Below are positions 1 to 64,000 of a stretch of 64,000 nucleotides of DNA, piece after piece. The notes under the pieces were generated by a model. That model ran no database searches. It was not told the DNA's origin and saw only the letters and a list, made by a program, of their open reading frames with translations. Both the position numbers and the translations under genes were made by a program. This stretch comes from CBDBIG01 sp965205845 [NCBI: bacterium] (GTDB taxonomy: Bacteria; SAR324), in NCBI GenBank assembly GCA_965205845.1, contig CBDBIG010000005.1, forward strand, positions 62,001-126,000, written 5' to 3'. Each line of letters starts with the position of its first letter. The stretch's first letter is position 1.

Positions 1-687
1 TTTGCCCCCGCGCATGTGCAAAATATGGCTTGCCTGCTTGGCTGCAATGGCGTCGTGGGACACCATCACCAAGGTGGTGTTGTTTTCTTTGTGCATGCGT
101 TTGAGTAAATTTAACACCACAAGGCTGTTTTCCTCATCTAAATTGCCGGTGGGTTCGTCTGCCAGTAACAGCGGGGGGTCCATGGCAAAAGCACGGGCCA
201 AAGCCACCCTTTGTTGCTCACCACCCGAAAGTTGATTGGGGTAGTGCCGCATGCGCTCCGCTAAACCCACTTGGTCTAACCGCTCCTTGGCCTTGTTGAC
301 GACACGGGGTATCCGGGCAATTTCCATGGGTGCTTGCACGTTTTCTAACGCAGTTAAACTCGGGATCAGTTGAAACGATTGAAACACGAAGCCAATGCTA
401 CGGTTGCGAAACACGGCCAGTGCTTTCTCTTTCATTTGGTGTAAAGGGGTGGCACACACCCAAAGGGTGCCACTACTTGGAGTGTCCAATCCTCCAAGCA
501 AACTGAGCAAGGTCGATTTGCCACTCCCCGAAGGTCCCATTAAGCACACAAATTCCCCTTTTTGAACACACAGGTCAATGGGGTGCAAAATGATCAAGGG
601 TTTCCCTGCCATCAGCACGCGCTTACTTACTTTTTTAAGGGTGATGATGGGGCGAGAAGGCACGATTGGGGTCCGGGTTGCAGGCAT
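1..687 (-). CDS. ABC transporter ATP-binding protein, LolD/MacB type (3' end outside window)
   Basis: ATPase subunit of an ABC exporter or lipoprotein-release type transporter, acting at the cytoplasmic face of the inner membrane. The reading frame is open from the ATG at 687 to the window edge (229 codons). It shows a Walker A (GPSGSGKST, about residues 51-59), the family Q-loop (FVFQSFQLIP), the ABC signature LSGGEQQR, and a Walker B running into a D-loop (LLADEPTGNLD). The spacing and the GNLD ending are typical of the LolD/MacB/FtsE group. The last residues before the edge follow the H-loop (VSHD), so only a short C-terminal piece is missing. The partner permease is not in the window, so lipoprotein release, macrolide export and other roles cannot be told apart. 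Confidence 0.9.
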   Translation of the reverse strand, partial: MPATRTPIVPSRPIITLKKVSKRVLMAGKPLIILHPIDLCVQKGEFVCLMGPSGSGKSTLLSLLGGLDTPSSGTLWVCATPLHQMKEKALAVFRNRSIGFVFQSFQLIPSLTALENVQAPMEIARIPRVVNKAKERLDQVGLAERMRHYPNQLSGGEQQRVALARAFAMDPPLLLADEPTGNLDEENSLVVLNLLKRMHKENNTTLVMVSHDAIAAKQASHILHMRGGK

Positions 688-1850
688 CAGTTTTTTTAAA
701 ACTCTAAACGTGGATTATAAGGATACGTGACGGTGTACAGAGCAGCATGGCTTACTCAGGGCAAGCGTATAGGCCAACCTTGTGGAATAAAAAATAAAAC
801 CTTCATGGTTGGGATGGGGTTGTGGCAGCCTTTGCAAATTCTTTAAAAACAATCAAATCGTTTCACAAAAAATGGAACCTTAACCAAGGTACCCCCGTTA
901 GTACCCACATCATGCCTTATCAAGAACGGTTTTTCTTTTTTGAATGCTGGCTGGGTCGCTTAACAGGCACCGTTTTATGAATAATAGGACCACCAAAAGC
1001 AATGGTCATCCAGATATTATTGTTGCTTAAAGTTGGCATGTGCTAAGCATGTTCTCTAGAACATGGATCGAACTGGCCTATGGCATTCAAAAACCCTACG
1101 CATGGAGAGCCTTTTTGGTAAACAAAAACAAGGTATTGACGCAAGGAATGGAATTAACAATACGCAGGCCCTCTGCCAAATAAGGATTGGCGAGACCTGC
1201 ATTGTGGTAGACTTTTCCCTTCATGCCTTTTGTGATCAACCCAATAAAACGCTCTGCGTGCACCTTGGAAGTGTTGTGCGGCAGGACGTTTTACCCACCT
1301 TATCATGATAAGAGGCGGTTGGTGGTGAAAGATTTTTTCAAAAATTAATGGCTAAGGAAAGCCTTTTTGAAGATTTTTTTACAAGCACCAACCGCCATCC
1401 CTCCCTTATTTTTATGGATGATTGCAGTGTTTCGCACACCTGTTTTTCTAATCCCTCCCCATGTGTTAAACAGCAAGGTAAATGGGCGGGCTATCCCCCA
1501 TCCTACGCTTAAACTATTGCGTATTCAACGGCATTATAGCCTACAATAGGCAGGCAGCACGGGGTCAAATTTGGTGCGTCCACACCCTTTTCGCGGGGCA
1601 AGGTGGTGCGTGACCAGCAATTTATGTTTGCTTGTTTGGATTTGTTACTATAGGGTGGGCGGGTTTTCCTCCGTGTTGCTAAACACGGTGGCGTTTTTCC
1701 TAACGGGTAGCGCAGCCAAATTTTGGCCGCGCTTGTGGTCGCTTGTAATCGACAGCATGGTTTAAATGCTTGCGGGGGCACATTGCTGCGGTTCTTATTC
1801 GCTTACAACGACCATCAACAAGAAAATACAAGAGGGGGTTTTAAATAACG
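688..1850. other. gene-poor stretch, 1.16 kb
   Basis: No convincing gene. The open frames on both strands (for example 1063-1308 plus and 1509-1781 minus) show no recognisable motif, have poor ribosome sites and read as chance frames. The part near 690-900 is AT-rich and should hold the promoter of the divergent ABC ATPase gene. A good purine-rich ribosome site lies just before 1851. Confidence 0.5.
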
Positions 1851-2618
1851 ATGGGAGATCTACACCAGGCAGCCCTTTTCTTGCTTAACAGTTCAACGTG
1901 GAATGCACCGCCACCAGAATTGTGTAATCTTACCATGAAAGAGGGCTATGCCTACCAACAGGCAGCATTAGATCTGCGTATCTCGCAAGGTGAACGGCAA
2001 ATGGGCTGGAAAATAGGGTTCAGCAGTGAGAAGGTCCGCGCCGTTTTTGGGGCAACAGCACCTGTATATGGCTATTTAATGAGCCATTCGCGCAGGGAGA
2101 ATAATGTAGAGTTTACGCATAATAAAATGCTTCCCCTCGCCATTGAAAGTGAGCTGCTGTTTACCTTAGAAAGACCTTTACACGGGGCAAATATCACCCC
2201 AGAGCAGGTTTTAGACGCTGTGGATTCGGTCGCCCCAGCCTTTGAAATTGTCGAGCAACGGGTAAATATGGGGGAAAACCTACCCCTTGGCGTGGCAGAT
2301 AACGTGATGCAACATGCTTTTGTGGTGGGCAAAAGCCTTTCACCCTACCCGACTAACCTTGATTTAAGCACATTGAAAGTAAAAACATTTTGTAATGACA
2401 CGTTGCTTGTGAATGCTGTAGGCAAGGATGTCATTGATCATCAAATTGAATCTCTGGCATGGCTGGCGCGTGCGTTATACAAGAATACGGGGCGTGGACT
2501 CAATTCGGGGATGCAAATTTTGTCTGGCTCCTTTCATGTCCCCATGCCTGTGAGCCAGGGTGAACAGTGGCGTACCGAAATAGCGGGCGTGGGCCAGATA
2601 AAAGCAAGTTTTGTATAA
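1851..2618 (+). CDS. 2-oxopent-4-enoate hydratase / 4-oxalocrotonate decarboxylase family protein
   Basis: 255 aa, the usual length for the MhpD/HpaH/DmpE group of the fumarylacetoacetate hydrolase superfamily. These metal-dependent cytosolic enzymes hydrate or decarboxylate 2-oxo-enoic acids late in catechol meta-cleavage pathways. Family marks seen are the GWKIGFSS segment (about 52-59), an E-x-E metal-ligand region (AIESELLF, about 97-104), and the AFEIVEQR segment (about 129-136). A GAGGG-rich ribosome site precedes the ATG. Two oxidoreductase genes follow on the same strand, suggesting a three-gene catabolic operon. No ring-cleavage dioxygenase is nearby, so the true substrate is unknown. 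Confidence 0.85.
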   Translation: MGDLHQAALFLLNSSTWNAPPPELCNLTMKEGYAYQQAALDLRISQGERQMGWKIGFSSEKVRAVFGATAPVYGYLMSHSRRENNVEFTHNKMLPLAIESELLFTLERPLHGANITPEQVLDAVDSVAPAFEIVEQRVNMGENLPLGVADNVMQHAFVVGKSLSPYPTNLDLSTLKVKTFCNDTLLVNAVGKDVIDHQIESLAWLARALYKNTGRGLNSGMQILSGSFHVPMPVSQGEQWRTEIAGVGQIKASFV

Positions 2619-2718
2619 AACGATGGCGTACGCGGTAAAAATGCGGTGTGTATTCCACATGGCCGTGGAGGGTGCCGCACAAATGAAACACTTTTTAACT
2701 AGCAGGAGGATAAAACGA

Positions 2719-3471
2719 ATGAGCCGATTTGCCGAGCAAACGGCCTTGATTACTGGCGGAGCACAAGGAATAGGGTTAGCCACAGCCATGCTACTCGAGC
2801 AAGAGGGTTGTCAGGTGGTGTTGTTTGATATGAATGTCAAAGCATTAAATGAAGCCGAAGCCCAATTGAGTAAAATGGGTAAACGTCCAGATGTCTATGC
2901 CTTAGATGTCACCGATCGTGGCGATTTAAGGCGGGCTATGGCAGCATGTATTCAAAAGACCAAGCGCCTCGATATCTTGGTGAACTGTGCAGGCATTACG
3001 GGGCGCACAAACCTTAAAACCACCGATGTTAGCCTGGAAGATTTTGACAGGGTGATGAACTTAAACGTCACAGCCATGCTCCACGGTATTCAGTTGGTAC
3101 TACCCCAAATGCTAAAGCAAAAATACGGGCGCATTGTAAACATCGCCTCTATTGCAGGCAAGGATGGCAATGTGGGCATGCAGGCCTATTCAGCCTCAAA
3201 AGCAGCGGTTATCGCCTTAACCAAGTCGATTGGCAAGGAATACGCTGAGCAAGGGGTTGTGTGTAACGCCCTAGCACCTGCGGTGGTACGGACCGCCATG
3301 GTTGAGGCATTGCCAACCGAGCAGGTATCCTACATGACGGATAAAATTCCCATGAAGCGCACGGGGGAGCTTGAAGAAATTGCGAACATGATCGCCTTTA
3401 TGGCATCTAAAATGTGCAGTTTTACCACGGGATTTACCTTTGATGCCACAGGCGGTAGGGCCACGTATTAG
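2719..3471 (+). CDS. SDR family oxidoreductase (FabG-like)
   Basis: 250 aa classical short-chain dehydrogenase/reductase. It has the nucleotide-binding TGGAQGIG at residues 12-19, the NCAG motif (about residues 92-95), and the catalytic Ser (NIASIAG, near 142) with YSASK (Tyr157, Lys161). The ATG at 2719 is preferred over the in-frame upstream start at 2611 because AGGAGGA lies just before it and the family N-terminus fits. It sits about 100 nt after the hydratase gene and 29 nt before the Ldh2-type gene, so all three are probably co-transcribed. The substrate is probably a hydroxy or oxo acid of the same pathway, by context only; a 3-oxoacyl-ACP reductase role is less likely here. Confidence 0.9.
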   Translation: MSRFAEQTALITGGAQGIGLATAMLLEQEGCQVVLFDMNVKALNEAEAQLSKMGKRPDVYALDVTDRGDLRRAMAACIQKTKRLDILVNCAGITGRTNLKTTDVSLEDFDRVMNLNVTAMLHGIQLVLPQMLKQKYGRIVNIASIAGKDGNVGMQAYSASKAAVIALTKSIGKEYAEQGVVCNALAPAVVRTAMVEALPTEQVSYMTDKIPMKRTGELEEIANMIAFMASKMCSFTTGFTFDATGGRATY

Positions 3472-3500
3472 CAAACCATGAAACTTGAGGTAAATAGCAG

Positions 3501-4556
3501 ATGGTGATCGTTCAAGCCCCACAACTTGAGGCGTTTATTACCCAGATGTTTGTGGCTGTGGGCGTACCTTTCGAGGAGGCGGGGGTTTGTGGACGGATTA
3601 TGGTTGGGTCGAATGTATGTGGCCATCCCAGCCATGGTGTCCGGCAAACCGGGCGCTACCTTGGTTTAATTCGCCAAGGGCTTATTACCCCGGGACGTGG
3701 CATGGAGGTTGAGCGCGAAACCCCTGCCATGGCAAGGCTCAATGCCAACCGATCCTTGGGCCATGTGGCAGCTTGGCGTGCCATCGACATAGCACTAAAA
3801 AAGGCTAAAAAATTAGGTTTGGCAGCGGTTTCGGTCCGCAACCTAAACCACGTGGGGCGCGTGGGTGCATATGCGGAACGCATGGTGGATGAAGGCATGG
3901 CGGGTTTATTGTTCGTCAACTCACAAACCCCGCAAGTGGCCCCTTTTGGTGGTGCTGAAGTACGCTATGGCACCAACCCCATCAGTGCGGGCTTGCCCAA
4001 CCCCAGCGGCGACCCCATTATTTTAGACTTTGCCACCTCAGCCGTGGCGGCCAACAAGGTGCACCAGGCCAGCACGCACCAGCAACCCACGGGATTGGGC
4101 TGGATTGCCCTAAATAACAGCGGTGAGCCCACCACCAATGCCGAAAGTTTTAAACAAAAAGAGGCATTTTTGCTCCCTTTGGGGGGTGCTCAAGGGCATA
4201 AAGGCTACGCCTTAGGCGTGTTGGTGGATATTTTATGCGGCATTTTGGGTGGTTCGGGTGCAGCCCATCGGCTGGGGGCAACCCTAGACAACGGGATGTT
4301 TATGGTGTGTATTGACCCCTGGGCTTTTGTGGACAAAGCAGAGTACATCCAAGAATTGGGCATGCTGAGCGCACATATTCAAAGTGCTAAGCCACTGCCC
4401 AATGGTGCTGGGGTGTCCATGCCAGGGGCTTATGAAGCCGAAAACAGGCGCAAAAATTTGAAACAGGGTGTTGAAATCGAGCCTCCAATTTGGGAAATGC
4501 TTTGCAATGAGGCGAAGGTATTGGATGTGGCATTGCCCACAGCAAAAACCGCATAG
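3501..4556 (+). CDS. malate/L-lactate dehydrogenase family (Ldh2) oxidoreductase
   Basis: 351 aa NAD(P)-dependent dehydrogenase of the Ldh2/YlbC/ureidoglycolate dehydrogenase fold, which is unrelated to the classical Rossmann malate dehydrogenases. Visible marks are GHPSHGVRQ (about residues 37-45), NHVGRVGAYAER around His116 (probable catalytic His region), RYGTNPIS, LDFATS and GHKGYALGVLVDIL. The start has GAGG ten bases upstream. Family members reduce or oxidise 2-hydroxy/2-oxo acids or cyclic imino acids. As third gene after a 2-oxo-enoate hydratase and an SDR, it likely acts on a product of that pathway; the substrate cannot be told from sequence. Confidence 0.88.
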   Translation: MVIVQAPQLEAFITQMFVAVGVPFEEAGVCGRIMVGSNVCGHPSHGVRQTGRYLGLIRQGLITPGRGMEVERETPAMARLNANRSLGHVAAWRAIDIALKKAKKLGLAAVSVRNLNHVGRVGAYAERMVDEGMAGLLFVNSQTPQVAPFGGAEVRYGTNPISAGLPNPSGDPIILDFATSAVAANKVHQASTHQQPTGLGWIALNNSGEPTTNAESFKQKEAFLLPLGGAQGHKGYALGVLVDILCGILGGSGAAHRLGATLDNGMFMVCIDPWAFVDKAEYIQELGMLSAHIQSAKPLPNGAGVSMPGAYEAENRRKNLKQGVEIEPPIWEMLCNEAKVLDVALPTAKTA

Positions 4557-4629
4557 GCCAATTTGGCAAGCCAAGGGCTACTCCCAATGGCAAGGTCTAA
4601 CAGCGCCCCCCCCCACGCCCTTGGAGCGC

Positions 4630-5139
4630 ATGACCGGCTTGTGTGTGCATGGGCGATCAAGGGGTAAGGGGCTATGGATAGGCGCTGTGATTTTGGCGTG
4701 GCTGTTGGGTGGATGGCTTGGAACGCCGTTTTCTTTATGGGGCGGGGATGCTTTTGGCGCCCCCCATGCCTTTGAACGGCAGAAAATTGAAGCACAAGCG
4801 CTGGCGTCTTTTCAAGCCGTGGTCCGCCTTTGGGCGGAGGAAGATTATTTTGCCCTGTATGAAAGGGGGCTTTCTAAAAGCCGGAATGCCTTGGAACGCG
4901 AGGAGTTTGTGCGCCGCATGGTACGGCTAAAACATGTACCACAGTGGCCTTTAAACCCCGCACAAATACGAACAAAATTGCATTTTCGTGGGGTGGTGTA
5001 TGTAACCGCTACCGTGGTGTATCGCACCAAGCAAGCACAACAAAAACCCGTTTTACGGCGTCAAACCTTTTTGCTTATGCGCGAAGACGCCCAATGGCGA
5101 ATTGATCTGCTGCGGGTTGTACGAGGCATTTTTTACTAG
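4630..5139 (+). CDS. unknown membrane-anchored or exported protein
   Basis: 169 aa. A basic N-terminus is followed by one hydrophobic segment (about residues 15-35), then a mostly polar domain rich in Arg, Glu and aromatic residues. The tail alternates beta-strand-like stretches ending in a basic segment. The overall look is of an exported or anchored domain of the NTF2-like type, but no motif proves this. The frame runs open back to 4468, overlapping the previous gene; the ATG at 4630 with GGAG just upstream is preferred because it puts the hydrophobic segment at the N-terminus. No function assigned. Confidence 0.55.
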   Translation: MTGLCVHGRSRGKGLWIGAVILAWLLGGWLGTPFSLWGGDAFGAPHAFERQKIEAQALASFQAVVRLWAEEDYFALYERGLSKSRNALEREEFVRRMVRLKHVPQWPLNPAQIRTKLHFRGVVYVTATVVYRTKQAQQKPVLRRQTFLLMREDAQWRIDLLRVVRGIFY

Positions 5140-5262
5140 GCTTTTCCATTTGCGCGAAGCTCAAAGTACCCCCGCTGGTTTTCGCAAAAACAGGCCCCTT
5201 AAAAAACCGCTTATTCCAACATTAAAGTGCTCAAAGTGTTGGGCGAAGGAGGCATGCCCCCC

Positions 5263-6597
5263 ATGGACCAACCAGTGCCTCCAAAACCGCTCCCCAAAAG
5301 AACGCCACCCACCTTGCGCGATGCGTATTTTTTCTTTTTGCCCCTCATTTTAATGTCAGAAATGATGATGATCTCGCATCCCATCATCCATGGATTTTTG
5401 GCGCGCACCCACCAACCCACCATTTCTTTGGCTGCGTATAACGCTGCGTTTTCCTTTCATGCCTCGATTGGCGGCCCTGTGTGGACAACCCCACTTATTT
5501 GCTTAGGGTTTATGAGAGACCGCACATCCGTACGGCGCTTGCTTTCTTTTTCATTGCGGGTGGCTTTTGTAATTACCTTTATTGAATGCCTGGTGGGGCT
5601 TAGTCCGTTAGGGGATTATTTATATGGCAGCCTCATGCGTGTCAGTGCTGAAACGGCACGCCAAGCCAAAATAGCCAATGTCGTTATGGCCTTGGTGATG
5701 CCCTTGGTGGTATTGCGCCACATTTCTCAGGTAATGATGATGGTGCATCGTCAAACCATTTTTGTAACCCTTGGCGCGTTTGTGCGCCTGGGCAGTTTGT
5801 TCATTTGGCTCCCCTTAACCCTTGCTGCGCTTCACGGTGCGCAGGTGGGATCGGTCGCATTTACCTTGTCGTTGTTCGCAGAATGCCTCGTGATGGCCTG
5901 CATAGGCATTCCGTTTTATCTTCAGTTGGAAGAAAAAAAAGAAGATCCCCCCAGTTATCGCGAAATATGGCATTTTGGCTGGCCGCTTATGATGAGCCAA
6001 TCGGTTGAAGCAGGGGTCAATTTAACGATTAACCTCTTTTTAGGGCGCTTGCTAAACCCCGACCGTGGTGTGGCCGCATTTGGGGTTATTAACGGATTAA
6101 TGCGTTTGTTGCTCAGCCCTTTGCGCAACCTGAGCCAAACCACCCAGGCCTTGGTGCGTCAACGCCAAGATTGGCCGGTTTTGCTTCGCTTTGCCTGCAC
6201 GGTAATGGTCATTTTTGTGGGTCTGGTCTTGGTGATTTTTTGCATGCCCTCGGTGAGCCGCTTGATTTTGCAAAACATCATTGGCTTGCCACAAGCGTTG
6301 TATGCCTATGCGCAGCCAGGGTTGTGGATGCCCCTCCTCATTACACCGTTTTGGGTGTTTGTTTTTTTCTTTCGGGGTCTGCTTTCTGCTTTGCGTCATA
6401 CCAAGCCCATTGGAGAATCGGCCTTTGGCAAATTGGCCGCACTCGTTTTATGGGGCTTGGTTGTCATCCATGCTTTTCCTCAAATGAATGGCGTGGTGTT
6501 TGGCATGGCTGCCACGCTGATTTCTTTTTTGGTAGATTCGCTGTGGTTGGGGTTGCCTTTGCTGCGGTATTGGAATGGGACACAAAAAGAAGACTAG
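5263..6597 (+). CDS. ANKH-like (progressive ankylosis) multispan transporter
   Basis: 444 aa, about 10-12 hydrophobic segments, in the MATE/MOP-like transporter size range. Several stretches line up with animal ANKH in the same order: the DRTS segment after the second span (ANKH DRTK), LSPLGDYLY (ANKH SDLGYYI), FGWPLMM with NLTINLFLGR (ANKH FWWPLAL with PIVNLFVSR), ILQNIIGLPQAL, and RGLLSALRHTK. ANKH exports small anions such as pyrophosphate, ATP or citrate; what the bacterial relatives carry is not known to me. AAGGAGG ends ten bases before the ATG at 5263; the ATG at 5254 is too close to it and a GTG start at 5227 is weaker. Alternative name: MATE-like exporter. Confidence 0.65.
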   Translation: MDQPVPPKPLPKRTPPTLRDAYFFFLPLILMSEMMMISHPIIHGFLARTHQPTISLAAYNAAFSFHASIGGPVWTTPLICLGFMRDRTSVRRLLSFSLRVAFVITFIECLVGLSPLGDYLYGSLMRVSAETARQAKIANVVMALVMPLVVLRHISQVMMMVHRQTIFVTLGAFVRLGSLFIWLPLTLAALHGAQVGSVAFTLSLFAECLVMACIGIPFYLQLEEKKEDPPSYREIWHFGWPLMMSQSVEAGVNLTINLFLGRLLNPDRGVAAFGVINGLMRLLLSPLRNLSQTTQALVRQRQDWPVLLRFACTVMVIFVGLVLVIFCMPSVSRLILQNIIGLPQALYAYAQPGLWMPLLITPFWVFVFFFRGLLSALRHTKPIGESAFGKLAALVLWGLVVIHAFPQMNGVVFGMAATLISFLVDSLWLGLPLLRYWNGTQKED

Positions 6598-6660
6598 CCA
6601 AACACGCACATCCTAACCCAGGGGGTTTTTAAAAAAATAGGGCAAAACGGCCATTAGCTT

Positions 6661-7764
6661 TTATCCACTCAAGGCTGCGGGCAGTACGTGTTCATTGCCA
6701 TCAAAATCGCGAATACGCCACGGCTTGCCGTGTTTTCCGTGGGTAACAGCATTCGATTCAAGGGATACCTTGCCCCCTCCCCCCGGAATATCCAAAACAT
6801 AACTGGGCAAACATATCCCCGATACATGCTTTCTTAAATGCTGCATGAGGGCTAGTCCGTGTGCAATGCTCACCCTGAAATGACTTACCCCCATGGCAAG
6901 GTCGCAGTGGTGTAGGTAGTAGGGCTTTATTTGGTGCTGCACTTGTTTGCGAAACAATGCGGCTAAAACCCGCTCGCAATCGTTGACCTTGCGTAGCAAA
7001 ACGGTTTGTCCCAGCAGCATGATCCCTTGCTGATGAAACATGGCCAGTGCCGCTTCTCCTTGAGGGCTAAATTCGTCGTGATGGTTTACATGCACACACA
7101 GGGTACAGGCAAGGCGGCTTTGCAAAGCTAGCAGCATGTCCTGACCAACGCGTTGTGGAGCGAGTAAGGGCACACGCGTGTGAATGCGCAATGCACCCAC
7201 ATGGGGCATGTTGGCAAGGGCTTGTACAATGGTTTTTAAACGCTTGGGGGGTAGCATCAGCGGATCGCCACCCGTTAAAATAACTTCCCAAATTGTGGAA
7301 TGCTGGGCAATGTAATCCAAGGCTGCCTGTAGATGGGCGTGGCCCAAGGCAGCGGCACCCCCAGGGCGCGGACCCACTTGCGCCCTGCGAAAGCAAAAAC
7401 GACAATACACGGGGCAAATCAAAGTGGGTTTTAATAACACACGGTCGGGGTGGCGGTGTACAATCCCCCTGGTGGGCGAATATTTCGTATCGCTAATGGG
7501 ATCGCTAAGTTCGACTGCTTGTACGTCTAATTCTTTTAGTTGAGGCAAAAACTGCCGTCCCAAAGGGGTGTAAGGGGTGCCAGGGTTTTGGCCATGCAAA
7601 CGCCCAAGCAGTGCTGTAGGCAGACCTAGGCTTAGCTGTTCAAGTACCTGCGCCATTTGTTCTTGGGTGCTAGAGGGCAGATCCAAGTGCTGCCTTAGGT
7701 GGCTTGCTTGCTTGCTGGCACGTTGCTGATGAGCGATATGGTGTTGCAATCTAGGGTTGGTCAT
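6661..7764 (-). CDS. epmB: EF-P beta-lysylation protein EpmB (lysine 2,3-aminomutase family, radical SAM)
   Basis: 367 aa radical SAM/PLP enzyme. It converts (S)-alpha-lysine to (R)-beta-lysine, which EpmA attaches to elongation factor P to relieve ribosome stalling. The CxxxCxxC cluster motif (CPVYCRFC) lies near residues 117-124. It is followed by the TGGDPL segment and a C-terminal GGGGKV, where the Lys is the PLP-binding residue of KamA-type enzymes. Length matches short EpmB rather than the longer catabolic aminomutases. No epmA or efp is in the window. The start lies inside a 40-bp tandem duplication: ATGs at 7764 and 7779 and an out-of-frame GTG copy near 7804 all offer a similar N-terminus, so the true start is uncertain. 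Confidence 0.88.
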   Translation of the reverse strand: MTNPRLQHHIAHQQRASKQASHLRQHLDLPSSTQEQMAQVLEQLSLGLPTALLGRLHGQNPGTPYTPLGRQFLPQLKELDVQAVELSDPISDTKYSPTRGIVHRHPDRVLLKPTLICPVYCRFCFRRAQVGPRPGGAAALGHAHLQAALDYIAQHSTIWEVILTGGDPLMLPPKRLKTIVQALANMPHVGALRIHTRVPLLAPQRVGQDMLLALQSRLACTLCVHVNHHDEFSPQGEAALAMFHQQGIMLLGQTVLLRKVNDCERVLAALFRKQVQHQIKPYYLHHCDLAMGVSHFRVSIAHGLALMQHLRKHVSGICLPSYVLDIPGGGGKVSLESNAVTHGKHGKPWRIRDFDGNEHVLPAALSG

Positions 7765-7803
7765 GCTGGCGAGCGACATGGTGTTGCAATCTAGGGTTGG
7801 TCA
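7724..7803. repeat. 40-bp tandem duplication over the epmB start
   Basis: Two adjacent 40-bp copies (7724-7763 and 7764-7803) differ at three positions. The period is not a multiple of three, so the second copy of the N-terminal peptide (TNPRLQHH) is in another frame. On the gene strand, the copy junction completes the ATG at 7764. The upstream copy offers a GTG in the equivalent place. Confidence 0.9.
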
Positions 7804-7902
7804 CAGGAAGAGGGGTTTTTAAAAAAAGACACGCAACGCCCATGAATAAGGGGGTACTTCTAAAAACTTCCCTCAAAACAAAGGATTTGTATCGCCCACC
7901 TT

Positions 7903-8364
7903 TTAGGACATGCCAGGGCGACTTTTTGCTAAGGCACGGCAAAGAGGTTCCAAAGACCAGTTGCGCTTACCATAGCCATAGGCGATAATGCCGTGGTAGT
8001 CTGTAGAAGGTGGCGTAGGCGGGCAGCGCCTCATCAAATAAACCCATGCTTTTGTGGGGGCGTGCTTGGGTCGGATAACCTCTATTTCTTCGCGGAGATA
8101 GGTATGGGGTACGTTTTCGAACCGATCAAGGGCCTGCAAATTTTCCTCGCTTAAGCGATACAGCATGCCTAAGGCACGCTCACCTGGGTAGGGTTTTAGG
8201 GTGGCTATCCCGCCCCGCCAACGGCTAGAATAGCCACCGTACGCGAAAACCATGCCTTCAATGGAAGCCTCCCCTATGAAAGCGGTCCCAGGGCAACGCA
8301 TTTCCATTTGCTCTTCCCAAAGATTAGAACCATAGGCAAAGTATAGATGCACGGCAAACAACAC
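7903..8364 (-). CDS. gamma-glutamylcyclotransferase (GGCT/AIG2)-like protein
   Basis: 153 aa, a typical length for single-domain GGCT-fold proteins. The hallmark FAYGSNL lies at about residues 9-15 and forms the substrate-binding loop. The acidic ALDRFEN segment near 95 fits the catalytic Glu region. The probable reaction is release of 5-oxoproline from gamma-glutamyl compounds in the cytosol; the substrate is not predictable. It starts with GTG at 8364 behind an A-rich AAAGG. It lies upstream of epmB on the same strand with a gap of about 130 nt, so co-transcription is possible. Confidence 0.82.
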   Translation of the reverse strand: MLFAVHLYFAYGSNLWEEQMEMRCPGTAFIGEASIEGMVFAYGGYSSRWRGGIATLKPYPGERALGMLYRLSEENLQALDRFENVPHTYLREEIEVIRPKHAPTKAWVYLMRRCPPTPPSTDYHGIIAYGYGKRNWSLEPLCRALAKSRPGMS

Positions 8365-9556
8365 AGCCTTTTTGTAAAAGCAAATTTAAAAAAGGGGTGA
8401 TTTAATAGGATAAACAAAATGAGAATAGGGAACACAAGAACGCGATAAAATTCGTCGGCCCACAACAACCCCCTAATTCCGTAGGGCCATGCGCCAAACG
8501 CCATCAGGCATCCATTAGCAGGGGCGCACACCCGAAAGCATTGGCTTGATATGAGTAGACCAAGTCCACATTGCGGTAAACCAGAAAAGAGCCCGCCAAC
8601 GGTACCACATCGCATCCATTGTAAGTCAACATTGATAACTTCACCAGGTTTTGTGCGCTTTGCTGCACATTTTGGAAGCCTGCGCCCCATTGACCAAGCA
8701 TGCCCATGCCTAAAAGCCATGCCCCAAAACGGGTATGTGAATGGGCTATACGCAGCCTGCGCCCCATTGACCAAGCATGCCCATGCCTAAAAGCCATGCC
8801 CCAAAACGGGTATGTGATTAGGACATTTATACCGGCCCCACTTACATCGCGGAAATTGAAACGGTATGGAGCGCACACACAGCCGTCTAGACTTTGCGCC
8901 AAACCAATGCTGTGTAGCCTACAAAAAACGCCGCACGCAACTGGCATTGGAGTATGGGCTATGCGGTGTTTTGCAGACCACATCTCTTGCGGATGCACTG
9001 GGCCATTATCAAACAGTTAAAATAAACCCCGTACCCTATGGCGACTTGGTGTGATAGACTGACGCTGTCGTCCTTTGTTGCCAAGTGCTGCGGCGTTCGC
9101 AATATGGCTGGTAAGTCCCTTGAGCCTAATTCTTGAATAGGGGAGGGTCACTGGGGGTGGTGTGCGGCATTGTTAATCCACTGTGTGCCTTTCGATCGTA
9201 GAAAGTCAGCAGCTGCCTCCCAGGCAATTTATTGCTTTGGCAGGACTTTGCACCCGGAAGCTTCTATTCACCTTGTCCCCACCTGCACAAAGCAGGTTCA
9301 AGTCACTCTGGCCTGCGGCGTTTTTTAAACGCAGCCATGGTTCACCAAAGGGCGATTCCCCCCTTCCCCCCTTCTTGAGCAACGGCCAAGCGAACCCTTC
9401 GATTTTTTGGTGTACCCGTTAATGCTACCAACCGTGCCCTAGGCCATATATTTAGCAATTGGGCTGGTTGCGTACGGGTCTGTTTTTTTCATTTTACAAA
9501 CCTTATGAGCTAAGGAGAGTGTTGGAGAAAGGCAGGTGTAGGGGGCTATTTTTGCT
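8365..9556. other. gene-poor stretch, 1.19 kb, with a direct repeat
   Basis: No convincing gene on either strand. Frames such as 8504-8998 minus are kept open by a 63-bp direct repeat and show no motif. Short peptide-like patches near 8820-9050 on the plus strand could be decayed coding sequence but fall in several frames. The end lies downstream of secF; no clear terminator hairpin is visible. Confidence 0.45.
8678..8817. repeat. 63-bp direct repeat, two copies, 77-bp period
   Basis: The copies at 8678-8740 and 8755-8817 look identical and are separated by 14 bp. They contain no recognisable gene or transposon end. Confidence 0.9.
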
Positions 9557-10582
9557 TTATTTTCTGCTTTTTTTACTGCGTTTGGCTGTAGATTTTCCAT
9601 TTTTTCGCTTGGTTTGAGACCTGGCAGGCTGTTTTCCTGGGCTGGCTTCGGGCGCCGTACTTTTTAGCTTGGCAGGTGCTTTTTGTGTATTTGGCTGGGA
9701 TATTTTGGCTTGCAGTGCCAAGGCTACAGGGCTGGCAATGTACAAGGAGGAATAGGTCCCCACAATCACCCCAATGAGCAGCGTGAAGGCAAAATCAGCA
9801 ATTACCCCGCCCCCAAAAATGAGCAGTGCTGACACCACAAACAAGGTGGTGCCCGAGGTAATGAGTGTGCGCCCCAGGGTTTGGTTAATGCTTAAATTGC
9901 AGGTTTCAAGGAAGCTCAGATTGGGTTGGCGCCTCAAATTTTCGCGCAAACGGTCAAAAATAACAATGGTATCGTTAATGGAATATCCTGCAATGGTGAG
10001 CAAGGCTGCGGTAATGGGCAGCGATATCTCAATGCGCGTGAAGAGCAACACCACCAGGGTAAACAAAATATCGTGGAACAAAGCGGCCACGGCGGCGAGG
10101 CTAAAACGCCACTCAAAGCGCAGCCAAATGTAGGCTAAAATGGCAAGCAGCGCACACACAATCGCCAAGGCGGCCGACTGTTTTAATTCACTGCCCACAC
10201 GCGGGCCGACGGTTTCGATGCGACGTACATCCAATTTTTGGAAGCGCGATTTTAAAAATGTCTGCAATTTGCCAATCGTTCGGTTGCTGTCTGTCAGAGG
10301 AATTTGAATCAAATGTTCGTTGTTTTCTTTGCTGCCAAATCGTTGGATCGAAAACTGCGAAAAGCCTTCTTTTTCAAGTGCTGTGCGCAAGGTCTGCCCA
10401 GTGATGTTTTGCTGGGTTTTAATTTGGACCAGGGATCCACCACGAAAATCAATGCCGTAGTTGAGACCATTTAAAGGGTACCAAGCGAGTGCTCCGCTCA
10501 AAATAAATAAAGCAGAAAAACAGATGGCTGGAATGCGCCAGTGAAGCCAAGCGATATGCAAAAGACGTCGGTGTGTGTTCAT
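9557..10582 (-). CDS. secF: protein translocase subunit SecF
   Basis: 341 aa inner-membrane subunit that works with SecD to drive late steps of Sec export using the proton gradient. There is one N-terminal membrane span, the conserved GIDFRGG segment, a periplasmic domain ending at VGPRVGSEL, then five spans with GYSINDTIVIFDRLRENLR, the SecF hallmark. The C-terminus carries about 45 extra residues, very rich in Lys, Arg, Ser, Ala and Pro, predicted to face the cytosol. Gene order yajC-secD-secF on the minus strand is the usual one, but a gap of 304 nt separates secD from secF. Confidence 0.97.
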   Translation of the reverse strand: MNTHRRLLHIAWLHWRIPAICFSALFILSGALAWYPLNGLNYGIDFRGGSLVQIKTQQNITGQTLRTALEKEGFSQFSIQRFGSKENNEHLIQIPLTDSNRTIGKLQTFLKSRFQKLDVRRIETVGPRVGSELKQSAALAIVCALLAILAYIWLRFEWRFSLAAVAALFHDILFTLVVLLFTRIEISLPITAALLTIAGYSINDTIVIFDRLRENLRRQPNLSFLETCNLSINQTLGRTLITSGTTLFVVSALLIFGGGVIADFAFTLLIGVIVGTYSSLYIASPVALALQAKISQPNTQKAPAKLKSTAPEASPGKQPARSQTKRKNGKSTAKRSKKSRK

Positions 10583-10886
10583 AGGGATAAAGGGGCAGGG
10601 GGTAACCTTAGCAAAAAAGGTGTGTGATGTTGTTGGAAGGGGATTACAGGCCTTATAAGCAATGCTGTTTTTAGCTGTTTTTAAAAAGGGCGTATTGAGG
10701 TGTTTTGCCTACTTTTATGCGGGGGCTTTTTAAACACGGTGCCCACATGGCAAACCGCACTCGGATGTGTACAATGGCTTTCAGCATTATCATGACCTCA
10801 CCCATACCTGCCACGAGTGCCAAAATATCGCTTTGTAATTTACGCGGTTTTACCAACACGATCGTGCACCAAGAATGCAAACTTGG
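10583..10886. other. 304-nt spacer between secD and secF
   Basis: No gene seen. The small open frames on both strands have no ribosome site or motif. secD and secF are normally adjacent or overlapping, so this spacer is unusual; it could hold an extra promoter for secF or be an insertion relic. Confidence 0.5.
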
Positions 10887-12449
10887 CTAAATGCGCAAAT
10901 GGGTAACATTGGCTTTTCGCAGTAAAAACACATCAAACAAAAAGCGGGTTACAAAAATAGCGGTAAACATGCTGGCCAAAGTACCAATGGCTAAGGTAAC
11001 CGCAAAGCCTTTAATGGGACCAGTGCCAAACAAGAGCAAGGCAATGGTAGCCATGAGGGTGGTTAAATTGGCGTCAAAAATGGTCCAAAAAGCGCGCCTA
11101 AAACCCTCGTGTACGGCTGCGTGGATGCTGCGTGCGTCTTGGAGTTCTTCACGAATGCGTTCAAATATTAAAATATTGGCATCCACTGAAATGCCCATAA
11201 TAAGCACAATGCCCGCAACCCCTGGAAGGGTTAGAGTGGCTTGTAGTAAGGCTAGCATGGCCAGAATAATGAGCAAATTAAAGCACATGGCAAAAGCCGC
11301 AAAGGTCCCCGGAGTGCGATAGTAGGCCACAATAAACAGCATCACAAACACACTGCCCGCGACCAAGGCAATAAAGCTCGAGCGTATGGAATCTTCGCCC
11401 AAAGAGGCACCTACGGTGCGTTCCTCACGAATGGTAAGTGGGGCGGGGAGCGCACCCGAGCGCAGCACAACCGATAAATTGGTGGCCTCACGCAAGGTAA
11501 ACCCGCCACTAATTTGTGCCTCACCGCCCGTAATAGCCTCACGAATCACGGGAGCAGACTGCACCTTATCGTCTAATACAATAGCCAAACTACGCCCTAC
11601 GTTGTTGCGCGTAATGCTGGCAAAACGTGCCTTGCCGATCGAGTCGAAAGAAATAGACACATAAGGCGAATTGTCGAAACTGCTAAATTGCACCCTTGCA
11701 TCGCGCACGGTTGCACCGCTAAGCACGGCGCGTTTATTCAACACAAATGCTTGTGGTGACACGCTAGCATTGGGATCGCGCACTTTGCGGTTTTTTACCA
11801 CATGGCGCGAGGAATCGTAAGATTGTGGGGTGGCATCGGGGGCCACAAGGTAAAATTCCAACACCGCTTGCGCACCAATGGTGTTCAAGGCATCTTCACG
11901 GTTTTTTAAACCCGGCAGTTGAATCACAAGACCACTCTCACCGCGCTGTTGCAGCGAGGGTTCTGCCACCCCAAGGGAGTCAATCCGATTGCGCAATACC
12001 TCCAGTGCTTGCTCAACGGAGTTTTCGCGCAAACGTTTTGCTTCCTCAGCGGGGAGCGTAAAGGTAGTGTTCTGGCCTTCTTGGGTACGCTCAAGGTTTA
12101 GCAGCAACCGTTGGTATGGGTTTTTTGTCCAGTCCACCTGTTCGCCCGCCCCTAAAGACACCAAAACCTTGCCTTGGTCGACTTCAACCGACACAAAATC
12201 GACGGCATCGGTAATAAACACGTCCTCAAGTTCAACGGCAATGCGGTTAAGTGTGCGTTCAATTACTGCCTCGCGTTGCACTGCCAAGTCAAGGTGCATG
12301 CCGCCTTGCAAATCAAGACCAAGGTTTAGTTGGTAGGGTTGTTTGATGTGATCCCCTTGTGCCTGGTAAGCCTTCCAAGTGGGCCAAAGTGCTAATATGC
12401 ACAAAGCCAACAGGCCACCAATCAAGAGTCCTTTCAGTTTTTTTCCCAT
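10887..12449 (-). CDS. secD: protein translocase subunit SecD
   Basis: 520 aa partner of SecF. It has an N-terminal span (about residues 8-26), the GLDLQGGMHL hallmark at about 44-53, and a periplasmic P1 region with VLRNRIDSLGVAEP. A second conserved region is followed by five spans, the last block holding GIVLIMGISVDANILIFERIREE in two parts (GMSVDANIL-type motif). The length is at the short end of the family. The start ATG lies 8 nt after the yajC stop, with AAGG upstream, so translation is probably coupled. Confidence 0.97.
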   Translation of the reverse strand: MGKKLKGLLIGGLLALCILALWPTWKAYQAQGDHIKQPYQLNLGLDLQGGMHLDLAVQREAVIERTLNRIAVELEDVFITDAVDFVSVEVDQGKVLVSLGAGEQVDWTKNPYQRLLLNLERTQEGQNTTFTLPAEEAKRLRENSVEQALEVLRNRIDSLGVAEPSLQQRGESGLVIQLPGLKNREDALNTIGAQAVLEFYLVAPDATPQSYDSSRHVVKNRKVRDPNASVSPQAFVLNKRAVLSGATVRDARVQFSSFDNSPYVSISFDSIGKARFASITRNNVGRSLAIVLDDKVQSAPVIREAITGGEAQISGGFTLREATNLSVVLRSGALPAPLTIREERTVGASLGEDSIRSSFIALVAGSVFVMLFIVAYYRTPGTFAAFAMCFNLLIILAMLALLQATLTLPGVAGIVLIMGISVDANILIFERIREELQDARSIHAAVHEGFRRAFWTIFDANLTTLMATIALLLFGTGPIKGFAVTLAIGTLASMFTAIFVTRFLFDVFLLRKANVTHLRI

Positions 12450-12457
12450 ACGCCTTG

Positions 12458-12970
12458 TTACTTATCTGCCTTATTTTTTGCACTTTTGCTGGTTTTGCTG
12501 GGGGCTTTGGCTTTGCTGGCAGGTTTGCTGGGAGGGGTTTTTTTGCTGGCTGTGGCACTTGACGCAGTCGCATTCCCTGTCGTTTTGCCCGCAATGCGTG
12601 GACGAGACAATACAATTGAAACCCTACTCGCAATTTCGAGGGTAACCGTTTGCTCACCCAGCTTGACAATTTTTCCATGAATGCCACTGTCGGTAATTAC
12701 ATTGTCTCCCACCTTGAGAGCTTCAAGCAAGGCGCGGTGTTCTTTGGCGCGTTTTTGCTGGGGGCGGATCATTAAAAACCAAAAAATGGCAAAAATGAGG
12801 ATGAGGGGTACAAATTGGGCGATGATATTTCTGCCACCGCCCGCTTGGTCTGCATTTCCCCCAGGCATGGCATGGGCTATGGGTAAAAATGCCACCACAG
12901 TGAACACGATGGTCAGCACTACAAAAATGGCAAGCAAACCTTTAAGCAAAAATTTGGGTTGGGAATGCAT
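12458..12970 (-). CDS. yajC: Sec translocon accessory protein YajC, with a long Lys/Ala/Pro tail
   Basis: 170 aa, compared with about 110 for typical YajC. It begins with a hydrophobic signal-like segment (about residues 8-30, ending PIAHA), then the standard YajC span and the hallmark FWFLMIRPQQKR. The core continues as EHRALLEALKVGDNVITDSGIHGKIV. The last 45 or so residues are a low-complexity tail of Ala, Lys, Ser, Thr and Pro, probably cytosolic. An in-frame ATG at 13003 would add 11 residues; neither start has a strong ribosome site. It is first gene of yajC-secD-secF. Confidence 0.93.
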   Translation of the reverse strand: MHSQPKFLLKGLLAIFVVLTIVFTVVAFLPIAHAMPGGNADQAGGGRNIIAQFVPLILIFAIFWFLMIRPQQKRAKEHRALLEALKVGDNVITDSGIHGKIVKLGEQTVTLEIASRVSIVLSRPRIAGKTTGNATASSATASKKTPPSKPASKAKAPSKTSKSAKNKADK

Positions 12971-13003
12971 CGGTTGTTTATATCCCTTAAAATGGTGGTC
13001 CAT

Positions 13004-14130
13004 GGCAAAATTTCAGAAGTTAGAAAAACGAAGTCGACACTATAGCAAATAGATTGTCGTTTTTGTATCTCTTCTTTTCACAAAGCATGGGGGCATGGGG
13101 GCGGTTTATGTGAGGCTTACTTTGGATAGTTCACAAAATAAAACAAGGCTGCCCGAGTGCTTTTTTAAGCAAACCTAAAGCTGCTACTTGCAATACCTTG
13201 CCTTGCTTCATTTCACCAAACCCCAGCAGGGTTGACCAAATTTTTTAACAAAAGCTGATGATGACCTCATTTTACGCCGCACCACACCTATTTACATCCA
13301 CACCCCCATTGTTGGTTATGGCATTGGTTGCGGCAATTTTAGCCTTTGGGTAAGGGAATAGCTAAACTATGGCCATCTGCTAAGGGCCAAAGTCGAGGTA
13401 GCCGCTTTTACTGTTGCCTTGGACATTGTTGACTTGGCTCACGGGCAAAAACCCCATAGGGCGCCGATAGTTTAGGTGATAGCGCAACCACGAAAGCCAA
13501 CCCCCCAGCAACAACTCCCCGAGTGCCATGGAAAAACGCCTCACAAAACCCGTTTGGATGCCGTTGGTTTGGGCACTGGCGTCTGCTTGGACGGGCACCT
13601 TAGCGGGGCGGAGGGCGTTATTGGGTGCAGAAAATTTGGTGGTCGCGGTGGTATCACTCCCAAAAATGCCGCTTTTCCACCAGGAATATTCGCCCACCCC
13701 AAGTTACCATTGCAAGGCGCCCCGCGGACCGGAGGTCCTTTGCCTCTCCCACCATAATGGCGCATCACACCCAAGGCTAAGCCCACTTGCAAAGCGTGGT
13801 TCCTCCCAAACGAGCACCGCCAGCGCGCTGAGACACCATACCTCCACCACGCCATGTGTCTGCATAAGTTTAAGCGCATCAAAGCATATAGGGAGCATCT
13901 TGTTCACAACATAGCACAATGGTTATACTAACGGGGATTGTAGATGCCTTCGGGTGCTTTACTTTGAGATACGTTAGCTAATCCGTTTCTACCGCATTTC
14001 TTTTAACCCCTAATCTTAGTTTGACCAAAAAAGTAAGCAAAAACCCACCACCGCCTTTGCAGTGCTTAGCTTCTTGGTCCCAGCTAGACATAACCCTTTT
14101 TTGAAAAAAAGAAAGCCCTTAAAACCTCCA
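13004..14130. other. gene-poor stretch, 1.13 kb
   Basis: No gene I can support. A 105-codon minus-strand frame at 13380-13697 and neighbouring frames at 13541-13919 could together be remains of one decayed gene, since their peptides look protein-like but lie in different frames. No family is recognised. The right end holds the upstream region of the dehydratase gene, with an A-rich stretch near 14100. Confidence 0.4.
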
Positions 14131-15090
14131 ATGCGCACAAATGAAGTTACCCCAGAGCACATTGTTGCCGCAGCGCGTGGTTTGCAAGGCATTGCGCACC
14201 GCACGCCTGTGAACACATCGCGCACCCTTAACCGTCTCACGGGCTGTGATTTGGTGTTAAAATGCGAGAACTTTCAGCGTGCTGGGGCCTTTAAATTTCG
14301 CGGGGCATACCATGCGTTGAGTTCCCTTTCCAAGCAAGCGCGTCACAAGGGGGTCATCGCGTATTCATCGGGCAACCATGGGCAAGGTATGGCTTTGGCG
14401 GGCAGCTTGTTGCAAGTACCCATCACCATTGTGTCCCCCCACAATGCGCCTAGGGTTAAGTTAGATGCCATTCGGGGGTATGGAGCGGAGCTTGTGTTGT
14501 ATGACAAACAAACACAACAGCGTGAAGAGGTTACCACCAAAATACAAAAAGAACGTGATTTGGTGTTGGTGCCTCCTTTTGATGACCCTCACATTATTGC
14601 AGGACAAGGCACAGCAGCCCTTGAGCTCCTTGAAGAGCATGGGGATCTGGAGGCTTTGCTCACCCCTTGCGGTGGCGGAGGTTTGCTTTCGGGTTGTGCC
14701 ATTGCGCTTAAAGCACACCAACCAAGGGCCAAGATATTTGGGGTTGAACCCAGTGTAGCCACAAAAGCCCAGCAAGCCATGGCTGTGGGTAAAGTGGTTC
14801 GCATTCCACCATCCCACAGCATTGCCGATGGCCTCTTACCGACGGCCATTGGCCAGCACAACCTCGCCATTATGCGGCGCTTGGTCGACGCCATATGGGA
14901 TGTTGGGGAAGAAGAAATTATACTGGCATTGCGCGTACTGTGGGAACGGGCAAAGCTGTTGGTCGAGCCTTCTGCGGCAGCGGCGCTAGCACCCCTGTTA
15001 CGCTCCAACCACGCCTTAAAAGGGGCCAAGGTTGGGATTATTTTGAGCGGTGGGAATGCCGATCTTGCAAGCCTTGGCGGGGCATTTTGA
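14131..15090 (+). CDS. threonine ammonia-lyase (catabolic/biosynthetic, short form)
   Basis: 319 aa PLP enzyme of fold type II that deaminates threonine (and serine) to 2-oxobutyrate. It shows the PLP lysine in FKFRGA (Lys55), the SSGNHGQG loop, the glycine-rich phosphate-binding GGGGLLSG, and the C-terminal ILSGGN motif that contacts the PLP ring. It lacks the ACT regulatory domain of long IlvA, as in TdcB or serine racemase. The ATG at 14131 fits the family N-terminus; an in-frame ATG at 14062 has no support. The last 44 bp of the gene are repeated eight more times directly downstream. Confidence 0.9.
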   Translation: MRTNEVTPEHIVAAARGLQGIAHRTPVNTSRTLNRLTGCDLVLKCENFQRAGAFKFRGAYHALSSLSKQARHKGVIAYSSGNHGQGMALAGSLLQVPITIVSPHNAPRVKLDAIRGYGAELVLYDKQTQQREEVTTKIQKERDLVLVPPFDDPHIIAGQGTAALELLEEHGDLEALLTPCGGGGLLSGCAIALKAHQPRAKIFGVEPSVATKAQQAMAVGKVVRIPPSHSIADGLLPTAIGQHNLAIMRRLVDAIWDVGEEEIILALRVLWERAKLLVEPSAAAALAPLLRSNHALKGAKVGIILSGGNADLASLGGAF

Positions 15091-15438
15091 GCGGTGAGAA
15101 TGCCGATCTTGCAAGCCTTGGCGGGGCATTTTGAGCGGTGAGAATGCCGATCTTGCAAGCCTTGGCGGGGCATTTTGAGCGGTGGGAATGCCGATATTGC
15201 AGCCTTGGCGGGGCATTTTGAGCGGTGAGAATGCCGATCTTGCAAGCCTTGGCGGGGCATTTTGAGCGGTGGGAATGCCGATCTTGCAAGCCTTGGCGGG
15301 GCATTTTGAGCGGTGGGAATGCCGATCTTGCAAGCCTTGGCGGGGCATTTTGAGCGGTGGGAATGCCGATATTGCAGCCTTGGCGGGGCATTTTGAGCGG
15401 TGAGAATGCCGATCTTGCAAAGCCTTGGCGGGGCATTT
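15044..15438. repeat. nine-unit 44-bp tandem array starting in the 3' end of the dehydratase gene
   Basis: Units start at 15044, 15088, 15132, 15176, 15219, 15263, 15307, 15351 and 15394. Unit 1 is the true gene end (coding for LSGGNADLASLGGAF) and its stop codon is the first TGA of unit 2. Units vary at few positions: GGG/GAG near the start, and units 4 and 8 share a one-base-shorter ATATTGCAGCC variant. Each unit holds ATGCC...GGCAT complementarity followed by TTTT, resembling a weak terminator hairpin. There are no spacers, so it is not a CRISPR array. Confidence 0.97.
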
Positions 15439-16512
15439 TTAGGGGCGCATTGTTCATAAGCAGCAACGCCAAAACCCCTGCCCTACAAAAATAGCATTGC
15501 AAAAGGAAGGAAAAAGCATTCACCAGACACGGATCAACGTTCCACCCCAAAGGCACGCGACGTGCGTGGTGAAAGGCTGGGTTTTGCCCTCTTCGAACCA
15601 CACATGCTTAAAGCACCGTGGGGTCGTATTTTTTAGTAAGCGCAGTCTGGCGTTGGTGAAAGTGTAACCGTTCACATGGTTTTACACGGGTTGCTTTGGG
15701 GTCAATCTTAAATAGCATGTTTTTTGGGTATAATAATTTCAGTCCCTAAAAGATTGGCTCCACTTATCCTTAGCTTAAGGTTTCCCCGTCAAACTTAAAA
15801 CCAACCCAGGATCGCGCCAGGGGTCAAGAGGGATACCACCAGGCAGACTATCGGTTTACCCGTTGATTTTGAGCCACGCGATAGCTCTTGGCAAACGCAT
15901 CTCAGCAAATCGGAACACCATCGCTGGAAAGGCTAGTGGCAGCAATCAAGCAGCGCACCTCAGCGGCCCCTTCAAGAAAAAGGGGCTCTTCTTTGGCTGC
16001 CTCTCGCTTGGCAAGTGAGCCCGGCCACGATTCAATTTCCACGTTTGTAAAATACTGCAATCGTGCGCATCGCGCGCTTCGGTCTCTTGACCCAAGGGTT
16101 AGGGAATCGCTGGCGTTTGGCGGCTGCGGTGCAAACGGGCCATGCGGGTGTCGTTATCCGCTTTCAAGGGGCAAGGGCTCGCACGCCAACCACACCCGTA
16201 ATTGCAAAACACATCACCTACTTGTTCTGGGCACCCAAATCACGCGGAGGTCTGCGCGAACGGCAATACCCATCCCCACATAACAGTGGTCGCAAGGCAT
16301 GGGGATGGGGACAGCCATCTTTGTGGGATGTAGTTGTATCAGAAATTTCGCTATATCCCGCTTATTTCCATGTGGTCGCATAAGCATGTGTCTCGGCACA
16401 ATGTGTGTGTAAAAGCATGCGAACGTTTACACGTGCGCATGGCGCATATTTCACATGATGCAACTATTGATTGAGCCACAGGTGCGCATGGCGCATATTT
16501 CACATGATGCAA
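15439..16512. other. gene-poor stretch, 1.07 kb, with several repeats
   Basis: No supported gene. Two overlapping plus-strand frames (15888-16283 and 16063-16383) have protein-like composition in places, but I recognise no family and they could be remains of one frameshifted gene. The right part contains a dispersed repeat shared with 61244-61293 and a 49-bp tandem repeat derived from the end of the neighbouring solute-binding protein gene. Confidence 0.45.
16287..16406. repeat. dispersed repeat, two parts shared with 61244-61293
   Basis: 16287-16317 (TGGTCGCAA..GGGGACAGCCA) and 16385-16406 (CATGTGTCTCGGCACAATG) both recur near 61244-61293, there in the opposite order and fused. The GGGGACAGCCA core also occurs at 22324-22334. 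Such GGGACAGCC-type motifs are often seen in dispersed non-coding repeats. Confidence 0.7.
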
Positions 16513-16551
16513 CTATTGATTGAGCCACAGGTGTGCATGGCGCATATTGAG
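16433..16551. repeat. 49-bp tandem repeat at the 3' end of the solute-binding protein gene
   Basis: Full copies lie at 16433-16481 and 16482-16530, with a partial copy from 16531 that is the gene's own end. Read on the minus strand, each unit repeats the last codons (MRHAHLWLNQ, then stop) plus about 17 bp downstream. A diverged match lies at 53822-53868. Confidence 0.93.
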
Positions 16552-18114
16552 AAAGTGGCTCTGGGCCATTACGTAACCTTCAAGGCGTCGGTCATGTACC
16601 AGCACAAGATTCCACCACAATACGGGTGCCGCCCACATTTTACGCAAAGCATAGCGCTGCATTTTTAGGATAACCTTACGTTGCTTTTTAAAGTTACTTT
16701 CACGCAGTTGCTGCGCGTACCAACGGTTAAACTGCTTGTCCTGCTTGGTGCTGGTATAATCGCCGGGTGCACCTGGGATAAACTTTGCAATATCTACCGT
16801 GGGATTCACCAGCGCCTGGCAACCCGCATCGACTGCCACGGCGTGCTGACGATTGCGCCTTTGGGCATACCATTGAGGCGTTGAGACGACTTTTTGCCGA
16901 GCGTTTACCCCAATTTTCTTCCATTGCTCAACCAGCCAATTACCCACCACCAAGTAGGGCTGGTCGGTATCACGATTAAGCAGTTCGAAGGAAAGATCTG
17001 TCTGCTTAGCCCGCTTTAGCAAAAGTTTTGCAGTGTGTAGCGAACGGGGGAAATTGCCATAGCCTGGTTCGCGGCGAAGTTCTTTTTGAGTAAACGACAG
17101 CGGGTGCCCAGGAAAGGTATAGCCACCCACGGTTTTTACAATGGTCGTTTGAGATAACGCTTTGCTACCGCCCCAGCGGTCAATGGCCAAGTGCAGAGCA
17201 CGTCGTACACGAACATCGTCAAACGGTTTTTTGTCGGTGTTAAAAGCCACCAAAATCAAGCAATTCCATGCACCTTCATGCACGTTGAAAGCGTTTTTCT
17301 TTTTAAGCAATCCTGTCACAGCATCGGGAGGCAATCCGCGAAATATACCATGAATCTTGCCATCTTGAATGGCTTTCACGTAGGTACCTTGCCGTTTGGC
17401 AAAAATGGCCTGAAAGCCATCGAGGTATGGCAGACCTCGCACGTAATAGCTAGGGTTACTCTCACCCGTTATATATTTACGTGGCACGTATTTTTTCAGT
17501 CGAAATGGTCCAGAGCCCATCACACTTTTTTCATAAAACCGCGGATTTTTTTTGAGAATGTCGGCTTTGTAGATATAGTTAAAAGGCACGGCTAAAGTGG
17601 GAATAAACGCATTCGAAGGATGATGTAAGGTGAAAACAACCCGATAACTACCCTTTGTTCGATAGGATTTTATCATGCTAAAAAAGCGTTTGCGTGCACT
17701 TGTTATCTCCTTACCATAGGTTTCAGGGTTTACCAGCTTCCGCCAGCTGGCAACCACATCGCGTGAGGTTAGCGGAGATCCATCGTGAAACTTTACCCCC
17801 TTGCGCAGGGTAAAGGTGTAGGTTTTTTTGTCTTCGCTTACCCTCCAGCGTGTGGCTAGGTCGCCTATAATCCGTGCTTTTGTGCTGGTGGGGTCGACTT
17901 GAATGAGCAGAGAGTAAAATGGTGCGGTTGGGTGAATGGTTGCAAATGTCGTTTCTCGGTGTCCGTCTAAGCTGGGTGCACCCGAAGAGGGTACCATGTA
18001 TTTTAAGATGCCACCATGTTGTTGGGCATGGATTTGGGGGGGGAGGGCGAGCATGGTCAAGATGCTAAAAGTCAGTAGGCATCCCAAGTGTTGCCATTGA
18101 AAACCTGTTTTCAT
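16513..18114 (-). CDS. ABC transporter substrate-binding protein, peptide/nickel family (SBP_bac_5)
   Basis: 533 aa periplasmic binding protein. It has an N-terminal signal peptide (hydrophobic segment about residues 10-28, ending IHAQ), then GGILKYMVPSSGAPSLDGHR in two blocks, the family segment GVKFHDGSPLTSRDVVASW near 110-130, and a C-terminal lobe with LNRDTDQPY. It is one of three paralogues here (also at 54419 and 56397) that share the N-terminal GAPSLD.HRE.TFAT.HPTAPFYSLL pattern. No permease or ATPase gene is adjacent, so it may serve a remote transporter. AGGAA lies about 11 bp before the ATG. The ligand is not predictable. Confidence 0.92.
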   Translation of the reverse strand: MKTGFQWQHLGCLLTFSILTMLALPPQIHAQQHGGILKYMVPSSGAPSLDGHRETTFATIHPTAPFYSLLIQVDPTSTKARIIGDLATRWRVSEDKKTYTFTLRKGVKFHDGSPLTSRDVVASWRKLVNPETYGKEITSARKRFFSMIKSYRTKGSYRVVFTLHHPSNAFIPTLAVPFNYIYKADILKKNPRFYEKSVMGSGPFRLKKYVPRKYITGESNPSYYVRGLPYLDGFQAIFAKRQGTYVKAIQDGKIHGIFRGLPPDAVTGLLKKKNAFNVHEGAWNCLILVAFNTDKKPFDDVRVRRALHLAIDRWGGSKALSQTTIVKTVGGYTFPGHPLSFTQKELRREPGYGNFPRSLHTAKLLLKRAKQTDLSFELLNRDTDQPYLVVGNWLVEQWKKIGVNARQKVVSTPQWYAQRRNRQHAVAVDAGCQALVNPTVDIAKFIPGAPGDYTSTKQDKQFNRWYAQQLRESNFKKQRKVILKMQRYALRKMWAAPVLWWNLVLVHDRRLEGYVMAQSHFLNMRHAHLWLNQ

Positions 18115-18604
18115 TCGAAATGTTTCCTCTGCTATTAGAATATGGTATACGTTGCACGCCGCGGATGTTTGCTTTTGCTACTGAAATATGGAATGTGACC
18201 GTACAGAGTATGGTCTTATCTCCATCTGATAGAAGGCGTGTGTGTCGCTGACAAACAGCAGATACAAAATGCGCTTCCAGTTTAGTGGCGTTTATTCCGC
18301 ACGGGGTTTGTGCTCCGCCCCTCAGCGAGACAATGTTCAAAAAAAGACATACACTCCTATGTGTACGCACATATTTGGTAGGTAAACGGGATATTCCAAT
18401 CACATTTACTTATAAACAGTGTATTACGAGGATGGCACATATTTTTAAGGAAGTCTATTCACAAAATGCCCTGTGTTTTTGAAGATGCAAGACTTTAAAA
18501 ACACTACGTACCTCTTGTGCGTGGGGTTTCGAACCAGGTGCTGGTGGTAAACGAAAACCAGCCATTTGTCTTGCACTATTATGAAAAGGAGAGAGAGAGT
18601 CGCT
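18115..18604. other. 490-nt intergenic region between divergent genes
   Basis: Lies between the divergent solute-binding protein and flavin enzyme genes and should hold both promoters. No gene is seen; a 151-codon minus-strand frame at 18445-18900 is the shadow of the flavin enzyme gene. AT-rich stretches occur near 18400-18450. No tRNA: a GGTTTCGAACC patch at 18528 cannot be folded into a cloverleaf. Confidence 0.5.
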
Positions 18605-19591
18605 ATGAGGTTGGGTGTTTTTGTACTTTCCCCGGGGGAAAAAATGAACGTGGTTGAACGTGCCCGTTGGGCAGAAGAACAAGGGTATGATGATGTGTGG
18701 ATTCCCGATGGCGCAGGAAAAATGCACTCCCTTAGCGTAGCAGCCGCGTTGGCAGCCACAACCCAGCGCATTCGAATTGGGGTAGGCATTGTGCCTGTGT
18801 TTACACACACCCCCGCGGTGCTCGCCTCCGCAACCACGGCCATTGCCGATTTGGCCCCTGGGCGCTTCGTGTTGGGCATGGGCAGCTCTACTGCCGCCAT
18901 GATTGAAAAATGGCACGGACTACGCTTTGAAAAACCGCTAACCCGTGTGCATGAAACCGTGTTGGTCCTCCGCCAAATGTTGGCTGGAGAAAAATCAAAT
19001 TTTTCGGGAAAAACTTTGCAAAGTCAAGGGTTTAAGCTCTATCCCCCCGCCCCTGAAGTACCCTTAATGCTGGCCGCTTTGCGCCCCAAGATGCTGGCTT
19101 TGGCAGGCGGGGTTGCAGAAGGCGTTATTTTGCATTTAGCCCCCGTGCAAGGGTTGCCAAAAATGCTCCAAGAAGTGGCAAAAGGCGCAAAGACGCACGG
19201 GCGTGATTTGGCCAAGGTTGAGGTGGCGCTGCGTTTGAATGTACTGGTGTCTAACGATTTACCGCGTGCCAAAGAGCAAATGCGCCAGTTTTTACTGCCC
19301 TACTTTTCCAGTGCTGTGTACAATGCTTTTTTGGCGTGGTGTGGGTATGAGGAAGCTGCAAAGCGGATTGCCCAAGGCTTTGCCCAAAGGAATCGTGAGG
19401 CCACCGCTGCTGCTTTAACCGATGATATGGTCGATGCCTTGGCGGTGGTGGGCTCTGCTCAGTACTGTCGTGAGCGCATTTTGGAATTTGCTGCGGCGGG
19501 AGTTCATTCGATTGCCCTTAGCCCCATTGCCGCCAATTCTGCTGAACTAGAAGCCACGTGGGCGGCCCTTAGCCCCAGCAAATTGCGTTAG
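18605..19591 (+). CDS. LLM class (luciferase-like) flavin-dependent oxidoreductase
   Basis: 328 aa, TIM-barrel flavin or F420-dependent enzyme family. Seen are the LGVFVL first strand, WAEEQGYDDVWIPD (about residues 20-33), an IGVGIVPVFTHTP block, the GRFVLGMGSS phosphate-binding-like block, and a late AALRPKML block. The start at 18605 follows an AGGAGAGAG-rich site; an in-frame upstream ATG at 18566 adds 13 unlikely residues. The substrate is unknown; relatives include monooxygenases and methylene-H4MPT reductase-like enzymes. Confidence 0.88.
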   Translation: MRLGVFVLSPGEKMNVVERARWAEEQGYDDVWIPDGAGKMHSLSVAAALAATTQRIRIGVGIVPVFTHTPAVLASATTAIADLAPGRFVLGMGSSTAAMIEKWHGLRFEKPLTRVHETVLVLRQMLAGEKSNFSGKTLQSQGFKLYPPAPEVPLMLAALRPKMLALAGGVAEGVILHLAPVQGLPKMLQEVAKGAKTHGRDLAKVEVALRLNVLVSNDLPRAKEQMRQFLLPYFSSAVYNAFLAWCGYEEAAKRIAQGFAQRNREATAAALTDDMVDALAVVGSAQYCRERILEFAAAGVHSIALSPIAANSAELEATWAALSPSKLR

Positions 19592-19912
19592 TACCCGTTG
19601 CAACGGGTTTGGCAGGGCATGTCACAAACAATGTGCCATGAATTTATGCTAGAGTGGTCCCTCGTTGGGTTAGCGTTGCCCTGCCTTGATAAGAGGCCCG
19701 TATGGCCTGATAGTTGTCCACAGAAATTGAAACCCATTGCTGTGGGCAGTGAGCGCACCACGGGTTTTGTTCATAAGTGGAAAACCGTTGCTTTTGGGAA
19801 AAACAATGCCCTTATTGGTGCACGATTTTTTGCATGTGTGCGTCCTTTACAGAAAGAAGGTTTATGCAACAAGGTTGCGGCATTTTGCTTAAAGAAAAGG
19901 GATTGACGAAAG
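19592..19912. other. 321-nt intergenic region
   Basis: Contains a small perfect inverted repeat right after the flavin enzyme gene (19593-19608) and otherwise no recognisable element. The open frame 19598-19906 has no motif. Confidence 0.45.
19593..19610 (+). terminator. possible weak terminator hairpin
   Basis: ACCCGTTGCAACGGGT is a perfect palindrome two bases after the stop codon, followed only by TTT, so termination would be weak. Confidence 0.3.
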
Positions 19913-20389
19913 ATGAACGACAATTTTTTTGCGCGCATCAACCAAGTGGTGATGGGGGGGTTTATTGCAGGGTTTTTCAATGGTATTTTACGCATTTTTC
20001 TCCTAAAAATCGATCTGTTTTCTTGGCTGGGAGCGACGGTTGCCATGCCAGCGGATGTTGCATCTTGGCTAACACGTCAAAGCGTTTGGGGTGCCATTTG
20101 GGGCATGTTGTTTATGCTGCCCATTGTAAAGTATCGTAGCAATGCGTATCGAGGCTTGCTAATGGGCGTGGCACCATTATTGTACCTCTGCCTTTGGGAT
20201 TGGCCTACCAAGGATGGTTTGGGTTATTTTGGCTTGGCACAGGGTTATGCGTTGCCTCTTGTGCACATTGTTCTTGTACCGGTTGCATGGGGTATGGTGG
20301 CCGGTGCATGGCTTGATTTTTCAGGTTTTCATGCGGATAGCGCCCATGAGCATGCCTTAGATGAAGGACGTGCAGCCGATCTATTGTAA
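19913..20389 (+). CDS. small four-span membrane protein, paralogue of the next gene
   Basis: 158 aa with about four hydrophobic segments. Conserved with the next gene are R.VWG..WG.LF.LP (about residues 60-75), RGL, an L.LW.WP..D.G.FG stretch and a late WG...G.WLDF..FH. A short acidic His-containing C-terminus follows. The ATG has an AAGGGA-like site upstream. No family recognised; function unknown. Confidence 0.75.
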   Translation: MNDNFFARINQVVMGGFIAGFFNGILRIFLLKIDLFSWLGATVAMPADVASWLTRQSVWGAIWGMLFMLPIVKYRSNAYRGLLMGVAPLLYLCLWDWPTKDGLGYFGLAQGYALPLVHIVLVPVAWGMVAGAWLDFSGFHADSAHEHALDEGRAADLL

Positions 20390-20529
20390 CCGTCAGATTT
20401 TGTGAAACCCCTAGAAGCCAAACGATGATGCCGTCAAAATCCTGTGCCGCAGACGCTTGATGAAGCAAGTGAGATCCCAAATGGTTGCCTCGTCTGGTTT
20501 TTTTGCACGGTCAATCGCTGTGGGGTATT

Positions 20530-21051
20530 ATGGTTCATGCAGAATTGATATTTGCGGGCAACAAAGGAGTTTTGAAAGAAGTGGTTTTTTGGAATCATTA
20601 CAACCGTGCCGCGCAGGCAAACCAAGCCCTTGCTGCGGGTGGAATTGCTGCATTGGCGATTAGCCTACTGATGGTATTTTTGAAAACCGTGGGTTTTTTT
20701 GAGACGCTCGGTGCACCCATTCAACCACCGCAAAACAGCCTTACGTGGGTGTATAACCGTACGGTATGGGGCGGGGTTGTTTGGGGTCCGTTATTTTTAC
20801 TCCCCGTACTTACAAGTCTCCCCCATTGGATACGTGGCCTTATGCTTAGCATGTTTCAACTTGCCACGTTGTGGCTGTGGTTTTGGCCCAGTATGGACTA
20901 TGGATTTTTTGGCTTCGAAAAAGGCATGAGCCTCTTCTTTTTCTCAATTCCGCTGGCTTTGCTGTGGGGCTTGTTAAGCGGTATTTGGCTCGACTTGGCC
21001 GATTTTCATATCAAAGCCCCCAGTCACAGTCCTTTACACGATTTGCTTTAA
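20530..21051 (+). CDS. small four-span membrane protein, paralogue of the previous gene
   Basis: 173 aa from the ATG at 20530; a TTG start at 20485 would add 15 residues. It shares the R.VWG..WG.LF.LP, RGL, LWLWFWP..DYG.FG and WLDLADFH patterns with the gene upstream, in the same order, so the two are an old tandem duplication. The N-terminal half is different and longer. The C-terminus ends in a His-rich polar tail. Function unknown. Confidence 0.72.
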   Translation: MVHAELIFAGNKGVLKEVVFWNHYNRAAQANQALAAGGIAALAISLLMVFLKTVGFFETLGAPIQPPQNSLTWVYNRTVWGGVVWGPLFLLPVLTSLPHWIRGLMLSMFQLATLWLWFWPSMDYGFFGFEKGMSLFFFSIPLALLWGLLSGIWLDLADFHIKAPSHSPLHDLL

Positions 21052-21595
21052 GCCAAAAGGTCTGTTTCAAAAAAACCTCAAAATTGACTGCAAAACCCCA
21101 CCGTACTGCCTCTTAAAAAGGTTTCTGGCAGTCCCGTTTTTTTTACACCGTCGGTTTTAACTACCCGCTGTTTTCTCCCCAGGCAGCGTGGCGGGCTTGG
21201 TGTGGGTGGAAGTTGTTCACGGGAGGCCAATGCAAAACACTGCAAAACACTGCAAAACACGGCATTTCCTAACCATAGGGCTGGCGTGGGACAGGGTAGA
21301 GATCCGCGAAAGCCACACGGCATGCCGGGCCGATTTTTTTTATTCTTATCGTTATTCCATGCAGTCACAATCGTTTTTTGCAATTGGCAGCACTGCACAT
21401 GCGTGTGGTTAAAGAGCCATCTTACAAAGAGGCCGGCCCCCCGTTAAGCGCAGGCGCTAAAGTAGAGGCCCCTACGGCAAACACCCACTGCCAAAGCCCA
21501 CAGCATTACCACGCCCAGGGCGAACGCCAACCAGCAAGCGCACATCAAGCAAAGGGACTGTTGCGTAAAAACCCCGATTTGTCAAACCATGGCTC

Positions 21596-21691
21596 AGGGC
21601 AACAACAAGCCTTTTTGTGTCTAGCAGACCCCAGCGTGTTCCCGTAGATTAGGGCAACAACAAGCCTTTTTGTGTCCAGCAGACCCCAGCG
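21596..21691. repeat. 41-bp direct repeat, two copies, 55-bp period
   Basis: The copies at 21596-21636 and 21651-21691 differ at one position and are separated by 14 bp. Confidence 0.9.
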
Positions 21692-21745
21692 AAGAGGGCC
21701 CCTTGAAAAAAGCAATCCACAAGCAACGCACCCAACCCCGGTTGA

Positions 21746-21949
21746 CTAGCTCCGATAGTTCAAAAATCCCGTTTTAATTTCGGAATAAGGTCCAATGTAA
21801 TCCGTGGAATCCCAGCGTTCATAGGTACAAAAATTTTGGTGCACCCGCACGGTCTCCACAAACATGTTGACCAAGGAGTCGTGGTATTCGTTGCGGGGGA
21901 GGGGTTGTGCTTCAATGGAATGAACAAAAACTGGAACTTTAGCGCCCAT
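21746..21949 (-). CDS. possible small protein of unknown function
   Basis: 67 codons from an ATG. The composition is protein-like (balanced acidic, aromatic and hydrophobic residues, ending KTGFLNYRS) and better than the surrounding chance frames. There is no clear ribosome site and no known motif, so it may also be the remnant of a longer gene. Confidence 0.3.
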   Translation of the reverse strand: MGAKVPVFVHSIEAQPLPRNEYHDSLVNMFVETVRVHQNFCTYERWDSTDYIGPYSEIKTGFLNYRS

Positions 21950-22389
21950 AATATACAGAACTCAACTCTTGGCAAAAAGTATGGATAAAAATTACGAAAA
22001 ACAAAGTACACACTATTGTGGGATGGCCATGCCACGCTCACGGGCAAAAGGCGAACAAAGAACCCCACCAAAGCCATGGTTAGTCCGTTTTAAAAACGAC
22101 ACATCGCCACACTGAAGTAACCCATGCAACACCCACAATGGGGGTTAGTGTAAAACAATGGCTCCATAAAAACAATGCGCTTATCCCGCATTGATGATAC
22201 AAAAAACGCTCCTTAACGCCTTTTGGAGCAAAAATTTCAGGATTCCCGTGGCGAAAGCAAGCACCGCCCTCCAAGGGTTGCACCCTGGCTGCCAAGGGTG
22301 TTAGAAGCATGCAGAGCGCATTTGGGGACAGCCACGCACCCCTAATAGGCTAACTTAAAATAGCGTAGATTTGCAAAGGCTGGCTACAA

Positions 22390-24492
22390 ATGGGGCAAAA
22401 TAGAGCATGGCTGGTGCTAGGGTTAGATACTGGAGGAACGTTTACCGATGCTGTGCTTTACGACACCCAAAACCAGTCCATTTTACGCACTGCCAAAACG
22501 CCTACCACCCATTTTCATTATGGCGTCTGCATCGAGAACGCCATCCATGCCTTAAAACTTAGCACCCTAGAGCGCCAAGCGTTGCTCCGGATACACCTTT
22601 CAACCACCTTAGCCACCAATGCTGTGGCCGAGCAGCAGCTCAGCCCCGCAGCCTTGTTGCTTGAGGCTGGAGATGTACGCCCACCCACCCACTTACATGC
22701 CAATCTGCTTACGCTAAACAGCTGCATGGATTTTGACGGGCGCACCATTATACCTGTGTCTGGGGCTGAAATTTTAACAAAAACCGCAACACTTGCTCCG
22801 AAGGTTACAGCATTTGCGGTTTCGGGCTATGCATCCACGCGCAACCCTGCCCATGAGCAAGCCATTGCTGCTGTATTGCGACAAACCTACCAAAAACCCG
22901 TGGTATTGGGCTGCCAGTTAAGCAACCGCCTCAATTTTTTTCAACGTGCCCGTGCTGCAGCGTTAAATGCCAGCTTGCTGCCCGTTATTTTAGACTGGTT
23001 GCAGTCTGTTCGTCTTATTTTACAACGCCAAAACATTCAAATACCGCTTTATGTCGTCAAAGGAGATGGCTCCTTAATGAGTGAAAAGCAGGCGGCGGAG
23101 CAACCCGTACAAACCTTGCTTTGTGGCCCTGCCGCCTCGCTGCGTGGTGGGGCATGGTTGTGTCGCCAAGAACCCGCGGTGGTGGTGGTGGATGTAGGAG
23201 GGACAACCACCGATATTGGCCATGCACAAAAAGGCGAAGGCCACTTGCGCAATGGAGGCATGGAGATCAACGGTGAGCAAATTGCGGTAGATGGTTTGGA
23301 TATGCATACCCATGCCCTTGGTGGGGACAGCGGCTTACGCGTAGTGGGCAACAGGCAATTTATGTTTGGCCCCGTTCGTTGCCTGCCCTTTTGCCGTGTA
23401 TGCGAATGGAGTGGCCCTGAATGGCTCGAGGTTCTCGAGGCTGAAGTAGAGACGTTTTGGCATTTTGGTGATATTGAACTACTGCGCTTTGTAATCGTGC
23501 CACCCAATGCCAAAAAGGCGTGTTCGGCTGCTTTGACCGAGTACGCGCAAAGCATGCCAGCCGATTCGGTTGTGCAAACAGCACTGCAGACTTTAAAAAA
23601 GGCCCTGTTTGCAGGCCCTCAAAGGCTTGCAAAACTCACCAATCAAGGTGGGGGCGCAGCAAGAAAAGTGCTGAAAGGGGCACTGCAAATGCTGCTCACC
23701 AAACGGGTTTTAATCCGGGTTGCCTTCACCCCAACCGACTTGGCTTGTCTCCAAAACCAAGCCTCCCAGTTTGATCAACCAACAGCACAGCGCATCTTGG
23801 CCATATACGCCAAAGTGCTTGAGATGAACCCCCTACAACTTCTGGGGCACCTTTTGAATGCCCTGCAAAACCAAGCGATGCAAACCTTGGCCCGGTTTTT
23901 CTTGCTCCAACACCAAGGCAATCCATCCAACAATTCCCCTTTGCCCAAAGCGGTATGGCCCTTGTTGGCAGAGCACCTTTGCATGGATGCGAGCCTTGAA
24001 ACCAATATAAAGAAAACCCGCTTGCAAATGCACCCGTACAGCCCGCTTGCCATGGTGGGTGCAGGCGCACAGGCGGTGTTTTGTCATCTGCCCTCATGGC
24101 TTAAACCTCACGTGCACTTCCCCCGCCACCGCGAGGCAGCCAACGCTGTGGGTGCTGCCGTATCGCGCTTTTTGATACGCCAGCATGCCAGTGTTGAACC
24201 CGTGAAAAACAACGATCGCTTTGTGCTCTACACCCATCAAGCACCTCAAACCCACCGGTGTTTGGCCGATGCCATGCAAAGTGCCAAAGACGTATTACGG
24301 CAACACATGATGCAACGTGCCCATGACCTGGGTTTACAAAACATTGCCTTTAAGTTAGATGAGGAAATTTTAGAGGACCACGAGGCATTTACCCGCAAAA
24401 CGCGTAAAGTGTTTTTAATGGCACGGGTATGGGCTTTGCTGGAAGCAGACCCGCCCACAGCCAGCCATCACACCCAAAGCGCTATCAAGTGA
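22390..24492 (+). CDS. hydantoinase/oxoprolinase family protein (HyuA-like)
   Basis: 700 aa, matching the HyuA/5-oxoprolinase N-terminal half. These cytosolic enzymes open hydantoin or oxoproline rings, often with ATP. The actin-like ATPase fold marks are the N-terminal LDTGGTFTDAV (about residues 13-23) and the second phosphate loop VVDVGGTTTDIG near 265. The C-terminal part is less conserved and probably diverged. No HyuB partner gene lies beside it. The start has AAAGG about 11 bp upstream. A GGCT-like gene at 7903 makes oxoproline-type products, but the link is only suggestive. Confidence 0.82.
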   Translation: MGQNRAWLVLGLDTGGTFTDAVLYDTQNQSILRTAKTPTTHFHYGVCIENAIHALKLSTLERQALLRIHLSTTLATNAVAEQQLSPAALLLEAGDVRPPTHLHANLLTLNSCMDFDGRTIIPVSGAEILTKTATLAPKVTAFAVSGYASTRNPAHEQAIAAVLRQTYQKPVVLGCQLSNRLNFFQRARAAALNASLLPVILDWLQSVRLILQRQNIQIPLYVVKGDGSLMSEKQAAEQPVQTLLCGPAASLRGGAWLCRQEPAVVVVDVGGTTTDIGHAQKGEGHLRNGGMEINGEQIAVDGLDMHTHALGGDSGLRVVGNRQFMFGPVRCLPFCRVCEWSGPEWLEVLEAEVETFWHFGDIELLRFVIVPPNAKKACSAALTEYAQSMPADSVVQTALQTLKKALFAGPQRLAKLTNQGGGAARKVLKGALQMLLTKRVLIRVAFTPTDLACLQNQASQFDQPTAQRILAIYAKVLEMNPLQLLGHLLNALQNQAMQTLARFFLLQHQGNPSNNSPLPKAVWPLLAEHLCMDASLETNIKKTRLQMHPYSPLAMVGAGAQAVFCHLPSWLKPHVHFPRHREAANAVGAAVSRFLIRQHASVEPVKNNDRFVLYTHQAPQTHRCLADAMQSAKDVLRQHMMQRAHDLGLQNIAFKLDEEILEDHEAFTRKTRKVFLMARVWALLEADPPTASHHTQSAIK

Positions 24493-24849
24493 ACCGAAAA
24501 GGGGGGTATCAGCCCAAACGCAGTGCGGTCTTCAACGGGAATGGGCTTACAGTGCCTTGGCTCAGGACCTCTCCACAACCAAGATGACGCAATCCCCATG
24601 GGATTGGATATTTTGAGCGATGCCTTAGGTGGCGTTGTTGGTTATCGTTGGTTTATAAAGGTGCTGGTCGCGATAACGCTTTTGGGATTGCCTTAGCTTG
24701 AAATTGGAGCCGTTATGGTGTTACCTTGAGGACAAGAGGCTTTTTGCAACGTGATTGGTTGAGAGCGCACAATGCAGAAGCAATGCGCTAAGTTGCTGGG
24801 CAGCAAACGGTTTTTGCAAGCGCTTTTTTGAAAATTCGGTGACATATTT
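24493..24849. other. 357-nt intergenic region
   Basis: Nothing recognisable beyond the upstream region of the next gene. No hairpin terminator is seen after the hydantoinase gene. Confidence 0.4.
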
Positions 24850-25413
24850 ATGGCAACAGAACACATACGAGGGTGGCGCGAGCAACTATTGCGGTCTTTG
24901 CGTACTGCGTTGCGTTTGGAACGTGTACAGCAAACCGAAATCAACGAGAACATCAGCATTTTACGCTTGCATATTCACCAGCATCGAATCATCGTGGAAA
25001 TGTTTCGGGCAACCCTTGCGGGCTTTGTCCTTTTGGGCCTCACGTCTTTGGGGTTTACGGTGTACGCAATGCAAGCAGCGCACCTGTCGATTTGGGTGTT
25101 TTTGTGCTTGTTGCTGGTTAGTATGATCATATTTTATGGCTTATGGCTTACTTGGCGTGAGTTTTGTCGTTATCGCCAGCATTATCAAGAGGTGCACCGG
25201 CTGTTGCAAAGCCAATTGGAAGAGCAGACGCTGCGCATGCAAAAAAGACTGGAAGACAGCAAACCCTTTGAGCGCTTGTTGCTGGCTTTGCATCCCACCC
25301 CCCACCGTGGTTGGGATGCAAAAGACTGCGCGCGTTGTGGTCGCAGCATGGAATTGTTGAGCAAGGTCTGTGTGTACTGCCACAAAAAGCAGCCGCGTCC
25401 GTTGCCCAGTTAA
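24850..25413 (+). CDS. two-span membrane protein with C-terminal zinc ribbon
   Basis: 187 aa. The N-terminal 55 residues are polar and helical. Two hydrophobic segments follow (about 56-78 and 80-98), then a charged probable coiled coil (about 105-145). The C-terminal zinc-ribbon-like pair is CARC...CVYC (CxxC-x12-CxxC). The last codons and about 30 bp downstream are duplicated immediately after the gene, between it and queA. No family is recognised; the layout suggests a membrane-bound protein with a cytosolic metal-binding end. Confidence 0.7.
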   Translation: MATEHIRGWREQLLRSLRTALRLERVQQTEINENISILRLHIHQHRIIVEMFRATLAGFVLLGLTSLGFTVYAMQAAHLSIWVFLCLLLVSMIIFYGLWLTWREFCRYRQHYQEVHRLLQSQLEEQTLRMQKRLEDSKPFERLLLALHPTPHRGWDAKDCARCGRSMELLSKVCVYCHKKQPRPLPS

Positions 25414-25584
25414 CCACCAACTGCCTTTTTCCTCTAGACCTCAAGGATGGAATGCAAAAGACTGCGCGCGTTGTGGTCGCAGCATGGAATTGTTGCGCTA
25501 AGGTCTTGTGTGTACTGCCACAAAAAGCAGCCGCGTCCGTTGCCCAGTTAACCACCAACTGCCTTTTTCCTCTAGACCTCAAGG
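25316..25584. repeat. 131/133-bp tandem duplication of the zinc-ribbon gene's 3' end
   Basis: Copy 1 (25316-25446) contains the true end of the gene and its downstream TCTAGACCTCAAGG. Copy 2 (25452-25584) repeats it with a few changes. In copy 2 the zinc-ribbon frame hits a stop after the first CxxC. The queA reading frame is open through both copies, giving a spurious long N-terminal extension. Confidence 0.95.
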
Positions 25585-25589
25585 CTTTA

Positions 25590-26750
25590 GTGTATCCTTT
25601 GCAAAATCAACACTGGCTCGATCCCTACGATTTTTTATTGGATCTTGAGCGTATTGCGCAACACCCTGCAGCAAAAAGAGACGCGAGCCGCCTGATGCTG
25701 TTGCGCCGTGGGCAGGCAGCGATCCAACATACGATATTTCGTCAAATCCCCCAGTTGCTTCCCCCTAAGAGCCTTGTGGTGGCTAACGATGCCCAGGTCG
25801 AACCGCGTCGCTTGGTAGGGCATTTGGCCAGTGGTGGGCGTGCGGAATGTCTACTGCTTGAACGCCAACAAGATGGTAGTTGGCGGGCATTGGTGCGCAA
25901 TGCAAGGCGGCTTAAAGCGGGGCTGCGGCTCATGTTTGCCCAAGGGAATATGTGTGCAACCGCCTTAAGCCCTGCGCCAAAGGGGGGTTGGTTTTTACGC
26001 TTTGATGACGCTGCCAACTTACCCCAAAATTTACAGCGCTATGGTCTGGCTCCATTACCGCCGTATATCCGGAGAAATGTGCGTGAGGCACCCTGCCCCC
26101 CAAGTAGCCCAGCCTTACACACAAATCTAAAAAATGCGGTATCTAAATGCGCTCCCCCCAATGAAGACGCTTTGGCAAGCGGGCGTCTTGCAGACCGTGA
26201 AGCCTACCAAACCTGTTACGCCAAAACCCCAGGGGCAGTGGCTGCACCAACGGCAGGCTTGCATTTTACCCCCCAAATTATTGCACAAATCGAAGCCGTG
26301 GGTTCCCAGTGGCGTACCCTTACCCTTCACGTGGGAGAGGGAACTTTTGCACCCGTTCTGGCAAAAACTGCTCAAGGGCATCGCATGCATCAAGAATGGG
26401 TTCACATTTCAGCCGAGCTTGCCCAAGAAATTCTTGAAGCAAAAGCCAGAGAACAACCCATTATTGCTGTAGGTACCACCACAGTACGCGCTTTGGAAAC
26501 CTGGGGGAAAGAGGGCGCAAGCCCTCACGGTTATGAGGGTTGGAGTAATTTGTTTATGCAACCTGGCTTTGTTTTTTCGGTAATTGACGGCATGGTAACC
26601 AATTTCCATTTGCCGCGTAGCACCTTGCTGCTGCTGGTCTGCGCTTTTCATGGAACGGAACGCACATTACGGGTATATCATGAAGCCATGGCGCAAAATT
26701 ATCGCTTTTACAGCTTTGGGGATTGCATGCTGATTTTGCCCACTTTATAA
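25590..26750 (+). CDS. queA: S-adenosylmethionine:tRNA ribosyltransferase-isomerase QueA
   Basis: 386 aa. QueA transfers and rearranges the ribose of SAM onto 7-aminomethyl-7-deazaguanine in tRNA to make epoxyqueuosine. Family marks are LPPYIRR, YAKTPGAVAAPTAGLHF, TLHVGEGTF, AVGTTTVRALE and VTNFHLPRSTLLLLV, with the typical end YRFYSFGDCMLI. The GTG at 25590, five bases after AAGG, puts the N-terminus where the family begins. The frame is open back to 25311 only because it crosses the duplicated end of the upstream gene. The central loop near residues 180-205 is longer than in E. coli. Confidence 0.93.
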   Translation: MYPLQNQHWLDPYDFLLDLERIAQHPAAKRDASRLMLLRRGQAAIQHTIFRQIPQLLPPKSLVVANDAQVEPRRLVGHLASGGRAECLLLERQQDGSWRALVRNARRLKAGLRLMFAQGNMCATALSPAPKGGWFLRFDDAANLPQNLQRYGLAPLPPYIRRNVREAPCPPSSPALHTNLKNAVSKCAPPNEDALASGRLADREAYQTCYAKTPGAVAAPTAGLHFTPQIIAQIEAVGSQWRTLTLHVGEGTFAPVLAKTAQGHRMHQEWVHISAELAQEILEAKAREQPIIAVGTTTVRALETWGKEGASPHGYEGWSNLFMQPGFVFSVIDGMVTNFHLPRSTLLLLVCAFHGTERTLRVYHEAMAQNYRFYSFGDCMLILPTL

Positions 26751-26950
26751 ACTTGCACCCATGATGCCGTTTTTTGGCGCACCGCCCAACGCTATCATAT
26801 TTATAGCACGTTTATAAAACCATTGAGGCGATCTCGTTTTGCCGTATATTTTGTGGATGCAAATCCGTAGTGTACAGTGGTATGTCTGTACGTTATGAGA
26901 GACCCATTATCATCACGTTAACAAAGGCTTTAGTGAGTAGTAACAAGCAA

Positions 26951-28768
26951 ATGAGTAACCGCAATCGCAATTTTATTCTTGGTTTGGTGGTGGTATTTTT
27001 GCTGCTGCTGGGCCTTAATGCGCTGTGGGGCAAAAAAAGTGCCTCGCGTGAATTGGTGTATAGCGATTTTATTCAGCGCGTTAGTGCCGGGCAGGTTAAA
27101 AGCGTGAGCCTACAAGGCTGGCGCATTGATGGCGTCTTAAGGGATGGTGAACGCTTTTTTGTGATTCAGCCCAAAAGCCCCTCGCTCACAGGGTTGTTGC
27201 GCAAGCACGATGTTTTGATTCAAGTACTCCAAGACGACAACTCACCTTGGTGGATAACGTTGTTTTTCCACTGGGGACCGCTCCTTTTTATTGTGGCATT
27301 GTGGATTTTTTTAATGCGCCGCATGCAAGGTGGGGGGGGGGGGAAACTGTTTGCTTTGGGCAAAAGCCGCGCCAAGCGTGTCGACGAAAGCGGCCAACGC
27401 AAGGTAACCTTTGCCGATGTTGCAGGGATAGAGGAGGTAAAGCACGATTTGCAAGAAATTGTGGAATACCTTAAAAAACCCGATAAATTTCAAGCGTTGG
27501 GGGGCCGCATTCCACGTGGGGTGTTAATGGTGGGCCCCCCGGGGGTAGGCAAAACCTTGCTAGCACGTGCTGTGGCAGGGGAGGCGGATGCACCCTTTTT
27601 CTCGATCAGCGGCTCTGATTTTGTGGAAATGTTTGTGGGGGTTGGGGCGAGCCGTGTGCGCGACTTGTTTAGGGAAGCACGCAAGGAGTCATCTGGGATT
27701 ATTTTTATTGACGAAATTGATGCGGTGGGCCGCAAAAGGGGTTCGGGTTTAGGGAGTGGGCACGATGAACGTGAACAAACTTTAAACCAATTGCTGGTAG
27801 AAATGGATGGCTTTGAGGGCAGTGAACGCATTATAGTGATGGCCGCCACAAACCGCCCCGATGTGCTTGACCCCGCCTTGCTGAGGCCTGGTCGCTTTGA
27901 TCGCAATGTGATGGTTTCTTTGCCTGATGCCAAAGGGCGCGCGAAAATTTTGCAGGTGCACGCAAAGAAAGTAACCATGGCTAAAAAGGCAAACCTTTTA
28001 ACCGTTGCCCGTGGTTGCCCCGGTTTTTCGGGGGCCGATTTGCGCAACTTGGTCAATGAGGCGGCCTTGTGTGCCGCGCGCAGAAATTTAAAATCGGTGG
28101 GCGAGGCCGAGCTCAATTGGGCGCGGGACAGGGTGATGATGGGGCCAGAGCGCCGCGGCATGATCATCACCGAGGAACAAAAAAAGAACACCGCATACCA
28201 TGAAGCAGGGCATGCTTTGATGGGTGCCCTGTTGCCCAAGGCCGACCCCGTGCATAAAATCACCATTATCCCCCGTGGTCAAGCCATGGGGTTAACCAGC
28301 TTTTTGCCCGTTGACGATGTATACACCCAAGACCGTGACCGCGTGGTGAGTGAAATTATGGTGGCCATGGGTGGCAGGGCTGCAGAAGAAGTGGTGTTTG
28401 GAGAGCGAACAACGGGGGCTAGCGATGATTTACGTAAGGCCACGCGCATTGCCCGCAACATGGTAACCCAGTGGGGTATGAGTGACACGATGGGCCCCAT
28501 TTGTTTAGAGGAAGGCGAGGAGCGCAGCTTTTTGGGTCGTGATATGCACATGGAGCGTGCTTACGGCGAAAAGACAGCACTTAAAGTAGACCAAGAGGTG
28601 AGTAGCATTTTGAAAAATGCCTATGATAAGGTGCGAATCATGCTCACCGAAAACCTTGAAACACTGCATGCGGTGGCAAAAGATCTGCTTGAAAAAGAAA
28701 CCCTTGACGGCGATGATTTGAAGAATTTGCTCAAATTAAACGGGACTGTAACAGCCAGTCACGCATAA
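26951..28768 (+). CDS. ftsH: ATP-dependent zinc metalloprotease FtsH
   Basis: 605 aa membrane-anchored AAA protease that degrades misfolded membrane and regulatory proteins. It has two N-terminal spans around a small periplasmic domain, Walker A GPPGVGKT near residue 195, Walker [12 protein letters not shown] near 250, the second region of homology ([18 protein letters not shown] in two blocks), and the zinc site HEAGH near 416. A GGGGGG run encodes the linker after span two. The ATG at 26951 fits the family; an upstream in-frame start at 26870 would add 27 residues. psd begins 3 nt after its stop. Confidence 0.97.
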
Positions 28769-28771
28769 AAA

Positions 28772-29629
28772 ATGATCTCACCCCATGTGTATTATTGGCT
28801 GTTTCGCTTTTTTCCTAAAAAGCGTTTTTCCCGCATGATGGGGTGGTTGGCCAATCGGCAACCGCCGCAGTTTGTGCTGAGACCTGCCATTCGCTTGTAT
28901 GCGCTGTTGTTTTCCATTGACCTTTCGCAGTTTGAGCTAGGGCCTTTTTGCTCGTTTAATGCTTTTTTTACGCGCACACTGCGCAAAGAGGCGCGCGTAA
29001 TGCCAAAAAATAGCAGGGCGTTACTTTGTCCTTGTGACGGGCGCGTGATTGAAAGCGGAAAGATTGAAAATGGGCGCATGATTCAAGCCAAAGGACGCTA
29101 TTTTCGCATTGAGCAACTCCTTGGCGCAGGAAGTATTCCCTTATTGACTCCACCAGAAATATTTGAAGGTGGGAGTTTTGCCTCATTCTACTTGTGTCCC
29201 GCCGACTACCATCGATTTCACAGCCCTTGCGCCGCCAAAATGGTGGGGGTTGCCCATTTGCCAGGGGATATGTGGACGGTATCATCGGTGGGGGTTCAAG
29301 GGGTGCCGCGGCTGTTTGCGCGCAATGAAAGGGTGATTGTACACTTGCGAACCCATTTTGGCCCCCTTGCCTATATTCCTGTGGCTGCCACAGGGGTGGG
29401 AGGCATTCGAATTCATGCGCATTTTTTAAACACGAACCAACTCCACACCCACCCAACACATCACACTTTTGCTAACCCCGTGACTTTAAAGCGTGGAGAA
29501 GAAATAGGGATGTTTGAGGTTGGTTCCACGGTAATCGTCCTTTTTCCTCCCCGAAGCGTGGCCTTAAAAGGTTTTACCCCCACCCAGGCGGTGAGATTGT
29601 GGGAGCCCATTGGTAACATTAAGTCATGA
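28772..29629 (+). CDS. psd: phosphatidylserine decarboxylase
   Basis: 285 aa, the proteobacterial Psd-I length. This pyruvoyl enzyme makes phosphatidylethanolamine at the inner membrane. The self-cleavage motif reads VGST near residue 251 (LGST in E. coli); the Ser becomes the pyruvoyl group. Other marks are FFTRTL, PCDGRV and FYLCPADYHRFHSP. It starts 3 nt after ftsH and its stop overlaps the rlmN ATG as ATGA, so ftsH-psd-rlmN is probably one operon. Confidence 0.95.
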   Translation: MISPHVYYWLFRFFPKKRFSRMMGWLANRQPPQFVLRPAIRLYALLFSIDLSQFELGPFCSFNAFFTRTLRKEARVMPKNSRALLCPCDGRVIESGKIENGRMIQAKGRYFRIEQLLGAGSIPLLTPPEIFEGGSFASFYLCPADYHRFHSPCAAKMVGVAHLPGDMWTVSSVGVQGVPRLFARNERVIVHLRTHFGPLAYIPVAATGVGGIRIHAHFLNTNQLHTHPTHHTFANPVTLKRGEEIGMFEVGSTVIVLFPPRSVALKGFTPTQAVRLWEPIGNIKS

Positions 29630-30789
29630 TTTCTCTCCCCACACCCTCCAATATCGACACAGTCCAACCCAAACTTGTGCCTAGCCCCGCCAATGTAGCA
29701 GATGGTATCACGAATAGCGCAGTCGACAACAATGCAAATAATGATGTGATGCAAATACATGGCAAGCGTAACATTAAAGATTTGACCTTACCTGCTATGG
29801 AAACGTGGCTGGTGTCACAAGGGGAGCGTCCTTACCGTGCCAAGCAGATTTATCGATGGCTTTACCAACTTAAGGTGAGTAGTTTCGGGCAGATGGGCAA
29901 TGTGTCGCAGGCTTTGCGTAAGCGCATAAGCCAACATTTTCACCTAGGTCTGCTACACATTGTAGGCCGGCAGCAGTCGGTCGATGGGTCATGCAAGTAT
30001 GCTTTTCGTCTCCATGATGGACGTCAAGTGGAATCCGTACTGATGCCAAATCGCCATGGTTATACTGCCTGTGTGTCGACACAGGTGGGCTGTGCGATGG
30101 GTTGCAATTTTTGTATGACCGCCAAAATGGGCCTGAAACGCAACTTAAGCACAGGTGAGATTGTGCAACAAGCATTACAAATGCAAAACTTGGATACCCC
30201 AGAAAAGCGGGTAACGAATGTTGTGTTTATGGGTATGGGTGAGCCCTTACACAACTACCATGCCACGGTATCGTCCCTGCGTGTTTTTCAAAATGACCAT
30301 GGCATGGGGCTCTCTTCAAGGCGTCTTACCGTGTCTACCTCGGGGCTGGTCCCTGCCATTCGGCGTTTTTGGAAGGAGGATGTGCGTGCCAATTTGGCGG
30401 TATCTTTAAACGCTGTGCATGATGAACAACGCAGCCTACTCATGCCTGTTAACCGCCGTTGGCCTATTGCAGAACTACTGGAAGCCTGCAAAAAAGCACC
30501 TGTGGATCGACGCAGGCGCGTGACCTTTGAGTATGTGTTGTTGCGTGGGTTAACGGATTCTTTGGCCGATGCAAATCGATTGGTTAGTCTGCTGCATGGC
30601 TTTGCTTGCAAGGTCAACCTTATTCCTTATAACGCCCACCCCCAATCCCTTTACCAATCCCCTTTCATCGATCAGGTACGTCGCTTTCAGCGCGTGTTGC
30701 TTGACAAGGGCTTGATGGTCACCGTGCGCCTCTCAAAAGGCGGTGACATTCAAGCAGCATGCGGTCAGCTGATCTGCAGCCAAACTTAA
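29626..30789 (+). CDS. rlmN: dual-specificity rRNA/tRNA adenine-C2 methyltransferase RlmN
   Basis: 387 aa radical SAM enzyme that methylates A2503 of 23S rRNA and A37 of some tRNAs. The cluster motif CAMGCNFC begins near residue 155, preceded by STQVGC and followed by VFMGMGEPLHNY. C-terminal NLIPYNAHP and the late Cys (AACGQL) fit the family mechanism, which uses two further cysteines. The N-terminal 41 residues are an Asn/Pro/Val-rich extension before the normal start; an ATG at 29749 is a possible alternative, but the ATGA overlap with psd supports 29626. Confidence 0.95.
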   Translation: MISLPTPSNIDTVQPKLVPSPANVADGITNSAVDNNANNDVMQIHGKRNIKDLTLPAMETWLVSQGERPYRAKQIYRWLYQLKVSSFGQMGNVSQALRKRISQHFHLGLLHIVGRQQSVDGSCKYAFRLHDGRQVESVLMPNRHGYTACVSTQVGCAMGCNFCMTAKMGLKRNLSTGEIVQQALQMQNLDTPEKRVTNVVFMGMGEPLHNYHATVSSLRVFQNDHGMGLSSRRLTVSTSGLVPAIRRFWKEDVRANLAVSLNAVHDEQRSLLMPVNRRWPIAELLEACKKAPVDRRRRVTFEYVLLRGLTDSLADANRLVSLLHGFACKVNLIPYNAHPQSLYQSPFIDQVRRFQRVLLDKGLMVTVRLSKGGDIQAACGQLICSQT

Positions 30790-31554
30790 GGGGTTTGCTT
30801 GTTTGGCAAGGGTGTATTCCCAGACGACAGCTGGCGCAAGCCGCGAAGTCCCATGCCGCAGTCTTGTTCATGGGTTGGCACAAAAAACGGCCTAGACCAT
30901 AAAGTACATCCGTCTTCCCGTTCTACCCTTTATTCTTGGTCCAACGCCAATGTAAAGGGACACATCCTTTTACACTTTCGTTCACATGACTTTACAAACG
31001 CCCCCAAAAACGTGGCTCCCTCATTGATAAAGACACCCTCAGGAATCCATCTCTTCTTGCCAGGCTTTACCCTAACCCATGGTAGGCACCTTCAAAAACG
31101 GGAGTAATCGCAATTTGGCAAAAGGTTTGAGCACAATATCCCATTGTTTCGTCGGGTTTTCACTCCCATTTTGGCAGTGATTCGCTTGGGAAATGCCGGA
31201 TTTTACTCGGCTCTCACTGCCCATGAGCACCCCTTTTTTTGCGAATGTCCGCTTTTGGCAGTGATTCGCTTGGGAAATGCCGGATTTTACTCGGCTCTCA
31301 CTGCCCATGAGCACCCCTTTTTTTGCGAATGTCCGCACCCTTAGGCAAAGCTATTTGCCGGCCTTTTTTTCTGCCAAAATAGAGATCAAGCAAAGCACGT
31401 TTAGGCACCCTTTAGAGGAAAGCCAGCCATGGCTATCCTCTTTGGTTGCAATCGCTAATGGTTCGGGTGTCACTATACAATGGTGAACCACTGGACAAGG
31501 CTCGATGCGCCCTGATGGGGAGAATAAAACACAACACCACAAAAGGAAGGGCAC
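30790..31554. other. gene-poor stretch, 765 nt, with a perfect 84-bp tandem repeat
   Basis: Lies between convergent rlmN and a minus-strand operon. No supported gene. Small frames on both strands pass through the 84-bp repeat and are kept open by its multiple-of-three length. Confidence 0.5.
31169..31336. repeat. perfect 84-bp tandem duplication
   Basis: 31169-31252 and 31253-31336 appear identical. Each unit contains an 8-bp inverted repeat (GGCAGTGA...TCACTGCC) with a 33-nt loop, followed after about 13 nt by a run of T. Confidence 0.97.
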
Positions 31555-31974
31555 TCAAAAGTGTTTCGAAGCCATGCGATGAGCGACTAACCCCAGCAGC
31601 AAGACAAACGTGGCCTGATAATGTAAATCGCGTAGCAAGGGCCAAATGCCTGGATCAAACAAAAACAGCAGCAGGCCGCTCGCAATCAGGACCACTGCAC
31701 TAAGCAGCTGGATGACGCCTGAAATGCTGGTTAAACGGAACACTTTAAGCCAGTGCTTTTGCTGACGCACGTGCTCCCATGCATACAAAGGAAGTACCAC
31801 CAAAAATAGCCAAGAAAGCCACAGGTGCAACAAATGGAACCCACGGTGCAGGCTTTGTAAATTTTGGAGAGACACAGCGTTGGCAAGGGCTGAATTGGCA
31901 GGCTCCCTTAGCATATGCAGGGCTTGTCCACTTAAGCCCAAAAGTACGGTAAGCGTGATTAAAAAAATACGCAT
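31555..31974 (-). CDS. small four-span membrane protein, possibly cytochrome b-like
   Basis: 139 aa from the ATG at 31974. There are four hydrophobic segments with histidines near membrane edges: LHRGFHLLHLW, WEH, DLHYQ and a late AHRMASKH. This spacing recalls small b-type cytochrome domains (DUF4405/DUF4149-like), but heme ligation is only a guess. It is the last gene of the tight minus-strand run that begins with dus. Confidence 0.6.
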   Translation of the reverse strand: MRIFLITLTVLLGLSGQALHMLREPANSALANAVSLQNLQSLHRGFHLLHLWLSWLFLVVLPLYAWEHVRQQKHWLKVFRLTSISGVIQLLSAVVLIASGLLLFLFDPGIWPLLRDLHYQATFVLLLGLVAHRMASKHF

Positions 31975-32018
31975 GGCTGTTGTAACAAACCCATCATCGA
32001 CCTTAATTGTGCCATCCT

Positions 32019-32663
32019 TTACGCGGTTTGCTGCGGTGGGTTTACCACATTTCGACATTCTTTTAAAATAGGGCACTGCTCACAAAGGGGTTTGCGTGCT
32101 TTACAAATATAGCGACCGTGTAAAATAAGGGTATGATGCGCATCTTGTAAGTAGGCTTTTGGGGTAATCTGCAGCAACGCTTTTTCGACCTCGAGAGGGT
32201 TTTTTCCCAAGGCCAGGCCTGTGCGGTTGCTCACCCTAAATACATGGGTATCCACTGCAATGGTGGGCCGATTAAACGCCACATTCAAAACCACGTTGGC
32301 CGTTTTTCTGCCAACCCCTGGAAGGCGTTCTAAGGCCTCACGGGTATTGGGGGGTTGACCTTGGTGTTGTGCAAGCAGTATTTGGCAGGTGCGTATGATA
32401 TTGTGCGCTTTGGTGGGGGCCAGACCAATGGTGCGAATATAACCAAGCAACCCTTTTTCACCAAGAGAAATGATAGCCTTGGCATCACCCCATTGCGCAA
32501 ACAATTTTTGGGTGGCCGCATTCACAGAAACATCGGTGGCCTGGGCACTGAGCATGACTGCAATGAGCAATTGAAATTGGGTTTGAAATTGTAACTCGGT
32601 TTTGAGCCCAGGGCGAAAAGCGAGCAACTTGGCATAGAGTGTTTCGGCGGTCTTGGGTGTCAT
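32019..32663 (-). CDS. nth: endonuclease III
   Basis: 214 aa base-excision repair glycosylase/AP lyase for oxidised pyrimidines. Seen are LLSAQ-type helix (VMLSAQATD), the helix-hairpin-helix LPGVGRKTANVVLN with catalytic Lys, the catalytic Asp in VDTHVFRVSNR, and the 4Fe-4S ligands C-x6-C-x2-C-x5-C at the end (CKARKPLCEQCPILKEC). The ATG at 32663 matches the family start. It lies 41 nt after aspartate kinase. Confidence 0.97.
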   Translation of the reverse strand: MTPKTAETLYAKLLAFRPGLKTELQFQTQFQLLIAVMLSAQATDVSVNAATQKLFAQWGDAKAIISLGEKGLLGYIRTIGLAPTKAHNIIRTCQILLAQHQGQPPNTREALERLPGVGRKTANVVLNVAFNRPTIAVDTHVFRVSNRTGLALGKNPLEVEKALLQITPKAYLQDAHHTLILHGRYICKARKPLCEQCPILKECRNVVNPPQQTA

Positions 32664-32704
32664 CACAAATTTTTTAAAAAGGGGATGTTTGTGCGCGGGA
32701 ACTT

Positions 32705-34162
32705 TTAAGTTGAAGGCGCACCTTCTAAAAACTCCGCGTGTACCACTTGCAGTGCTGTTTGGGCATCGTTTTGTTTGACCACGCAAGACACATTCATCTC
32801 CGAGCACCCTTGGGAGATGAGCTCAATGTTCACACCCGCGTTACCTAAGGCTGCAAACATACGCCCCGCAATACCCGTATGGTGGCGCATCCCACAGCCT
32901 ACAATCGAAACAATGGCGCGTTCAAGTGTAATCGAAAGCGTCCCCAAAGCTTCTAACGCGGGAATGGCTTGCTGGAGTTGTTTATTGTGCTCAATGGTAA
33001 ACGATACGCTTACTTCTGAGGTGGCTACCAAATCCACCACCACCTTCGCGTTATCAAGGCAGGCAAACACCTTGGCCATAAAACCAAAGGCATTGTACAT
33101 GCGATTCGATTGCAAATTAACCACGGTAATCCCACTTTTAACGGTAGCCGCTGTAATGGTCTGCACATCGCTTTGGGCCACTTCTTGGGGGGTATGTGGG
33201 CTGTTTATGCGAGTTGCAAGTGGGTTTTTCAAAACAACCGTACCCACTTTTTGTGGTGCTAGGGTGTTTTTAATGCGAATGGGGATGTTGGCCGCAACCA
33301 CGTGTTCCATGGTAAAGGGGTGTAACACCTCCGAACCAAAGTAGGTGAGTTCGGCAGCTTCGCGCGCTAAAATATACGGCAAGGGGCGCGCTTTGGGAAC
33401 TTTGTGTGGATCGGCGGTGTAAATGCCGTCGACCTCTTTCCACACCTGCATTTCTTCCACATGGGCTTCGCCCCACCCTGCAGCAATCAAAGCCGCGGTA
33501 AAATCGGAATACCCGCGCCCAACTGTCTGTAACAAACCTTCTGGCAGCATGCCAATAAACCCAGTGGCAACCACGGCTTGCCCTTTGTGAAATGGGCAGG
33601 CTTGGGCAATTTGCACTTGGGCTTGTTGGCGCCAATCGATGGGCAATGGGTTGGGGAGGGTGTCGAGGCAATGGCTTAAATCTACGGTACGCACGGCCAC
33701 ACCCGCATCTTTTAGTGCATAAGAAAGCAAATGCGCACTCAAACGCTCACCGTAAGCCAGCAGTACATCTTGCGAGTGCGGAGAAATCTCACGAATAACC
33801 TGCAAAGCCTCCAAAAAATAGCGTAATGCACGGAGCTGTTCCTCGACTACATGCTCCGCTTCTTTCGCCAATAGCGAAGATTGAATGGCATCGAAAATGG
33901 CTTGCTTGTGCAGTTGACGAATGGCCTGCAAAGGTTGTGTAAAAGATTCACCCGCGACTGCCATGCGTCCCGCTTGCAATAGGCAACTGGTGCTACCACT
34001 GGCTTTGTCTTTGCCACTCATGGCCGAAACCACAGCGACGCTAGGACCTTTGAGCAGACTGGTTTGAATAATGTGGGCCACGCTTTTTAAGCGCTGGCCA
34101 CTACCTAAGCTGGTACCACCAAATTTTTGTACCCGCGCTTTTGAGGCATTCGAAGCATTCAT
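32705..34162 (-). CDS. aspartate kinase (monofunctional, ACT-containing)
   Basis: 485 aa. It phosphorylates L-aspartate, the first step to lysine, threonine, methionine and diaminopimelate. The N-terminal KFGGTSLG is at about residues 13-20; GRGYSDFTAALIA and EVDGIYTADPHKVP are conserved kinase segments. Two C-terminal ACT modules carry the usual feedback site; NVELISQG-type sequence reads NIELISQG. Length and the inserted helical region near 100-130 resemble LysC of enteric bacteria more than the 410-aa Ask form. The ATG at 34162 is preferred over an upstream in-frame start at 34252. Confidence 0.95.
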   Translation of the reverse strand: MNASNASKARVQKFGGTSLGSGQRLKSVAHIIQTSLLKGPSVAVVSAMSGKDKASGSTSCLLQAGRMAVAGESFTQPLQAIRQLHKQAIFDAIQSSLLAKEAEHVVEEQLRALRYFLEALQVIREISPHSQDVLLAYGERLSAHLLSYALKDAGVAVRTVDLSHCLDTLPNPLPIDWRQQAQVQIAQACPFHKGQAVVATGFIGMLPEGLLQTVGRGYSDFTAALIAAGWGEAHVEEMQVWKEVDGIYTADPHKVPKARPLPYILAREAAELTYFGSEVLHPFTMEHVVAANIPIRIKNTLAPQKVGTVVLKNPLATRINSPHTPQEVAQSDVQTITAATVKSGITVVNLQSNRMYNAFGFMAKVFACLDNAKVVVDLVATSEVSVSFTIEHNKQLQQAIPALEALGTLSITLERAIVSIVGCGMRHHTGIAGRMFAALGNAGVNIELISQGCSEMNVSCVVKQNDAQTALQVVHAEFLEGAPST

Positions 34163-34203
34163 GGTGTGTTCTTTATAACCGTTGTTCTGCCATTGGTGAG
34201 GTA

Positions 34204-36681
34204 TTAAAAATGTAACTGCAGTTGGGTAAACGTCACGCCACCCTGCAACCAATGCTTCCAGTTTAAGCGCAAAGTTTCAAACTTTAATCCACGCAAACCT
34301 TCTTTTTGTAAAGTACTCCAAAGCAATCTCCAAGGGATATAGGAAGGAGTGTGGTGCTCCTTAATGCTTAGGGAAACCTCGTTCCAACCCGCGACACCTT
34401 GGCATGTGTGGTCTATTTGAAAAGCCTCGTGTTTGCTCAAACCCGTGCGCGTTTGCGCGGGGGGGGCAATGCCTGTTTGGCTATTGGTGTGGTGTGTTTT
34501 GCCAGGCGCGCCTATGGGACAAAACAGTGCCAGTGCCTGTTTGTTGTGGCGGCTATGCCCTTGCATTTCGATGCGCACAGGGCGAGGGGTTTTCAAAAAA
34601 AAGCGCAACACCAGCTTGGGCCCCCGTGAATAACGTGCTTTACCCAACAATCCGGGGTGATACACATAGTGCAGGCCTTGACTTGAAACCGCATAAGGTC
34701 GCTCATGGCTCATAAAATTGGCCTGCTTGCCATCCATGGCAAATTCTAAGCGTGGCAGGACGGCACTAGGGGGGGTAGGGTTTTTCTCACGCCAAGGGTT
34801 AGGAATAAACTCTAAAGGGTAAGTTTGCAAAATGGTTGTGCTCACAACAGGCTGACCAAAACTGGCATAAAAATCGGTTAGGCAATGGGGGGCAAGCAGG
34901 TCCCTATGCAACTGAATTCCTGCAAAATCATAGCGCTCCAGCATCGCTGTAATCAGGTTTTTTTCTGCCGTGTTTAAACAGCGCTGTTGACGAAAACGTG
35001 AGCGGTAGGTTTTGGCATTGGGCATTAAGGCATGCTCCCAACCTTGCCTTGCAAAGCGCAGATAGGACGGGGTGATCATGACATACCCTGTTACATGTTG
35101 GTTGGTTTTTTTAAGGGCTAAATTATCGTAATACTGGCCAATGCGATGGGGATCAACCGATTGAAACGGACAAAATTCCCTTCCTACCAAAGAGCCTGTA
35201 TGCAGGCAAAAAGGCCAGTTAAACAGGGCAATGCCTTGTGTGCGTTGCACGGTCCTAAAATAGCGTTGCATCGAGGGTGTCTGCGGCAATGCCTGTATGA
35301 GGGATTTATTGTGGTCTTTGGTGTGCGGCTGCTCAAGCATGTGTTGCACGGATTGCGGCTGGCGAGGTTGGGTGCGCTGCTGTTGGGTGTTGGTATAAAG
35401 GGTGGTGATTTCGACCCCAATCAAAACGAGGAATGCAAAAGGCACCCATACGGGGAGTTTTTGCCAGCGAATATCCAAAGCCAAAAGCAAGAAAAGCACG
35501 GGAATAAAGACTGCAAAGCGATCTGCAATGCGGCTAAAATGGTGCCATGGAAGGAGTTGTAACACAGAAAACACATTCGGGATATGGCTAAGCAACAAAC
35601 CTATTAAGACCAGCACAAAAACATTGGCGGGCGTCATTCGACGCCGCTGTTGCCATAGGGATACGGCAGCACCGATGAGCAGAGCCCAGCCTACGCTGCT
35701 CGACCACAGCTTTTCAGGCAGATCAAAGAGGGATTGAAAATTCCCTGGATGCAAAAAAGGGAAATACGGCAAGAGCAAACGCAAAGGTGAGGCAAAGCGC
35801 AACCCTTGGCCTTCGATAAAATTCCCATGAAAAGAATGGAAGAGCACTTGGAACAAAATGGGCACATAAAGCCAGACAGCCACACCCATAAGGGATAGCA
35901 TGCCAGCAAAACGCCACGGATGGGTTTGGATATACCCTATGGCACCATGGGACCAGACCTTCAGCCGCAACAGCTTGCCTTGATACAAGGCATAACCATA
36001 AAACAAACCAAACAGGCTAAATTCGGTAAGGGCAAAGGCAGCGATGTAACCCGTTTCCAAACCCATGGCCAAGCATAAAAAAACCATGCGCAAACCAAGC
36101 AGCCCAAAAGCGATGCGCCTATTGTGACGTACATCCCGCAAGAGCAAAACGTCGGTGATCAGCCCCAGCACAGCCCAGTGCACAAACACGCCATTCATGC
36201 GGTTTGGAAACCAGCGGAGCAGTGCGGGGTTTAAAAACAGCAACAAGAGCGTAAACCAAACGGCGCGGTTTAGGCCATAAGGTTTGTAAAGCAGCAAAAA
36301 TGCACCCACGCTCAATACCACAAAACTATAACCAGCATAAACAGGTATCCAAACCCCACCCCAAGGCTGTAACAGCCAAGTGAGCCAGTTGGCCTCAAAC
36401 ATGTATGCTCCCGCAAAAAAATGGTTACTTCCGATGGGAAATAGGGTGGCATTAGAATGGGCAAGGTCCAGCTGAGGCCAAGGAAACGGGCTTAAATGTG
36501 TGGCAAACAGACGGGCAGAATGGCAAAAAAGGGGGGTATCCTCCATGGGGTGATAATAACACCCAGGGTGAAAGCCTTGGGTAATCCACGCACTTAAACC
36601 CAAACCACCGGCTGCCACCAGCAACAAGCCAAGCCAAAAGCGTGTTTTTTGGGGAAAAAACATTGAAAAGCGCGTTTGCAT
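34204..36681 (-). CDS. large multispan membrane protein, GT-C glycosyltransferase-like
   Basis: 825 aa. The first 440 or so residues hold about ten to twelve membrane spans; the rest is a soluble, probably periplasmic part. The first loop has PMEDTPLFCHSARLF and GSNHFF, with acidic residues placed as in GT-C enzymes that use polyprenyl-linked sugars. The C-terminal 200 residues are rich in beta-strand-like stretches, as in carbohydrate-binding domains. Resemblance to DUF6311/YfhO-type proteins is by overall pattern only. It starts 9 nt after trmH with AAGG upstream. Confidence 0.6.
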   Translation of the reverse strand: MQTRFSMFFPQKTRFWLGLLLVAAGGLGLSAWITQGFHPGCYYHPMEDTPLFCHSARLFATHLSPFPWPQLDLAHSNATLFPIGSNHFFAGAYMFEANWLTWLLQPWGGVWIPVYAGYSFVVLSVGAFLLLYKPYGLNRAVWFTLLLLFLNPALLRWFPNRMNGVFVHWAVLGLITDVLLLRDVRHNRRIAFGLLGLRMVFLCLAMGLETGYIAAFALTEFSLFGLFYGYALYQGKLLRLKVWSHGAIGYIQTHPWRFAGMLSLMGVAVWLYVPILFQVLFHSFHGNFIEGQGLRFASPLRLLLPYFPFLHPGNFQSLFDLPEKLWSSSVGWALLIGAAVSLWQQRRRMTPANVFVLVLIGLLLSHIPNVFSVLQLLPWHHFSRIADRFAVFIPVLFLLLALDIRWQKLPVWVPFAFLVLIGVEITTLYTNTQQQRTQPRQPQSVQHMLEQPHTKDHNKSLIQALPQTPSMQRYFRTVQRTQGIALFNWPFCLHTGSLVGREFCPFQSVDPHRIGQYYDNLALKKTNQHVTGYVMITPSYLRFARQGWEHALMPNAKTYRSRFRQQRCLNTAEKNLITAMLERYDFAGIQLHRDLLAPHCLTDFYASFGQPVVSTTILQTYPLEFIPNPWREKNPTPPSAVLPRLEFAMDGKQANFMSHERPYAVSSQGLHYVYHPGLLGKARYSRGPKLVLRFFLKTPRPVRIEMQGHSRHNKQALALFCPIGAPGKTHHTNSQTGIAPPAQTRTGLSKHEAFQIDHTCQGVAGWNEVSLSIKEHHTPSYIPWRLLWSTLQKEGLRGLKFETLRLNWKHWLQGGVTFTQLQLHF

Positions 36682-36690
36682 TAATGAGCC

Positions 36691-37446
36691 TTAGAGGGGT
36701 TTTTTTAAGATGCCCGCCGAGCGCTTAACGCTTTGCTTGAGCCAATGGGCGTAGAGTGCCGCTTTTTTTTGCGTATTTAAGGGTAGCGTAGGTGTGGCAG
36801 CCTGTGTTCCTTGGGTACTGAGGCTATCTATTTGGTTGCGCAGATAAAAAGCAGACACGGCTACCGATACCGATAAATTTAAGCTTTCCACGAAGCCTAA
36901 CGTGGGAATCCAAAAATGCGCATCGGCCATGGTGCTTAGTTTCTCACTCACCCCTCGATGCTCATTCCCAAAGACCAACGCCAAGGGGCTCTTAAGGGGA
37001 ATTTGCGTTAAAGGAACAGCATAACTCGAATGGCAACTTACGTAAATCCGTCTATCTTCTGCCCTGAGCTGCCTGCACAATGCCATCTCATCTTGATGTT
37101 TTTGAATGCTTAACCAACGATCGACCCCTGTGCTTACCCCGCGACTAGGGGCTTTGGGCCCATTTGGGTAAAGGGGGTAATTGGGCTTGCCATCGTGTGC
37201 AGGGTTTCTCCAAAGGGCAGGGTCGGGAGCAATCCCAAGGCGCTCCCCACCTTGTAGCAGGTGAATGTTTTGAAACGAGAACGCCTCGAGTGAACGCAAA
37301 GCGGCGCTAAAATTATGTGGGTCAAGCATTGCCTCAAACACAAAAGCCGCGTAATCGCTCCGCGTCTCAAGCACGCTGCGCATTCGCTGACGACGTGCCG
37401 GGGTGGTGTGGGGTTCTAATGCTTCAATAATTGCTTGGTCGTTCAT
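36691..37446 (-). CDS. trmH: tRNA (guanosine-2'-O-)-methyltransferase TrmH (SpoU family)
   Basis: 251 aa SPOUT knot methyltransferase, probably acting on G18 of tRNA. Motif 1 is PHNFSAALRS near residue 38, motif 2 LVFGNEHRGVS and motif 3 IPTLGFVESLNLSVSVAV (two blocks). The length equals TrmH (about 230) better than rRNA RlmB. An Arg/Lys-rich, Gln-rich tail ends at KKPL. The ATG at 37446 sits 13 nt after dus. Confidence 0.88.
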   Translation of the reverse strand: MNDQAIIEALEPHTTPARRQRMRSVLETRSDYAAFVFEAMLDPHNFSAALRSLEAFSFQNIHLLQGGERLGIAPDPALWRNPAHDGKPNYPLYPNGPKAPSRGVSTGVDRWLSIQKHQDEMALCRQLRAEDRRIYVSCHSSYAVPLTQIPLKSPLALVFGNEHRGVSEKLSTMADAHFWIPTLGFVESLNLSVSVAVSAFYLRNQIDSLSTQGTQAATPTLPLNTQKKAALYAHWLKQSVKRSAGILKKPL

Positions 37447-37459
37447 GGGCTCGTTTTTT

Positions 37460-38473
37460 TTAAGAGGCTTTTGCCAAGGCTTGAGGCCCTTCGGTTTGCA
37501 AAATGGTAAGCTGCGCATCGAGATCTTTGGCACACGCAACGCGTAACAAGGCCACACGCGCCATTTTTGCTAAGGCAAATCCACGCAGATACCCCGCCAA
37601 ATGCTTACGAAACTCTAAGACCGCACGGTGTTCGTGCGCGTTTCCCTTATGCGCCAGCATGCGTGCAAAATGTTCTTTCACCACTGCCATTCTTTGAAAC
37701 ATGGTCAAGCTGCTGCGTTCCTTGGCGGTGGCAAACACCCACGGGTTGCCAATCGCTGCTCTGCCAATCATAAAACCATCCAAATTACGTAGCATGGCAA
37801 GACCATCATCCATGCTTTGGAGATCGCCGTTACCTAGGATAGGTATTTGAGGTAGGGCTTGTTTAAGTGCATAAATGGGCTGCCAATTGGCTTGTCCTGA
37901 AAAACCTTGGCGGTAGGTCCGCCCATGAATGGTAATTAAGGAGGCACCTGCATTGGTGAGTGCGCGAATAAAGGGGATGAGCTGTTGATGATCGTGCCAG
38001 CCAAGGCGGGTTTTCACCGAGACTTGTACCCGACACGCATTGGCGATGGTTTCCACAATGCGGCAAGCCCCTTCCACATCGCGCATTAAACTGCTGCCGT
38101 GTTGGGAGTGCACAATTTTTTTGGCAGGACATCCCATGTTAATATCAACCCCCGCCACCCCTGCTTGTTCTAATGTTAAGGCGGCTTTAAGAAAAGAGGT
38201 GGGGTTTGAGCCAAAGAGCTGCACAAAATAGGGGTGTTCTTCAGGGCTAAAGGCAAGGCGTTTACGTACATGCGCACTGCGTAAAAATCCATCTGCACTG
38301 GTAAACTCACTAAACAATACCACCTTGGAGTGGATCTGGCGTATAATTTGACGGTATGCGCTGTCGGTAATGCCATCCATGGGGGCAAGGCATACAATAG
38401 GGCGGTCGATATTTTGCCATTGGTGTGGGGGCGCAAAGGGGGGGGGGACGGCTTGGGCAGGGTTGCTCGACAT
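37460..38473 (-). CDS. tRNA-dihydrouridine synthase (DusB-like)
   Basis: 337 aa FMN TIM-barrel enzyme reducing uridines in tRNA. Seen are APMDGITDSAYR (about residues 28-39), DINMGCPAKKIV with the catalytic Cys, VKTRLGWHD, ITIHGRT and ILGNGDLQS. The C-terminal helical domain has REFRKHLAGY. The ATG at 38473 is used rather than the TTG four codons upstream. It is the first gene of the minus-strand run dus-trmH-GT-C-like-ask-nth. Confidence 0.93.
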   Translation of the reverse strand: MSSNPAQAVPPPFAPPHQWQNIDRPIVCLAPMDGITDSAYRQIIRQIHSKVVLFSEFTSADGFLRSAHVRKRLAFSPEEHPYFVQLFGSNPTSFLKAALTLEQAGVAGVDINMGCPAKKIVHSQHGSSLMRDVEGACRIVETIANACRVQVSVKTRLGWHDHQQLIPFIRALTNAGASLITIHGRTYRQGFSGQANWQPIYALKQALPQIPILGNGDLQSMDDGLAMLRNLDGFMIGRAAIGNPWVFATAKERSSLTMFQRMAVVKEHFARMLAHKGNAHEHRAVLEFRKHLAGYLRGFALAKMARVALLRVACAKDLDAQLTILQTEGPQALAKAS

Positions 38474-38598
38474 GGGTTTTGGCAATGAGGTATGTACAAT
38501 AAACGGGTTTTAGGTTCGCGGGATGATGGTGTTGTGTTGCTTGAATGTGCTGCTCATGACCATGTTGGGTTAGGGCAATGGGATGTTGAGGCAGGCTT

Positions 38599-38991
38599 TT
38601 AAAGTATTTTATGGTAAAGGCTGCCTGCTTGGGTAGATGTCGGGCTCTTTTTTTTCACCTTGGGAATGCGGGCAGGTCGTGTGACGGGGTGAGGCACGGG
38701 AAGAACGCTGCCTGCGCGGCGCTCTATTTCTGCTTGTATCAACGGGTCGCGCACTTGGGTGTCGAGTACACGATGTAAATGGGTGGTTTGGCAGAGGCCA
38801 TTGAGGCGTTGTTCGGTTTGTTGCCATGCCTGTTGCGCTGCCATGCCTGCCTGCCTGCCTTGGGGACTCAAACTCACGCGAATAGGTCCATTGAGCGATT
38901 GGAGACGCCTGGGCTTGGACGCCAAAGGCTTTCCAAACTGGCGAAAAAAACGTGCCAACAGACGTTGCATTTGGTAGGTAGAAAAAGCCAT
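38599..38991 (-). CDS. unknown small basic protein
   Basis: 130 aa, very rich in Gln, Arg and Pro. It has a helical N-terminal half (QQAWQQTEQRLN) and a Pro/Lys-rich C-terminus. It lies downstream of a FlgN-like gene on the same strand, so a flagellar role is possible by position only. No motif recognised. Confidence 0.5.
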   Translation of the reverse strand: MAFSTYQMQRLLARFFRQFGKPLASKPRRLQSLNGPIRVSLSPQGRQAGMAAQQAWQQTEQRLNGLCQTTHLHRVLDTQVRDPLIQAEIERRAGSVLPVPHPVTRPARIPKVKKKSPTSTQAGSLYHKIL

Positions 38992-39148
38992 GGCTTGGTT
39001 AGACCTTGGGCGAATGTTTGGATGAAATGCGAGATCAAAACGCTCACGGACGCGGCAGACCTAGCATAGGGTTTGATGCGGATACAGGCAAATACTGTTA
39101 CGTGCCGTGCTCGCGCTTTTATTTTCATGCTTGTTTACAGCCATGCTT

Positions 39149-39580
39149 TTAATGTTTGATGCGTAAAAAAGCCCCTTTGCTGGGTTGCTTTTGCCCTGCT
39201 TCGCGTTGCAAATGGGCTTGTAGTTTGTGGTGCGCATCCAAATTTTTCATTTCTTTAAGCAATGAGCGCCGTTCTGCCAAAATCTTTTGCTCTATCCTAA
39301 CATTATTGGCCACAATAGCTTGAATGAAGCGCTTAATCAAGGGCTGTGCACGTTGCTGCTGATCGCGAGAAGGTGGGCGCAGGGTTAAACGGCGGTCGAT
39401 GGCACGCAGATGCTGAAAGGTATTCTCCTTCTCGGCTGCAAGGCGCGGCAATTCGGCAGGATTGCTCAAGAGCAATTCTTGCTGGGTAACCTGGCTAAGT
39501 TGGCGTAGTACGCGCAGTTTAAGTTGCAAGCCTTGATGATGGATACCCACAAAAGGGGAGAGAGGCGGTTTGGCTGTCAT
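39149..39580 (-). CDS. FlgN-like flagellar chaperone (tentative)
   Basis: 143 aa, nearly all alpha-helical and charged with coiled-coil character. It has the FlgN-type layout of two long helices around EKENTFQHLRAIDRRL and a C-terminal helix with EQKILAERRSLLKEMK. FlgN escorts hook-filament junction proteins FlgK and FlgL. The pattern, the length and the closeness of the flagellin island support this, but FlgN is poorly conserved. The ATG at 39580 is preferred over an in-frame start at 39631. Confidence 0.5.
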   Translation of the reverse strand: MTAKPPLSPFVGIHHQGLQLKLRVLRQLSQVTQQELLLSNPAELPRLAAEKENTFQHLRAIDRRLTLRPPSRDQQQRAQPLIKRFIQAIVANNVRIEQKILAERRSLLKEMKNLDAHHKLQAHLQREAGQKQPSKGAFLRIKH

Positions 39581-39708
39581 AGGCTGTTTTGTATCACGCT
39601 TTGCAAAATCATAAAAACGGGTGCTTACCAACGGTTTGTGGCTTCAAGGTTCACGTTACAGCGTTTGATGCTTGTCTCATTCTTGAAAAGCACTTGTTTC
39701 AAGACGCT

Positions 39709-41109
39709 TTATTTCCCAATGCAAAAGCGAGAAAACACCAGCCCCAGTACATCTTCGGTGGTGGTATGCCCCACGATATCTCCTAAAGCGGTTAAAGCGC
39801 AATCCACCTCTACAGCCAAGAGTTCTTCATGACCATGCTGCACACTGATTTGCAGGGCACGCTCCACGGCAACCATGGCACGCTGGGCCGCATTTATTTG
39901 GCGCATATTGGTCAGCAAGGCCTCTTCGGTTTGGGGTCGGCTGCCCTCAAAGCACCAGTCTAGCACCTTTTGTTTTAGTGCATTTAAACCCATATTTTTT
40001 TTGGAAGAAACCCTAAGCCAACGGTATTTTTGGAGCCGTTGATGCCAGCTGGGTGTGTCTGTTGACATGGCATCTTGCTTGGCAATAAGCACCAAACTTT
40101 GCTTCGGGTTGGTTTTTTGTAAAATGTCGAGGCCTTCTTGGCTTAGTGGTTGCGTACCATCGAGCACCACCAAACCAAAATCCGCCTGCTTCCAAGCGCG
40201 TTTTGAGCGCAACACCCCTTGCTGTTCGACTGCATCGCTGGTATTGCGTAGGCCTGCTGTGTCAACCAAGCGGACCGCCAAGCCTTCCCACTCGACGGCT
40301 TCTTCAATGGTGTCGCGCGTGGTCCCTGGCATGGCAGAAACAATGGCACGTTCTTCTTGAAGCAAGGCATTGAGCAAACTTGACTTGCCTGCATTGGGTG
40401 GGCCGATCAATGCAATGGTCAACCCTTCGCGTATTCTGCGCCCTTTTTCCGCATTGTCGAGCAGGGCAAGCAAATCGGCTTGAATCCCTTGCAGTTGGGT
40501 GTGCAACGGTGTTTGCGCGTCGCGTTGGGTGTGCTGTTGTACGTCGCCCTCATCGGAAAAATCGATGCAGGCAGCAAGGTAGGCTCCTAGATGTTGGAGG
40601 CGTTGTTGCAGGGCTGCGATGCGTTGTTGCAATCCGCCGCGCAGCTGTTCAACCGAGCCCCGCAAGGCGAGCGCAGAATCTGCCTCGATAATATCTGCAA
40701 CGGCTTCCACTTGGGTGAGATCTAAACGCCCATGCATAAAAGCGCGCCATGTAAACTCGCCAGGGTTTGCCAACCTAGCACCCTGGTTAAGCACTGCAGC
40801 CAACACGGTGCGTTGGGCCTGTTTGCCACCATGGCAATGCAGTTCCGCCACGTCTTCTCCCGTGTAGGAGCGCGGTGCGCGCATGGCAACGGCCAAGGCT
40901 TCGTCCATCAAACCATCGCTGGTTTTAACCCAACCGTAGCGCATTTGGTGTGAGGGGGAGTGCTGTAAGGCCCTCCCTTTTGCGGTGCAAAACACCGCAC
41001 TGGCATGCTCTAATGCCTGTTGGCCACTGATGCGAATTACCCCAATGCCCCCGCTTCCATGGGGGGTGGCGATGGCAGCAATGGTATCTTTGTGATTCCA
41101 CCCTTTCAC
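39709..41109 (-). CDS. mnmE: tRNA uridine-5-carboxymethylaminomethyl modification GTPase MnmE
   Basis: 466 aa GTPase that with MnmG modifies wobble U34 of tRNA. The N-terminal domain has [21 protein letters not shown] (two blocks), the GTPase Walker A is GPPNAGKSS near 238, DTAGLR is G3, and the C-terminal CIGK motif binds formyl-folate chemistry. The start is set at GTG 41109, seven bases after AAGGA, though TTG codons just upstream are also possible. Confidence 0.95.
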
Positions 41110-41197
41110 CAACAATTCCTTATCCGGGCTCGGTTTTTGCTGCCAATAACGTGTGGATTACGGGCGGAGGATGCCTAAAACCCATCGATGGATGGCG

Positions 41198-41713
41198 TTA
41201 GCGCAGGTCGTGAGGAAATATACGGCGGTAGTGTGCCTCGCCTAAAAGGTGGAGCACAACTTGCTGATCCTGATCGCGCAGGTTGGAAAAAGCAAGCCTT
41301 ATGAGCAAAAAGTTCGCGCGAATAACGTCAATGGCGCGTTGCTTGTCAAGGTCGTCATAATAACCACAGCTGCGGACCGAACGTGCTGCTTCAATCGAGG
41401 ATGTACCAAGGCGGTGTGTGTTGTAAAGTGCCGTGCTTGTGCGTTTTTCATAGTAAAATACCAAGCGCTCTTTGGCTTCTTTGTGCAGGGCGTTTGAAAG
41501 CTGCAACCAATAACCGGCACAAGTCAGGCGTGGTTCCATTGCGCCAATGGAGGCGTTTGATTGAAGCCCCCTGCAGCTTGCCATCGAAAAAGCAAAAACC
41601 AACAGGATCCATGGGGTAATCCAAGTCCCACTCGAGGGTAGGGGCGTTGCTTGGCTCGGCAAATGGGGCTTGGCTACCACAGATTTTGCAAGATCCAAAT
41701 CATTGGAAGGCAT
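41198..41713 (-). CDS. probable lipoprotein of unknown function
   Basis: 171 aa from the ATG at 41713. A hydrophobic segment (WILLVFAFSMASC, about residues 34-46) ends in a lipobox-like MASC, but it is preceded by an unusually long polar N-terminus. The rest is helical with EAKERLVFYYEKRT and a Tyr/Arg-rich end. It lies between mnmE and the flagellin island on the same strand. No family recognised; a role in the cell envelope is an inference from the signal. Confidence 0.5.
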   Translation of the reverse strand: MPSNDLDLAKSVVAKPHLPSQATPLPSSGTWITPWILLVFAFSMASCRGLQSNASIGAMEPRLTCAGYWLQLSNALHKEAKERLVFYYEKRTSTALYNTHRLGTSSIEAARSVRSCGYYDDLDKQRAIDVIRANFLLIRLAFSNLRDQDQQVVLHLLGEAHYRRIFPHDLR

Positions 41714-41788
41714 GGCATGGTTTCCGTATTTATGGGTCAAAGGGTGCAAGATAACAAGGGAGGATGGGTGTGGTTTCACAAGTGAAGG

Positions 41789-41827
41789 AAAAAAAGAGGA
41801 CTAGTCTGCACAAAGTCCCCTTTTTTT
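41789..41827 (-). terminator. bidirectional intrinsic terminator after the flagellin island
   Basis: The arms 41796-41802 (GAGGACT) and 41814-41820 (AGTCCCC) pair with one mismatch around an 11-nt loop. They are flanked by a T-run on the plus side and an A-run on the other, so the hairpin works on both strands. It lies 110 nt after the last flagellin gene. Confidence 0.7.
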
Positions 41828-41940
41828 CTCCCTACGGGTTTAAAAAGCGTGCCGTTAACCTAAGGGATTTTAGGAGCATGGTCCCCGCTTTTTATGGTGG
41901 TGTTACATAAGGACATCTGTGCAGTACGGCCCCATAGCTT

Positions 41941-43428
41941 CTAATCTACCAAACGTAACACCGCACGTGGAATTTGGTTTGCCTGGGCCGACAGCGCTGC
42001 CCCTGGTTCAAACACAATTCTCTCTTTGGTAAAGTTAGCCAATTCTGCTCCAAAATCCACATCGCGAATCACCGAATCAGCGGCCTGTAAGTTCTCCATT
42101 GCAACACGCAGGGTAATGAGGTTGGTTTGCAGCGTGTTTTTTTGCAATGCTCCGAGGTCGCCCCGCCTACGGGTGAGTTCACCAATGGCGCTATCCACCA
42201 ACAAAAGGCTGTCAAAAGCCGCTTGTGAATTGAGGGTCACATCAATTTCGCCTAGGTTGTTAAAGCGGCTGCTGTTGCCTGTCTCGCGGGCCAGGGAATT
42301 GGTAGAAACGTTGGGTAAGGCTACCACCAAACTTTGGCCTGCATTGGCGCCCAAATTAAAGGTAAGCGCATTGTTAATGACGGCTACCCTCCCCACAACA
42401 CCCGTTTCAAACACTTGGTCTACACTCTCATTGCCTACGTCATCAAATTGACCCGTTTTTTCTTTTTTGCCAAGGTAGCACACCAACAGTCCGTCGCTAT
42501 TCGCATTCCCCACCAAACCTTTTAAAATTGCCCCATTTCCTACGGCAGGTTCGCCGCCAATGCTCCCCGCAATGTCTTGTCCTGCTACGGGCGCAATCAA
42601 GGTTTTGCTGTTTGCAAAATCGCCTTGGTCTGCGAATACGCCCAACAAAAACGTGGCTCCCTTGCCATAATTTTTATGAATTACCTCAATCCTGCCATCT
42701 TCTAAGATACTAAAATCAATCGCGAGCCCGCTTACTGCAATCGACTTGCGTGCCTTAGCCTGTAAACTGCTTAGAGTGTCCGTTGCTGTTCCCACGACCT
42801 CTGCGGTTTTTTCACCTTCGAAAAAGCTCAGGCGTGCGCCATTGACATCTTTTTGTTCAAGGTGATTCTCGGTGAGCAACCTCGTTTTGGTGGCGAGTTG
42901 GGTGAGGTTTACCGCATATCCTTCCACCGCAGAAGTACGTGTGTTTTCATTGGCAAAAACGAACACCAAGCCTTCACCTTGAGCAAAACCCGTGGTACCC
43001 GCGCTGCCATCAAGCAAGTTACGTGAGCCAAATTGGGCATTTTTTGCAATGCGGTCGATACTGTCTAAAGCATTGCGGATTTTTTTCTGGTCGGCTAACA
43101 CGGCATTCTTGTCGTTACCGCCTTCGTTACCAGCGTGCAAAACCAATTGACGCACCCGTACCAGGAGATTATGAACCTCTCCCAAAGAGGACTCGGCCGT
43201 ATTCACCAAGGCAGCCGCGAGTTCAGAGTTGGCCACTGCCTGGTTGAGCCCTGCAATTTGCCTGCGAAGCCGTTCAGAGACAATCAATCCACGAGGGTCA
43301 TCGCCTGCACTGTGAATGCGAAAGCCTGAGGAAAGGCGCTGAAGCAAATCGGCTAAGCGGCGGTTGGAGCTACCCAAAAGGCGTGCGCTGCGCTGCGCTG
43401 CGATATTGGTATTAATGCGTAAAGTCAT
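41941..43428 (-). CDS. flagellin, most diverged of the four canonical copies
   Basis: 495 aa flagellar filament protein exported by the type III system. The N-terminal D0/D1 start MTLRINTN, RLSSGFRIHSAGDDP and the C-terminal SVIRDVDFGAELANFT and QANQIP are present but less canonical than in the other copies, for example FEPGAALSAQ in place of LQQA.TAMLAQ. One Cys is present in the middle (LVCYLG). The variable middle has the flagellin_IN-type VIHKNYGKGATF. AAGGA lies about nine bases before the ATG. Confidence 0.93.
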   Translation of the reverse strand: MTLRINTNIAAQRSARLLGSSNRRLADLLQRLSSGFRIHSAGDDPRGLIVSERLRRQIAGLNQAVANSELAAALVNTAESSLGEVHNLLVRVRQLVLHAGNEGGNDKNAVLADQKKIRNALDSIDRIAKNAQFGSRNLLDGSAGTTGFAQGEGLVFVFANENTRTSAVEGYAVNLTQLATKTRLLTENHLEQKDVNGARLSFFEGEKTAEVVGTATDTLSSLQAKARKSIAVSGLAIDFSILEDGRIEVIHKNYGKGATFLLGVFADQGDFANSKTLIAPVAGQDIAGSIGGEPAVGNGAILKGLVGNANSDGLLVCYLGKKEKTGQFDDVGNESVDQVFETGVVGRVAVINNALTFNLGANAGQSLVVALPNVSTNSLARETGNSSRFNNLGEIDVTLNSQAAFDSLLLVDSAIGELTRRRGDLGALQKNTLQTNLITLRVAMENLQAADSVIRDVDFGAELANFTKERIVFEPGAALSAQANQIPRAVLRLVD

Positions 43429-43522
43429 CACTCATGTCCTTTTTGGAACTGCAACTTAACAAGAAGGCAAACGATGTTTTAAGAAAAAGCCCGCCCATGG
43501 GTGTCTGGTTGATCCAACACGG

Positions 43523-44965
43523 TTAATTCCACATCAAATCGGCCCTTTCTTTGTGAGCGACCATGTTTAATCCTTGCCAAGGTTTTAAGGGGGCCACCCA
43601 TGCCTTCCGGTTTAACTTTAGGCGCAAACGTTGCTGCATCTTTAGGCAGATGTCATTCAGATCGCTTTGGGGTTTTTGTGCAATAGGCTGAACCATATGG
43701 GGCTTGATATGCGCGTACGCAAACAGGTTTTGTGCATGTATTTTAAGTTGGCTCAGCGCACTAGGACCCGTTTGCAAGCGGAGGTCTTCAATCGTGCATA
43801 AAGAGAAGGCAATTTCTTCGAGGGCTTTACAGGCCATTGTGTAGCAGTCCATGGTTTGGCGTGGATTGCCTGCTTGCATGGTGGCCAAGCTGGTAAAATT
43901 GCTGGTCGTGTTCACCCCTTTGGCTAAGTCTCTGGCTCTTGCTGGAGCCAAATGCAAAATGAACTTGCTATCATTTCCCTCATCCAACGCGTGCAGACGC
44001 AAACTACTTTGCAGCACGTGAATCCATCCTGTTTTAGGGGGCTGGGGGGTATGGATGCTTACACCAAAGGGGTGATTTTGTACGCGCTCTACCACAAGCC
44101 CGGTGGTGCGAGGGTTTCCCGTACGTCCCATCAGCAAAGAGCCTTGCCCAATGCCTGGTTCGTGATGAATCTCACCTTGTACATCCAAACCATTGCCCAC
44201 CCAATGCCAGTTGGGGTTGGCTACCCCGAGCAAGGTAACAGGGGCGCAGCGTACCCAAAATCCGTAACTGCTGCCACATTGCAGGTGACGAATGTGAATG
44301 TGCCCTTTTGTGCTTAAGGATACCACCAAAGGAAGCTGGTGCTTGTATACCTCATACTGCATCCAGCGTAAAAAATCGACCACGGGCACTTTCCCTTGTA
44401 TTTCACAGCCAATCACAGTGCTCCCTATGCGGAGCATCAAGGTAATCCCCCTGTTTAAAACCTCGGGGGTGAGGGCGAGTTGCCCTTGAATATGGCTTGG
44501 AACGGGTTCTTGGGTAATGCGTACTTTATAACCTTTTGCAGGGGAACTTTTGGTCAATGCAGAGGCCATCACAAATTGAAAGCCATCTTCAGTGCTCCAT
44601 CCTTTGGCGCCAAGGGTTCCGCTTAGGAGGTTTAAAGGGCCAAAGTGTGCATTGGCGCTGTATGTATCAAGGTGCTTTATTCTTTGACTTAACCAAGATT
44701 GTAATGCTTTGCCAATGTGCTCAGGGTTGCGCAAGGCTTTTTGTAGTTCTTGTGCTATCTCTTTGAGCGTTTTATGCATCAGGCTCAATGCAATTTTTGC
44801 TTGGTGCAGTGAACCCATGGCGTGCTCGGTCAAGCGAATATCGCGTTCTAATTTGGCAAGGGCTTCGCGCTGCTGTTGGGCATTCCAAAGCCACGGCGTG
44901 GGATGGTTGCCCACGTTGTGATCTGCGCTGCTGCCTTGCACGAGTTGTTGCGCGGTGCTTTGCAT
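43523..44965 (-). CDS. divergent flagellin-like protein A
   Basis: 480 aa. It aligns by pattern with the neighbouring flagellins through the middle: NAHFGPLNLLSGTLGAKGWSTEDG (in pieces) corresponds to flagellin FGARKLLDGS..NG..IGD, SSPAKGYKVRITQ to the SxxxGYAVRITQ segment, and DVQGEIHHEPGIGQGSLLMG to D..G..DGE.G.GEG..L.G. The N-terminus lacks MxLRIN..., RLSSG and the C-terminal SVIRD...QANQ end, so normal D0 coiled-coil packing is not expected. It has about seven Cys, whereas canonical flagellins here have none or one. It may be an accessory filament protein or a decaying copy, but the frame is intact over 480 codons. Confidence 0.75.
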   Translation of the reverse strand: MQSTAQQLVQGSSADHNVGNHPTPWLWNAQQQREALAKLERDIRLTEHAMGSLHQAKIALSLMHKTLKEIAQELQKALRNPEHIGKALQSWLSQRIKHLDTYSANAHFGPLNLLSGTLGAKGWSTEDGFQFVMASALTKSSPAKGYKVRITQEPVPSHIQGQLALTPEVLNRGITLMLRIGSTVIGCEIQGKVPVVDFLRWMQYEVYKHQLPLVVSLSTKGHIHIRHLQCGSSYGFWVRCAPVTLLGVANPNWHWVGNGLDVQGEIHHEPGIGQGSLLMGRTGNPRTTGLVVERVQNHPFGVSIHTPQPPKTGWIHVLQSSLRLHALDEGNDSKFILHLAPARARDLAKGVNTTSNFTSLATMQAGNPRQTMDCYTMACKALEEIAFSLCTIEDLRLQTGPSALSQLKIHAQNLFAYAHIKPHMVQPIAQKPQSDLNDICLKMQQRLRLKLNRKAWVAPLKPWQGLNMVAHKERADLMWN

Positions 44966-45336
44966 GGCGTGTTTACTTCTTACTATTTGTAAATCACACA
45001 GCCTTTATCTTAAGACGTGCTTTTGGTTACGTAATGGAGCGCTTATCGTGTGTAGGCAGTTCATCGCATTCACCAAGACTATAGGCCTTTTATGCCTGTT
45101 TTTAAGTCGAACAAAATGGCAAGCAGTTGCTGGGCAAATGGCCAATCGAAAACGGGCTTTTTCGTGATGGAATTCATTTTGAAGCGGATTTGACGAGAGT
45201 CTTTTTTTAAACCAAATCTGCTTTAATATGCACTCCATGGGTGCGCATGTGTCCGTTTTTGCGCAAGCAAGGCAACAGCCAAAGGGTTTTTGAATTTGGC
45301 TTGGCTGTTGCTGCTTTTGCGATTTACGCCTTGGGG
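44966..45336. other. 371-nt intergenic region inside the flagellin island
   Basis: Holds an 11-bp inverted repeat (45272-45311) just after the flagellin gene that ends at 45337, and upstream sequence of divergent flagellin-like gene A. No gene is seen. Confidence 0.45.
45272..45311 (-). terminator. perfect 11-bp stem-loop after a flagellin gene
   Basis: GCAACAGCCAA (45272-45282) pairs perfectly with TTGGCTGTTGC (45301-45311) around an 18-nt loop, 25 nt after the gene's stop. No strong T-run follows on the minus strand, so it may stabilise the mRNA rather than end transcription. Confidence 0.6.
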
Positions 45337-46785
45337 TTAACCCAACAAGGACAGCACCGATTGTGGTGCCTGGTTGGCTTGCGCCAACATGGCCGTTGTC
45401 GATTGTACCAAGATGTTGTTTCGCGTATAGTCCGTGATTTCTTTTGCCATATCGGCATCGCGAATAACGGACTCTGCATTGGTCAACTCTTCGAAGTTAA
45501 TGCGCAGCTGGCGAATGTTGGTTTCGAGTGAGTTCTTTTGGAAAGCACCTAATTCGGCGCGGTTGCGGTTGATTTCAGTCATGGCACTGCTTAGCAAACG
45601 CTGTGCGTCTTCTGCGCCTTGGAGATTGCGGATATCAATATCGCGCAAATGTTCATAACCACTCGCATTGTCGACGTTGCCACCCAGTGAGCGCGTGTTG
45701 GCGTTAACCAGAGAAATGGTTTCTTTTTGACCAACCGTAGGACCCACTTGAAAGTTGAGAGAGTTTTGGAACAGTGCAACACGCCCTGCTAATTCACCAT
45801 TTTCAGCGTCATCGGTTTGGATATCGCCCGAATAATTAATGACCAAGTCTTCAGCACGCGTGCCTTCGGCACCACTTAAAAACTGCCCTTCCCCAATACC
45901 CACTTCACCATCGAAGGTGCCGCGAATGTCCACACCTACATGGCGTTCTACCGTATTGGCTTTATTCGAAAGTACACCTGCGGTACTTGAAGAAAAGTCA
46001 ATTGAGTGATTTGCTCCATATTCTTTATGCGTGAATGACAGTGTATCGTCATCGTTGAGTTCCATATCGATGAGCAAACCGGCCGATTCGACCACATTGC
46101 GCAACTTGCTTACCACTTGGCTGGCGGTATCGCCTGCTTCGGTAATGAAGGTAATGGTGCGTCCACCCTCTGCAATGGTGAGTTTTTCACCGTTGTCAAT
46201 TATATCTTGAGAAAGACCCGTTGTGCCTTCAATACTGGCGCGTTCAGCCAATTGCGTAATGCGGACAGCATACCCTTCAATCGAGCTGGTTTTGGTGTTT
46301 TCACCTGCATCAACAAAGCTTAGGTTATCGCCAATGGCAATCCCGTTGGCTGCATTGCTCCCATCAAGGAGTTTGCGTGCGCCAAACTGGGCAAACTGGC
46401 TAATTTTGTCAATCGCATCCAAAGAGCGGCTAAACTCCAAATAATCCGCTTCTAGGGTTTCAGGGGAGTTGGCTCCTTCGTTTGCCGCGTGAATGGCCAA
46501 GCGGTTAAGGCTGGTGAGTGTGTTGGTGAGTTCACTTAAAGCGGCTTCTGTGGTTTGCACCATGGAAACAGCCACCTCAGAGTTTTCGGTGGCTTGGCTG
46601 ATGTTTGCTACCTGGGAGCGTAATTGCTCGGAGATCATTAAACTGGCAGGGCCATCCGCTGCACGGTTAATTTTAAGACCAGAAGACAGTCTCTCTAAAG
46701 AGCGAGATAACTGCTGGCTATTTTGCAGCAAATTGCGGTGGGTGTTTAATGCGGGAACGTTGTGATTAATGCGCAGACTACTCAT
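45337..46785 (-). CDS. flagellin
   Basis: 482 aa, Cys-free filament protein. The D0/D1 N-terminus has LRINHNVPALNTHRNL, ERLSSGLKINRAADGPASL and the C-terminus SVIRDADMAKEI and AQANQAPQSVLSLLG. The middle holds one flagellin_IN-like repeat (FTHKEYG). The ATG at 46785 is preferred: GGAAGGAA lies just upstream. A sigma-28-like promoter lies about 160 nt upstream. It is close to the next flagellin (47087), so the two are a recent duplication. Confidence 0.96.
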   Translation of the reverse strand: MSSLRINHNVPALNTHRNLLQNSQQLSRSLERLSSGLKINRAADGPASLMISEQLRSQVANISQATENSEVAVSMVQTTEAALSELTNTLTSLNRLAIHAANEGANSPETLEADYLEFSRSLDAIDKISQFAQFGARKLLDGSNAANGIAIGDNLSFVDAGENTKTSSIEGYAVRITQLAERASIEGTTGLSQDIIDNGEKLTIAEGGRTITFITEAGDTASQVVSKLRNVVESAGLLIDMELNDDDTLSFTHKEYGANHSIDFSSSTAGVLSNKANTVERHVGVDIRGTFDGEVGIGEGQFLSGAEGTRAEDLVINYSGDIQTDDAENGELAGRVALFQNSLNFQVGPTVGQKETISLVNANTRSLGGNVDNASGYEHLRDIDIRNLQGAEDAQRLLSSAMTEINRNRAELGAFQKNSLETNIRQLRINFEELTNAESVIRDADMAKEITDYTRNNILVQSTTAMLAQANQAPQSVLSLLG

Positions 46786-46938
46786 GGCGAGGTTCCTTCC
46801 TATGGCCATTGTTTGAGAATAAAATGACAGTCGTTTACGTCGTTATTTTTCCAATGCCAACCACAGGGAGATGCGGGGGATCAGAAATCTAAAAACAGTT
46901 AAGTAATTGAAATTACTACTAATTTTTAGTTATTATAC

Positions 46939-46965
46939 GTAACGGCTTGCGCTATCAAAACTTAA
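46939..46965 (-). promoter_or_regulatory. sigma-28-like (FliA) promoter for the flagellin at 45337
   Basis: Read on the minus strand: TTAAGTTT, 11 bases, then GCCGTTAC. The E. coli FliA consensus is TAAAGTTT-N11-GCCGATAA; 7 of 8 and 6 of 8 positions agree, with exact spacing. The site lies in the 301-nt gap between the two similar flagellin genes, which otherwise shows only a small hairpin (47066-47081) after the upstream gene. Confidence 0.6.
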
Positions 46966-47086
46966 AAATAAAAATCCATTTTATTTAAAAATAACAAGCC
47001 ACACTCAAACCCAATGATGGAACCCATTTTTTACGATGTGCCCCACCACCGGGGTAGAGGATGAAAATCTCGAGCGAGATTGGGGG

Positions 47087-48532
47087 TTAACCCAACAAAC
47101 TCAAGACATTTTGAGGCGCCTGATTGGCCTGCCCCAACATGGCCGTAGCAGATTGTACGAGAATGTTGTTGCGGGTGTACTCAGAAATTTCCTTAGCATA
47201 GTCTGCATCACGAATGACCGACTCTGCATTGGTAAGTTCCTCTGCGTTAATGCGCAATTGACGCAAGTTGGCTTCAAGTGAGTTCTTTTGAAACGCACCC
47301 AATTCAGCACGATTGCGGTTGACTTCTGTCTGTGCGACATCCACCAACCGTTGTGCATCCTCGGCCCCTTGCAAGGTACGAATGTCGATATCGCGCAAAT
47401 TTTGAAAATTGCTTGCATTATCGATTCCACGCCCTAATACGCGCGAACCAGCATTGACAAGTGCAATCGTTTCCGATTGTCCTACCTTGCCACCCACTTG
47501 AAAAGTGAGTGAGTTTTGGAACACAGCAACCCTACCTGCAACCTCCCCAGTTTCACCGTCATCGGTTTGGGTGTTACCCGTATAGTTAACCTGTAATTCC
47601 TCTGCTCTAGTGCCAATAGCCCCAGTTAATACGCGACCTTCACCTGTGGCAACATCACCGTCGAACGTACCTTGCACATCAAGGCCAGCTTTGCGCTCAA
47701 CCACACCACCCACCTCAGATAGCACGCCATCTGAAGCAGAAACATAGTTAAACTCTTTTGCTACACCGTACTCTTTGTGCTGTATGTGAAGTGTGTTGTC
47801 CTCGGTTAATCTCACATTAATATTAAGCCCCGCATCACTGATGACATTATCCAACTTGTTGACAACTTGGCTGGCTGTGTCGCCAGCGGTGGTTGTAAAA
47901 GTTACGGATTTTCCACCTTCAGACAAGCTAAAGGTTTCACCTGCATCAATCAGTTCTTGGCTTAATGCCGTTGTACCTTCCGTGCTCGCTTGTCTACCCA
48001 GTTGGGTAATGCGGACCACGTATCCTTCAACGGGACTGGTTTCGGTTGTGGCACCAGCACCTAAAAATCGCACCCCATCGCCAATGGCAATCCCATTTGC
48101 ACCCGTGCTTCCATCAAGCAGCTTGCGCGCGCCAAATTGAGCATTTTTGCTAATGTTATCGATGGCGTCTAAAGAGCGTGTAAATTCTAGGTGATCAGCC
48201 GCCAAAGTTTCGGGAGAGTTTGCCCCTTCGTTTGCCGCATGAATGGCAAGACGACTAAGCGAGGTTAACGTGTTTGTCAACTCGCTCAAGGCAGCTTCTG
48301 TTGTTTGTATCATTGAGATAGCCACTTCAGAGTTCTCCGTCGCTTGGTTTAGCCCAATCACTTGTGAGCGCAATTGCTCAGAAATCATCAGGCTGGCTGG
48401 TCCATCAGCAGCTTTGTTAATTCTTAAACCAGAGGAAAGCTTCTCTAATGATTTAGCAAGCGTCCCACTGTTTTCTAACAAGTTGCGATGGGTATTAAGT
48501 GCTGGAATATTGTTATTGATTCGCAGAGTCAT
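47087..48532 (-). CDS. flagellin
   Basis: 481 aa, Cys-free. N-terminus MTLRINNNIPALNTHRNL, EKLSSGLRINKAADGPASL; C-terminus SVIRDADYAKEISEYT and AQANQAPQNVLSLLG. The middle has the HKEYGVAKEF repeat and EGRVLTGAIGTRAEEL. A strong AAGGAGG lies before the ATG. Very like the flagellin at 45337 along its whole length. Confidence 0.96.
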   Translation of the reverse strand: MTLRINNNIPALNTHRNLLENSGTLAKSLEKLSSGLRINKAADGPASLMISEQLRSQVIGLNQATENSEVAISMIQTTEAALSELTNTLTSLSRLAIHAANEGANSPETLAADHLEFTRSLDAIDNISKNAQFGARKLLDGSTGANGIAIGDGVRFLGAGATTETSPVEGYVVRITQLGRQASTEGTTALSQELIDAGETFSLSEGGKSVTFTTTAGDTASQVVNKLDNVISDAGLNINVRLTEDNTLHIQHKEYGVAKEFNYVSASDGVLSEVGGVVERKAGLDVQGTFDGDVATGEGRVLTGAIGTRAEELQVNYTGNTQTDDGETGEVAGRVAVFQNSLTFQVGGKVGQSETIALVNAGSRVLGRGIDNASNFQNLRDIDIRTLQGAEDAQRLVDVAQTEVNRNRAELGAFQKNSLEANLRQLRINAEELTNAESVIRDADYAKEISEYTRNNILVQSATAMLGQANQAPQNVLSLLG

Positions 48533-49021
48533 TTACGAACCTCCTTGTAGTTAGATTTGCCAATCTTCAAAAAATGAGGCGATTTCTCGCTTTCGTATTT
48601 TTAAAGACCGCCTTTTAGGCTTACCTTAAGTACCCCGCTTCAATGTTTCCATTTTCGAGGGTTATCAGGTAAAAAGGCTCCTTTGCATATGGTGTTCTGC
48701 CCTAACCAAAGATTGATTAAGACACCACATATCAACGCTTTTGGTTATGTTCTTATGTTGGCCAAAAGGGTTGATCTTGTTAAAGGGTTTTGCTCGCAAG
48801 GATAAACTTTTGAGCGATGGCACTTTTAAAAGGCAACGTTGTGTCTGCAAAGAATTTTTTTACACAAAAGCGGATCGCTCTAACTACTTTTTCAATCGAA
48901 ACGCCTTCATCACAACGTGGTCTTATGGTTAAAATACCCCCTTTGGGTTTGGTGAAAAAAATTTGCCTTGTGGGCAAAAGGTGAATTTAAGTCAATTAAT
49001 CCATTTGACGAGAGGGTTTAT
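48533..49021. other. 489-nt intergenic region in the flagellin island
   Basis: Upstream region of the flagellin at 47087. No gene. No convincing sigma-28 or sigma-54 site was found by eye. Confidence 0.4.
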
Positions 49022-50368
49022 CTAATCTCTAGCCATTGCCTGTTGAAGCACCCAGGCCATTTGGGCGGCTTTTTGATGAAAAACATCTAGAGAACGCGTG
49101 GCTGTTGGTTGTGCCTTAACACTCGATGCGTATTTCAACTTTGCCATGGCGGCATCTTGCTTGCGTTTCATGGTGCCTTGAATTTTTTCGAGCCAGTCTT
49201 CCAGTTCGTAGGCAACGCTATGAAGCATGTGAATGGTATCTTTTACCTGAAACCACGAATGGCACGCGGCATGGTCTAAAGACAAAAAACCACTCGATGA
49301 GTCGACCCAATTCCCCAGTTTGCCTGGCTGGCACCAAGGTAGGGTAATGGCTGGGATAGCAGTGTGAGGATCGGCCGCTTCTTGCACAAAAATGCTGTTT
49401 TGCACCACATGGCAGTTTGCTTGTTTGTTTTCTTCAAGGGAGCGCTCGCCTGTCCAACACACCGCCAATTCTGCTGTGCGTTGGTTATCCAAAAGGCCTA
49501 CAAGCATGCGCCCCACGCCAAAAGCGTGTTCTCCGTCCAGTTCGCCTTGAATATCCTTGCCTTTTAAGCAGATTTCTAAGTGCCCTGGTTGTTGAGACAA
49601 AATGGAGGTGCGCCGGCTCAACCCACGGAAAATATGCTGTGAGCCATAGTGGTTATGTTGCAGCACAAGTCTCCCGCTGGGGCTAATTTGGGCTTCAAGG
49701 TTTAAACCTGCGCGCCAAATTTCCGTTTGCAAGCGCAGCACAAACGCCGTGGGGCTTTCATTTTTGTGTAAAAGCACCCGAATTTCTTGGTCGCTTTCAG
49801 TCAGTATCAGTTCTTGTTCCTCATTCATAAAAGCAGGGTGCAAAGGCGCATGGCCCATCAGCACAGAGCGTGTTGGGTAAATGCTGATGTTGACGGAAAA
49901 CCCTTGTGCAGGTGACGATTTGGTGTTTGGACCACCGCGCAAAAACCCGACACCGTTTCCCCAACCCACCACACTGCTTTGTCCATTTAACAAACCACGG
50001 CCATGAAATTTACAATTGCGAACGGTGTCGTCAATTTGTTGGGCAATGCTTTGCATGCACTGGTCTAAAGCAGGCAAAGGTTTGCTGTGCATGCTACGCA
50101 TTTCCCAATGGGTGTTTAAAAAATCGAGGCCAAAAGCAATTTTGCGCTGAATGTGCAAAATCCCCCGTTGTGTTTGTTGCAGTATGGAAACCGAGGTTTC
50201 TAGGTTGCGCAGAATTTGCTTTGTGTCCAACCATCCAGAATCAAAGTGTAGCCAACCACCGGGCTGCGGCATCCGCTCTGTTTGGCTTGCATGCATGCCC
50301 ACCTCGCCAAGGTTAAATTCCTTGGCTCGCATTTGGTGGGCATCGCTGGGAAGGTGTTGAATTTCCAT
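49022..50368 (-). CDS. divergent flagellin-like protein B
   Basis: 448 aa from the ATG at 50368; a TTG at 50410 could add 14 residues. Through the middle it follows the flagellin plan: CKFHGRGLLNGQSS (flagellin FAGRKILDGSSG), GVGFLRGGPNTKSSPAQGF (GDNLRFIKGSVNTNASPEGG), LQHNHYGSQHIF (SHKDYGSKESF) and KDIQGELDGEHAFGVGRMLVGL (QDVLATIGGEPTYGVGRLIKG). The closest neighbour by these stretches is the flagellin at 50444. The D0 N-terminus (MxLRIN, RLSSG) and the C-terminal SVIRD and QANQ segments are missing. About seven Cys are present. The start has no good ribosome site. Confidence 0.75.
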   Translation of the reverse strand: MEIQHLPSDAHQMRAKEFNLGEVGMHASQTERMPQPGGWLHFDSGWLDTKQILRNLETSVSILQQTQRGILHIQRKIAFGLDFLNTHWEMRSMHSKPLPALDQCMQSIAQQIDDTVRNCKFHGRGLLNGQSSVVGWGNGVGFLRGGPNTKSSPAQGFSVNISIYPTRSVLMGHAPLHPAFMNEEQELILTESDQEIRVLLHKNESPTAFVLRLQTEIWRAGLNLEAQISPSGRLVLQHNHYGSQHIFRGLSRRTSILSQQPGHLEICLKGKDIQGELDGEHAFGVGRMLVGLLDNQRTAELAVCWTGERSLEENKQANCHVVQNSIFVQEAADPHTAIPAITLPWCQPGKLGNWVDSSSGFLSLDHAACHSWFQVKDTIHMLHSVAYELEDWLEKIQGTMKRKQDAAMAKLKYASSVKAQPTATRSLDVFHQKAAQMAWVLQQAMARD

Positions 50369-50443
50369 AAAAAACGCTTTACTTAAAAAATCATGCAGTC
50401 TACGAAACAACAGGTAGGTTTCGCTTGCAATAAAACTTCACCT

Positions 50444-51883
50444 TTAGATGCCTTGGAGCAAACCAAGAACGTTTTGCGTGGTTTGGTTGGCTTGGGTTAG
50501 CATCGACAAACCCGATTGCAAAATGACCTTGTTGCGTGTAAATTCGCTCACTTCTTCCGCCATATCTGCATCTCTAATCACAGACTCTGCGGACAAAAGT
50601 TCCTCACGGTTTATTCGCAAGCTACGTATATTGGCTTCGAGTGAGTTCTTTTGAATGGCACCCAATTCACCACGCACGGCATTCAAATCTTCAATCGCTT
50701 TTTCCACCAAGCGCATCGCATCTTCGGCTCCTTGAAAACTACGCACATCAATATCGGCAAGCGCACGATAGCCGCTGACATTGTCAACGTTTCGCCCAAG
50801 TACGCCCGTGTTGACGCTGTTTAAGGCCACCTTTGTGATTTGCCCCACATCAGGCCCCGTTTGAAACAGCGCGGAGTGCTGAGCAAGCAAGACGCGCCCC
50901 ACCAATTGGTCTTCTTTATGGCCGTCGTAAATCATCTGGATGCCGTCGGTTTTAGCACCTGGGACGCCTTTTATGAGGCGCCCTACCCCATAGGTGGGTT
51001 CTCCACCGATGGTGGCCAAAACATCCTGGCCATTTTGAATGGTTAAAGGGGTTTTATTATCTTCGCCCAATACACCCCCCACACTTGAACTCACGCTAAA
51101 GGATTCTTTTGAGCCGTAATCTTTATGGGAAACTTTGATGCGACCATCATCGGTTAAGCTCACTTCCACGTTGAGGCCGCGCTCTTCTGCTTGCTTGCCC
51201 AACCTGTTAACAAAAGTTTGTGGAGTATCTTTTTCGAGGGGGACTAGGTCTGCTATTCTGCCACTTTCTTCAATGGTGACTCTTACATTGGCACCCAGGT
51301 CTTCATCGGTGAAAACCTTGGGGGCCGTATGGTGCGCACGGGTGGCAGCTTTTTGTACAAACACCCCATACCCACCTTCCGGGGAAGCGTTTGTGTTCAC
51401 ACTGCCCTTGATAAATCTTAAATTATCTCCTACGGCTACGCCGTTAACACCGCTGCTACCGTCCAAAATTTTACGCCCCGCAAAATTAGCGAACTTAGAA
51501 ATGTTGTCAATGGCTATCAAAGCATTTTCAATTTCTTGTTGGTCTGCCTCAAGCATGGCAGGCCCATTGGCCCCTTCGTTGGCAGCATGCACGGCCAAAC
51601 GGCGAATGTCGACCAACAGGCGGTTCACTTCACCTAAAGCGGATTCGGTCGTTTGCACCATCGAAACAGAGACCTCTGAGTTGCGAATGGCACCACCAAA
51701 GGCGGCCACTTGAGCACGCAGACGCTCCGAAATCATTAAGGTGGCAGGTCCGTCAGCTGCCCGCACAATCCTCTCCCCTGAGGAAAGGTGCTCGAGGCTG
51801 GTTTGCAAACGCTTGTCGGTGTTAAGCAAATGGCGGTGGGTGTTAATGGCTTGTGTGTTGTTGTTTACAACCAATGCTCCCAT
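50444..51883 (-). CDS. flagellin
   Basis: 479 aa, Cys-free. N-terminus GALVVNNNTQAINTHRHLL and EHLSSGERIVRAADGPATL; C-terminus SVIRDADMAEEVSEFT and LTQANQTTQNVLGLL. The ATG at 51883 follows AAGGAGA by seven bases. The middle has SHKDYGSKESF and EPTYGVGRLIKG. It is the first flagellin after the FliS genes on this strand. Confidence 0.95.
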   Translation of the reverse strand: MGALVVNNNTQAINTHRHLLNTDKRLQTSLEHLSSGERIVRAADGPATLMISERLRAQVAAFGGAIRNSEVSVSMVQTTESALGEVNRLLVDIRRLAVHAANEGANGPAMLEADQQEIENALIAIDNISKFANFAGRKILDGSSGVNGVAVGDNLRFIKGSVNTNASPEGGYGVFVQKAATRAHHTAPKVFTDEDLGANVRVTIEESGRIADLVPLEKDTPQTFVNRLGKQAEERGLNVEVSLTDDGRIKVSHKDYGSKESFSVSSSVGGVLGEDNKTPLTIQNGQDVLATIGGEPTYGVGRLIKGVPGAKTDGIQMIYDGHKEDQLVGRVLLAQHSALFQTGPDVGQITKVALNSVNTGVLGRNVDNVSGYRALADIDVRSFQGAEDAMRLVEKAIEDLNAVRGELGAIQKNSLEANIRSLRINREELLSAESVIRDADMAEEVSEFTRNKVILQSGLSMLTQANQTTQNVLGLLQGI

Positions 51884-52044
51884 GGTGATTCTCCTTGCAT
51901 AAAAATCAAGTAAGGGTGTTGTTAAAATGCGTGCTAAAAAAGGCACACAGATAAGGGCAAACACAAACGAAAAGCACGTTGCTCCAGCACGCTTATGGTT
52001 TGTGTGGTGTTGCGTTGCTAAATGATGCGCTAATGAATAATGTT

Positions 52045-52476
52045 TTAAACCACCATGCGCCGTTGCAATGGTTGCCTTGCATGGGGCCTTTTTCCGGCAG
52101 TTGTGTTTTTCAACACCAAAACCCAGCCTTCACGCAAAATGCCCATTACTTTGGCCATTCGCACGACCTGTGCTGCATTTTTGCGAAGGTTTGCTTCTAC
52201 AATTTGCTCAAATACAAACACGTAAAGGCGATGTAAATTTTTTCCAATATCGCCACCTTGTTCAGGCTTTAAACCGCTCAATAGCTCGGAAACAATGTCT
52301 GCACTGCGCGTTAGGTAGCGGTGTGCATTTTCAATCTCCTCGTTCTCAATACATGCAGCACCCTTGTTCATAAAGCGGATGGCACCATCGTAAAGCATCA
52401 CAATTAAGCGACTTTGGCTGGCGGTTTCAACGCTCGTCATTTCGTAAGCACTGTAAGGGCTCTGGGTTTGAGACAT
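52045..52476 (-). CDS. fliS: flagellar export chaperone FliS
   Basis: 143 aa. FliS binds the C-terminal D0 of flagellin in the cytosol and keeps it unfolded before export. Family marks are YSAYEM near residue 8, the SRLIVMLYDGAIRFM segment, and ENAHRYLTRSADIVSELLSGL, GGDIGKNLHRLYVFV. The C-terminus is a basic tail. It lies just upstream of the flagellin at 50444 on the same strand. Confidence 0.95.
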   Translation of the reverse strand: MSQTQSPYSAYEMTSVETASQSRLIVMLYDGAIRFMNKGAACIENEEIENAHRYLTRSADIVSELLSGLKPEQGGDIGKNLHRLYVFVFEQIVEANLRKNAAQVVRMAKVMGILREGWVLVLKNTTAGKRPHARQPLQRRMVV

Positions 52477-52610
52477 GGTGTGTTATGAATCCTTTTTTCT
52501 TATCCGCAGGCGAAAATGGCTTATTCAAATTTTGAGTAAACTTGCTTTTGTGCTGAATAACGGCTTGTTACCTGATGGTTACGGTGTATCTTCCCTAGGA
52601 CTTTAATTTT

Positions 52611-53075
52611 TTATTGCTTTAAACTTAATTTAGAACCTTGAGGGCCTGGGTGGCTTTGCATAGGGGCCGCTTTGTTGGGGGTTGAGGCTCTGTTTTCTGG
52701 CTTAATGTTTTGCCATCCTTCGCGCAAACTTTCGAGCAAACCCACCACTTGTACTAGGCGCCGCTTGTCTTTGCTGAGGTTGGCGTCAATCAGTTCGTTA
52801 AAAATGTAGATGTATATCCGCTGTAAATTCTTGGCAATGTCGCCACCAGCTTCAAGGTTTAGTGAGGCAAGCAGTTCTGTCACAATGCTTTTGGCACGTA
52901 CCACATAGGTGTGAAATAGGTGGAGACCTTTGGTATCGAGTTCCATTTGAATGGCTGCCTTAAGGCGACGAATGGCACCATCGTAAAGCATCAAAATCAA
53001 CGTGCGTTGGTCTGTAGTCGTTACCGAGTTTTTTTTGTAGGCATTGGCGCCCTTGCTGTATTGCTGCTTAAGCAT
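52611..53075 (-). CDS. second FliS-family flagellar chaperone
   Basis: 154 aa FliS paralogue with GANAYKKNSV near the N-terminus, RTLILMLYDGAIRRLKAA, and GGDIAKNLQRIYIYIFNELIDANL. A Pro/Gln/Ser-rich 25-residue tail follows the core. The ATG at 53075 matches the family start. With fliS it forms a tandem pair 134 nt apart. Confidence 0.92.
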   Translation of the reverse strand: MLKQQYSKGANAYKKNSVTTTDQRTLILMLYDGAIRRLKAAIQMELDTKGLHLFHTYVVRAKSIVTELLASLNLEAGGDIAKNLQRIYIYIFNELIDANLSKDKRRLVQVVGLLESLREGWQNIKPENRASTPNKAAPMQSHPGPQGSKLSLKQ

Positions 53076-53777
53076 GACGGGTTTTTGAACAACCTTTTTG
53101 TAAAAAACAAATGTGCAATGTGGAACATGGCAGACCATGCTCTTATGGGTTGCTTAACGGCAAGGTGGTGCAAAAGCTTAAAGGCTTGGTGATTTTTTCT
53201 TCTAAAAAATGCTTGTGAGCCGTGTTTTTTAAAGGCGGGCACGCGCTTGTTTTTTTGCGGGGTGTTTTTCCGCTGCCTCGAAGCAGCCTAGGCGGCGCGG
53301 GTGTTGACCCAAAAAACGGTACGCAAACGGCGCAAGACTCCCAAGGCGCACCTCCTTAGGCGTGTCCTGTTTTGAGGTCTTTCATTTGCTTGCGTTCTTC
53401 ACCAGCCTTTTTTTGGCTCAGGTGGGGATGGGGTTTTTAGCCTTGAGGGCACTCGTTTTGCCAGCACATCTCCCTGCAAGGATGTTCTGTCTGGCTTGGG
53501 CAACACAAAGTGGATTTTTTAAGAGACCCTTGCGAGGGCTTCCCCAGTTGAGATCGCTGAAAGGCTTGACCAAATCTCGATTTCTAAGGGTGTCGCTATA
53601 GCGTGCGAGCATCGGCACTAGAGTAAAAAATGGCGCACCTCCATTTGTGCTTGTTCAGCGCCTCGTTTGCCTGGCCTGCCTTTGGTGCTATCGCGTGCTG
53701 CCCAGAGCACCCGCCTACTTAAATGTTTGTCCCACCACTACGCGGCGGTTTACAAAGGGTGAATTCGCCCCGCTGCT

Positions 53778-53813
53778 TTGCACGGCCTCTTGAAACTAAA
53801 ATCTGCATTCCCT
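53778..53813. repeat. dispersed 36-bp repeat shared with 60914-60950
   Basis: Matches 60914-60950 with four substitutions and one inserted base (TTGCAC.GCCTCTT.AAA...ACTAAAAT). Both copies lie in non-coding DNA on the plus strand. Confidence 0.8.
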
Positions 53814-53821
53814 CAAGAATT

Positions 53822-53868
53822 GCACCATATGAAATATGCGCCACACGCACCTGTGGCGCAATTAATCA
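53822..53868 (+). pseudogene. relic of a solute-binding-protein gene 3' end
   Basis: Read on the plus strand, this stretch matches the minus-strand unit of the 49-bp repeat at 16433-16530 (ATGAAATATGCGCCA..CGCACCTGTGGC) at most positions. That unit codes for the end of the solute-binding protein at 16513. The relic lies about 550 bp upstream of a related intact gene and in the same orientation. Confidence 0.7.
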
Positions 53869-54418
53869 AAAAGCGTAGGGGGATCGCTTTTTTACTCAAA
53901 AAGAAACTTTACAGACTGTTTGAATTCCTTATAGGATGCCCCCATGTCTTGATAATGTGTTGCGTCAGTAACGTAAAAGAAATGGGGTTTTCCCCGAGTA
54001 CACAATGCCTGCGTCAACAGCGTTTTTTGCATAAAGCAATCGACTTGGTGCGACTAACATCGGTTGACGGTAAATGGAGCAAGCGTGCGTGTTTGTACCT
54101 TGATAACCGAGGTATTATTGCAAGCCTCTTGATTGGCCCAACGTGAGTAAGGAGTGTGTGCTACCCCGCGCTGCTGTGTTGGCAGTTTGTGGTTTGCGTA
54201 TATTTTTCGAGCGAGGTTTTCTATTGCGAACTAGGTCACTCAATCTTAATTTAAAAACGCAAAAAGCGATGCTCCTTGGCATCGATACAAAATCGGGTGT
54301 GGCTTTAAGTTACTTTTTCAGTGAAACAGACCAAAGGCATCGATCCTCATGCGCCCCAAAAAGCGCATGATATCATCTCAGCATTCCTTAACAAGAAACA
54401 ATAAAAGGAGAAACGCTT

Positions 54419-56020
54419 ATGCGTATGCAAACATTTCGTGCTTGCTTACTCGCGCTGGTGTTTGGAATGGCCGCGTTGGTGGTGATACCAAGTGACAGCC
54501 ATGCACAACGACGTGGTGGGCAACTCAAGTATATGATTCCCGCTTCTGGTGCGCCCAGCTTAGACGCACACCGCGAGGCAACCTTTGCCACCATTCACCC
54601 AACCGCACCGTTTTACAGTTTGTTAATTCAAGTTGACCCAACCAGCAAAACGAATAAAATTGGGGGCGACCTTGCGACCAAATGGACGGTGAGTAAAGAC
54701 AAAAAAACCTACACCTTTACCTTGCGCCGCAATGTTAAGTTTCATGACGGCACACCGCTTACTGCAAAAGATGTGATTGCGAGTTGGCGTAAGCTGGTGA
54801 ACCCCGAAACCTATGGCAAAAACGTGGTAAGTTCGCGCAAGGGCTTTTTTTCCATGATTGAATCATACAAGGCTGTTGGCAAATACCAGGTTGTTTTTAA
54901 ATTAAAGCATCCGTCAGGAGCCTTTATTCCTGCTTTGGCCATGCCTTTTAACTATATCTACAAAGCTGCCATTTTAGAGAAAGACCCCCATTATCACGAA
55001 AAAAATGTGATGGGCTCTGGCCCGTTTCAATTTGTTGAGTACGTTCCTGGTGGGCGCATAGCAGGAAAGCGTAACGAAAATTATTATATTAAAGGGCGCC
55101 CTTACCTAGATGGGTTTGAGGCCATTTTTGCCAAGAAGCAAAACGTGTATGTGCAAGCCATACGTGGCGGCCGTATACATGGCGTCTTTCGTGGTTTGCC
55201 CCCTGCCGCTGTGCAAGACCTGTTAAGGGCACGTGGAAAAACCTTAACCGTGCACAGAAGTACTTGGAATTGTGGAATGTACGCGACCTTCAACAGGGAC
55301 AAAAAACCCTTTGACGATGTGCGTGTGCGTCAAGCAGTGCACTTGGCCCTCGATCGCTGGGCTGCAAGCAAGCACCTGTCGCGCATTGCCATTGTAAAGA
55401 CCGTTGGTGCGTATGTCTTTCCCGGCCATCCTCTTGCCTTTACCAATGCCGAACTCCGCAAAGAGCCTGGTTATGGAGACATTAAAAAAGCCCGCGCAAA
55501 AGCCCGCCGCTTGTTAAAAGAAGCAGGGCAATCTAATTTGAAATTCGTCTTTCACAATCGTAATACCGACCAACCTTACAAGGTGGTGGGAACGTGGCTA
55601 ATTGACCAATGGCGCCAAATTGGCTTGAGTATTACGCAAGAGCCGGTTTCCAGTTCCCAATACTTTGGGCGGCTTCGTAGCCGCGATTATGATGTGGGAA
55701 TAGATTTTGGTTGTGAAGCGTTGGTAAACCCCTCGGTGGATATCTCCAAGCATCGACCAGGCCAGTCGAATAACTACAGCAGCTCTGGTCCAGACCCAAA
55801 GTTTGAGAAGATGTTTGCCCAGCAGTTGCGTGAGGGTGACCCTAAGAAGCAGCGCAAAATTATGTTGAAAATGCAGCGCTATGCTTTACGCGAAATGTGG
55901 ACTTCCCCTGTGTTGTGGTGGGATTTGGTGCTGGTGCACGACAAAAAACTGCGAGGCTTTAACATTGGTCCGAGTCACTACTTGAACATTGGTCATGCCA
56001 ATGTTTGGTTAGATAAATAA
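54419..56020 (+). CDS. ABC transporter substrate-binding protein, peptide/nickel family (SBP_bac_5)
   Basis: 533 aa periplasmic protein with signal peptide (hydrophobic to about residue 28, SHAQ end). Conserved GAPSLDAHREATFATIHPTA (in blocks), NVKFHDGTPLTAKDVIASW, MGSGPF and NRNTDQPYKVVG. Equal in length to the copy at 16513. AAAAGGAG lies ten bases before the ATG. There is no permease gene beside it. A terminator-like hairpin follows. Confidence 0.92.
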   Translation: MRMQTFRACLLALVFGMAALVVIPSDSHAQRRGGQLKYMIPASGAPSLDAHREATFATIHPTAPFYSLLIQVDPTSKTNKIGGDLATKWTVSKDKKTYTFTLRRNVKFHDGTPLTAKDVIASWRKLVNPETYGKNVVSSRKGFFSMIESYKAVGKYQVVFKLKHPSGAFIPALAMPFNYIYKAAILEKDPHYHEKNVMGSGPFQFVEYVPGGRIAGKRNENYYIKGRPYLDGFEAIFAKKQNVYVQAIRGGRIHGVFRGLPPAAVQDLLRARGKTLTVHRSTWNCGMYATFNRDKKPFDDVRVRQAVHLALDRWAASKHLSRIAIVKTVGAYVFPGHPLAFTNAELRKEPGYGDIKKARAKARRLLKEAGQSNLKFVFHNRNTDQPYKVVGTWLIDQWRQIGLSITQEPVSSSQYFGRLRSRDYDVGIDFGCEALVNPSVDISKHRPGQSNNYSSSGPDPKFEKMFAQQLREGDPKKQRKIMLKMQRYALREMWTSPVLWWDLVLVHDKKLRGFNIGPSHYLNIGHANVWLDK

Positions 56021-56396
56021 GGCTTGTGATCATAAGCGCCTATTAGTTCATTTTCTATGTTGCGCTAGGGCGATCGCTTGATTTGCTCAAAGCCCTGCGC
56101 AGGAAAACAGATGCCTTCCATTTAGTCCGTCATGGGATGAGATGAGAAGGCATTTTTGTTGGTTTTTCACGGTTTTTAAAAAGGGCGGTTATTTGTTTTT
56201 TGTGACTGCTTGCTTGTTTATACTTGAACACATAGCCAAAGCATTGACTTACTGCCTGTTGTAGTGTAAATAGTGGCTTACTATCGTGTGAGCCTCGCCC
56301 CTGTGCTTACTCTAATGCTTATTCTAATGTAGCAGTGGCGTGCGGCTGGCCGATGTACCCCCCACCTTGTTATAGCAGGAGGCTTTGTTATTCACT
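56021..56396. other. 376-nt intergenic region
   Basis: Holds a hairpin terminator (56111-56158) and the promoter region of the next gene; no gene seen. Confidence 0.5.
56111..56158 (+). terminator. intrinsic terminator after the solute-binding protein gene
   Basis: ATGCCTTC (56111-56118) pairs perfectly with GAAGGCAT (56146-56153), followed by a T-run. Confidence 0.75.
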
Positions 56397-58016
56397 ATGC
56401 GTACTAAACTTGTATTTATCACGGCTGTTTCCATTTTATTTGGCTTAGCGGCGGTTGTGTCAGAAGATGGTTTTGCTCAAAAACGTGCCCGTATCCAGCC
56501 ACAACGCGGTGGCGTCCTTAAGTATATTATTCCTTCCTCGGGTGCGCCGAGCCTTGATGCACACCGTGAAACCACTTTTGCCACGGTACATCCAACCGCA
56601 CCGTTTTACAGTTTGCTGCTCTACACAGATCCTACCAGCAGGGGTGGGCTGAGACTAACGGGAGATTTGGCGGTTGGGTTTAAAGTGAGTGACAAGAAAC
56701 GCCGTTATGCGTTTAAAATTCGTAAAGGGGTCAAGTTTCATGATGGCAGCCCGTTGACCGCGAAAGATGTGGTTGCCAGCTGGGAGAAGCTCGTTTTTCC
56801 TGAAAAATACGGCAAAGACGTGTTAAGTGCGCGCAAAGATTTCTTTCGAATGATTCAATCGGTGCGTGCTCTCAACTCGAGCACGGTAGAATTTCAGTTA
56901 AGGCACGCTACTTCAGCCTTTATCCCCGTGGTTGCTATGCCGTTTAATTACGTGTACAAGGCCGATATTCTGAAGAAAAACCCTCGGTGGTATGAAAAAA
57001 ATGTGATGGGCAGCGGCCCTTTTGCGTTTGTTGAGTATGTGCCCAAAGCACGGATTGTAGGCAAACGCAACCCTGATTTTTACCTTAAAGGTCTCCCGTA
57101 TTTGGATGGTTTTGAAGCTACCTTTTCTAGAAAGCAGTATATTTATTTGCAGGCATTGCGTGACCGTCGCATCCATTCCGTATTTCGTGGATTGCCGCCG
57201 GGGGCCGTGGCGGACCTGAAAAAGGAACTTGGCAATAAAGTACGCGTTCAAGAAAGCGACTGGAATTGCTCGGTTGCCCTCGTATTTAATACGACCAAGG
57301 CCCCTTTCAATGATAAACGTGTGCGCCAAGCACTCTCTTTGGGTATCGATCGTTGGAAAGGCGGTAGGGAATTATCTGAGACTGGGATTGTGAAAACGGT
57401 GGGTGGTCTGACTTTCCCGAGGCATTATCTATCCCCTGACAAAAAGGCGTTGCGCGATCTCCCGGGTTATGGCGACATTAACAAGGAGCGCGCCAAAGCA
57501 AAAAAACTCCTCAAAGCCGCCAAACAAACCAAGTTGAAGTTTGAACTTTTAAATCGTGGAACCGACCAACCCTACAAGGTGGTTGGCGTTTGGTTGGTGA
57601 GGGAGTGGAAAAAAATTGGGGTGACTGCCACCATTAAAACGGAGCCTACTTCTAAATGGTATGCTTTGCGTCGCTCGAAAGACTATGCGGCGGCGACAGA
57701 TGCAAGCTGTCAATCTTTGGTGAACCCTACTATTGATATTGCAAAATATATCCCGAGTGGTGGAAACGACTATTCTGGCTACAAGGATGCGGTCTTTGAA
57801 AAATTGCATGACCAACAATTACACGAAAGCAATCGCGAGCGCCAAAAGCGCATTATTTATGATATGCACAAACGTGCCATGGAGGGTGTGTGGACTGTGC
57901 CTATTTTGTGGTACAACCGCTTTGTTGTCCATGATGTTCGCATGAAAGGCTGGCGTATTACTCCAAGCCATTACCTAAATATGCGTTTCGCTCAAGTGTG
58001 GCTTGATCTAAAATAA
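56397..58016 (+). CDS. ABC transporter substrate-binding protein, peptide/nickel family (SBP_bac_5)
   Basis: 539 aa. Signal peptide to about residue 27, then a ten-residue basic stretch before GGVLKYIIPSSGAPSLDAHRE (in blocks). GVKFHDGSPLTAKDVVASW, MGSGPF, NRGTDQPYKVVG and a C-terminal LNMRFAQVWLDLK are shared with the two paralogues. GGAGG lies 14 bases before the ATG at 56397; a TTG at 56385 is too close to it. It makes a tandem pair with the gene at 54419. Confidence 0.92.
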   Translation: MRTKLVFITAVSILFGLAAVVSEDGFAQKRARIQPQRGGVLKYIIPSSGAPSLDAHRETTFATVHPTAPFYSLLLYTDPTSRGGLRLTGDLAVGFKVSDKKRRYAFKIRKGVKFHDGSPLTAKDVVASWEKLVFPEKYGKDVLSARKDFFRMIQSVRALNSSTVEFQLRHATSAFIPVVAMPFNYVYKADILKKNPRWYEKNVMGSGPFAFVEYVPKARIVGKRNPDFYLKGLPYLDGFEATFSRKQYIYLQALRDRRIHSVFRGLPPGAVADLKKELGNKVRVQESDWNCSVALVFNTTKAPFNDKRVRQALSLGIDRWKGGRELSETGIVKTVGGLTFPRHYLSPDKKALRDLPGYGDINKERAKAKKLLKAAKQTKLKFELLNRGTDQPYKVVGVWLVREWKKIGVTATIKTEPTSKWYALRRSKDYAAATDASCQSLVNPTIDIAKYIPSGGNDYSGYKDAVFEKLHDQQLHESNRERQKRIIYDMHKRAMEGVWTVPILWYNRFVVHDVRMKGWRITPSHYLNMRFAQVWLDLK

Positions 58017-58364
58017 TTCAGGCACAAAATTGGGATTCAGCCTTATCCCCCTATCTTAGGAAATACCTCCTGCGCTTTGCTTTTGCAGAGCAAGGGAGGT
58101 TTTTTGTGCCAAGGAGGACCCACACACATGCCCAAAGCACCAGCCTTGCGCCTATCACAGACATGTTAATGGTTAAAGGGGTGAAAGATCTATGACCCTA
58201 ACCTTGGCATTGCAAAAGTGGCTTTCGATGTACGATCGGGAGGCAAGGAGCGACGGTTAAGGGTCGTCTTAGCACATACCTTAAGCATCAGGCGATTGTA
58301 AACGTTCACATGGTTTTGCGTCTTCTTTTCCATGGTTTGCCACCGTCGGTTTCGCCGTTTAATT
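58017..58364. other. 348-nt intergenic region
   Basis: Holds a terminator-like hairpin just after the solute-binding protein gene. The rest may include further decayed sequence of the adjacent methylase pseudogene but shows no clear motif. Confidence 0.45.
58065..58105 (+). terminator. intrinsic terminator after the solute-binding protein gene
   Basis: ACCTCC pairs with GGAGGT with partial inner pairing (CTTTGCT/AGAGCAAG), followed by six T. Confidence 0.7.
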
Positions 58365-59057
58365 TCAGATAGCATCTTTTTTGCGTATCGATTTTACCAT
58401 CAATCGCTTGCCTTCTTTGTTAGTGATGCTCAGGAGAAACTTGCCTTGCCCTTTAACCGTTGCGAGACTTTCAAAGTCTCGCTCAACAAAAAACCTTGCC
58501 ATAGTCGTTTTCGTGCCCGTGGTAGGGTGGGTCAAGGTAGAACAAGGTTTCTTTTGAATCGTAGCGAGTGAGCACATCTTGGCCAAGGTTTGCACTCAAG
58601 ATGCACCCTTTGCAGGGCCGCGTGGGCTTGCTTAAAGGATTTTTAGGGGTTGAAGGTTGCGTGGCGTGGCTTTTTTTGAGTAGCCAAAGTTTTTGGCTTG
58701 GTGGGCAAAAGACATTTTGTGCAGGCAAAAAAAGCGTTGGGCGCGCTGGATATCGGTCATGGTGTCTGGGTTTTGTTGTTTCAGGTTTTCAAATACCTCC
58801 CGCGCGTAGACAATCCACTCCAAGCCCTGCAAAAACGCCTCCTTGTGGTATTTAAGCACGCGAAATAGGTTCACCAATTCGCCGTCGATATCGTTTAGCA
58901 CTTCGGAAATAGTGCGTGTGCGTTGTCGCGCAAAAAAGACGTGGGCTGCCCCCATAAAGGGCTCGCAATAGCATGTGTGTGGCACGGCATCAATCACGCC
59001 AGCCAATCTTTTGGCCAGCAAACGCTTGCCTCCTTTTCTATTAAAAAAACTTTTCAT
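58365..59057 (-). pseudogene. DNA adenine methylase (Dam family), frameshifted
   Basis: The N-terminal part starting at 59057 has FFNRKGGKR and EPFMGAAHVFF (motif I; canonical phage Dam has EPFVGG.AVFF), and a later TDIQRAQRFF segment. Its frame ends at 58632. A second frame continues with LTRYDSK and the catalytic YLDPPY at about 58520. A third frame, the same as the first, continues with DFESL and KGKFLLS-like sequence to 58365. So the gene shifts out and back, with both shifts near homopolymers, and the C-terminal motif is lost. Confidence 0.82.
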
Positions 59058-59424
59058 GATTTACTTCCTTTAAGCATCCCCGCCCTGTTCTTGCCCCTTG
59101 CCCTTGCCCTTGGCTGTCCAAATCTTGGCTTGCCCCTTGTTCGGCCTGTCTTGCCCCTTGTTGGGCCTCTTCCCTTGCTTTTTGCTTGGCAAGCAGTGTG
59201 GGCAGGGCTGCAATGATGGCATCGCCTTGGGCCCAAACCAGTGGCCCGCCATCGGTTTGGCCGTGCTTGGTGTGGGATGCGTGGCGCACGCCTCGATGAT
59301 AGGAACGGGCACTGTCAGGATGCGCAGGGGCTGAGGCTCGCTGGCCGTAGTCTTGGGCAAAGTCGGCTAAACTGGCCGTGTATTCGCCCAGGGTAATCGT
59401 GCTTTGGGTAATGATGAGTTCCAT
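59041..59424 (-). CDS. unknown prophage protein
   Basis: 127 aa with ATG and AAAAGG upstream. The N-terminal half is protein-like (LIITQSTITLGEYTASLADFAQ); the C-terminal half is Gln/Ala/Lys-rich. It starts 12 nt after the tail-collar frame and overlaps the methylase start by 17 nt. Position suggests a tail-fibre-associated or lysis-side gene; no family recognised. Confidence 0.45.
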   Translation of the reverse strand: MELIITQSTITLGEYTASLADFAQDYGQRASAPAHPDSARSYHRGVRHASHTKHGQTDGGPLVWAQGDAIIAALPTLLAKQKAREEAQQGARQAEQGASQDLDSQGQGQGARTGRGCLKEVNHEKFF

Positions 59425-59435
59425 AAAAACCTTTT

Positions 59436-60134
59436 TTAAGTTTTGATGATGTAGTGAAGCGGCAGGTAGGGCTGCATGTTCCCGCTTTGACCCGTGCCTG
59501 TTGCTTGAACGTAAGGTATTGACGGGTACGCAGCATTACCACCGTATGTATTGAGCAGATAGTTTCTTGACCTATTTCCATGGCCTGAGATATCTTGCCC
59601 CAAGAGTGCTTGAGCTCCAGCCAAATCGTTTACTGAGCCGTAACCCCCTGTTGTTTCACTCAATACTCTGTGGGTGTGCTCCTGCATTTCCTCATCCCCG
59701 CCTTGTATGCCCAACGCCCGCACGGCTCCGCCTCCTGAGCCCTTGCTCCGCGCCCAGTGTGCCCCCGCCCTGTGCCCCCCACCAAGGGCTGTATGTTTGG
59801 CCGCACGCCTTGCGCTGCGTGAAAGGGCATCCATGGAACGTTTGCCGCGCCTGCCCATGGTTTTGAACGGCACTGGCATCCTGTATAGGGGCTGACCGAT
59901 GCTGTGATACTGGGTGCTTCCAAGGGCTGCCAAGGAGGGCGTCAAAGCCACCTCACCCGTGCCGAGCGTGCCCGTTCCAATCGTCATGCTCAAACCACGG
60001 GGTAAATCTTCGTTTGTGCCAAGGCCCTGTTGCACTTCAATGTGATTGCCCGTGTTGCCCGCCCAGCGCACTGTGAGCGTTAGCACCGCACCGCTAGCCT
60101 CGGCCGTCATCGGCCAAGCTGGGCAGGGGAGCAT
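59436..60134 (-). pseudogene. chimeric frame: tail sheath middle joined to tail collar end
   Basis: The first part (LTLTVRWAGNTGNHIEVQ, LPRGLSMTIGTG, SLAALGSTQYHSI) matches Mu gpL-type sheath (TLTARWKGE.GNDID..., LPAGL.VTI, ALAALGD..YD). From about 59890 it changes, in frame, to a collar-type tail end: EHTHRVLSETTGG, YGGNAAYPS and the final QPYLPLHYIIKT, as in phage tail-collar/microcystin-dependent proteins. A deletion has apparently removed the genes between. Confidence 0.7.
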
Positions 60135-60592
60135 TGCATGCCGCTATAGAGGGCTGTGGCGATGGCTGCGCCCCCATCGCCTGCCCCCACTCCGGACGCT
60201 TACCCGTTGCCGTGGCAACATAGCAGCGCAATCCTGCCCGCGGCACTTGCTTGCGCCTCAAAGGTGAGGGTTTTGCGTGCCGCCACGCCCCCACGGGGTG
60301 CGGGAATGGCAAGGGCCATACCTCGCCCGTTGGGTGTATGTGCTTAGCACTTGCGTACATCATCATAGAGCATGCTGCCCGCCCCAAACAGCGTTTTGGC
60401 TTGGGCTGTGCAAACAAAAAAAGTGCGTGCGGATCACGTGGTTCTCTTGCGCACTGCGGTGTGCTGGCTTTTTGCCCCAACAGCAAAATACGCCTTAACT
60501 CGGTGGCGGCACCTGCCCCACTGTTATCAATCTCGATATACTGCCCTGGCATCCTCATGCCCCGTGGGGATTTGCTCGAAAAAGATGCTCAT
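60094..60592 (-). pseudogene. Mu-like tail sheath protein, N-terminal part, frameshifted
   Basis: Starts with ATG at 60592, overlapping the DUF2635 stop as ATGA. It reads MSIFFEQIPTG, then shifts to MPGQYIEIDNSGAG and RRILLLGQKA, which fits Mu gpL N-termini. A further stretch reads through SMMMYASAKHIHPTGEVW and GKRPEWG in changing frames and continues into the chimeric frame at 60134. Confidence 0.72.
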
Positions 60593-60782
60593 GGGTGTTG
60601 CCCCCTCGTTTTTGGTTTTGGATCCAGCGTTTTTTTCACGTACACGACCTCGCCCTGGGCCAAAGGTTGCTCCCAGTAAAGGCTGTCGTCCACCTCTTCG
60701 CCCTCATTTTTTAGCCCAACCCTGCTGGATTGGCAAAGGGCACTTTCACCCCTTTATTGCTGGGCTTAATGCTTATCTTCAT
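60589..60782 (-). pseudogene. DUF2635 (Mu gp38-like) protein, frameshifted
   Basis: ATG at 60782 with GGAGGG nine bases upstream. The first frame gives MKISIKPSNKGVKVPFANPAG and then a stop; the next frame continues NEGEEVDDSLYWEQPLAQGEVVYV, as in DUF2635 (EGEEVPDS.YWRRRL.DGDVV). A one-base shift near an A-run separates the halves. Its 5' end is duplicated upstream. Confidence 0.75.
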
Positions 60783-60843
60783 CGGCGTTGCCCTCCTTTT
60801 TTTGCTGGGCTTAATGCTTATCTTCATCGCTGCTGCCCTCCTT
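60757..60843. repeat. 42-bp tandem duplication over the DUF2635 start
   Basis: 60757-60798 and 60802-60843, period 45, with a few differences. Both copies carry the ribosome site and ATG of the DUF2635 gene on the minus strand. Confidence 0.88.
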
Positions 60844-60913
60844 GGGTGTTAGGGAAATCGTGTTGGTGGTCGAGGGTTCCACCACGGGCAATTGCTGCTT
60901 CTTCGCTGTAGGC

Positions 60914-60950
60914 TTGCACAGCCTCTTAAAAACTAAAATTTGTATTCCCT
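60914..60950. repeat. dispersed 37-bp repeat shared with 53778-53813
   Basis: Same element as at 53778-53813, on the plus strand, next to the portal fragment. Confidence 0.8.
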
Positions 60951-60951
60951 A

Positions 60952-61146
60952 TTAGCCTAACAAGGCAGCCGCATCCGTTCCCAGAGCAAATAAGGCTGCA
61001 CGCTGCTTGGCTTTTGTCTTCGTCAGTGGCGTTTGGGGCCGGAGCGTCCTCATCGAGCCAAGGCATCCAAATACCTCCATAAAGGCTGCCCAGTCTTTGA
61101 GCGCATAAGATTTAAACAAATAAGCCCAGCATGCCACCCGTGCCAA
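60952..61146 (-). pseudogene. Mu gp29-like portal protein (DUF935), internal fragment
   Basis: A 64-codon fragment reads ARVACWAYLFKSYALKDWAAF and MEVFG, then GTDAAALL, matching the DUF935 core (LFK.YALKDWA.F.EVFG and GTDAAA..P). It lacks both gene ends and stands alone, the left-most recognisable prophage piece. Confidence 0.75.
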
Positions 61147-61211
61147 ACCGCCTCAGCACAGAAAGATCAGCCCCCCGTGCCAAACCGCCTCAGCACGGGG
61201 AGATCAGCCCC
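61138..61211. repeat. 37-bp tandem duplication
   Basis: 61138-61174 and 61175-61211 with three differences in the middle (CACAGAAAG/CACGGGGAG). Confidence 0.9.
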
Positions 61212-61243
61212 CCGGCACGGCAAATGAATTACGAAGCGCAAAC

Positions 61244-61293
61244 CATGTGTCTCGGCACAATGTGGTCGCAAAGCATGGGGACGGGGACAGCCA
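61244..61293. repeat. dispersed repeat shared with 16287-16406
   Basis: CATGTGTCTCGGCACAATG and TGGTCGCAA..GGGGACAGCCA joined here; the same two parts lie about 70 bp apart in reverse order near 16287-16406. Confidence 0.75.
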
Positions 61294-61298
61294 ACAAG

Positions 61299-62354
61299 TT
61301 ACACGTTAAATCTAAATGTCATTACGTCACCATCTTGCACCAGATAATCCTTGCCTTCGAGACGTAGTTTTCCGTTTTCCTTTGCTTGCTTTTCACCACC
61401 CAATTCTACCAAAGTATTCCACGCAATTACCTCTGCCCGAATAAATCCGCGCTCAATATCAGAATGAATTTTTCCCGCCGCTTTTTGCGCACTTAAACCC
61501 TTGCGCAAAGGCCATGCACGGCTTTCCTCAGGGCCAGAGGTAAAAAAATGAATCAAATCCAACAAACCATAGGCTTCTTGCACAAAGCGCTCACGAACAG
61601 CACCTTCAACACCCATCACCTCTAAAAAATCAGGTTGTTCTTCTTCAGGTAGGCCCGATATTTCCATTTCCAGCCTGCCACAGGCAGCCATGTGCCTCCG
61701 TTCGAGCAACACATCGGTCAAACGCTTAGGCAACCCTTGGGCAAAGGTTTCTTCGTCTTGGTTAATCACCACTAGGACAGGTTTTGTCGAAATAAGCCCT
61801 AAACCCGTTACCATATGGTGTTCTGTGCTTTCTAATTGTAAATCAAGCAAAGGTTTTTCTTGTTCTAGCCAAGCAATGCAGCGTTCGATCACTTCCATTT
61901 CACGTTCGCTACCCGCTTTGCGTTCCTTTTTAATGCGTGCACGGCGTGTTTCCAATGGACCTAGATCGCTTAAAATCAATTCCTCAAAAAAAGTGCGATA
62001 CTCCAGCAGTGCCTCTGCTTGGGGATGGGGTAAAATGGGATTCTCAAAGGCTCGTATCACCACCACGAGGGCATCCATGCCTTGTAGCCCCTGTAACACC
62101 TGGGGGTGCAACCCACCACCCTTCGTCTCTTCCCCCATGGGGGCCACAGTATCCACAAAATTAACCTCGGCAAACACCATGCGCCGAGAGTTGTGAATTT
62201 GGGTAAGTTTTTTAAGCCTAGGATCAGGCACTTTAATCACGCCCATGTTCTCCTTACGCTTTTGCCCTGGGCCTGTATCTGCACGCAAACCTGTAAGCGC
62301 ATTGAACATGGTTGTTTTGCCACTGCCCGGGAGCCCGCTAATGCCTATTTTCAT
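61299..62354 (-). CDS. ychF: redox-regulated ATPase YchF (Obg-like)
   Basis: 351 aa, near the 363 of E. coli. This ribosome-associated TRAFAC ATPase of the Obg family prefers ATP to GTP. The P-loop reads GLPGSGKTT at residues 7-15 instead of the usual GLPNVGKST. G3-type FVDTVAP and the altered NQDE in place of NKxD (normally NMxE in YchF) are present. The C-terminal TGS-like domain ends FRFNV. The ATG at 62354 fits the family. The deviating P-loop suggests a diverged member; other conserved segments are present, so the name is kept. Confidence 0.85.
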   Translation of the reverse strand: MKIGISGLPGSGKTTMFNALTGLRADTGPGQKRKENMGVIKVPDPRLKKLTQIHNSRRMVFAEVNFVDTVAPMGEETKGGGLHPQVLQGLQGMDALVVVIRAFENPILPHPQAEALLEYRTFFEELILSDLGPLETRRARIKKERKAGSEREMEVIERCIAWLEQEKPLLDLQLESTEHHMVTGLGLISTKPVLVVINQDEETFAQGLPKRLTDVLLERRHMAACGRLEMEISGLPEEEQPDFLEVMGVEGAVRERFVQEAYGLLDLIHFFTSGPEESRAWPLRKGLSAQKAAGKIHSDIERGFIRAEVIAWNTLVELGGEKQAKENGKLRLEGKDYLVQDGDVMTFRFNV

Positions 62355-62672
62355 CGTAAATTCTTGCTTATGTTTTTGTCGCAAAGGCCATTAAAACCAT
62401 CTTTAAAGGAATGCTTCTACCTTGCATGGAACAAAGGGGTTTATTTAAAGCGTAGGATCTATATTGAGAGAGGAGAACGGTTCTTTTATTTTCAAAACCG
62501 TTGCCCACCCTTAGAATAAAGCAACGTCTTGCCTTTTACCTACATAAAAATACAAAAAGGAACTAGCCAAAATGTAGGAAGTCATGCTCGAATGGATGGT
62601 AGCTTCGGCTGTTTACCGTTGTGCTTTTTGACAAGTCTATGCGAATCACCCCACACAAAGGCCCACCCTAGC
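62355..62672. other. 318-nt region between divergent genes
   Basis: Between ychF (minus) and the nitronate monooxygenase-type gene (plus); should hold both promoters. The frame open back to 62529 is not likely translated. Confidence 0.45.
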
Positions 62673-63857
62673 ATGCGTGTACCCGCACTGCCACCGCTAA
62701 AAATCCGTAATTTCACCCTTCCAACCCCCATTATTCAAGGAGGTATGGGCGTTGGTATCTCTTGGGATAGCCTTGCAGGTGCCGTTGCCCATGAGGGGTG
62801 TGGGGGCACCGTTTCTTCTGCGGGAACAGGGTATTGGCGCACACAAAACCTGCGCGTTATCAACGGACGCCCGTTAAAGTCAGTCAATTTTAACAATTCA
62901 GAAAATTTAAAGGCGATTATTCAAAGTGCCAAGGAAAAATCCCAAGGCAATGGTGCTGTTGGGGTCAACATCCTTTGTGCACTTACCGAATATGAGCGCC
63001 AGGTACGTGCCAGTGTTGAGGGCGGTGCGCAGTATATTATTAGTGGGGCGGGGCTGCCGTTACGCTTACCAGAATACGTCGGTAAGGCTGATGTTGCCAT
63101 TATTCCCATCGTCTCTTCTCCGCGTGTGGTGGACTTGCTGTGCAAGCGTTGGAAACGCCATGGACGTCTCCCTGATGCCATTATCTTAGAAGGTCCTAAG
63201 TCTGGGGGGCATCAAGGGTATACCTATGAACAGTGTTTGATGCCTGAGTATCAGTTGGAAAACATGACCCCTAGCGTTGTCAAAGCATGCAAGGCCTGGG
63301 GCAATATCCCCTTGATTGTGGCTGGAGGTGTTTGGAATCGCCGTGATATTGATATGTATATGAACATGGGGGCCTGTGGGGTGCAAATTGCCACCCGCTT
63401 TATCGGCACCCATGAATGCGATGCTTCTTTGGTATTTAAGCAGGTGTTAATTAATTCTCGTAAGGGGGATATTAGGCTGCTGAAATCCCCTGTTGGCTAC
63501 CCCGCCCGCGGTGTTGCGACCACCCCTTTGGTAAAGCGGGTGGCTGCTGGCATTCGTCCAAAAATCCCTTGCATTTCTAACTGCGTTGACCCTTGCGACC
63601 ACGGTACGGAGTCGAACAAGGTGGGCTATTGCATTGCCGATTCCCTGAGCGATGCTTGGCTGGGGAATTTGGATACAGGGTTATTTTTTTCTGGATCGAA
63701 TGGCTATCGACTAACCCAGTTGGAGTACGTAAAAGACGTGATAGAAAAGCTCGTTGGCAAGGTGGAAGAAACGGCGACATGGGAGCAAGACGATGAAGAT
63801 TACAGGCTTTCTTTGTCTTCAGATACCGTTGTCGCAGCAAAATCCATTGCGCTATAG
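62673..63857 (+). CDS. nitronate monooxygenase / 2-nitropropane dioxygenase family flavoprotein
   Basis: 394 aa FMN TIM-barrel enzyme. N-terminal PIIQGGMGVGISW (about residues 18-30), GPKSGGHQGYTYEQ, IPLIVAGGVWNR and GVQIATRFIGTHE mark the NMO/FabK-like group. The usual catalytic His of class I NMO is not clear in the equivalent GGHQG position beyond this His. It may oxidise nitronates or serve as an enoyl reductase; the C-terminal 90 residues with CISNCVDPCDHG (Cys-rich) are unusual for NMO and may bind metal. The ATG at 62673 fits the family start. Confidence 0.85.
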   Translation: MRVPALPPLKIRNFTLPTPIIQGGMGVGISWDSLAGAVAHEGCGGTVSSAGTGYWRTQNLRVINGRPLKSVNFNNSENLKAIIQSAKEKSQGNGAVGVNILCALTEYERQVRASVEGGAQYIISGAGLPLRLPEYVGKADVAIIPIVSSPRVVDLLCKRWKRHGRLPDAIILEGPKSGGHQGYTYEQCLMPEYQLENMTPSVVKACKAWGNIPLIVAGGVWNRRDIDMYMNMGACGVQIATRFIGTHECDASLVFKQVLINSRKGDIRLLKSPVGYPARGVATTPLVKRVAAGIRPKIPCISNCVDPCDHGTESNKVGYCIADSLSDAWLGNLDTGLFFSGSNGYRLTQLEYVKDVIEKLVGKVEETATWEQDDEDYRLSLSSDTVVAAKSIAL

Positions 63858-63865
63858 GTTGGCTA

Positions 63866-64000
63866 TGCTCAGTCATTTCAACCCCCTAACCAGCCGTGCG
63901 CGCATGGTAAATGTAGAGCACAAAGTGCGTACTCAACGCATGGCCCGTGCCCGTGGTAGCATTCACATAAGTGCCGAACTGGTGAGCGCTTTGCGTAAAG
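63866..64000 (+). CDS. moaC: cyclic pyranopterin monophosphate synthase MoaC (5' end only)
   Basis: 45 codons to the window edge. LSHFNPLTSRARMVNVEHK, then RTQRMARARG and SAELVSALR, match the MoaC start (LTH.D..GRA.MVDV..K..T.R.A.A.G...). MoaC makes the pyranopterin of molybdenum cofactor in the cytosol. It begins 8 nt after the preceding gene. Confidence 0.85.

What the first reader, a model, noticed from the sequence alone, without database searches (positions are those of the whole stretch)
41941..51883. Flagellin island alternating canonical flagellins with two Cys-containing, D0-less flagellin homologues
On the minus strand the order is flagellin (50444), divergent B (49022), flagellin (47087), flagellin (45337), divergent A (43523), flagellin (41941). 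The two divergent proteins keep long intact frames and a flagellin-like middle (paired LLDG/LLNG, GYxVxI, HxxYG and GE..GxGR segments), but lack the N-terminal RIN/RLSSG and C-terminal SVIRD/QANQ segments that pack the filament core and bind FliS. Each has about seven cysteines, while the canonical copies have none or one. They may be accessory or surface filament proteins, export or assembly regulators, or a sheath component. I know of no described role for such a pair.
Basis: partly seen in the sequence, partly recalled or inferred. Interest (0 to 1): 0.78.

Follow-up and report, generated by a model that had tools for sequence, protein, structure and literature searches.

The report
Rootless flagellin pair in flagellin array
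Among the genes for its swimming filament this bacterium keeps two flagellin look-alikes that have lost the part needed to build the filament, and distant relatives keep them in the same places, which suggests a real job, probably inside the cell, that I found no description of.

Summary
The minus-strand array is fliS2-fliS1-F1-B-F2-F3-A-F4-(193-aa ORF)-mnmE. F1-F4 have both flagellin domains; B matches no Pfam family and A only part of Flagellin_N at E 0.029. Pseudogenes are unlikely: B-type genes stand apart by score in 21 of 52 genomes of a related phylum-level group, and A-type genes occur in each of G001-G010, with F1-B and A-F4-mnmE kept where contigs allow. 'No D0' is right for both window proteins, though A-type relatives keep vestigial ends. 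A third type (C) arose inside the canonical flagellins; one origin for all is rejected at p-AU 0.025, a grouping chosen after a first tree. Predicted folds are flagellin D1 plus a FliD-like middle domain. Cysteine, nearly absent from canonical flagellins (1 in 61,250 residues), is back at 0.7-1.5%. Conservation shifts from D1 towards the middle domain, and in B the middle is tighter than in its neighbour flagellin. Best reading: non-polymerising, probably cytoplasmic flagellin mimics working through the middle domain. Location and partner are inferred; cytosolic FliS is also Cys-poor. The taxon is unnamed.

The parts
49022..50368 (-). Divergent B: D0-less flagellin homologue, B-type (start uncertain, could be 50410 TTG)
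   Evidence: B-family HMM built without the window 477.5 bits vs canonical HMM 170.7; directly downstream of F1 in the window and in the 8 genomes where both lie on a fetched contig; model fits flagellin D1, Z 19.5
43523..44965 (-). Divergent A: D0-less flagellin homologue, A-type
   Evidence: A-family HMM built without the window 256.7 bits vs canonical 178.9; directly upstream of F4 in the window and followed by a flagellin in the 9 genomes whose fetched contig goes on behind A; model fits flagellin D1, Z 14.8; careful tree puts it inside the A clade (91/92), FastTree put it beside B
50444..51882 (-). Canonical flagellin F1 (upstream neighbour of B)
   Evidence: Flagellin_N 1.1e-28, Flagellin_C 9.7e-20; falls in an F1 clade with the flagellins upstream of B in relatives
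47087..48532 (-). Canonical flagellin F2
   Evidence: Flagellin_N 7.7e-33, Flagellin_C 2.7e-19
45337..46785 (-). Canonical flagellin F3
   Evidence: Flagellin_N 2.4e-32, Flagellin_C 9.7e-20; sigma-28-like site 46965-46939 upstream, 1 mismatch, though the window's 7 such sites are not above chance
41941..43428 (-). Canonical flagellin F4 (downstream neighbour of A)
   Evidence: Flagellin_N 1.3e-29, Flagellin_C 7.5e-15; F4 clade
52045..52476 (-). fliS1, flagellin export chaperone
   Evidence: PF02561 8.6e-34; a fliS pair precedes F1-B or B2 in relatives
52611..53138 (-). fliS2, second FliS paralogue
   Evidence: PF02561 1.5e-33; sigma-28-like site 53180-53154, 2 mismatches
41198..41779 (-). 193-aa protein of unknown family, conserved between F4 and mnmE
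   Evidence: no Pfam match; phmmer matches behind F4 in 9 of G001-G010, the contig of G008 ends before
39709..41115 (-). mnmE, syntenic anchor of the array
   Evidence: TrmE_N and MnmE_helical; brought in L001
39149..39631 (-). small helical protein; its counterpart in L001 matches FliT weakly (possible export chaperone)
   Evidence: no Pfam match in the window, FliT E 0.00069 below cut-off in L001; phmmer matches downstream of mnmE in several relatives

Best explanation
A and B are members of conserved families of flagellin-derived proteins that have given up polymerisation: they keep the flagellin D1 bundle and a FliD-like middle domain, but not the full D0 segments that build the filament core and serve export and FliS binding. 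(Shown: family conservation, gene order, loss of D0, predicted fold, constraint. Inferred: everything that follows.) They most likely stay in the cytoplasm and act as flagellin mimics in the flagellin production line: made beside a partner flagellin (B with F1, A with F4) and, in relatives, next to fliS and fliD, they use the middle domain to hold or titrate a factor that recognises flagellin before export, such as a modifying enzyme, an assembly chaperone or a homeostasis factor (FliW and CsrA are encoded in nearly all relatives). The C-type suggests that the same change evolved more than once.
For: B-type: 25 matches of 404.8 bits or more in 21 of 52 genomes, then a gap to 281.3 bits (13 of the 14 rows of the query alignment come from these genomes, but G004, G005, G010, G025, G044, G046 and G047, not in it, also score 449 or more with their best copy). 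A-type in each of G001-G010. F1-B and A-F4-(193-aa ORF)-mnmE kept although MnmE of G001 is only 47% identical. Models: B Z 19.5 to B. subtilis flagellin, model residues 40-423 on flagellin 47-259, and Z 17.9 to F41, the D0-less flagellin fragment; middle domain Z 9.4 to FliD D2-D3; A Z 14.8 and 10.8. Cysteine: canonical 1 in 61,250 residues (124 proteins), FlgE/F/G 0 in 7,613 (23 proteins), long FliD-like ORFs 4 in 9,115 (9 ORFs); A 37 in 4,513, B 34 in 3,708, B2 18 in 1,218, C 19 in 2,751; MnmE 52 in 5,378. Conservation shift: B D1 0.47/middle 0.58 against F1 0.69/0.52 in the same 8 genomes; A 0.29/0.38 against F4 0.61/0.47; C 0.58/0.66 against 0.90/0.77; the 95% intervals of all three differences of differences exclude zero, and the middle of B is more conserved than that of F1 (p 0.014). 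No hydrophobic signal near the start (largest 19-residue means 0.03 and -0.38). FliW in 48 and CsrA in 49 of 52 genomes.
Against: FliS, a cytosolic flagellar protein, is itself Cys-poor (5 in 3,446 residues, 24 ORFs), so Cys content does not cleanly mark location; two A-type proteins have 0 and 1 Cys. In A and C the middle domain too is less conserved than in the neighbour flagellin (differences -0.093 and -0.112), only less so than D1. A-type and C-type keep parts of the D0 ends, so their export is not excluded. Codon bias (ENC) gives no sign of lower expression; ribosome sites are only somewhat weaker (C p 0.03, B2 p 0.02 on 2 sites, B p 0.056, A p 0.16, B starts guessed). No partner was found; by eye, without a family search, the array gaps I looked at hold no convincing other gene. 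31 of 52 genomes, G007 among them, show no match above the score gap (assemblies are broken, so some may be missed), so B is not indispensable to the group.
Confidence: 0.45

Rival explanations
1. Exported accessory proteins: A and B leave the cell by the flagellar export system and decorate filament, cap or sheath through contacts between middle domains, without entering the D0-built core.
For: Middle domain retained, with a FliD-like fold; FliD of this lineage carries a stretch like the flagellin middle; A-type and C-type keep remnants of the ends. Fibrils and a sheath surround the flagella of magnetotactic cocci (PMC7175107, passages), though no link of that group to this one was found.
Against: Cysteine at 0.7-1.5% where exported axial proteins of the lineage have none or almost none; B has no D0 match at either end and no hydrophobic start; the middle of B is more, not less, conserved than that of its neighbour flagellin, unlike an exposed surface (not so for A and C).
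Confidence: 0.25
2. Specific homeostasis decoy: B (and A) bind FliW and/or FliS as non-exportable flagellin mimics and so set how much flagellin is made, much as the flagellin-FliW-CsrA switch does in Bacillus subtilis.
For: FliW and CsrA in 48 and 49 of 52 genomes; in B. subtilis FliW protects flagellin residues 11-34, 50-72 and 240-260 and FliS is wrapped by D0-C (PMC6070490, passages); the B model spans the counterpart of residues 47-259, so two of the three stretches could remain and the FliS wrap is gone; a regulatory flagellin, FljJ, exists in Caulobacter (PMC7591256, passages).
Against: The D1 region of B and A, where FliW would bind, has lost the most conservation; FlbT, the partner of FljJ, matched in 0 of 52 genomes.
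Confidence: 0.17
3. Decaying duplicates (pseudogenes or sequencing frameshifts) left in an expanding flagellin array.
For: Array of recent and old duplicates; 2 of 25 B-type matches carry one in-frame stop, both in genomes with another copy without stops; the C-type gene of G032 is split between frames; dN/dS of the C pairs is above that of most canonical pairs tried (0.12 and 0.43 against 0.04, 0.06, 0.12, 0.15).
Against: Same families, order and open frames in distant genomes; dN/dS below 1 in all pairs tried, and for two B pairs (0.27, 0.48) close to F1 of the same genomes (0.23, 0.46); own conserved motifs in B.
Confidence: 0.03
4. Silent sequence stores for gene conversion of the flagellin middle domain (surface variation).
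For: Placed inside a flagellin array and lacking the constant ends, as silent cassettes elsewhere do (recalled).
Against: Over the shared part B+B2 form their own clade (100/100) and A its own (91/92), apart from the canonical copies; the middle of B is conserved rather than diversified. No separate test for conversion tracts was run.
Confidence: 0.02

Closest known systems
F41 fragment of Salmonella flagellin (PDB 1io1)
   Same: Flagellin D1 plus outer domain without D0; B model Z 17.9, A model Z 12.2
   Different: F41 is a fragment of a normal flagellin (recalled: made by proteolysis); A and B are genes that encode the D0-less form
Caulobacter FljJ, regulatory flagellin
   Same: A flagellin paralogue that controls the others and cannot form a filament by itself (PMC7591256, passages)
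   Different: FljJ is glycosylated, exported and assembled, and works through FlbT (same passages); FlbT matched in 0 of 52 genomes here and A/B lack full D0
Canonical flagellins F1-F4 of the same array
   Same: Common ancestry over D1 and the middle domain, 21-24% identity
   Different: No full D0, Cys allowed, conservation shifted from D1 towards the middle domain
FliD filament cap
   Same: Middle domain of A and B resembles FliD D2-D3 (Z 10.8 and 9.4); a FliD gene lies beside the array in relatives (Pfam-checked in G001 only)
   Different: No FliD_N or FliD_C match in A or B or among the families listed for their relatives; D1 scores better with flagellins

Membership tests
Structural flagellin (FliC) | Complete N-terminal D0-D1 region (PF00669) | tested here: not met
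   B no match, A E 0.029 over profile 47-137 only, below cut-off; 3 of 14 B-family and 7 of 11 A/C-family members match Flagellin_N at E<=0.01
Structural flagellin (FliC) | Complete C-terminal D0-D1 region (PF00700) | tested here: not met
   no match in A or B; 0 of 14 B-family and 1 of 11 A/C-family members at E<=0.01
Structural flagellin (FliC) | D1 helical bundle fold | tested here: met
   B Z 19.5, A Z 14.8 against flagellin structures; models of moderate confidence (pLDDT 73.8 and 71.1), built on alignments that hold flagellins
Structural flagellin (FliC) | Polymerises into filaments | not testable with these tools
   needs proteomics or electron microscopy
FljJ-type regulatory flagellin | Works with FlbT | tested here: not met
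   FlbT 0 of 52 genomes, Caulobacter control positive
FljJ-type regulatory flagellin | Controls flagellin translation | not testable with these tools
   no expression data
FliD / hook-associated proteins | FliD_N and FliD_C domains | tested here: not met
   no such match in A or B, none among the families listed for their relatives
Pseudogene | Broken frames or unconstrained sequence in relatives | tested here: not met
   no stop in 23 of 25 B-type matches; conserved motifs; dN/dS below 1 in the pairs tried; one split C gene
Flagellar sheath or fibril protein | Secreted and located around filaments | not testable with these tools
   no fractionation data; Cys content and lack of a signal argue against

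The most novel reading that the evidence does not exclude
A phylum-level bacterial lineage has more than once turned flagellins into soluble, non-exportable flagellin mimics whose working part is the former surface domain; they police or prepare flagellin in the cytoplasm and form a new class of flagellar control protein, in the window's branch each tied to a particular flagellin gene of the array.
Probability: 0.38. Interest if true: 0.78.

Novelty: new variant of a known kind. Interest (0 to 1): 0.64.

Why it matters
Flagellins are defined by the D0 ends that build the filament and serve export and chaperone binding. Conserved paralogues that dropped these parts, kept the rest (in B the middle domain is even tighter than in the neighbour flagellin) and lost the cysteine exclusion imply that flagellin can be recruited for a second, non-structural role. 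How bacteria with many flagellins arrange them in a filament is described as open for MO-1 (PMC7175107, passage); a non-polymerising copy beside a particular flagellin gene is a direct handle on such questions.

Tried and rejected
A genome scan with A alone found no relative; the scan with MnmE found L001 and so the related group (its second hit, L002, was not used). ENC as a sign of expression: inconclusive. Sigma-28-like sites: 7 in the window, 4.1 expected, 12 of 100 shuffles as many; two of them lie before F3 and fliS2. Sigma-54-like sites: fewer than expected. Sigma-70 and terminator scans: not above chance. FastTree put the window's A beside B on a long branch; the mixture-model tree puts it inside the A clade, and a place with B is not rejected (p 0.317), so its A identity rests on HMM score, synteny and that tree together. 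Disulphide-based function: judged unlikely, as the number of Cys varies between orthologues. The hope that genes between the flagellins would name the function: by eye the gaps shown held no convincing gene (output cut, no family search). Literature: the listings of searches in an open library showed no natural D0-less flagellin family (38, 76 and 79 showed only their best rows); several listed papers concern engineered D0 deletions. Searches looked for the taxon. Most subscription papers are not in that library.
Full report
WHAT IS THERE. On the minus strand of 53.1-39.1 kb the order is fliS2, fliS1, F1, B, F2, F3, A, F4, a 193-aa ORF, mnmE and a small helical protein. F1-F4 match both Flagellin_N and Flagellin_C. 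A matches Flagellin_N only over profile 47-137 at E 0.029, below the cut-off, and B matches nothing at E<=1. A profile of canonical flagellins of the relatives finds no lost D0 in any frame of the spaces around A and B, apart from F1's own end. B lies behind F1 with a short gap (its start is uncertain), and about 90 bases separate the end of A from the start of F4.

RELATIVES. A scan of GTDB species genomes with A found nothing. A scan with MnmE found L001, a 'Deltaproteobacteria' MAG with MnmE 47% identical, whose mnmE stands beside a flagellin array. In that genome (G001) the order is F0, fliD, fliS, fliS, F1, B, F2, F2', F3, A, F4, 193-aa-like ORF, mnmE, small helical protein. G001 belongs to a phylum-level group of which 52 genomes are held, all with matches to B or flagellins. 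I read array contigs of 26 of the 52. Where F1 and B are both on a fetched contig B follows F1: the window and G001, G002, G004, G005, G006, G008, G009, G010. G003 has B between pieces of flagellin genes, and a second B of G008 stands alone on a short contig. Where the contig goes on behind A a flagellin follows: the window and G001, G002, G003, G004, G006, G007, G008, G009, G010; it falls in the F4 clade in all of these that were whole enough for the tree (not G008). In G005 the contig ends behind A. G013, G014, G025 and G033 have fliD-fliS-fliS-B2-flagellins and no A on the contigs read. G011, G016, G018, G019, G022 and G032 have a third type, C, behind F0; a gene of G026, cut by my fetch boundary, scores as C and A alike. 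On the contigs I fetched of G012, G015, G027 and G037 no D0-less copy was seen, and only part of their arrays was fetched.

HOW WIDE. A B-family alignment searched against all 52 genomes gives 25 matches from 586.3 down to 404.8 bits in 21 genomes and then others from 281.3 bits down. Thirteen of its 14 rows come from those genomes, but G004, G005, G008, G010, G025, G044, G046, G047 and a second copy in G048 were not in it. Two of the 25 have one in-frame stop, and those genomes hold another copy without one. G007 and 30 other genomes show no match above the gap. Few members match known models: 3 of 14 reach Flagellin_N and 3 of 14 one NCBIfam flagellin model at E<=0.01.

DESCENT. Profiles built without the window give B 477.5 bits with the B model against 170.7 with the canonical one, and A 256.7 with the A model against 178.9. 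In a mixture-model tree of 53 proteins over the shared part, A (with the window's copy) is one side of a branch (91/92), B with B2 is another (100/100), and C lies inside the canonical copies beside flagellins of its own lineage (94/79). Holding all D0-less proteins together is rejected at p-AU 0.025; the grouping was chosen after the first tree, which weakens that p. So the change probably happened at least twice. The window's A is a very long branch, and a place with B is not rejected (p 0.317); its assignment rests on score, synteny and tree together.

FOLD. AlphaFold2 models (A pLDDT 71.1, pTM 0.50; B 73.8, 0.63; ends below 50) have long N-terminal helices, a beta middle domain and C-terminal helices. 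Against solved structures B scores Z 19.5 with B. subtilis flagellin from the FliS complex, model 40-423 on flagellin 47-259, and Z 17.9 with the F41 fragment; its middle scores Z 9.4 with FliD D2-D3. A scores Z 14.8 with the FliC structure 4cfi and 10.8 with FliD D2-D3. The rows of the input alignments include flagellins, so the fold is supported rather than independently discovered.

CHANGED CONSTRAINTS. Cysteine: 124 canonical flagellins hold 1 in 61,250 residues (the total follows from the odds ratios printed; the one is in the window's F4). FlgE/F/G-like proteins of relatives hold 0 in 7,613 (23 proteins), and nine long FliD-like ORFs 4 in 9,115 (one checked by Pfam). A holds 37 in 4,513, B 34 in 3,708, B2 18 in 1,218 and C 19 in 2,751, against 1.30% in ten other genes of the window (A and C are below these at p 0.03 and 0.02). 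Against this, FliS, which is cytosolic, holds only 5 in 3,446, so low cysteine is not limited to exported proteins. Conservation: in F1 of eight genomes D1 is more conserved than the middle (0.69 against 0.52), in B of the same genomes it is the reverse (0.47 against 0.58). A against F4 (0.29/0.38 against 0.61/0.47, six genomes) and C against its neighbour flagellin (0.58/0.66 against 0.90/0.77, five genomes) show the same shift; all three differences of differences exclude zero. Only in B does the middle exceed that of the flagellin (p 0.014); in A and C it is lower (by 0.093 and 0.112). dN/dS is below 1 in the pairs tried: C 0.12 for G018/G022 and 0.43 for G019/G032, canonical copies of that branch 0.04 to 0.15; B 0.27 and 0.48, F1 of the same genomes 0.23 and 0.46. 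The open frames used include some upstream sequence, which raises these values.

MECHANISM. Shown: two conserved, flagellin-derived families without full D0, tied by position to F1 and F4 and, in relatives, to fliS and fliD, with constraint shifted towards the middle domain. Inferred: they cannot enter the filament core; they are probably not exported (no D0 match at either end in B; no hydrophobic start; the cysteine exclusion is lifted); their work is done by the middle domain on something that recognises flagellin before export. A FliW/FliS decoy is a specific form of this: FliW and CsrA are present in 48 and 49 of 52 genomes, and B keeps the counterpart of two of the three flagellin stretches that FliW protects in B. 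subtilis (PMC6070490, passages). But D1, where these lie, is what lost the most conservation. FljJ of Caulobacter shows that a flagellin paralogue can be regulatory (PMC7591256, passages); its partner FlbT matched in 0 of 52. Export and decoration of the filament remains the main rival.

LIMITS. No expression, location or interaction data exist here. Expression proxies were weak: ENC inconclusive, ribosome sites slightly weaker for C, and B starts guessed. My literature searches covered only an open library and were seen as listings; of the papers I saw passages of three (PMC7175107, PMC7591256, PMC6070490). None of the listings showed a natural D0-less flagellin family.

Noticed in passing
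L043:6737-9877: FliD of this lineage (1046 aa, FliD_N and FliD_C confirmed) also carries a stretch like the flagellin middle domain (about positions 169-316 of the flagellin profile); similar long ORFs in other genomes of the group do too.
   Followed up: partly
window 41198-41779: A 193-aa protein without a Pfam match is conserved between F4 and mnmE in relatives with this array.
   Followed up: no
window 52045-53138: Two adjacent fliS paralogues are kept beside the array in many genomes of the group; why two is unknown.
   Followed up: no
L043:10301-11971: A longer flagellin (F0, 556 aa, matched in two pieces) stands before fliD in G001 and several relatives and is not seen in the window.
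   Followed up: no
window 15040-15439: Tandem array of a 44-base unit, about 9 copies, 96% matches, reading as a repeated peptide on the minus strand.
   Followed up: no
window 31169-31336: Perfect 84-base tandem duplication.
   Followed up: no
window 16513-18114, 54419-56020, 56385-58016: Three similar periplasmic peptide-binding-like proteins (named by eye, not searched), two of them beyond the fliS end of the array.
   Followed up: no
L073:7999-9481 and 17872-19430 (G032): A canonical flagellin and the C-type gene are each split between frames in this assembly, possibly sequencing errors.
   Followed up: no
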